Below, one piece after another: positions 1 to 27,333 of a DNA stretch of 27,333 bases. Position 1 is the first letter of the stretch. Each line of letters starts with the position of its first letter. The notes below the pieces were generated by a model. The model was not told the DNA's origin. It saw only the letters and a list, made by a program, of their open reading frames with translations, and did not search any database. The translations under genes and the position numbers were made by a program. Origin of the DNA: a virus; the IMG/VR virus record IMGVR_UViG_3300020438_006214, positions 1-27,333 of that record, one strand, 5' to 3'.

Positions 1-1341
1 CCAGGCACACCCGGGTGGCGCGCCTGGCTTAAGAAAAATTGGAAGAAGCGTAACCTCGCGCTTCTTCTTGGATTACCATTTGCTTTGGCTTTGCTAATGG
101 ATGGTGAAGGCGAGGTGCCAACGCCTGGTCCAACGCCTGGTCCAACGCCTGGCGGCAAAAGCAAGTGCCCCTACAAACCACGAAGAGGGGACAAAAAAGG
201 TTATGATAAGTTCTATGCGCTATTAGACCAATATGGCCTCAAAGACCAGCCAGAGGCAACTGGAAGACGAAAACGACAAGGCAAAGATGGCAGAGATTAT
301 AGATGGGGTAGTAAGCATGCGGCTGCATGTGAAATGTTAATAAAAGCTATGGAAGCTCAAGGACCAGAAGAAACGGGGCCGACATATATCCCCGGTCTGA
401 CGGCGCCACCGACGAATGCATATGCTCGCGGTGATTCTAATCGTCCCACATCAGACGCTAGCGCGATCGGTCTCATGGGCCGGGAACGATTCGGCGGAGG
501 ACAACAGATTATACCGGAGATTGCGGCGACGCCTGTACCTGCTGAAGGTGAAAGATGGAGTAGGCTTAATACCTCACAAATAAACAAAGCCATGGCAAAC
601 AGAAAAAGATATGGTCTTGCAGCTGCTCCGGGCGCAAATGAAATCATTATTTTAGACAAAGATCACAAGTATTATTATGGTCTAACAGTTGAAGAGGCCG
701 GAATGGCGTATAAAGCAAATCAAGCCATGGCGCCAAGTGCCGGCAAAGGCGCCGAGGGGAATTGGTTTGATCAATTTAAAAACATAATTCCCGGCGCCGC
801 AGCAGGAGCCACTGCCGCGGCAGGAGCTGCAGCCGTTGGGGCGGCCTTAAAATCACCTGCTGCAGCAAAACTTGCCAAACCTCAAGCTAAAGCCGTAGCA
901 AAAGCTGATAAAGCGGCAGCAGTAGTAGCAAAAGCAGCAGAAACTGGACAATCGGGAACATCAGTTCGCAGAGCAACGATTGCACTTGAGGACGCAAATA
1001 CTATCTTTAGGCTTGCGCAGGGCTATACTGATACTGAAGATGAGAACAAGATTAGAGCCTTAGTGCAAAAACACTTAAAAGGCAATAACATTGAATATTT
1101 ACATAATTTTTACTTAAGAGTGTTGACGCAAAATGATGAATTGGAGCGTGGAGACTTGGTAGCAGAATTACGTAATGAGGGCTTATATAAATTAGCTAAT
1201 GCTGTCATGAAAGCACTTATAAGGCAAGGCTTGGAAGGGGAAGACTTTGCCTCACCAAGAGGCGGCGCTTTGCGAGAAAGCCTAACTCCAACTTATCTTA
1301 AAATGCTGGTTAAAAAGCAACTGAAAAAAAGGTTAAAATAA
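1..1341 (+). CDS. Ala-rich membrane-spanning protein, 5' truncated, probably virion structural
   Basis: The frame is open from base 1, so the gene starts upstream; 446 residues are visible. The TTG/ATG codons near 85-97 are unlikely starts because the frame reads through them within a hydrophobic helix. Visible order: basic Trp/Lys stretch (residues 8-17), hydrophobic helix (about 19-34), three Pro-Thr-Pro-Gly repeats (about 40-51), a long polar region, a Gly/Ala-rich hydrophobic stretch followed by a Lys/Ala-rich stretch (about 265-315), a helical domain (about 328-408), and a strongly basic C-terminus. The helical domain resembles an annexin repeat in its hydrophobic spacing and its Thr-Asp-x-Glu-Asp-Glu turn. 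The Ala-rich part is more GC-rich than the genes that follow. I do not recognise the family. A structural or ejected role is inferred from the phage context only. The stop lies 3 nt before the tmRNA. Confidence 0.7.
   Translation, partial: PGTPGWRAWLKKNWKKRNLALLLGLPFALALLMDGEGEVPTPGPTPGPTPGGKSKCPYKPRRGDKKGYDKFYALLDQYGLKDQPEATGRRKRQGKDGRDYRWGSKHAAACEMLIKAMEAQGPEETGPTYIPGLTAPPTNAYARGDSNRPTSDASAIGLMGRERFGGGQQIIPEIAATPVPAEGERWSRLNTSQINKAMANRKRYGLAAAPGANEIIILDKDHKYYYGLTVEEAGMAYKANQAMAPSAGKGAEGNWFDQFKNIIPGAAAGATAAAGAAAVGAALKSPAAAKLAKPQAKAVAKADKAAAVVAKAAETGQSGTSVRRATIALEDANTIFRLAQGYTDTEDENKIRALVQKHLKGNNIEYLHNFYLRVLTQNDELERGDLVAELRNEGLYKLANAVMKALIRQGLEGEDFASPRGGALRESLTPTYLKMLVKKQLKKRLK
118..152 (+). 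repeat. 12-bp tandem repeat coding Pro-Thr-Pro-Gly
   Basis: The unit ccaacgcctggt occurs at 118-129 and 130-141, and again without its last base at 142-152. It encodes a Pro-Thr-Pro-Gly linker directly after a hydrophobic helix. Copy number could vary between related phages, as coding minisatellites often do. Confidence 0.85.
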
Positions 1342-1344
1342 AAC

Positions 1345-1651
1345 GGGGGTGAACTGGTATCGACTAGGTATTGAAAATATAACGTGCAAGGCTGTGTGAG
1401 TGGCACAGTAAAAACATTCAAAACTTTAACTGCTAACGATAACGTTACTTTTGATTACGCCCTAGCGGCATAACCACGGGGTGGCAGCAACCTTGTTAAC
1501 CAAAGCTGCAACCAGAGTTTCCAATTTCTCCAAAGAATTGGTGGAGGCGCGGCTCGAACGTTTGTCAGAGTTCATATAACTGAACAACCTTGTGAATGAC
1601 GGTATGTGGAATATATTTAGGACCCGGGTTCGACTCCCGGCACTTCCACCA
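1345..1651 (+). ncRNA. ssrA: Transfer-messenger RNA (tmRNA)
   Basis: This RNA rescues stalled ribosomes: it acts as alanyl-tRNA, then as mRNA for a degradation tag. The acceptor stem is GGGGGTG (1345-1351) pairing with CACTTCC (1641-1647), followed by an encoded CCA end at 1651. It includes the G3-U70 wobble pair recognised by alanyl-tRNA synthetase. The tmRNA-typical TGGTATCGAC follows the 5' stem, and the T arm is CCGGG-TTCGACT-CCCGG. Bases 1375-1381 pair with 1612-1618 as the connecting helix. CTGTG/CACAG (1392-1396/1404-1408) fits the first pseudoknot, and further short hairpins follow the tag. The tag frame runs from the GCT resume codon at 1432 to TAA at 1471-1473 and encodes ANDNVTFDYALAA. 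The RNA is one-piece, not permuted. No promoter is evident in the 3-nt gap upstream, so processing from a longer transcript is likely. Confidence 0.95.
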
Positions 1652-1670
1652 CTTAAGAACTATTTATTGT

Positions 1671-2000
1671 GTGGAAACTGAATTTCTCAAATATTTATCT
1701 CAATACGGTGTACTTGGTTTGTGGACAGCATCCTTGTTGTGGGCGAATCATCAACAAAAGAAAGAACAAAAAGAAGAAAAGCAGAGAGGGGCTAAAGCCT
1801 TGAAATTTCATCAGGAAAAAGTAGTATCTCGTTTAGTAACTCAAGAAAAAATGCTTGAAGTTGCTATGGAAAAAATTGATACTGGATTGCGTGAAATGCG
1901 AAACAAGTATCACGAAGAACGCATGAGCCGTATGCAATCTGCTCGCGCAGATGATTTTGAGGGTGTATTAAAACGCACAATTAAGGAGTTACAGGGATGA
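1671..2000 (+). CDS. Small single-pass membrane protein with coiled coil
   Basis: I place the start at GTG 1671, just downstream of the tmRNA CCA end; a longer frame would begin inside the tmRNA. The product is 109 residues. Residues about 10-26 form one hydrophobic segment (YGVLGLWTASLLWA), followed by a highly charged Lys/Glu-rich helix to the C-terminus with a likely coiled coil. This N-terminal anchor plus coiled-coil build is shared by small phage holin-like and inner-membrane spanin proteins, but no family-specific motif is seen, so a lysis role is only a possibility. No strong Shine-Dalgarno precedes the GTG. The next gene overlaps the stop by 4 nt (ATGA), with an AGGAG at 1984-1988 serving it. 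Confidence 0.65.
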   Translation: METEFLKYLSQYGVLGLWTASLLWANHQQKKEQKEEKQRGAKALKFHQEKVVSRLVTQEKMLEVAMEKIDTGLREMRNKYHEERMSRMQSARADDFEGVLKRTIKELQG

Positions 2001-2428
2001 AATTAATTATTAAGATTGCTAAAGCAATTCAAAAAGTAAAAGGTTTTGTATGTCCTCCAGCAACTAAAGATGTGGCGTTAAACACAAAGAATAGAAATGC
2101 TACTCGTGAAAACCATATGTATGGGCCTCTGAATGTTAATGAGCCAGGTAAGTATTGGCAGAAATTAGCTGGTAAGTGGAACACCACAGAAAAAGCAGCG
2201 AAGAAATCAGTTTGTGGAGTTTGTGTCGCTTTTGATATATCCCCGCAGATGGATGAGTGTATGCCAGGTTCAGTATCTGATGAATCTGGTAGATTAGGAT
2301 ATTGTTGGATGCATCACTTTAAGTGCCATTCAGCACGGTCCTGCGATACTTGGGCGATGGGTGGTCCTATAAAAGATAATAAAAAGTCTTCAGAGTGGAA
2401 TGAGAAGGCATTTGGAGGAAAGAAATGA
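1997..2428 (+). CDS. Cys-rich protein of unknown function
   Basis: 143 residues with seven cysteines: C19, the C73-x2-C76 pair, C88, C103, C110 and C116. Two histidines (106-107) lie between C103 and C110. The spacing suggests a metal or iron-sulfur site. From memory, related proteins with the GYCWMHHF...C...C-x-TW pattern occur in marine phages without assigned function. The GYC segment recalls high-potential iron-sulfur proteins, but the spacing does not fit that signature, so I do not assign it. The first 16 residues are basic and amphipathic. Start and stop are both coupled by 4-nt overlaps to the neighbouring genes. Confidence 0.8.
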   Translation: MKLIIKIAKAIQKVKGFVCPPATKDVALNTKNRNATRENHMYGPLNVNEPGKYWQKLAGKWNTTEKAAKKSVCGVCVAFDISPQMDECMPGSVSDESGRLGYCWMHHFKCHSARSCDTWAMGGPIKDNKKSSEWNEKAFGGKK

Positions 2429-2994
2429 AACTTCTATTTGAAAACTGGCGTAAGTTTATTAAAGAAGAAAAAGAAGATGCATCAGAGAAAGATGTTGAGG
2501 CTGCAGCAAGGGATTTAATTGGCAAAGAAGGTGGTGCGATTGGTCGCTCCATGTTAAAAGACCCAAAAGAACTTAAGCCTTTTTTAGATGAACGAGACGT
2601 GGAGCTTCCGGAAGATTTTGATTTAGATTCTTTTATTGATGAATTTATAAAAGGAAGCCAAGACATCGGTGTACACGATGAGGAGGATATTATCGCTGCT
2701 GACGGAGACGAAATAAAAGTTACAAAAGAGGAAATTGCTGAAGGACTTGAGCTTTTCTTAGAAGATTTAGAAGAGACTCTTGATGAAAAAAGAAAAAAAA
2801 AACGTAAGAAGTCTAAAAAGAAAAAGAAGAAAAAAAAGAAAAGAGATGCTTGCTATCATAAAGTAAAAGCAAGATATGATGTTTGGCCCTCTGCATATGC
2901 TTCTGGGGCACTAGTTAAGTGTAGGAATGTTGGCGCTGCAAACTGGGGAACTGGCGGAAAGAAGAAAAAACGTAAAGCCGCGGCAGAAGAGTAA
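2425..2994 (+). CDS. Leader-tagged basic protein, candidate internal head protein A
   Basis: 189 residues. The N-terminus MKLLFENWRKFIKE resembles the capsid-targeting propeptides of T4 internal proteins (MKTYQEFI-x-E type), which the prohead protease gp21 cuts after (Leu/Ile)-x-Glu; Ile-Lys-Glu at 12-14 fits. An acidic helical middle (15-120) is followed by an extreme Lys run (121-140). A C-terminal motif follows, with Cys143, a VWPSAYASG segment and Cys166, then GAANWG and more lysines. From memory this last motif recurs in marine phage proteins of unknown function. The leader recurs in the 48-residue gene at 4083. The AGGAGG-containing sequence before ATG 2425 is a strong ribosome-binding site. 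Internal head protein is an inference; DNA binding by the tail is plausible from charge alone. Confidence 0.75.
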   Translation: MKLLFENWRKFIKEEKEDASEKDVEAAARDLIGKEGGAIGRSMLKDPKELKPFLDERDVELPEDFDLDSFIDEFIKGSQDIGVHDEEDIIAADGDEIKVTKEEIAEGLELFLEDLEETLDEKRKKKRKKSKKKKKKKKKRDACYHKVKARYDVWPSAYASGALVKCRNVGAANWGTGGKKKKRKAAAEE

Positions 2995-2999
2995 GACAT

Positions 3000-3515
3000 A
3001 TGAAAATAACCAAATCACAACTGAAACAGATCATCCAAGAAGAAATTGAAAATGTTTTAAAAGAAGCTGGAAAATGTCAAAAAGGTTATAAGACACATAA
3101 AACACGAAAAACTAAAAAAATGTATGGTAAAACATATAGAAATTGTGTGAAAGCCGAGGAAAAAGAATTATCTGATGAAAGTATTTTAATTGACGAAGAT
3201 GAAATGGAGGAGAATCTGCGAGATTGGTTTGGCAAGTCCAGTGGAAAAACAAAATCTGGTCGCAGAGTAAAAGGCTGGCAGCAAGTTGGCGGTAAATATG
3301 ATGGTGCACCTTGCGCTAAACAACCCGGACAAAAGACAAAGCCAAAATGTGTTTCTTCTGCAAAAAGAAGAAGTATGTCCAAGAAAGAAAGAGAGTCTGC
3401 CGCAAGAAGAAAAAGAAGAAAAGATCCTAATCCGAACAGAAGAGGGAGGCCGAAAAACGTTTCCACCGATCCAAAAAGAAAAAGCAAAAAAAGAAAAAGG
3501 AAAAGCAAAAAATGA
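3000..3515 (+). CDS. Leader-tagged very basic protein, candidate internal head protein B
   Basis: 171 residues. The first 15 residues (MKITKSQLKQIIQEE) are identical to those of the next gene. Possible (Leu/Ile)-x-Glu cleavage sites are Ile-Gln-Glu at 12-14 and Leu-Lys-Glu at 20-22, the latter followed by Ala-Gly. A small Cys-containing basic region (25-50) and an acidic patch (53-72) precede a segment with LRDWFGKSSGK, then paired cysteines C105 and C117. The end is an Arg/Lys-dominated tail (122-171). The DWFGKS...PC...KC part recalls DUF5872-like segments of marine phage proteins, from memory and tentatively. Its stop overlaps the next start by 4 nt. The overall charge suggests nucleic-acid binding; capsid targeting is inferred from the leader. 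Confidence 0.75.
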   Translation: MKITKSQLKQIIQEEIENVLKEAGKCQKGYKTHKTRKTKKMYGKTYRNCVKAEEKELSDESILIDEDEMEENLRDWFGKSSGKTKSGRRVKGWQQVGGKYDGAPCAKQPGQKTKPKCVSSAKRRSMSKKERESAARRKRRKDPNPNRRGRPKNVSTDPKRKSKKRKRKSKK

Positions 3516-4081
3516 AAATCACAAAATCACAACTTAAACAAATTATTCAAGAAGAATTAGAAGCAGTGATACAAGAAGATGGTCATGAGGATGTACCATC
3601 TGCGCGGCGGGCAATGCAGATAATCATTGAAGATGCTGGTCAAATGCTTGAGAAGCTTGATCAAATGGATGGTAGCTTGCCTACTTGGTGGACAAATAAG
3701 ATGGCTGTTGCCTCTTCTATGTTAAATAAAATGAGAGATTATCTACTCGTTGATGGTGACGCTCCGGAAGAGATGATCAAAGAAGACTTGGAAGAAGAAA
3801 AGGCTTATTATGAAATGCTGTCCGAGGGCGAGACCATTGAAGAGGCTATGTATAGAGGCCGCAAAGTTAAATTAAATAAGCCAATGCGTGGTGATGTTAA
3901 AAAGTCCAAGGTCTATGTTAAAAATGCTAAGGGTAATGTTGTTAAAGTTAACTTTGGTGATAAGAAAATGAAAATCAAAAAGAACATTCCAGGACGACGT
4001 AAATCTTTTAGAGCCAGGCACAAATGCAAAACACCTGGACCAAAATGGAAAGCAAGATACTGGTCTTGCAAAGCTTGGTAA
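3512..4081 (+). CDS. Leader-tagged protein with RRKSFRARH motif, candidate internal head protein C
   Basis: 189 residues. The leader MKITKSQLKQIIQEE (1-15) matches the preceding gene exactly in protein but differs at six synonymous codon positions, so the peptide itself is conserved. Candidate (Leu/Ile)-x-Glu cleavage sites lie at 12-14 and at 20-22 (Ile-Gln-Glu). A helical acidic middle (25-112) is followed by a basic domain with LNKPMRGDVKK (121-131), a VYVKNAKGNVVKVNFGD segment (134-150), and the terminal RRKSFRARH...C...ARYWSCKAW (162-189). From memory this last block is widespread in T4-like marine phage proteins. The function is not established, though a head or core protein role fits. 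The next gene begins 2 nt after the stop. Confidence 0.8.
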   Translation: MKITKSQLKQIIQEELEAVIQEDGHEDVPSARRAMQIIIEDAGQMLEKLDQMDGSLPTWWTNKMAVASSMLNKMRDYLLVDGDAPEEMIKEDLEEEKAYYEMLSEGETIEEAMYRGRKVKLNKPMRGDVKKSKVYVKNAKGNVVKVNFGDKKMKIKKNIPGRRKSFRARHKCKTPGPKWKARYWSCKAW

Positions 4082-4082
4082 T

Positions 4083-4229
4083 ATGAACAAACTATTTGAA
4101 AACTGGCGTAAATATATTAATGAGCAAACTTATATTATTAATAATGCTGTGGATCATGAGTCTAACTTCTATGAATCTATGGAAGAGGATGAAGAATTAA
4201 CTGAAGAAGATACTTTAGAAGAACAATGA
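4083..4229 (+). CDS. 48-residue leader-tagged acidic peptide
   Basis: A short gene of 48 codons plus TGA, starting 2 nt after the previous stop. Its N-terminus MNKLFENWRKYINEQ parallels residues 1-15 of the gene at 2425 (LFENWRK identical, then aromatic-Ile-x-Glu), again with an Ile-x-Glu site at 12-14. The remainder is strongly acidic (Glu/Asp-rich from residue 34). The upstream end of the previous gene gives no strong Shine-Dalgarno, so translational coupling is likely. The leader similarity argues that this is a real gene and not chance. The acidic body contrasts with the basic tails of the three genes before it. Confidence 0.65.
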   Translation: MNKLFENWRKYINEQTYIINNAVDHESNFYESMEEDEELTEEDTLEEQ

Positions 4230-4350
4230 CCTGATTTAGAATAAGTTTAGTTTAAACTTTTTATTTATTAATATTTATTATTTAAATTAATTTATTATAT
4301 ATGCTATTATTAAATATATTATTAGTTAATATTAGTATAGTGAGGAATTA
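4230..4350 (+). promoter_or_regulatory. AT-rich intergenic stretch, weak hairpin and possible promoter
   Basis: This 121-nt gap is almost wholly A and T. Bases 4243-4249 (AAGTTTA) can pair with 4253-4259 (TAAACTT) across a 3-nt loop, followed by Ts to 4262. That is a weak terminator-like hairpin with one G-C pair. Farther on are several TATAAT-like hexamers such as TATTAT, but no convincing -35 box. A GAGG before ATG 4351 serves as ribosome-binding site. The region probably ends the basic-protein unit and starts a new transcript, but no single element is certain. Confidence 0.3.
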
Positions 4351-4653
4351 ATGACTGTAAAGGAAAAAATTAATAAATCTTGGAATAACAAATCATTTCA
4401 TGAAACTTACGAGTCTGCTGACTCAGCAAGAAATAAATTATTAAATATATGGGCTGAGAATGAGCAGCATAAAGGTATGCAAGTTAAAGTTAAGAGAATG
4501 TCTCAGCGTTATGTAGTAAAAACCAGGCTTCATCCAGACTTTGAAGAACCCAAGCCTATTAATAAGAAAAAGGAAAAGAAACGTGGGAAAGATAGCAGAA
4601 GAAATAGAGAAGCTGCAGCGAAGCGAGAACTTGACGCTGCCACAACTGTTTGA
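4351..4653 (+). CDS. Small basic protein of unknown function
   Basis: 100 residues beginning at ATG 4351 after a GAGG ribosome-binding site. Residues 1-68 look like a folded alpha/beta domain (basic helix, then the strand VKVKRMSQRYVVKTRL). Residues 70-93 are a Lys/Arg-rich tail. No motif is recognised and the leader seen in the preceding cassette is absent. The last 71 nt overlap the next gene in another frame, so either the two are translated separately or a +1 shift joins them. Confidence 0.65.
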   Translation: MTVKEKINKSWNNKSFHETYESADSARNKLLNIWAENEQHKGMQVKVKRMSQRYVVKTRLHPDFEEPKPINKKKEKKRGKDSRRNREAAAKRELDAATTV

Positions 4654-4753
4654 AAAATATCCTCATTTAGCTTCCCTCCAATATCAGGAAATGAAGGAAG
4701 AGGGAAATTTAAATGAAGGAGACAGAGATAAAAGAAAATTACTTCTTGACTAA
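4583..4753 (+). CDS. 56-residue protein overlapping the previous gene
   Basis: I choose GTG 4583, preceded by AAGGA at 4570-4574; a TTG at 4541 is an alternative. The product is helical and charged, with a segment NLTLPQLFEKYPHLASLQYQ that has the hydrophobic spacing of a real helix pair. It overlaps the upstream gene by 71 nt in the +1 frame. No family is recognised. It could instead be a C-terminal extension of the upstream product reached by frameshifting. Confidence 0.5.
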   Translation: MGKIAEEIEKLQRSENLTLPQLFEKYPHLASLQYQEMKEEGNLNEGDRDKRKLLLD

Positions 4754-4756
4754 TTA

Positions 4757-4786
4757 TTGCCAGTGTCTATACTATACTTTATAAAT
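4757..4786 (+). promoter_or_regulatory. Possible promoter before the 87-residue gene
   Basis: TTGCCA (4757-4762), a 17-nt gap, then TATAAA (4780-4785) give five of six matches to each sigma-70 box. TATAAATT (4780-4787) also matches seven of eight bases of the T4 late-promoter consensus TATAAATA. The expected start of transcription would fall near the ribosome-binding site AGAGG, leaving almost no leader, which weakens the call. Confidence 0.3.
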
Positions 4787-4798
4787 TAAGAGGTAAGT

Positions 4799-5062
4799 AT
4801 GACAACAAAAAAACAATTTTTAGAAGAAGCGGCACATTACCTGGGTGATTATAACCCATTGTCAAAATTACACAAGCCTACAAAGAAAATGCTTAAAGAA
4901 ACAGCAATTGAGGCAGGTATTGAGGCTGATATTCAAGAGAGGGTAGTTTTGAAGCGTGCTTTACGTGTTAAAAAGGTAGATTTTGATGAAAGTTTACCGA
5001 CTTGCGAGTTAGTTCAATTAGCTAAGTCAGCAAGAGTTAATTTCAATAGATTAGAATATTAA
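4799..5062 (+). CDS. Small protein of unknown function
   Basis: 87 residues, starting with ATG after AAGAGG. It is a mostly helical, soluble, mildly basic protein with no signal peptide, membrane segment or paired cysteines. No family is recognised. It sits 15 nt upstream of the lipoprotein gene, probably in the same transcript. Confidence 0.65.
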   Translation: MTTKKQFLEEAAHYLGDYNPLSKLHKPTKKMLKETAIEAGIEADIQERVVLKRALRVKKVDFDESLPTCELVQLAKSARVNFNRLEY

Positions 5063-5077
5063 TAAGGAGAAAACAAT

Positions 5078-5476
5078 ATGAAGTTATGGTCTATTTTTAC
5101 AATCGCAGTAGTGATTGGTTATTTTGGAGTCAGCACTATGTTAACAGCTTGTGGTGATGATTGTGAGACAGAAACTGAGACACCGGCAGAAACACCGAGT
5201 GAGTCAGAAGTTGATGATCAAGCTCCAATTGGAGAAGAGAATGTCACCGTTGGTGATGTTGAAGTGAGTGAAGAGCTGGATGTTCCTGCGGGAGAGGAAA
5301 ACGTACCTACTGAGGATGCACAAGAAGCAGATCCAGAGGATGCTGCAACTCCTGTAGATCCTGAAGAGGAAGATGTCCCCGAGGAAGATCCCGAGGTTGA
5401 TGAGGAGGAAGATACTCCTGAAGAGGATCCTGAGACCGAAGAGACTGAAACTGAAGATGAAGAGGGAGGTGACTAA
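5078..5476 (+). CDS. Acidic low-complexity lipoprotein
   Basis: 132 residues with AAGGAG before the ATG. Residues 1-24 form a signal peptide (MKLW then a hydrophobic core) ending in the lipobox Leu-Thr-Ala-Cys, with Cys25 as the lipidated residue. After Cys-Gly-Asp-Asp-Cys the mature part is almost entirely Glu, Asp, Pro, Thr and Val, with repeated EEDP/PEED-like units and no foldable domain. It would sit on the periplasmic or outer face of a Gram-negative membrane. Phage lipoproteins include outer-membrane spanins and superinfection-exclusion proteins; neither can be chosen here. It shares its transcript with a 27-residue membrane peptide and ends before a strong terminator. Confidence 0.75.
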   Translation: MKLWSIFTIAVVIGYFGVSTMLTACGDDCETETETPAETPSESEVDDQAPIGEENVTVGDVEVSEELDVPAGEENVPTEDAQEADPEDAATPVDPEEEDVPEEDPEVDEEEDTPEEDPETEETETEDEEGGD

Positions 5477-5477
5477 G

Positions 5478-5561
5478 ATGGAAGTTACATTAGCTGTAGT
5501 TCTTTCTGCTGTCGTAGGATTTGCCACTGGCTATTTCCTCGTTAAAAAGAACGTTCTTTAA
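5478..5561 (+). CDS. 27-residue single-span membrane peptide
   Basis: A micro-gene starting 1 nt after the lipoprotein stop with a strong GGGAGG at 5463-5468. Residues 3-20 are a continuous hydrophobic helix with small residues (a GFATGY segment), and the end is basic (KKNVL), predicting a cytoplasmic C-terminus. The good ribosome-binding site, the placement and the terminator just after it argue for expression. Function is unknown; a partner of the lipoprotein is possible. Confidence 0.6.
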   Translation: MEVTLAVVLSAVVGFATGYFLVKKNVL

Positions 5562-5587
5562 AAAATTAAATAATTAATTATCCTGTT

Positions 5588-5621
5588 AGCCCGTAGGTCT
5601 TTGTATCTGCGGGCTTTTTTT
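5588..5621 (+). terminator. Rho-independent terminator
   Basis: AGCCCGTAG (5588-5596) pairs with CTGCGGGCT (5607-5615) across a 10-nt loop, with one G-T pair, followed by a run of seven Ts to 5621. It closes the plus-strand unit ending at 5561, just before the convergent protease gene ends at 5625. The opposite strand lacks an equally good T run. Confidence 0.9.
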
Positions 5622-5624
5622 GTT

Positions 5625-6329
5625 TTAACGTAGGAAATTCCAAAGTGTTGTATAAGTTGGAGACACAGCAATATGATGAAATTTTCCGTGTACAGAATGG
5701 ATCATTCCAATTAACTCACCTTCAGAGTTGAGGATAGGGGAACCTGAAGACCCTTGCGTAGTTGGTATTGTATAATACGCACTTAAATCTATATTATCAG
5801 AATAGTGACCTTCAAATAGAAGCACCATCTCCTCATGAGATATACCTAACGGAGAAGCTATATTATACACCTTATCAGCATATACGGGTTTTTTAGTTGA
5901 CATCTTAAGCGGAGGCCCAGATATATCTTTACTATATAATAGACAGATGTCTGATGCGAGATCTACTTTTACTACCGTTCCTTCTGTTTCTTTATTGTCC
6001 CGGTCAGATAAAACAAATCTAATTTCATGACCGGGTATTTCTTTTGGGCCAAAGATATGACCGTTAGAATTACAGACGTGCGCAGCAGTTAAAATAAAAT
6101 ATTTATTTTTTACTTGAACAATTGCTCCGGATGCTGTAGCATATGGTATAATGCTTTGTGGAAACAAGCAACTGGACTGCGCGCACTCCTCATCAATCAA
6201 CATCACATCAACTCTTATGAAGGATTTTTTTGCTGTTGTGAGTTTCTTATTGACCTGTGTATTGAGCCCACAACTAATTAATAATGTGGCCACTAACAGT
6301 AAAACGGCGAGGATTTTAATTCGGACCAT
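5625..6329 (-). CDS. Lipoprotein trypsin-like serine protease
   Basis: 234 residues. The signal peptide ends in the lipobox Leu-Ile-Ser-Cys (Cys20), so the protein should be a membrane-anchored periplasmic or outer-membrane lipoprotein. A trypsin-fold (S1/HtrA-like) domain follows with all three catalytic residues: His84 in TAAHVC, Asp127 in DLASDICLL, and Ser195 in TTQGSSGSP. There is no PDZ domain. It is the only minus-strand gene in the window, convergent with the lipoprotein unit and divergent from phoH; the two gene starts are about 31 nt apart. Trypsin-like proteases are known in some marine phages. Possible roles, such as processing a surface protein or lysis, are inference. Start ATG at 6329. 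Confidence 0.85.
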   Translation of the reverse strand: MVRIKILAVLLLVATLLISCGLNTQVNKKLTTAKKSFIRVDVMLIDEECAQSSCLFPQSIIPYATASGAIVQVKNKYFILTAAHVCNSNGHIFGPKEIPGHEIRFVLSDRDNKETEGTVVKVDLASDICLLYSKDISGPPLKMSTKKPVYADKVYNIASPLGISHEEMVLLFEGHYSDNIDLSAYYTIPTTQGSSGSPILNSEGELIGMIHSVHGKFHHIAVSPTYTTLWNFLR

Positions 6330-6334
6330 ATAAT
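6329..6334 (+). promoter_or_regulatory. Possible -10 box for phoH
   Basis: A perfect TATAAT lies 27 nt before the phoH start and overlaps the start codon of the divergent protease gene. No good -35 box is found 16-18 nt upstream, so a phage activator or a different sigma factor would be needed. A leader of about 20 nt would result, with the GGAAG ribosome-binding site inside it. Confidence 0.35.
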
Positions 6335-6360
6335 AATTAGTGAGGGACGGAAGTCAAATT

Positions 6361-7674
6361 ATGAAAAAAACCTATGTAATTGATACTAATGTATTTTTAA
6401 CCAACGCGAATTCGATATTTGAATTCAAAAATAACGATATTGTCGTCCCAATCAAAGTATTGGACGAGATTGATAAACATAAGAAGCGTCAAGATGGTGT
6501 TGGCCTCAATGCCAGATCCACAATTAGGATTCTTGATGGCCTAAGATCCAAGGGAAACCTACACAAAGGTGTTAGATTGGCCAAAGGCCAGGGGATTATC
6601 TATGTTAAAGGGTATGATCCTGAAGATATGCCAATTGGTTGTGACTTAAAAAGTGCTGACAACGAGATTATCACAACCGCTATAACAGAGATGAGATCTC
6701 ACACCAAGAGAAAAGTCGTGGTCGTAACCCGTGACATTAATATGCGTGTGAAATGTGATTCTCTTGGGATTATAACAGAAGATTATATTCCCAACAAGAT
6801 CGTAGCTGATGAGACAAAACTCTTTACTGGTTTTGCGAAACATCTGGTAGATGACCAGTTGGTTGATCAGTTTTATTCAGGAGAGGAAATCAAGCTTGAT
6901 AAGGATGAAGTTAAATCTAAATTTAAGCCTAATCAGTTTATTATGCTTGTCTCTAATGCAAATGAGAAGAAGACTGCTTTGGCGAGGTTTATGAATTATA
7001 ACCTCCCCCTTCAGAAAGTAACTGAGTACAACAATGGCCTGTGGGGCCTGCGACCTCGCAACAAGGAGCAGACGTTCGCATTTGATCTTTTAATGGATCC
7101 AGAAGTGCCAATTGTTACACTAATTGGCAAGGCCGGGTGTGGTAAGACCCTCTTGGCTATAGCCGCCGGTTTAGAGCAAGTAATTGAGAAAGGTATATAC
7201 AAAAAACTGGTTGTTTCACGACCGGTTCAACCTATGGGCAAAGACATCGGATATTTGCCTGGCACTATGGAAGAGAAGATGAAACCTTGGTTAATGCCTA
7301 TCCAAGACAATCTGGAATTCCTAATGAATGGCCAACATAAGTCTATGGATATGTTTTTTGATAAAGGAGTAATCCAAGTAGAAGCGCTGACTTACATAAG
7401 AGGGCGTTCTATTAATAATGCTTTTATTATTATTGATGAGGCTCAAAATTTAACAATCCACGAATTAAAGACTATAATTACGAGAGTTGGTGAAAATACC
7501 AAAGTCATTCTAACAGGAGACATTGAGCAGATTGACAGTATGTATTTGGATGCGACGTCAAACGGTCTATCACACGCAGTTGAAAAAATGAAGAACTATG
7601 AACTTTCTGGTCATATGACTTTAATAAAGGGTGAGAGATCAAAGGTCGCGACACTGGCATCAAAAGTTTTATAA
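6361..7674 (+). CDS. phoH: PIN-PhoH ATPase/ribonuclease (PhoH2-type)
   Basis: 437 residues from ATG 6361, preceded by GGAAG; an in-frame GTG at 6340 is less likely. The N-terminal PIN nuclease domain (about 1-145) shows the acidic residues Asp8 (VIDTN), Glu36, Asp100 and Asp125. The C-terminal PhoH ATPase domain has Walker A GKAGCGKT (256-263), the PhoH signature around RPVQPMGKDIGYLPG, Walker B with Asp359-Glu360 (IIIDEAQN), and the sensor-like ILTGDIEQID. This PIN plus PhoH fusion is the PhoH2 build, studied in mycobacteria as RNA-unwinding and RNA-cutting enzymes. PhoH genes are frequent in marine phages, with unsettled function. The next gene starts 9 nt later. Confidence 0.92.
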   Translation: MKKTYVIDTNVFLTNANSIFEFKNNDIVVPIKVLDEIDKHKKRQDGVGLNARSTIRILDGLRSKGNLHKGVRLAKGQGIIYVKGYDPEDMPIGCDLKSADNEIITTAITEMRSHTKRKVVVVTRDINMRVKCDSLGIITEDYIPNKIVADETKLFTGFAKHLVDDQLVDQFYSGEEIKLDKDEVKSKFKPNQFIMLVSNANEKKTALARFMNYNLPLQKVTEYNNGLWGLRPRNKEQTFAFDLLMDPEVPIVTLIGKAGCGKTLLAIAAGLEQVIEKGIYKKLVVSRPVQPMGKDIGYLPGTMEEKMKPWLMPIQDNLEFLMNGQHKSMDMFFDKGVIQVEALTYIRGRSINNAFIIIDEAQNLTIHELKTIITRVGENTKVILTGDIEQIDSMYLDATSNGLSHAVEKMKNYELSGHMTLIKGERSKVATLASKVL

Positions 7675-7683
7675 GAGGACAAA

Positions 7684-7992
7684 ATGGAAATAATTAACGC
7701 AAAAGAATTTAATAAGAATCCATCACTAAGTGAAATGGTAGAACCCGACAATCACCTTAAGAACTTTTTGGTTGAGTATGTGGGGGACAAATATAATCCA
7801 GAAGACGGAGAAGTGACGGTTGAGATGATAGTTGAGACGATGGCATCGGAATTCCCAGAGTTTTTATTGGCAGTTGCAGAAGAAAATTGGATTAGAGGAT
7901 ATCACCAGGCCTTGGACGACGTGGAACTTGGAAAGGCGGAAATGGAAAAACTAAAAAATGAAGAAGATAATCAACCACATACAGGAGAATAA
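7684..7992 (+). CDS. Small acidic protein of unknown function
   Basis: 102 residues with AGAGGA before the ATG. It is a soluble, helical, acidic protein with a conserved-looking core (FPEFLLAVAEENWIRGYHQA). No membrane segment or catalytic motif is seen. From memory, proteins with this core occur in marine phages as hypotheticals. The last 35 nt overlap the metallopeptidase gene in another frame. Confidence 0.75.
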   Translation: MEIINAKEFNKNPSLSEMVEPDNHLKNFLVEYVGDKYNPEDGEVTVEMIVETMASEFPEFLLAVAEENWIRGYHQALDDVELGKAEMEKLKNEEDNQPHTGE

Positions 7993-8635
7993 TCGGAGGT
8001 TACCAGAATATAATCTTGGGCCAGTCCAGGTTATTGTTAAGGACCATTTTACTAAAAATATCGATATATTATCTGTATTTAACGATGTTCTTTCTTCTAT
8101 CCCAGATCACTTCATAGAATTAGTTGATGTAATTTATATTGGCGAGTTTGATTTTCTTCTTAAAAGAGAAGTTAATTCGATCTACTTAGACGGTGCAATT
8201 TACGTAACCAACCAACAAGATGGACCTCAAGATCTAAAAGATGACCTTGTTCACGAGATAAGTCATGCTGTTGAAGATGCACACAAACAATTTATTTATG
8301 AAGATGGCTTGATTGAAAATGAATATTTTGGAAAGCTTAAGCGTCTAAAAGCTCTGCTTGCTCACGAGGGCTATAGAGTTAGTAATGTAGAGTTTTTCAA
8401 CACAGAATTAAATAAAGAATTTGATGAGTTTCTCTACAAAGAGGTCGGTTATGGCCCCCTTCGCGCATTGACAGATGGATTATTCCTTGCCCCATACTCA
8501 ACTACTTCTCTACAAGAGTATTGGGCCCGCGGCTTTGAGGAATATTATTTAGGCGAAAGGACTTACCTGAAAACTTTATGTCCTTATATTTATAATAAAT
8601 TACGACTACTTGAAAGTAGTGGGGAATATTTATAA
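7958..8635 (+). CDS. Putative HExxH zinc metallopeptidase
   Basis: 225 residues. The sequence DLVHEISHAVED contains the zinc-binding His99-Glu100-x-x-His103 motif in a helical context, preceded by a strand (DGAIYVTNQQ). A possible third ligand is a Glu in FEEYYLGE (about 193-199), which would make it a gluzincin-type enzyme. There is no signal peptide, so it should act in the host cytoplasm or inside the virion. The start ATG 7958 lies within the end of the previous gene; the stop overlaps the next ATG by one base. The substrate is unknown. Confidence 0.7.
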   Translation: MKKIINHIQENNRRLPEYNLGPVQVIVKDHFTKNIDILSVFNDVLSSIPDHFIELVDVIYIGEFDFLLKREVNSIYLDGAIYVTNQQDGPQDLKDDLVHEISHAVEDAHKQFIYEDGLIENEYFGKLKRLKALLAHEGYRVSNVEFFNTELNKEFDEFLYKEVGYGPLRALTDGLFLAPYSTTSLQEYWARGFEEYYLGERTYLKTLCPYIYNKLRLLESSGEYL

Positions 8636-8961
8636 TGAAAATAGAACTTAAAGAAGATTTAGAAAACGAAAAATTAAGACTGTCAGTGACGGTTGAACGG
8701 CGGAAATGGACTTCTCAAAAAATTGAGACATTTTATTGGGCAGATGCAGAAAAGTACATAACAGAGAATTATACTGTGCCGAAAGGGTATATTCTTACAC
8801 CTTTAGTAAAAAACCACAAGGTTGAAAGTGATTATGCTGATAGGCTTCATAGGGTTTGGGAGTTTGATTTAAAGAAAAATCCTGTTGCAAAAGCAATTCC
8901 AGCTAAAAAAACACAAAGTAAAACTAAAAAAGCTTCCGTAAAAACCAAAAGTGAGGCGTAA
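8635..8961 (+). CDS. Small protein with basic Lys-rich tail, unknown
   Basis: 108 residues in TAATG overlap with the metallopeptidase stop. Residues 1-80 look like a beta-rich domain (LRLSVTVERRKW, KIETFYWADAEKYI). Residues 82-108 are a Lys/Ala/Ser/Thr-rich tail similar in composition to nucleic-acid-binding extensions. No family is recognised. The nuclease gene follows directly at the stop, so a shared role in DNA handling is possible but unproven. Confidence 0.7.
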   Translation: MKIELKEDLENEKLRLSVTVERRKWTSQKIETFYWADAEKYITENYTVPKGYILTPLVKNHKVESDYADRLHRVWEFDLKKNPVAKAIPAKKTQSKTKKASVKTKSEA

Positions 8962-9747
8962 GTGGCTCGTAAGCATATATCTTTTTCTGAATTAAAAGTC
9001 TGGAATGAGTGCGCTTATAAGCATAAACTTTCCTATATTGATGAAGTTAAAAAGTTTGTGGGTAATGAATACACCGCATTCGGTAAAGCCATACACGATA
9101 CTTGCGAAAGATCTGTACTAAGCGGCTCTGCTATAAATCAGAGATCTTACTTTACTCATCGTTTCCTTAAAGAGATCCAGAATCTTTTTGAGAAAGGTGT
9201 TGATATGGATAGAAAGCTGCTTAAGGATATGAAATTTCAAGCAGAAAACCTTGTAGATTATATTATGCCAGCTCTAAAAGATTATTTTGGAGAATATGAG
9301 GTTGTTTCTGCAGAGGAAGATCTATATCTTCCAATTGATGGAATAGAACACAAATATAAAGGGTTTATTGACCTCGTGCTAAAAACTAAAGATGGCAAAT
9401 ATCACGTTATTGACTGGAAGTCTTGTTCTTGGGGTTGGGATGCCAGAAGAAAAGCTGATCGAATGACCACTTATCAACTAACATACTACAAATATTTCTT
9501 TGCCAAAAAACACGGAATTGATATTAAAGACATCGAGACCCACTTTGCTTTGCTAAAGAGAACAGCAAAGAAAAACAAAGTTGAGATCTTTAAAGTCTCC
9601 AGTGGAAGTAAAAAAGTTGAAAATTCACTTAAACTATTGAACAAAGCAGTTTATAATATAAAAAACAAACGATATATAAAGAATCGTTTATCTTGCACAT
9701 CTGGATATGGATGTGAATTTTATAACACGCAATATTGCAATAGGTAA
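8962..9747 (+). CDS. PD-(D/E)XK exonuclease, RecB/Cas4 type, possible Fe-S cluster
   Basis: 261 residues starting with GTG directly after the previous TAA. RecB-family nuclease motifs are in order: SELKVWNECAYKHKL near the N-terminus, His45 in GKAIHD, Asp137 in GFIDLVL, Asp151-Trp-Lys153 in the core D-(D/E)-x-K site, and Gln172...Tyr176 in YQLTYYKY. Four cysteines, C17 plus C245, C251 and C259 near the C-terminus, are placed as in the iron-sulfur-clasped AddB/Cas4 nucleases, though the C-terminal spacing is wider. It probably trims or recombines DNA during phage replication. It is the last non-sugar gene before the glycan block, 3 nt upstream of it. Confidence 0.85.
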   Translation: MARKHISFSELKVWNECAYKHKLSYIDEVKKFVGNEYTAFGKAIHDTCERSVLSGSAINQRSYFTHRFLKEIQNLFEKGVDMDRKLLKDMKFQAENLVDYIMPALKDYFGEYEVVSAEEDLYLPIDGIEHKYKGFIDLVLKTKDGKYHVIDWKSCSWGWDARRKADRMTTYQLTYYKYFFAKKHGIDIKDIETHFALLKRTAKKNKVEIFKVSSGSKKVENSLKLLNKAVYNIKNKRYIKNRLSCTSGYGCEFYNTQYCNR

Positions 9748-9750
9748 AGA

Positions 9751-11004
9751 ATGAAAGAAAAACTTAAGGTATTGGTTTTAGCAGATCATCCGTATTCACC
9801 ATCTGGTGTGGGGACCCAAACACGATTTATGATTGAGCACCTCTTGGGAACAGGCGACTATTCATTTATTTGTTTTGGCGGCGCTGTCAAACATGAGGAT
9901 TATAAGCCTCAGAAATTTGAACAGTGGGGTGACGATTTAGTAGTATATCCTGTTGATGGATATGGTACGCAAGAGATGATTCGCTCTATTATTAGAACTG
10001 AGCGCCCGGATATTTTATGGTTTATGACAGATCCAAGATTTTATCCATGGTTATGGGAGATCGAAGATGAAATTCGTTCGTTAATTCCCATGGTTTATTA
10101 TCATGTGTGGGACAACAAGCCGTATCCACATTATAATAAAATTTGGTATGATTCAACTGATCTTGTTGTTGCTATATCAAAAGTTACACGAGAAGTTGTT
10201 GAAAACGTAGCACCTGATGTTGAAGTAGTTTATCACCCGCATGCAGTCGATCCGGAATTTTATAAACCTTTAACAGAAGAAGAGAAAACAGAATTGCGCA
10301 AAAAATCTAACATTGCAGAAGATAAATTCGTTGTTTTTTGGAATAGTAGAAACGCCCGGAGAAAACAATCAGCAACGCTAATTCACTGGTTTAAAGAATT
10401 TTTGGATAAAGTAGGTCATGACAAGGCTCAATTAATTATGCACACTGAACCTTCTGACCCTAATGGGCCGAATTTAGTTGCTAACATTAATATGTTGGGA
10501 CTTACAAACGGAGAAGTCCAGTTTTCTACACAAAAATTAGATTTTCCGGAATTAGCGGCATTATATAATATTGCAGATGTAACTGTTTGTATATCAGATG
10601 CAGAAGGGTTTGGGTTATCAACCTTAGAATCACTATCTTGTGGGACACCTATTATTGTTAATATGACAGGTGGTCTACAAGAACAAGTAACTGACGGGGA
10701 AAATTGGTTCGGAGTCGGGATTGAGCCATGTTCAAAAGCAGTTATAGGATCACAGGAAATTCCCTATATTTATGAAGATAGAATCAATAAAGATGATTTT
10801 ATTAATGCATTATTTAAATTATACGAGACAGATAAAGAAATGCGCAAAAAAGTTGGCCTCTCCGGTCGCGACCATGTACATAAAAATTATAATTTTAAAA
10901 ACTATGGACAAAAATGGGATAAAATTTTAAAAGATGTACATAAAAAACATGGTTCTTGGGAGACTCGTAAAAATATTAAGACATGGGAGTTATTAGAGGT
11001 TTAA
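9751..11004 (+). CDS. GT4-family glycosyltransferase
   Basis: 417 residues, GT-B fold. The N-terminal domain begins with a strand and the SGVGTQTRF glycine loop (about 17-25). The C-terminal domain carries the GT4 E-x7-E signature, Glu285 to Glu293 in EGFGLSTLE, followed by SCGTPIIV. It is retaining and would use a nucleotide sugar, but the donor cannot be told. No membrane segment. It opens the glycan block; the next glycosyltransferase starts 1 nt after its stop. Confidence 0.88.
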   Translation: MKEKLKVLVLADHPYSPSGVGTQTRFMIEHLLGTGDYSFICFGGAVKHEDYKPQKFEQWGDDLVVYPVDGYGTQEMIRSIIRTERPDILWFMTDPRFYPWLWEIEDEIRSLIPMVYYHVWDNKPYPHYNKIWYDSTDLVVAISKVTREVVENVAPDVEVVYHPHAVDPEFYKPLTEEEKTELRKKSNIAEDKFVVFWNSRNARRKQSATLIHWFKEFLDKVGHDKAQLIMHTEPSDPNGPNLVANINMLGLTNGEVQFSTQKLDFPELAALYNIADVTVCISDAEGFGLSTLESLSCGTPIIVNMTGGLQEQVTDGENWFGVGIEPCSKAVIGSQEIPYIYEDRINKDDFINALFKLYETDKEMRKKVGLSGRDHVHKNYNFKNYGQKWDKILKDVHKKHGSWETRKNIKTWELLEV

Positions 11005-11005
11005 T

Positions 11006-12271
11006 ATGAAGAAAATTTTACTCAAGGGGCCCGTGCTCACACAATCCGGATACGGACATCATGCAAGAACCGTCCTGCGTGCACTACGCACGAGAGAGGA
11101 CTTATTTGACATTTATATACAGCCAATTACCTGGGGTCACACAAGTTGGATGTGGGAAGATAATGAGGAGAGGAAATATATTGATAGTCTCTTGGAAAAA
11201 ACTATCAAATATGTTTCAGAAAAAGGAGCATTTGACATTTCTCTACAAGTTTCAATTCCTAACGAATGGGAGAAGATTGCACCTGTTAATATAGGTGTTA
11301 CTGCTGGTATTGAAACTACTAAAGTATCTCCAAAATGGATTGAAAAGTCTTATCTAATGGATAAGATTCTCACTATTAGTGAACACTCAAAGTGGTCATA
11401 TGAAAATACAAAAGTTGAGGCCATCAATCAGCAAACTGGGGAGCAGTTTACTGTTGGCCCAAAAGAAAATTCAATTGACTATATTTCTTACCCAGTTCGA
11501 GTTTTCGATCCGGTAGAGGTTGATTTAAAGCTTGAAACTGATTTTAATTTTTTGGCAGTTTCTCAATTAAGTCCGCGTAAAAATGTTGATCAATTAATTA
11601 AATGCTTTGTAGAGAAGTTTGGAGATGATGAGAATGTAGGCTTAATTATTAAGGCTAATATGGCTAAAAATTCATTAATCGACAGAAAACATACATTAGC
11701 TGGTTTTAAGAGAGCTTTAGAACAATTTAAGGATAGGAAGTGTAAAATCTACCTTTTACATGGATATTTGAACGACAATGAGATGGCTGGTTTATATACT
11801 CACTCAAAAATTAAAGCGCTTATATCTGCGACTCATGGAGAAGGTTTCGGTTTACCAATTTTTGAAGCAGCATATTATGGCCTTCCTGTAATAGCGACAG
11901 ATTGGTCTGGTCATTTAGATTTTCTCTACAAGCCGACGAAACAAAAAAATGGCAAAGTTAAAAAGAAGCATATGTTTTCGAGAATTAGTTATACTCTCAC
12001 TCCTGTACAAGGGGCGGTTGTGTGGGACGGTGTAATAGAAAAAGACTCTATGTGGGCTTATCCAGAGGAGGGTTCAATTAAGATGAATCTTGAAGAAATG
12101 TATAAAGACCACGGCCGATTTAAGAAAAGAGCAAAAGAATTACAAAAATGGGTGTGTGAAGAATTTACAGAAGATAAAATATATTCCAAATATGTAGAGA
12201 GAATTGTTTCGAAAGAAGAGATAGAATTAACCCAACAGATCCAAGAAATGTTTAAAGAGTTAAATGTTTAA
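11006..12271 (+). CDS. GT4-family glycosyltransferase
   Basis: 421 residues, GT-B fold. The N-terminal glycine loop TQSGYGHHAR (about 12-21) and the C-terminal HGEGFGLPIFE (Glu279, Glu287) with GLPVIATDWSGHLDF mark a GT4 transferase. Residues 315-325 hold a Lys-rich insertion between the donor site and the last helices. The pair with the preceding gene has the same fold but low obvious identity, so this is not a recent duplication. It is followed 2 nt later by a third transferase-like gene. Confidence 0.88.
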   Translation: MKKILLKGPVLTQSGYGHHARTVLRALRTREDLFDIYIQPITWGHTSWMWEDNEERKYIDSLLEKTIKYVSEKGAFDISLQVSIPNEWEKIAPVNIGVTAGIETTKVSPKWIEKSYLMDKILTISEHSKWSYENTKVEAINQQTGEQFTVGPKENSIDYISYPVRVFDPVEVDLKLETDFNFLAVSQLSPRKNVDQLIKCFVEKFGDDENVGLIIKANMAKNSLIDRKHTLAGFKRALEQFKDRKCKIYLLHGYLNDNEMAGLYTHSKIKALISATHGEGFGLPIFEAAYYGLPVIATDWSGHLDFLYKPTKQKNGKVKKKHMFSRISYTLTPVQGAVVWDGVIEKDSMWAYPEEGSIKMNLEEMYKDHGRFKKRAKELQKWVCEEFTEDKIYSKYVERIVSKEEIELTQQIQEMFKELNV

Positions 12272-12273
12272 AT

Positions 12274-13107
12274 ATGTTTTTTGTTTCGGACGTTTTTGTT
12301 GATAAATATATCGGTGGCGCAGAGCTTACGTCTGAAGCCATTATAAGTTCTGCGCCTTGTAGTATCCAAAAAATTGAGAGTTCTGCTTTAACAATTGATA
12401 TTTTAAAAGCGAATAGAGATAAATATTGGGTTTTTGGCAATTTCTCTGCAGTAGCCCCTGACGTATTAATTTATGCTGCAAAAAATATAAATTATTCTAT
12501 TATAGAATATGATTACAAATACTGTAAATATAGATCTCCGGATAAACATATCTTTTTTGAACAAAAGTGTGATTGCCAACATCAAATTACTGGAAAGACA
12601 GTTTCTGTATTTTTTGCTAAATCAAGATCTTTATGGTTCATGTCTGAGGCTCAAAAGCAATTTTATGAGGAAAAATTTGCTTTTTTAAAAACTCACCCGT
12701 CTTATGTATTAAGTTCAGTTTTTAACGCCAAAACATTAAATTTAATAAAAGATATGAGAGTAGAAAAAAAAGATGAGTGGCTTATTGTTGATAATGGATC
12801 TTGGATTAAGGGAGCGCCAGATGCCATAACTTACGCCAAAGAAAATAATTTAAAATATATTTTAGCACAGAATTATACGTATAAAAAAATGTTGAAAACT
12901 TTAGCTTCCTGTAAAGGATTAATATTCTTACCCCGGGGCATGGATACATGCCCGAGATTAGTGATTGAAGCAAAATTATTGGACTGTGAACTTATAATTA
13001 ATGAAAAGGTCCAGCACGCAACAGAAGAATGGTTTGCAGATAAACAAAGTATTTTGAGTTATTTGGAGACTAGAGCAGATTTTTTCTGGAATAAAATTAT
13101 AAAATAG
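12274..13107 (+). CDS. Glycosyltransferase-like protein (GT-B type, divergent)
   Basis: 277 residues. The early IGGAELTSEAII segment (13-24) matches the acceptor-side glycine loop of GT4-like enzymes. A late segment with FLPRGMDTCPRLVIEAKLL fits the donor-binding Glu region, with Glu in the expected place. The intervening part is shorter than in typical GT4 proteins (about 380 residues), and CDCQHQ forms a small Cys/His cluster near residue 99. A glycosyltransferase role is inferred from these two motifs and from location. Start ATG lies 2 nt after the upstream stop. Confidence 0.65.
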   Translation: MFFVSDVFVDKYIGGAELTSEAIISSAPCSIQKIESSALTIDILKANRDKYWVFGNFSAVAPDVLIYAAKNINYSIIEYDYKYCKYRSPDKHIFFEQKCDCQHQITGKTVSVFFAKSRSLWFMSEAQKQFYEEKFAFLKTHPSYVLSSVFNAKTLNLIKDMRVEKKDEWLIVDNGSWIKGAPDAITYAKENNLKYILAQNYTYKKMLKTLASCKGLIFLPRGMDTCPRLVIEAKLLDCELIINEKVQHATEEWFADKQSILSYLETRADFFWNKIIK

Positions 13108-13116
13108 AAGATATAT

Positions 13117-14073
13117 ATGTGTAGGTTTTTGATTACTGGTGGTGCCGGCTTCGTCGGCCGTAATTTAACTAATTATTTATTAAGAGAAACAGATTACAAT
13201 ATAGTTTCTATGCACCGCCCTACTATTTCGAAAAGAATCAACGACCAACACCACCATAACCCTAGGGTTAAAGTTATCTATCACGACCTTATAAAACCAA
13301 TTAATAATAAGATTTCACAAGAAATTGGCAATATTGATCATATAGTGCACTTAGCTGGATTAACTCAAATAAGCAAAAGTGTTGAAGACCCAATTAATTT
13401 TATAAATAATAACGTAATAGGTACGGCCAACTTATTAGAATATGCCACCACAGTCAAAAATAACCATGGGTTAAAGAAGTTCCTGTATTTGAGTACTGCC
13501 GAGGTCTTCGGCCCATCACCCCGCGGCCTGATTTTTCAAGAGACCAGTCCATATAATCCCTGCAGTCCATATGCCGCAACCAAAATAGCAGCTCAAGAGC
13601 TTTGCATGACCTACTTAAACACACACAACATTCCATCAATAATAGCATATTCGATGAACACCTTTGGGCCATACCAAAACCAACAAAAATTTATACCTTT
13701 ACTTATTCAAAAAATTTCTAAAGAAGAAAGGGTTTCAATTAATTTAGATTGTGAGGGTGCGGCTCCGAGTAGAAGAAATTATTTACATGTCGACGACCTG
13801 TGTGATGCAATCTTATATTTGATCAAAAATGGAATACCAGGAGAAAAATACACTATTGCTGCAGACGAAGAGAGTAATAATTTAGAAATAGCTAAGAAAA
13901 TTTCGAACATTTTAGGAAAGAAAATAAATTATAATTTAACCAAAAAAGAAAAGAATTCTCTATCACTTCCACATCTGAGCGGTAAAAAGTTGCGTGATTT
14001 GGGGTGGTCTCCCAAGAGAGACTTAGAGTCTGGCTTAAAAGAAATGGTAGAATGGATGCTCAAAGGAGTATAA
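13117..14073 (+). CDS. NAD-dependent nucleotide-sugar epimerase/dehydratase (extended SDR)
   Basis: 318 residues. The Rossmann NAD site is GGAGFVG (8-14). The catalytic pair is Tyr152-x3-Lys156 in SPYAATK, with STAEVFG supplying the Ser/Thr. FGPY and RRNYLHVDDL in the C-terminal half are typical of the UDP-glucose 4-epimerase and dTDP-glucose dehydratase branches. The AEVFG in place of the DEVYG found in RmlB argues against a dehydratase of that type, so an epimerase is more likely. The substrate is not determined. It stands between two transferase genes. Confidence 0.82.
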   Translation: MCRFLITGGAGFVGRNLTNYLLRETDYNIVSMHRPTISKRINDQHHHNPRVKVIYHDLIKPINNKISQEIGNIDHIVHLAGLTQISKSVEDPINFINNNVIGTANLLEYATTVKNNHGLKKFLYLSTAEVFGPSPRGLIFQETSPYNPCSPYAATKIAAQELCMTYLNTHNIPSIIAYSMNTFGPYQNQQKFIPLLIQKISKEERVSINLDCEGAAPSRRNYLHVDDLCDAILYLIKNGIPGEKYTIAADEESNNLEIAKKISNILGKKINYNLTKKEKNSLSLPHLSGKKLRDLGWSPKRDLESGLKEMVEWMLKGV

Positions 14074-14077
14074 GTAT

Positions 14078-14839
14078 ATGGGCTTGGATATAGATAATCA
14101 CTTTAAAATAGTAATACCTTCTTACAATAATGAAAAGTGGATACAGATGTGCGTGAAAAGTGTGAAATTACAGAATTATGAAAATTATCAATGTATTATT
14201 GTTGATGACAACTCATCTGATAGAAGCGTAGATATTATAAAAAAAGAAATAGAAGGAAATGACAAATTTATTCTCATAGAAAATACTGAGCGTAAACTAG
14301 CGTTGAGGAATATCTATGAGTCAGTTGAATTGTCTAAGCCGGCGGATGAGGATGTTATAATAACACTAGATGGAGATGACTGGCTGGCCACCAAATCGAC
14401 GTTACAGAGATTAAATAAAAAATATATAGAATCGTCATGTTGGCTAACCTATGGTAGTTACATAGAATACCCCTCCCAAAGGCCCGGAAAATTTTCGAAA
14501 CAAATACCAAAAGAAATAATAGAATCCAATACTTATAGAGATTCCGAATGGATGAGTTCCCACATGAGGACTTTTAAATATAAGTTATGGAAGAGAATTA
14601 AGAAAGAAGATTTTTTAGAGGAAGACGGTCGCTTTTGTGATGGAGCTTGGGATATGGTGTTTATGTTTCCTATGTTAGAAATGGCTGGCCCAAGAAGTGC
14701 TTTTATTAAGGATTATTTATATGTCTATAATAGACAAAATCCTTTAAACGAAGATAAGATAAATCACAGAAAAATAATTGAATCAGAAATGAGGATAAGG
14801 AAAATGCCTAAATATAAGGAAGTTAGTGATGTTGACTAG
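14078..14839 (+). CDS. GT2-family glycosyltransferase
   Basis: 253 residues, GT-A fold. KIVIPSYNNEKW (about 9-20), VDDNSSD (nucleotide-binding Asp pair, about 42-48) and LDGDDW (metal-binding DxD, about 98-103) are the standard GT2 motifs. The C-terminal part has GAWDMVFMFPMLE, which fits the acceptor/base region. It is soluble with no membrane helices. The stop overlaps the following fucosyltransferase gene by 11 nt. Confidence 0.87.
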   Translation: MGLDIDNHFKIVIPSYNNEKWIQMCVKSVKLQNYENYQCIIVDDNSSDRSVDIIKKEIEGNDKFILIENTERKLALRNIYESVELSKPADEDVIITLDGDDWLATKSTLQRLNKKYIESSCWLTYGSYIEYPSQRPGKFSKQIPKEIIESNTYRDSEWMSSHMRTFKYKLWKRIKKEDFLEEDGRFCDGAWDMVFMFPMLEMAGPRSAFIKDYLYVYNRQNPLNEDKINHRKIIESEMRIRKMPKYKEVSDVD

Positions 14840-15611
14840 CTTTCTTCAAGGCGGCTTGGGGAATCAATTATTTCAAATCGCCGCGACTTTAGCTGTGAGT
14901 GTAGAGTCAGGGCACGCTGTTGTGTTCAACACTGCAAATCACGACTTACCAAAGCAAGGCCGGCCATGCGAAAAATATATAAAAACAATTTTTCGAAATC
15001 TTAATTTTTCTTCCGAGGCTGCCGTTTCAACTGACCACCTCTATCATGAGCCATATTTTCATTATAAAAAAATACCTCCTTTATCTGGCAATACATGTTT
15101 AATTGGATACTTTCAGTCAGAAAGATATTTCGAAAAATATTCAAGTTATATCCGTAAAGTTTTTTCTATTGATGAGATTACTAAAAAAAAGATTAATGAA
15201 AAATACAGCGAAGTCTTGGTAAAAAATCCAATAGCTATTCATGTTAGAAGAGGCGATTATCTTCAATTTAGTGATACCCACCCACCCTGTAAGATGGAAT
15301 ATTATATGGCCGCGATTAAAGAATTTCCTGACAATTCGAATTTTTTAGTATTTAGCGACGATATTGCATGGTGCAAAGAAAAGTTTGTTGGCCGAGAATA
15401 TATTTTTTCAGAGAATAATGAGGACTTAGTCGATTTTTACTTAATTTCTTTATGCAGTGGTGCTATAATATCAAACAGTAGTTTTAGTTGGTGGGCGTCT
15501 TGGTTGGGCGAAACTAATAATAAAAAAATAATTGCTCCGAAAAATTGGTTTGGAGAAAGTGTAAAATTTGATACAAGAGATTTATTACCCTCTCGATGGA
15601 AAATAATTTGA
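14829..15611 (+). CDS. GT11-family alpha-1,2-fucosyltransferase
   Basis: 260 residues from ATG 14829, served by AAGGA about 9 nt upstream; a GTG one codon earlier is possible. GT11 motifs in order: GGLGNQLFQ (8-16), HVRRGDY at 138-144 (the GDP-fucose-binding HxRRxD site), and SNSSFSWWASWLG (about 216-228). The family transfers fucose from GDP-fucose in alpha-1,2 linkage. GDP-fucose synthesis is encoded at the end of the same block (24865 and 25788), which supports the assignment. The end overlaps the next gene by 16 nt. Confidence 0.88.
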   Translation: MLTSFLQGGLGNQLFQIAATLAVSVESGHAVVFNTANHDLPKQGRPCEKYIKTIFRNLNFSSEAAVSTDHLYHEPYFHYKKIPPLSGNTCLIGYFQSERYFEKYSSYIRKVFSIDEITKKKINEKYSEVLVKNPIAIHVRRGDYLQFSDTHPPCKMEYYMAAIKEFPDNSNFLVFSDDIAWCKEKFVGREYIFSENNEDLVDFYLISLCSGAIISNSSFSWWASWLGETNNKKIIAPKNWFGESVKFDTRDLLPSRWKII

Positions 15612-16936
15612 TTGATAATGAATTAGAACAAATATTGACTTTAGTCGATAAATATATCAAGAATAAGGAAGCACAAAAAACTTGGACGGCTGGCAAGGAT
15701 TGGGTTTATTATGCTGGTCCTTATTTTAATAGTGACGAATACATTGGCGGAATAAAATCTTTTTTGAAAGGATGGCTTGCACTCGGCGCCGATGGGGCAC
15801 GCTTCGAAAAGAAATTATCCAAATATTTTGGGAAGAATTATGGTCTTTTAACCAACAGTGGATCCAGCGCAAACCTTCTCATGATGGCTGCGCTTAAGTC
15901 AAAAAGACTTCATAATTTTCCCAGAGGTACCAAAGTCCTAACCCCTATTGCAGGTTTCCCCACTACAATTAATCCAATCTTTCAGGTGGGTTTCGAGCCG
16001 GTTTTCGTAGATATTGAGTTACCAACATTAAACATAGATCTTGAGAAAGCAGAAGCTGCTCTTCAAAAACACGACATTAAAATTATAACGTTTGCTCATG
16101 TTTTAGGAAACCCTCCAAATATGGACAAGGTAATGGAGTTGGTCAAAAAGTATAATCTAATTTTGTTAGAGGATTGCTGCGATGCTCTGGCTGGTACATA
16201 CGACGGAAAATATCTTGGTTCATTCGGTGATATGGCCAGCTGTTCATTTTATCCGGCTCATCATATTACAACGGGAGAGGGCGGCTTTGTGGCTATTAAG
16301 GATAAGGATCAAGAACAAGTGGTAAGGAGTTTCAGAGACTGGGGTCGTGGTTGTTATTGTGTTGGCGAAAAAGCTAGTATATCCGCATGCGGGGCATGCG
16401 GCAAAAGGTTTTCTTGCTGGCTCAAATCAATGCCGGAAAAGGTTTTTGATCATAAGTATGTTTATGAAGAGATTGGTTATAATTTAAAACCAATGGAGAT
16501 GCAGGCTGCGATCGGCCTGGCTCAAATGAAAAAGATTGAAGAAATTAAAGCCTTACGCAATAAAAACTTCAATAGTTTGTATAGTGTTTTTAAGAAGTAT
16601 GAAGAATATTTTCATCTACCTGAAGCAACCGCTAAAGCAGACCCTAACTGGTTTGCCTTTTTGTTGACTATAAGAGATGGTTGTCCGTTCACCAGAGAAG
16701 AAATTACGACATTTCTAGAGTCTAAAAAGATCCAAACCAGAACTTATTTTGCTGGGAATATTATGTTACAACCTGCATATGATCATTTAGTAGACACTGA
16801 GAAAATTATTCGAGATTATCCTGTTGCTGGGAAAGCTACAACCGATGCTTTTTTTCTTGGAACCGCGCCGTCAATAACAGAAGATAAGATTGAATATATT
16901 AGAAATATGGTCGACCTTTTCATGGAGGGTCAATAA
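15596..16936 (+). CDS. rfbH: RfbH-type PMP-dependent sugar 3-dehydrase
   Basis: 446 residues of the DegT/DnrJ/EryC1 aspartate-aminotransferase fold. The lysine that normally binds the cofactor is replaced by His222 in FYPAHHITTGEGG, as in CDP-4-keto-6-deoxyglucose 3-dehydrase (E1), which makes 3,6-dideoxy sugars. Cys195-x57-Cys253-x-Cys255 matches the E1 iron-sulfur ligand spacing. The fourth ligand would be Cys265 (x9, where E1 has x7) or a nearby Cys such as C268. DHKYVYEEIGYN further fits RfbH. Its usual partners (CDP-glucose synthesis RfbF/RfbG, reductase RfbI) are not in the window, so the substrate is uncertain. The start overlaps the fucosyltransferase end; the stop overlaps the next start by 1 nt. 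Confidence 0.85.
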   Translation: MENNLIDNELEQILTLVDKYIKNKEAQKTWTAGKDWVYYAGPYFNSDEYIGGIKSFLKGWLALGADGARFEKKLSKYFGKNYGLLTNSGSSANLLMMAALKSKRLHNFPRGTKVLTPIAGFPTTINPIFQVGFEPVFVDIELPTLNIDLEKAEAALQKHDIKIITFAHVLGNPPNMDKVMELVKKYNLILLEDCCDALAGTYDGKYLGSFGDMASCSFYPAHHITTGEGGFVAIKDKDQEQVVRSFRDWGRGCYCVGEKASISACGACGKRFSCWLKSMPEKVFDHKYVYEEIGYNLKPMEMQAAIGLAQMKKIEEIKALRNKNFNSLYSVFKKYEEYFHLPEATAKADPNWFAFLLTIRDGCPFTREEITTFLESKKIQTRTYFAGNIMLQPAYDHLVDTEKIIRDYPVAGKATTDAFFLGTAPSITEDKIEYIRNMVDLFMEGQ

Positions 16937-17622
16937 TGATTTCGATAGCCATACCAGCATACGAATCTCACGGAAGGTCGGAGGAATTTTCGCGTTTTCA
17001 GTTTGAAATATTTTTACAGCAAACATATAAAAATTTTGAAATAGTAATATCAGATCACAGCAGAGATGATGTGATTAAGAACATATGCGCGGAATACAAA
17101 GATAGACTAAATATTCGGTATGTCCGAAATGAATTTGGACGTGGACTATCTTCGTATAACATTAATAATGCCATGAAACATTGCTCTGGTGAAATAATCA
17201 AATTTTTGTGGTTTGATGACTTCTTGTGGAATGAGCACAGCCTGCAGCATATTGTCAAAGCTTTTGATTCTGACACAAATTGGCTTGTCAGCGCTTGTGA
17301 ACATACGAGAGACGACGGCAGGACATTTTATCGAACGTTTTATCCCAGATATCATGATAAAATTTATTTGGGAAACAATACAATTAGTAGCCCTAGCGTG
17401 TTAACAATACGAAACATAAATGATAAAATATATTTCGATGATCGGTTAATTTGGCTGATGGACGTTGATTATTATAAAAGACTATTTGATAAATATGGTG
17501 CCCCAAAGATTTTAAATAAAATCACAGTGGTCAATCGCGATCACGAACACCAATTATCACATGTGATGGATCCTAAAATTAAAGAAAAAGAATATAATAT
17601 GATGCTCGCAAAACATGCATAA
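16936..17622 (+). CDS. GT2-family glycosyltransferase
   Basis: 228 residues, GT-A fold. SIAIPAYESHGR (3-14) and the strand-Asp motif IVISDHSRDD (about 36-45) form the nucleotide-binding half. FLWFDDF (about 90-96) is the DxD-equivalent, here Phe-Asp-Asp. LMDVDYYKRL fits the acceptor region. The protein is short compared with typical 250-300-residue members, lacking a C-terminal extension. The start is in TAATG overlap with the 3-dehydrase stop. Confidence 0.82.
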   Translation: MISIAIPAYESHGRSEEFSRFQFEIFLQQTYKNFEIVISDHSRDDVIKNICAEYKDRLNIRYVRNEFGRGLSSYNINNAMKHCSGEIIKFLWFDDFLWNEHSLQHIVKAFDSDTNWLVSACEHTRDDGRTFYRTFYPRYHDKIYLGNNTISSPSVLTIRNINDKIYFDDRLIWLMDVDYYKRLFDKYGAPKILNKITVVNRDHEHQLSHVMDPKIKEKEYNMMLAKHA

Positions 17623-17639
17623 CAAGAGGAAATAAAAGC

Positions 17640-18365
17640 ATGGACAAAATTAAACTAAATAATATAACATTGCTAGCGCTAGGTTCTACTCAAATTGAGG
17701 AAAATTTAATGGCGCTGAAATATAGTACTAAAAATATTGATTTTGGAGCCGTAAAATTTATTTCGCACGAACGACCCGAAAACCTGTCGGAGAACATCCA
17801 GTTTGAAAAATTTAAAGATTTTGAAAACATCTCCTATAAAGAGTTTAGCTATTATTGTATTTATAAATTAATAGAACATGTGGAAACTGACTTTATGCTC
17901 ATGATTCATCCTGACGGGTTTGTTATCAACCCAGAATCATGGACTGATGAGTTTTTAGAGTGGGATTATCTCGGTGCACCATGGCCTATTCGGGACGATG
18001 CCTATATCGATCCATTTGGAAACCATCATAGGGTTGGGAACGGTGGCTTTACTCTGAGGAGTAGGAAGGTGCTGGAGGTGCCTCATATAGAAGAAATACC
18101 TTTTGAAGTAAACCGGGGAACATTTTATAAACACATGAACGCAGGAGCCTATAATGAAGATGGAAATATTTGCGTGCATAATAGACATTTATTTGAAAAA
18201 CATGGTGTTAAATTTGCTCCCGTAGAGGTAGCTGCTTTGTTTTCTCATGAAATACCAACACCAGAGACAAAATTAGTAAAGAAGCCTTTTGGTTTTCACA
18301 GATATTTACCAGGAACTTATCCGCAAAGATTTAATTTTAAAAGGCACAATAATGAAAATAAATGA
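17640..18365 (+). CDS. DUF5672-like putative glycosyltransferase
   Basis: 241 residues. The core has FMLMIHPDGFVINP (about 80-93), WDYLGAPWP, GNGGFTLRSRK and later VEVAALFSHE and FGFH, which together match my memory of the DUF5672 family found in glycan-synthesis clusters. HPDG may take the place of the metal-binding DxD of GT-A enzymes. Enzyme activity is inferred. A GAGGA precedes the ATG. The stop lies 14 nt inside the next gene. Confidence 0.75.
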   Translation: MDKIKLNNITLLALGSTQIEENLMALKYSTKNIDFGAVKFISHERPENLSENIQFEKFKDFENISYKEFSYYCIYKLIEHVETDFMLMIHPDGFVINPESWTDEFLEWDYLGAPWPIRDDAYIDPFGNHHRVGNGGFTLRSRKVLEVPHIEEIPFEVNRGTFYKHMNAGAYNEDGNICVHNRHLFEKHGVKFAPVEVAALFSHEIPTPETKLVKKPFGFHRYLPGTYPQRFNFKRHNNENK

Positions 18366-19158
18366 TAGTATAGGAATTATCGGAAATGGTTTTGTCGGAA
18401 ATGCAGTCCACGAAGGTCTCAAAAACCACTTCAATTTATTTATATATGATATCGAGCTATCTAAAAAAATAAACACTCTTACTGAGGTAGACAAAGCAGA
18501 AATTATCTTCTTGTGTGTACCAACACCAACGAACACAGATGGTAGCTTTGTTTTGTCTTTTTTACTTGACTCTATTGGTAATCTATCACCTGGTAAAATA
18601 TTAATAATAAAATCTACAATTCCGCCAAGCTATGCCGAATATCTAATAGAAAAGTTTCCAAAACAAGAACTGGTATTTAATCCTGAATTTTTAACTGAAA
18701 GAACAGCAGTTGGTGATTTTCAAAATCCATCACGAATTGTACTGGGCGGCAAAGATAAATATTCAGTAGAAAGAGTAGAAAAAATCTACAGAAAGGTTTT
18801 TCCTTCTCCTATGATAGAAATTATTAAAACTGATTATAAGACTGCTTGTTTTATTAAATATTTTTCAAACTGCTTTTTCGCTGCGAAGGTTTCGCTAATG
18901 AATGAATTCAAACAGATTGCCGAAGCATCAGGGGTCCACTGGGAGACAGCTTTAAATGGTCTCTTGACATCAGGCTGGGTAAACCCAATGCACACACTTG
19001 TACCCGGTCCTGATGGTAAATTTGGTTTTGGAGGAAAATGTTTTCCAAAAGATATTTGTGCGTTTATAGCGTATTGCAAAGAAAAAGGCATTGACCCTAC
19101 TGTACTTGAAGCAGCTTGGAAGAAAAATTTAGAAGTTCGCAAGTTGGAGCAAGTATAG
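18352..19158 (+). CDS. Short UDP-glucose/GDP-mannose dehydrogenase family protein
   Basis: 268 residues from ATG 18352 (AAAAGG upstream). The NAD site is IGNGFVGNA (about 10-18). LCVPTPTNTDGS, KSTIPPSYAE and FNPEFLTERTA are family motifs. The catalytic set appears complete: Lys169/Asn173 region, Lys179, Asn184-Glu185, and Cys230 in FGGKCFPKD. The protein stops about 38 residues after the catalytic Cys, whereas family members are about 390-450 residues. The C-terminal nucleotide-binding domain is therefore missing. It may still oxidise UDP-glucose to UDP-glucuronate if another subunit completes the site. The stop overlaps the next GTG start by 1 nt. A short form is not proof of decay: the frame and coupling are intact. 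Confidence 0.82.
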   Translation: MKINDSIGIIGNGFVGNAVHEGLKNHFNLFIYDIELSKKINTLTEVDKAEIIFLCVPTPTNTDGSFVLSFLLDSIGNLSPGKILIIKSTIPPSYAEYLIEKFPKQELVFNPEFLTERTAVGDFQNPSRIVLGGKDKYSVERVEKIYRKVFPSPMIEIIKTDYKTACFIKYFSNCFFAAKVSLMNEFKQIAEASGVHWETALNGLLTSGWVNPMHTLVPGPDGKFGFGGKCFPKDICAFIAYCKEKGIDPTVLEAAWKKNLEVRKLEQV

Positions 19159-19904
19159 TGAGTATTATAAAGAATAATTTTTTAGTTGTAAGCGATTACA
19201 ATTGGCTACCAGACAATCTTGAAGATTCTTGGATTCACAAGTATACTGATAATTATTTAATATATGATAAGTATCATAGAGATAATTGGCAAGAGTCAGA
19301 TAAAATAATAAAACAAAAAAATGTTGGACAAAATCACTATGACATGTTTGATTTTATAGTTACACACTATGATAATTTACCTGATGTTATAATATTTTGT
19401 AGAGCCTGTTTATTTTTTCCCAAAGGAGAGAAGACGAGCCCCACACCAGAAAGATGCGCCTCCACTGGAAACTATAACGAAAACGACTTTCTTAAAAATT
19501 GTAACAACACCACTTTTACAGAGCTACATGATTTTGGACCAGAGGCTCATCAGAGGTATGCTCATCAAGCATGGCCCGCTAGTAAAATGGCGCCAGATGG
19601 TGGTTTTTTAGAGTTAAATAATAGTTGGTATATGAATGAGGGCAAATATAAGTATTTCAATAATCTTAATTCCTTTTTTAAGGATGTGTACAAAAATCCT
19701 ATATTAGAGTCATATGTACGCTTTTCACCGGGCGGAAATTATATAATACCAAAGAAAAATATTTTAAAATATTCTAAAAAATTTTATAGGATAATAAGAG
19801 ATTTTATGAGTCATGATATTATAACTGCGGAAATATGGATGATAGAAAGAGCTACTTATACAATTTTTACATGTGACTGGGAAGTAAACGAGAGATATAA
19901 ATAA
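19158..19904 (+). CDS. DUF3431-like protein, putative glycan enzyme
   Basis: 248 residues from GTG 19158, overlapping the previous TAG by one base; GGAG lies about 9 nt upstream. NFLVVSDYNWLPD near the N-terminus, LPDVIIFCRA (about 79-88), SPGGNYIIPKKNI and AEIWMIERATYTIF near the C-terminus follow the order of motifs in DUF3431, a family linked to surface-sugar loci. The function of that family is unknown and the match is from memory. No membrane helix. 27 nt separate it from the next gene. Confidence 0.6.
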   Translation: MSIIKNNFLVVSDYNWLPDNLEDSWIHKYTDNYLIYDKYHRDNWQESDKIIKQKNVGQNHYDMFDFIVTHYDNLPDVIIFCRACLFFPKGEKTSPTPERCASTGNYNENDFLKNCNNTTFTELHDFGPEAHQRYAHQAWPASKMAPDGGFLELNNSWYMNEGKYKYFNNLNSFFKDVYKNPILESYVRFSPGGNYIIPKKNILKYSKKFYRIIRDFMSHDIITAEIWMIERATYTIFTCDWEVNERYK

Positions 19905-19931
19905 ATGTTTATTGCGATCAGGAGATAAAAG

Positions 19932-20906
19932 ATGAAAAATATATTGATAACAGGCGGATTGGGTTTCTTAGGCTCTTTCTCCATAGAAAAATACAAAAGA
20001 GAGGGCTGGAAAGTAACAATTATAGACAACATGTCAACCAATGTAATAGAGCCAGAGGATAAAATCTGTGAGGATGTTGATGTTATTATTAAAGATGTAT
20101 TGGAGTGCGATTGGGATGATTTAATTAAATTTGATTGTATACTGCATTTAGCCAGCCCAGTAGGTCCTGCAGGAATACTAAAGCACTCTGGTCAAATGGC
20201 AAAGTATATTCTTAAAGATATATATTGGGCGATTGATGGTGCTAGCAAATGTAATTGTCCGTTGATATTTGTTAGCACATCAGAAATATACGGCTACAGA
20301 CAAGAAGCAACTCTATTAAAAGAAGATGATGATAAGCTTTTAGTCGGAGATTTTTCAGTGAGAAACGAATATTCTATGGGCAAACTATTATGTGAAATAG
20401 TGCTCAGCAACACAGCAAAAGTTAGCAATCTAAAGTATCAGATAATTAGACCTTTTAATATTAGCGGAGCCAGACAATTAAAGACAGGAGGGTTTGTGTT
20501 GCCCACATTTGTTACCCAGGCTCTTTCTGAAAGTGATATAACTGTTTTTAATGGTGGACAACAAGTTCGAGCCTTTACTCACGTAATTGATATTGTAGAC
20601 GGTATATATAAAGTATCTTTATCCAACAAAATTAATGAAATATGGAACATTGGAAATTCTGATAATATCTCGACCATCATCAGCATGGCTGAAAAAGTAA
20701 AAAAATATACTGACTCTAATTCAAACATAAAGTTAGTTGATCCAAAAACCATACATGGTGATTTATACGAAGAGGCTTGGGATAAAATTCCTGATGCAAC
20801 GAAAATAAAAAAAGAATTAGGGTGGGCTCCCATGTGGACAACTGATGAGATTATAAAAGACGTTATCTATCACTATTCAAAAAAACAAAACTTGGTGTCA
20901 TCATGA
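19932..20906 (+). CDS. Extended SDR, UDP-xylose-synthase-like
   Basis: 324 residues with AGGAGA before the ATG. The NAD site is GGLGFLG (8-14). HLASPVGP recalls the HLASPASP of UDP-glucuronate decarboxylase (UDP-xylose synthase). STSEIYG and Tyr147-x3-Lys151 (YSMGK) are the catalytic residues. RAFTHVIDIVDG is typical of the C-terminal half. It would use UDP-glucuronate from the dehydrogenase two genes upstream, which supports the decarboxylase reading, but an epimerase is not excluded. The stop overlaps the next ATG by 4 nt. Confidence 0.75.
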   Translation: MKNILITGGLGFLGSFSIEKYKREGWKVTIIDNMSTNVIEPEDKICEDVDVIIKDVLECDWDDLIKFDCILHLASPVGPAGILKHSGQMAKYILKDIYWAIDGASKCNCPLIFVSTSEIYGYRQEATLLKEDDDKLLVGDFSVRNEYSMGKLLCEIVLSNTAKVSNLKYQIIRPFNISGARQLKTGGFVLPTFVTQALSESDITVFNGGQQVRAFTHVIDIVDGIYKVSLSNKINEIWNIGNSDNISTIISMAEKVKKYTDSNSNIKLVDPKTIHGDLYEEAWDKIPDATKIKKELGWAPMWTTDEIIKDVIYHYSKKQNLVSS

Positions 20907-21811
20907 TAGTTAATGAGCTATATGGCGGATCGGGTCTTGGCAACCAGTTATGGCGTTATACTGCAACAAGAGTAATTGCTATGAATAACGGCTATGAGTT
21001 CGGCATAATGAATTCGCACAAGTTTAAGGCTCCCAATATAATGAATTTAGACTTCGGAAAAGAAGTTGTAGGTGGCACCGGACCCGAAGGTGGTCCTCCC
21101 ACTACTCTCCCGGAAGGGACTGAGCAATATTATGAAGAGAAATCTCTCATACATCCTGTTTATAACTGCGATTGTAGATTATATGATCCCGACTTGGCTA
21201 ACATACCAGATAATACCAAGATAGATGGCAATATGGAGTCAGAGAAGTATCTTGAAGGCAACAAAAATAAAGTTAGAGAATGGTTAGAAATTAGGAAAGA
21301 TAAACAAATTTACCATTTTAAGAAAGATGATATTTGTATACTTGCCTTTCGAGGGGGAGAGTATGTTAGTGTTTCGGATTTATTTTTGCCCCCCTCTTAT
21401 TGGTATAACGCGATGAAAATAATGAAACAGCGAAACCCAAATATGCAATTTAAAATAGTCACAGATGACCCATACACCGCAAAAAGAATGTTTCCCGGGA
21501 TCCCGGCATACCATTTTAATACAGAGGCAGACTGGATCCTGGTGAGGAACGCTAAAAATATTATTATGTCAAATTCCAGCTTCGCATGGCTTCCAACCTG
21601 GATCAACGATGAAATTTTGAACGTTATTGCACCAAAATATTGGGGAAAACATAATGTTTCCGATGGTTTTTGGGCCCAGGGAGACTCTTTAACTAAAGAA
21701 TGGGATTATCTCGACCGTGATGGAAGTCTATTTAGCTATGAAGAGTGCAAAAAGGAAAAGGATGAATATGAAAAAAATAATATTGAACTATACTCAATAT
21801 ATAAGATATAA
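20903..21811 (+). CDS. Divergent GT11-like glycosyltransferase
   Basis: 302 residues. GGSGLGNQLWRYTATR at the N-terminus and IIMSNSSFAWLPTWI near the C-terminus match the first and last GT11 motifs. The central HxRRGDY site is AFRGGEY (148-154): one Arg is kept, the second is Gly and Asp is Glu. An insertion rich in Gly/Pro (about 57-75) is absent from the other GT11 gene at 14829. The sugar donor could differ from GDP-fucose. The gene has a 4-nt ATGA overlap with the preceding SDR. Confidence 0.78.
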   Translation: MIVNELYGGSGLGNQLWRYTATRVIAMNNGYEFGIMNSHKFKAPNIMNLDFGKEVVGGTGPEGGPPTTLPEGTEQYYEEKSLIHPVYNCDCRLYDPDLANIPDNTKIDGNMESEKYLEGNKNKVREWLEIRKDKQIYHFKKDDICILAFRGGEYVSVSDLFLPPSYWYNAMKIMKQRNPNMQFKIVTDDPYTAKRMFPGIPAYHFNTEADWILVRNAKNIIMSNSSFAWLPTWINDEILNVIAPKYWGKHNVSDGFWAQGDSLTKEWDYLDRDGSLFSYEECKKEKDEYEKNNIELYSIYKI

Positions 21812-21865
21812 TAGACAATATGAGTGTTTTTCAAATGTTTTTTTGATGAGAGAGGGGGTATAAAA

Positions 21866-22723
21866 GTGAGGCCAAAAATATATGATTGCTTTCCGTTCTT
21901 TAATGAGTTAGATTTATTGGAAATAAGATTAAATTATTTAAATCCGGTTGTTGATTATTTTGTTATATGTGAATCTAACGTTACATTTTCTGGTATACCT
22001 AAAAAGCTTTTTTATGAAGAGAATAAAAGTCTTTTTAAGGAATTTGAAGATAAAATAATACATGTTGTGGTTAGTGATACTCCAGCAGAATTAATTGGTG
22101 TTGATCCATTTAAGACAGATCAACACCAAAGAAATTCAGTTATAAAGGGCCTAGAGCAATGTAATGATGATGATATAATTATAACCAGCGATTTAGACGA
22201 ATTTCCTAATATTGAAAAGATAAAGAATATTGACCAATTTTATCGACCAAATACACTGATACACTTGGCGCAAGATATGTATTACTATTATTTCAACCTC
22301 AAAGAAACATCAGGCAAGCTTTTATCACACAGTGGGGAATTTGAATATGCTAAGGAGAAGAAATGGTTAGGTACAAAAATTTGCAATTATGGTTTTTTAA
22401 AAAAACATGGGGTTGATAAACTAAGGCACCCGACTATGAGGGAACCCGGCTTGCGAATTGAAGATGGCGGCTGGCATTTTACATATGTCGGTGGCCATAA
22501 AAAAATGTCCGCGGACGAAAGGGTGTTGTTGAAAATTGAATGTGCCGCACATCAAGAATTCAATAATTCATACTATAAGTTAAATGTTAATAAAAATATA
22601 AAAAGTAATAGAGACGTTTTTTTTAGAGACTCCAAATTTGAAATTGTTGATCTTGAAGGGTTCCCCGATTATATAATTAACAATCGGGAAAAATTCTCGC
22701 ATTTAATAAAAGAGGTACAGTAG
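21866..22723 (+). CDS. GT17-like glycosyltransferase
   Basis: 285 residues from GTG 21866, chosen because GAGGGGG lies 7-8 nt upstream; a longer frame has no such site. KIYDCFPFFNELDLLEIRL at residue 4 onward, FVICESNVTFSG and SDLDEFPN (DxD-like) follow the order of family GT17, whose best-known member is the animal N-acetylglucosaminyltransferase III; bacterial and viral relatives of unknown specificity exist. A GWHFTYVGG segment lies late in the protein. The RmlC gene begins immediately after its stop. Confidence 0.82.
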   Translation: MRPKIYDCFPFFNELDLLEIRLNYLNPVVDYFVICESNVTFSGIPKKLFYEENKSLFKEFEDKIIHVVVSDTPAELIGVDPFKTDQHQRNSVIKGLEQCNDDDIIITSDLDEFPNIEKIKNIDQFYRPNTLIHLAQDMYYYYFNLKETSGKLLSHSGEFEYAKEKKWLGTKICNYGFLKKHGVDKLRHPTMREPGLRIEDGGWHFTYVGGHKKMSADERVLLKIECAAHQEFNNSYYKLNVNKNIKSNRDVFFRDSKFEIVDLEGFPDYIINNREKFSHLIKEVQ

Positions 22724-23260
22724 GTGGCTGCGTATCTGAGTGGTATTAGGGTTTTTACCCCCGAGGTTCGTAGAGATAACCGCGGCTTTTTTTTTCAATC
22801 ATATGATGAAAAGGTGGCTGAATATATTGATGAAATTTTTGTACAAGACAACCACTCCTACTCACATAAGAATGTCATCCGCGGCATGCATTATCAATGG
22901 GAGCAACCCATGGGAAAATTAGTTCGAGCTGTGCATGGGTCAGCGATGGATTATCTTGTTGATATTAGAAAGGAATCCCCTACATTTGGCCAATTTTCAA
23001 GCATATTAATCAGCGCTGAAAACAATAAAATGGTTTGGATTCCACCTGGATTTGCTCATGGATTCGAAAGTTTAGAAGATGATACAATTATCTTATATAA
23101 GTGCACTTCTTATTATAATAAAAAAGGTGAATCTGGGATTAATCCATTTGATGAATCAATTAATATTCCCTGGCTAACACTAAGAAACAAGATGATTGTT
23201 TCAGATAAAGATCTAGCATCTCAAATGTTTATTGATTACTCGCTAGATCCTAAATTTTAG
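22724..23260 (+). CDS. rmlC: dTDP-4-dehydrorhamnose 3,5-epimerase
   Basis: 178 residues from GTG 22724 (AGAGG 9 nt upstream), the usual family length. It epimerises dTDP-4-keto-6-deoxyglucose at C3 and C5 in dTDP-rhamnose synthesis. DNRGFFFQ (18-25), QDNHSYS, RGMHYQ with catalytic His56, VDIRKESPTFGQ and WIPPGFAHGF are the cupin and active-site motifs of the family. It heads the order rmlC-rmlB-rmlD. The nucleotidyltransferase gene rmlA is absent from the window. Confidence 0.93.
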   Translation: MAAYLSGIRVFTPEVRRDNRGFFFQSYDEKVAEYIDEIFVQDNHSYSHKNVIRGMHYQWEQPMGKLVRAVHGSAMDYLVDIRKESPTFGQFSSILISAENNKMVWIPPGFAHGFESLEDDTIILYKCTSYYNKKGESGINPFDESINIPWLTLRNKMIVSDKDLASQMFIDYSLDPKF

Positions 23261-23282
23261 AAAACTATGAAGGAGAAAAGAA

Positions 23283-24173
23283 ATGAAATTAGTTGTAACT
23301 GGAGGAAGGGGCTTTATAGGAAGCCATTTTGTAGATCGTGCCCTAAAAGAAGGTCATCAAGTATTAGATATCGATAAAATTGGGTATGCTTCAAATACGG
23401 AACTTCCCTGGGACAACCATAAAAATTATAAATTAATTAAAGAGGATATTAGTGAGATCAAACACCTGCCCTCATGTGATGTAATAATTAATTTTGCAGC
23501 AGAGAGTCATGTTGACAATTCTATTAAGGATACAGATCCATTTATAAAAAGTAATATACTTGGTGTACATAATTTACTTGAATTAGTCAGGGGAAAAGCC
23601 CCATACGATCGCCCTTTGTTTTTTCACATAAGCACAGATGAAGTTTACGGTGATATTCTGGAAGGAGAATTTAACGAAAAAGACAAACTAAACCCTAGTA
23701 ATCCTTATTCTGCATCCAAGGCCGCTGCGGAAATGTTAGTATTGGCATATCATCGCACATACGGCATTGATTATATTATAACTCGTAGTAGTAATAATTA
23801 TGGTGAGCGTCAATACGAAGAAAAATTAATTCCAAAATGTATTTCTTCTGTACAAAAAAATAAAAAAATTCCAATTCATGGTGATGGCTCATATGTTAGG
23901 GATTGGTTATATGTAAAAGATAACGTAGATGCAATATTTTCTATTATCAAGTCTGACGTCAAAAATGAAATTTATAATATTGCTGCTGAAAATTATATGA
24001 CCAATCTTGAGGTGGCTAACACAATCATATCATGGCTTGACGCCACAGGGAACATGATACAATTCGTTGCTAATCGATGGGGTCAAGATTTGAGGTATGC
24101 TGTTAGTTATTCTAAATTAAGATCTTTGTCTTGGGAGCCAAAATACAAAAAAGGCTTACACAAGTGGTTTTAA
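23283..24173 (+). CDS. rmlB: dTDP-glucose 4,6-dehydratase
   Basis: 296 residues with AAGGAGA before the ATG. It converts dTDP-glucose to dTDP-4-keto-6-deoxyglucose. The NAD site is GGRGFIGS (7-14). STDEVYGD carries the catalytic Thr with Asp119-Glu120, and Tyr142-x3-Lys146 is in YSASK. NFAAESHVDNSI and SSNNYGERQ are typical of RmlB. It is somewhat shorter than usual (about 340), mainly at the C-terminus, but all active-site residues are present. The rmlD start overlaps its end by 10 nt. Confidence 0.92.
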   Translation: MKLVVTGGRGFIGSHFVDRALKEGHQVLDIDKIGYASNTELPWDNHKNYKLIKEDISEIKHLPSCDVIINFAAESHVDNSIKDTDPFIKSNILGVHNLLELVRGKAPYDRPLFFHISTDEVYGDILEGEFNEKDKLNPSNPYSASKAAAEMLVLAYHRTYGIDYIITRSSNNYGERQYEEKLIPKCISSVQKNKKIPIHGDGSYVRDWLYVKDNVDAIFSIIKSDVKNEIYNIAAENYMTNLEVANTIISWLDATGNMIQFVANRWGQDLRYAVSYSKLRSLSWEPKYKKGLHKWF

Positions 24174-24859
24174 ATATCCCTAAAAAAAAGCTTTTCCTAA
24201 CTGGGGGTTCTGGCACTTTAGGGACGGAGATAAAAAAAATATACCCTCAGATTATATCTCCTTCCAGCAAAGAATGTGATATACTTTCGTTAAGTTCTCT
24301 TCAGGAAAACCTAGAAGTTTATAAACCAGATATCTTTATTCATGCAGCAGCCTTTACTGACGTCAAGGCTGCAGAAAAAAAATCCATTACGTGTAATGAA
24401 ATTAATGTTATTGGTACCGCTAACGTGATAAAGGCCTGTAAGGGAAAAAAAATAAAGTTAGTGTTTATATCTACTGATTATGTTTTCGACGGGGAAAAGG
24501 GTAACTATAAACCAAGCGATCCAATAAATCCTTTATCTAATTATGCTAAATCAAAAGCTGCCGCCGAGTTGTTAGTGCGAACATATGTTGATCATTTAAT
24601 TATACGTACATCTTTTTTCGGTCACAATTTTCCATATGAGCGCGCCCTAATTGACCAATGGACAACAAAAGACTACGTTGATATTATTGCACCAAAAATA
24701 TTAAAAGAGGCGACGAGTGATAAGTTAGGAATTATACACGTCGGATCTTTACGTCGAAGCATATATGAAATAGCAAAAACAAGGAATTCTTCTGTCGGAA
24801 AAATTGAAAGAAAGGACTTGAATGTTCCAGTACCTAAAGATGTTAGCTTGAGTTTTTAA
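24164..24859 (+). CDS. rmlD: RmlD-like dTDP-4-dehydrorhamnose reductase
   Basis: 231 residues from GTG 24164, with AAAGG about 9 nt upstream. The nucleotide site is TGGSGTLG (13-20). HAAAFTDVKAAE, STDYVFDGEKG and YAKSK are RmlD signatures. It would reduce dTDP-4-keto-rhamnose to dTDP-L-rhamnose. Family members are usually near 290 residues, and the shortfall is in the C-terminal substrate region, so a related short sugar-nucleotide-binding protein is an alternative. The context directly after rmlC and rmlB favours RmlD. Confidence 0.82.
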   Translation: MVLNIPKKKLFLTGGSGTLGTEIKKIYPQIISPSSKECDILSLSSLQENLEVYKPDIFIHAAAFTDVKAAEKKSITCNEINVIGTANVIKACKGKKIKLVFISTDYVFDGEKGNYKPSDPINPLSNYAKSKAAAELLVRTYVDHLIIRTSFFGHNFPYERALIDQWTTKDYVDIIAPKILKEATSDKLGIIHVGSLRRSIYEIAKTRNSSVGKIERKDLNVPVPKDVSLSF

Positions 24860-24864
24860 ATAAA

Positions 24865-25791
24865 ATGTATAATGATAAAACAACGTTAATAACCGGAGGT
24901 CATGGCATGGTTGGCCAGGCCTTAAAATCAATCTTACCTAATGCTGAGGCTCCGAGAAAACAAGATATGAATCTGTTAAGATCCGTGAAACTAAACAAAA
25001 TAAAACATATTATTCATCTTGCTGCAAAAGTTGGCGGAGTGAAAGGGAACACCGACCTTGTTGCTGATTTCTATCTTGAGAATCAAAAAATTAACCACAA
25101 TATCCTTTCCGCGGCCCACGAATCTGGTGTTAGAAAGGTGATATCACTTTTATCGACATGTGTCTACCCGGATAGTCCTTATATATCATACCCACTCACA
25201 GAAGAACAACTACACTTAGGACCCCCACATCCGTCGAATTTTGGATATGCTTACGCTAAAAGAATGGTAGATGTAATGTCCCGCGCTTATCGACAGCAAT
25301 ATGAGTGTAATTTTGTAACGGCAATACCAAATAATCTCTATGGTGAAAATGATAATTTCGATTTGGAAAATGGACATGTGATACCATCCTTGATGAGGAA
25401 GATTTGGGAAGCTAAAATAAAAAACATTCCCTATGTTGAATGTTGGGGGGATGGGATGTCTTTGAGGGAATTTACTTATTCTAAAGATATTGCAAAAATT
25501 CTCTTGTTCTTGTTAGAAAATTACGATGAAGCACATCCAATAAATATTGGAAATACTGAAGAATATTCAATTAAAGAAGTAGTAAGCCTGCTATGTGAAA
25601 ATCTTGAATATAGTGGGGAGATAATATGGAACACTGACATGCCCTCCGGACAATTTCGAAAACCAAGCAGCAATAAGAAACTAACGGATCTTGGCTGGGA
25701 TAAAGAATGGTACACACCTTTAAAAGAGGGCTTAAAAAACACTTGTAAATGGTTTATAATAAACTATCCAAATGTTCGAGGTGTACATTGA
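24865..25791 (+). CDS. fcl: GDP-L-fucose synthase
   Basis: 308 residues. It carries out the epimerisation and reduction of GDP-4-keto-6-deoxymannose to GDP-L-fucose. The nucleotide site is GGHGMVG (11-17). [20 protein letters not shown] and Tyr128-x3-Lys132 (YAYAK) are specific to this enzyme, as is [11 protein letters not shown] followed by HVIPSLMRK. Its length is close to the usual 310-320. The stop overlaps the TTG start of the partner enzyme GMD, giving a coupled pair, and its product would feed the GT11 fucosyltransferase. Confidence 0.93.
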
Positions 25792-26780
25792 AGACTGCAA
25801 TAATTACTGGCGTAACAGGCCAAGATGGTTCATACTTAGCCGAGCTTTTATTAGAAAAAGGATACAATGTCGTAGGTTTAAAGCGCAGAACATCCCTTAT
25901 TAACACAGATCGAGTTAATAAGATATATAATAATCCTCGATTTAAAATGGAGTATTATGATTTAAACGATACGAGTTGTATATGGAGGATATTACATAAA
26001 TATAAACCAGACGAAATATATAATCTGGCAGCACAATCTCATGTAAGGGTATCGTTTGAATTATCAGAAAATACTGTTGACGGCATCGCGCTCGGCACCC
26101 TTAGACTTTTAAACGCAGCAAAAGAAATTACGCCGGAAGCAAAAATTTATCAAGCCTCCTCTTCAGAGATGTATGGTGACAATCCTCAAGCCTGTGATCC
26201 AAATAAGCTCAATGAAGATTCTTTATTTATGCCAGCATCGCCTTATGCGTGTGCTAAATTATTTGCCCATAATTTAATTAATAATTATAGAAAGTCATAT
26301 AATTTGCACGCCTCGTCTGGTATCTTATTCAACCACGAATCCCCTCGTAGGGGGGAAACTTTTGTTACGAGAAAAATAACAATTGCAGCCTCGCGTATAA
26401 AATTAGGCCTTCAAGAAAAATTATTTTTGGGTAATTTAGACGCTAAGAGAGACTGGGGATTTGCAGGTGATTATGTTCGGGCGATGTGGCTGATGTTACA
26501 ACAGGAGAATCCAGGTGATTATGTCGTTGCAACTGGGGAAACACACACTGTAAAGCAGTTTTTAGAATGTGTGTTTGATTATGCTGGTTTAGGTGCACCA
26601 GAAAAATATGTGGAGATCGACCCTCGGCTGTATAGACCTCATGAGGTTCCTTATTTAAGGGGCGATGCATCGAAGGCAAATAAAATACTTGGCTGGCAAC
26701 CTCAAATCGATTTTGAAAGTCTGGCGAAAATGATGTATGATAGCGACTTAACAAGCTTAAAGGAGAATTTAAAATGTTAA
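25788..26780 (+). CDS. gmd: GDP-mannose 4,6-dehydratase
   Basis: 330 residues from TTG 25788; GAGGTG lies just upstream and the TTG overlaps the previous stop by 4 nt. It makes GDP-4-keto-6-deoxymannose, the substrate of the preceding gene. The nucleotide site [20 protein letters not shown] is the family hallmark. SSSEMYGD and Tyr153-x3-Lys157 (YACAK) form the active site. [16 protein letters not shown] and [17 protein letters not shown] are specific to GMD. It is the last gene of the glycan block and shares 7 nt with the next small gene. GDP-mannose must come from the host. Confidence 0.95.
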
Positions 26781-26947
26781 AATTATCAGATGAAGCATTG
26801 GGAGCAGTGATGATGGCTCTTCAAAAATCATTATTAGAGCAGAGCGATATTGTTCCTGTTCTCAAAGGATTTGATTTTAAAGTCAACGAGGGGAATGAAC
26901 TTTATGTTATGAATCCCCCATTGTTTAAATTAGATGACGAGGAGTAA
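26774..26947 (+). CDS. 57-residue acidic phage protein, unknown
   Basis: A short gene of 57 codons plus TAA with AGGAG at 26761-26765. The sequence [20 protein letters not shown] is a likely amphipathic helix, then a short beta-rich part and an acidic end. From memory, similar small proteins occur in marine T4-like phages without function. It overlaps the gmd stop by 7 nt, and the next ATG overlaps its own stop. Confidence 0.72.
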
Positions 26948-27207
26948 TGCCTAAATACTTCTACACATGTGCTGATTGCGGATCAGAGATTAGTTTTTAC
27001 CACTCAATGAGTGAAAAAATGACTGACTGCACATTGTGTGGGTGTGCGGACTCTTTGATCAAAAAACCTTCAAATTTCTCTCTAAATAAGCAAAAAAAAG
27101 AGAAAAAGGTAGGTGATTTAGTTAAGGAGTCCATAGAGGATTTCCGGCAAGAACTAAGCCAGGAAAAGGAAAAGGTTAGAAATGAACTTTATGAACCAAA
27201 TGAGTAA
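26947..27207 (+). CDS. FmdB-like zinc-ribbon protein
   Basis: 86 residues. The N-terminal zinc ribbon has Cys8-x2-Cys11-Gly and Cys28-x2-Cys31-Gly (with Cys33), with MSEKM between them, as in the FmdB family of small putative regulators that is common in phages. The rest is a Lys/Glu-rich helix (47-86). Its target is unknown. The start shares one base with the preceding stop, and the following membrane gene overlaps its end by 26 nt. Confidence 0.8.
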   Translation: MPKYFYTCADCGSEISFYHSMSEKMTDCTLCGCADSLIKKPSNFSLNKQKKEKKVGDLVKESIEDFRQELSQEKEKVRNELYEPNE

Positions 27208-27333
27208 ATATATATTTTGGGTTTCCCTGGTCCTGAACGGAATCTTACTAATGTTCCTTGTCGGTGTTATTCCGTTCTTATTATATCTTAGTGTGTTATT
27301 TAATATACTTTTAATTTGGTTTACTTTCAAGAC
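27182..27333 (+). CDS. Small membrane protein, cut by window end
   Basis: 50 residues are visible before the window ends. Two hydrophobic helices, about residues 12-35 (with an NGILLMFLVGVIPFLL stretch) and from about 37 on, are separated by very little. The start may be ATG 27182 or one of the in-frame ATGs at 27191 and 27200; the last has fewest overlapping bases. Function unknown; the remainder lies outside the window. Confidence 0.6.
   Translation, partial: MNFMNQMSKYIFWVSLVLNGILLMFLVGVIPFLLYLSVLFNILLIWFTFK

Follow-up and report, generated by a model that had tools for sequence, protein, structure and literature searches.

Two exchangeable N-terminal leaders in uncultivated marine T4-like phages are likely prohead-targeting propeptides

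Two short N-terminal leaders, here called A and B, are found at the start codon (ATG) of hundreds of phage open reading frames (ORFs) that are otherwise unrelated, far above chance, and are exchanged between the proteins that carry them. We consider it likely that they are propeptides that target these proteins to the prohead core and are cleaved there by a homolog of the T4 prohead protease gp21; no virion or cleavage data are available for any of these phages. The window analyzed is a stretch of 27,333 nt from an uncultivated marine virus (IMG/VR virus record IMGVR_UViG_3300020438_006214, positions 1 to 27,333). An earlier sequence-only reading of it had proposed capsid-targeting, protease-cleaved leaders and an expandable module for loading proteins into the head. 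This overall reading is supported here, with packaging, cleavage, and injection remaining inferences.

The window contains four tagged genes, all on the plus strand and all found where that reading had placed them, at 2425-2994, 3000-3515, 3512-4081, and 4083-4229. Gene 2425 starts with a type B leader (2425-2466; MKLLFENWRKFIKE; predicted cut after Glu14), followed by a body whose first half is acidic and whose C-terminal half matches phrog_727 (DACYHKVKARYDVWPSAYASGALVKCR...). Genes 3000 and 3512 both carry leader type A (3000-3065, MKITKSQLKQIIQEEIENVLKE, and 3512-3577, MKITKSQLKQIIQEELEAVIQE), each with candidate cuts after Glu14 and Glu22; the body of the former is very basic (net +34) and also falls in phrog_727, and that of the latter combines an acidic N half with a basic C-terminal domain assigned to phrog_7595. 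Gene 4083 encodes an acidic protein of 48 aa behind leader type B (4083-4124; MNKLFENWRKYINE; predicted cut after Glu14). Both PHROGs families are of unknown function, and a Pfam search with the four bodies gave no convincing match. The encoded proteins measure 48-189 aa, with one or two domains each.

The individual claims made for these genes held. Genes 3000 and 3512 share residues 1-15 (MKITKSQLKQIIQEE), encoded with exactly six synonymous and zero amino acid differences, an outcome expected by chance with P ~5e-5 given ~8 synonymous and ~34 nonsynonymous sites. LFENWRK-[F/Y]-I-x-E is common to genes 2425 (MKLLFENWRKFIKEE) and 4083 (MNKLFENWRKYINEQ), and [I/L]-x-E is present in all four leaders, occurring twice in the type A pair (IQE at residues 12-14 in both, then LKE or IQE at 20-22). 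Three of the four bodies were said to have basic tails and the fourth to be acidic, and we observe net charges over the last 60 residues of +17 (gene 2425), +26 (gene 3000), and +21 (gene 3512), with gene 4083 at -12 overall. No T4 late promoter (TATAAATA) was found upstream of the cassette, only TATAAATT at 1186 and 4780. A cyanophage S-E7 homolog (T4 GC0119) of genes 2425 and 3000 bears the name "structural protein," which we rejected as proof of virion location because T4-GC119 is called hypothetical in PMC3037559.

Degenerate DNA patterns for leader A and for leader B each found abundant matches in IMG/VR. The DNA fetched contains at least 461 distinct tagged ORFs (312 A and 149 B), whose bodies, once the leader is removed, form 317 clusters, 257 of them singletons and the largest with 31 members. 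For both leader types, alignments of cluster representatives display a leader consensus followed by unconserved columns. An identical short N-terminal sequence on unrelated bodies is one criterion for a T4-type capsid-targeting sequence, and it is met by these 461 ORFs and 317 clusters; the leaders are real protein-level signals and are widespread. The expandability that had been proposed is likewise supported, with a profile search of 29 long records finding maxima of 28 type A copies in one record (G002, 242 kb) and 14 type B copies in another (G018, 102 kb).

The leaders are also modular and exchanged between bodies, the window's own genes included. Eleven body matches cross the two leader types. 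The body of gene 3000 is found behind leader B in two other records (L215, 87% over 31 aa; L225, 44% over 84 aa), and the gene 2425 homolog in the most syntenic record (L402, in G015) bears a type A leader (MQITKEILQELIKEE), not type B. Homology between leaders A and B themselves was considered and rejected, as the two are not alignable. Searching phage isolates with the bare leaders by tblastn gave nothing useful (the query was short, the database 2.3 Gb, and low-complexity filtering active), and a profile search of four isolates gave two type A matches in a Flavobacterium phage and no leader in HTVC008M, C48C1, or P-RSM6. No match to the exact leader B pattern was found in 84,980 bacterial and archaeal genomes, so that it offers no clue to the host. 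In the literature searched, we found no paper on the leader strings or on such leaders in marine phages.

T4 gp21 cleaves after L/I-X-E (PMC9026906), and by this rule the leaders meet a further criterion for T4-type capsid-targeting sequences, namely, that they end in the gp21 motif. The end of the leaders behaves as a selected motif and not as an inherited one. In leader B copies picked on their first residues only, conservation ends at Glu14 (hydrophobic-x-Glu). Among 46 leader B copies outside the fetch pattern, 21 have a different spacing, and 17 of these regain [L/I]-x-E within a few residues (for example, RKYLLTE, RKFALLTE, and RNNILNE) against a background of 9.1% (P ~9e-15, with copies treated as independent). 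Leader A shows a second [L/I]-x-E peak from residues 19-20, the motif starting at residues 17-24 in 50% of copies versus 2-13% in later windows. The residue following the putative cut (P1') in leader B is often E or D, not only a small residue as at T4 sites; major capsid proteins (MCPs) in tag-bearing genomes retain a T4-type site, LL[RK]E with Ser or Ala as the next residue. The proposal that [I/L]-x-E represents the gp21 site is supported by a motif that behaves as selected, with cleavage itself inferred in the absence of virion data.

The sequence-only reading was to be refuted if the genome had no prohead protease. None was found in the 27-kb window, and neither were any head genes, but this refutation could not be met in a fragment of that size; the T4-like module (gp21, gp23, gp20, and terminase) is absent from the fragment but found in its relatives. 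A 106-kb record (G015), collinear with the window from gene 2425 to the glycosyltransferase at 9751 except for the place of the gene 1997 homolog, encodes an S77/gp21 protease at 102325-102768 (E 5.5e-32) and yields a partial gp23 match. Another record (L311) contains gp21, gp23, portal, and terminase, all confirmed by PHROGs. Across 50 tag-bearing records of >=70 kb, a Peptidase_S77 match is present in 36, including all those >123 kb, and gp23 in 32. At >=100 kb, a gp21-type protease is found in 30 of 32 tag-bearing records; gp23 is likewise missing from the two without it (112 and 123 kb), which are likely fragments. A control set consisted of 33 records fetched via the bodies of genes 3512 and 1997, not via the leaders. 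With both sets considered at >=100 kb, gp21 is present in 33 and missing from 2 leader-positive records, versus 2 and 13 leader-negative records, respectively (Fisher P 3e-8). This association may partly reflect shared ancestry, since leaders and gp21 are both markers of a single T4-like clade and the copies cannot be counted as independent.

Tagged genes are also found beside the protease gene itself. In 20 head modules inspected by eye and by profile, terminase comes first, followed by the portal, small genes, and gp21; after a variable slot come a conserved gene that begins MKKSELKKLIKPLxKECIxEVLxEEG, further genes, a probable scaffold, and gp23. In 11 of the 20 modules by eye, and in 6 by strict profile matches, the slot directly after gp21 is occupied by a tagged or tag-like gene, and 6 or more would be expected with P ~9e-4, assuming a roughly estimated rate of 6% per slot. 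Aligning leader A with the conserved post-gp21 gene (hhalign) gives a marginal match, with a probability of 44% over only 9 columns. In one record (L305), the gene directly after gp21 has the leader MDTWKEFLTEA, which looks intermediate between leader B and T4 MKTYQEFIAEA.

Most tagged bodies have no match in Pfam or PHROGs, and those that do are diverse. In 69 B-tagged representatives, Pfam recognizes protein kinase, thioredoxin, PGDYG, HD, RNase_T, NUDIX, and amidase domains, as well as DnaJ, nucleotidyltransferase, HAD, and 5'-nucleotidase domains. The 80 A-tagged bodies searched are mostly unknown, with GNAT, LysM, and DUF6321 among them, and PHROGs agree with Pfam on the cargo of both leader types. 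The matched cargo appears to fit injected effectors better than structural parts, an inference from sequence alone.

The neighboring gene at 1997-2428 (plus strand) has no leader in the window. Since homologs in other records carry leader B (for example, L396, MKKLFENFRNFINEVEKLVCPPATQ, 78% identity), it is possibly a cargo whose tag was lost or not yet gained. The gene is Cys-rich, and relatives in phage records bear the name high-potential iron-sulfur protein; its homologs occur alone, behind leader B, or fused within large cytidylyltransferase-like proteins. In other T4-like contigs, the domains of genes 1997 and 3512 are fused in one such protein, whose N terminus, MKKFSELIEA, also resembles the T4 leader. 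A putative cytidylyltransferase, T4-GC190, has been detected in S-SM1 virions (PMC3037559), and we infer that it is the same protein as this fusion. The domain at the C terminus of gene 3512 occurs very widely (at least about 600 pattern matches), and in many gp21-less records (L316-L395) it is preceded by an N-terminal MPIPKP...RCM domain and no leader.

We propose that each leader would act as a short, probably helical N-terminal address that docks the newly made protein onto the prohead scaffold core. A gp21-type S77 protease would then cleave the leader just past its [I/L]-x-E, in type B following residue 14 and in type A following residue 14, residue 21-22, or both, freeing the body inside the head during maturation. 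The bodies, several of which have a lysine/arginine-rich end suited to lying on DNA, would be packaged alongside the genome and, at infection, probably pass into the host. Being modular, the address could be placed on any gene, and arrays of tagged genes could expand, be reshuffled, and exchange leaders. Core binding, cleavage, packaging, and injection are all inferred and directly untested, cleavage and packaging because there are no virion data and no head genes in the window; for injection of the cargo into the host, we see only slightly more reason to accept it than to doubt it. Helical-moment calculations give a helix-like maximum for leader B and a weak one for leader A, for which reason we do not firmly claim an amphipathic helix. 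The receptor of the leaders is unidentified: A and B cannot be aligned with each other, the match of A to a head-module gene is marginal, and homology to the T4 leader is not demonstrated.

Several other explanations can be weighed against this one. The leaders may dock to the prohead core while the bodies serve head assembly, as scaffold accessory or DNA-condensing proteins with no role in the host cell. This remains possible: the basic tails are DNA-binding-like, tagged genes lie beside gp21 within the head module, and T4 IPIII affects head morphogenesis (PMC9026906). However, 317 body clusters represent far more diversity than a structural role would allow, and some B-tagged bodies match enzymes such as kinases, NUDIX, thioredoxin, amidase, DnaJ, and 5'-nucleotidase. 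It is unlikely that the leaders direct proteins to some other site (the tail or baseplate, the membrane, or a compartment resembling a phage nucleus) and remain uncut by gp21. Leaders A and B are indeed unlike the T4 leader in sequence and have no known receptor, but the I/L-x-E end and its return after indels point to the prohead, as do the S77 protease present in nearly all long tagged records and the adjacency to the protease gene.

Two further explanations both appear very unlikely. If the shared 5' ends were recombination or regulatory elements acting at the DNA level, protein identity would be a by-product, and the swapping of bodies in tandem, overlapping tagged arrays is what a recombination site at the gene start would produce. 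Against this, every one of the six codon differences between the window's leader A copies is synonymous, a mean of 2.8 codons differ synonymously in 39 same-locus pairs whose 15-aa leaders are identical, and indels in leader B restore the amino acid motif. Ordinary duplication, in which tagged genes are diverged paralogs keeping only their N terminus, can point to bodies that are related within one cluster (31 members in the largest), but more than one Pfam fold is represented among the bodies, and one and the same body can be found behind either leader.

The preferred reading, a cleaved prohead address, follows a principle already known from T4, that of a targeting leader cut by gp21. T4 internal proteins (IPs) share a capsid-targeting sequence (CTS) of 10-19 residues and little else and are injected, with Ip1-Ip3 inhibiting type IV restriction enzymes (PMC9026906, PMC12373910, PMC3012670), and the targeting sequence has been suggested to be a general means of loading varied proteins (PMC9026906). 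Like the CTS of IPI, IPII, and IPIII, the window leaders are short N-terminal sequences with an [L/I]-x-E end on otherwise unrelated proteins, and the two systems are also alike in their basic cargo, variable loci, and gp21-type protease, the last being found for the leaders in related genomes. IPII and IPIII start with MKTYQEFIAEA; by eye, leader B ends similarly in [F/Y]-[I/L]-x-E, and leader A shares only hydrophobic-x-E. The likeness of the type B pair to T4 internal-protein leaders that had been noted is one of logic and motif, and homology of the leaders cannot be demonstrated. In contrast to T4, there are two leader families, MKITKxQLKQIIKEE... (A) and MKLLFENWRK[Y/F]hxE (B), and a marine record can contain as many as 28 type A or 14 type B copies, compared with three IPs. 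The marine cargo also includes enzyme-like proteins of up to several hundred residues, and cleavage of its leaders is undemonstrated.

T4 Alt, a packaged and injected ADP-ribosyltransferase, and Ip1-Ip3 provide the same functional model of processed head proteins delivered with the DNA (PMC9026906, PMC12373910), though the window bodies are not recognizable homologs of them. Packaged and injected multienzyme cargo has also been predicted for polyvalent proteins, which phages and conjugative elements encode (Iyer et al. 2017, PMC5512222), and the 1997/3512 domain fusion is a point in common. The window genes do not meet the polyvalent criterion of several effector domains per polypeptide; they only share domains, which here make up separate short proteins that each bear an address leader of their own. 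In a different phage group, phiKZ/SPN3US, head propeptides are removed after a Glu by gp21-related proteases (PMC9026906).

What is new here are two further leader families, their scale in uncultivated marine phages, the enzyme-like cargo, and leader exchange. Knowledge of phage-injected proteins usually comes from mass spectrometry of individual phages. If the tags are addresses, a simple N-terminal profile would predict the packaged cargo of uncultivated marine phages from DNA, and hundreds of unknown small proteins would become candidate host takeover or antidefense factors. There would then be two packaging signals independent of T4's, effectors would be seen to be recruited by adding a tag of 14-22 residues, and the cargo delivered by noncoliphage T4-like phages would be directly testable. 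A bolder reading, on which the evidence leaves us evenly divided as a whole, is that T4-related marine phages load many proteins, enzymes included, into the prohead via two swappable tags, making the injected proteome of uncultivated phages readable from sequence, and that leader A was perhaps copied from the N terminus of the conserved post-gp21 protein, so that the tag is a mimic. This mimicry is a lead only, because the hhalign match is so short and its probability so low.

Finally, we note some other features of the window. A large glycan cluster at 9751-26780 comprises glycosyltransferases, a DegT-type aminotransferase, and a dTDP-sugar epimerase, along with several NAD-dependent epimerases and fucosyltransferase-like proteins recognized by sequence inspection. 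The only large minus-strand gene in its part of the window, at 5625-6329, combines a lipoprotein-like signal with a trypsin-like serine protease domain (Trypsin_2, E 1.9e-15). An acidic, repeat-rich, lipoprotein-like ORF at 5078-5476 is overlapped in another frame by a 62-aa ORF at 5373-5561 that ends in a membrane segment, and the two are possibly a lysis-related pair.
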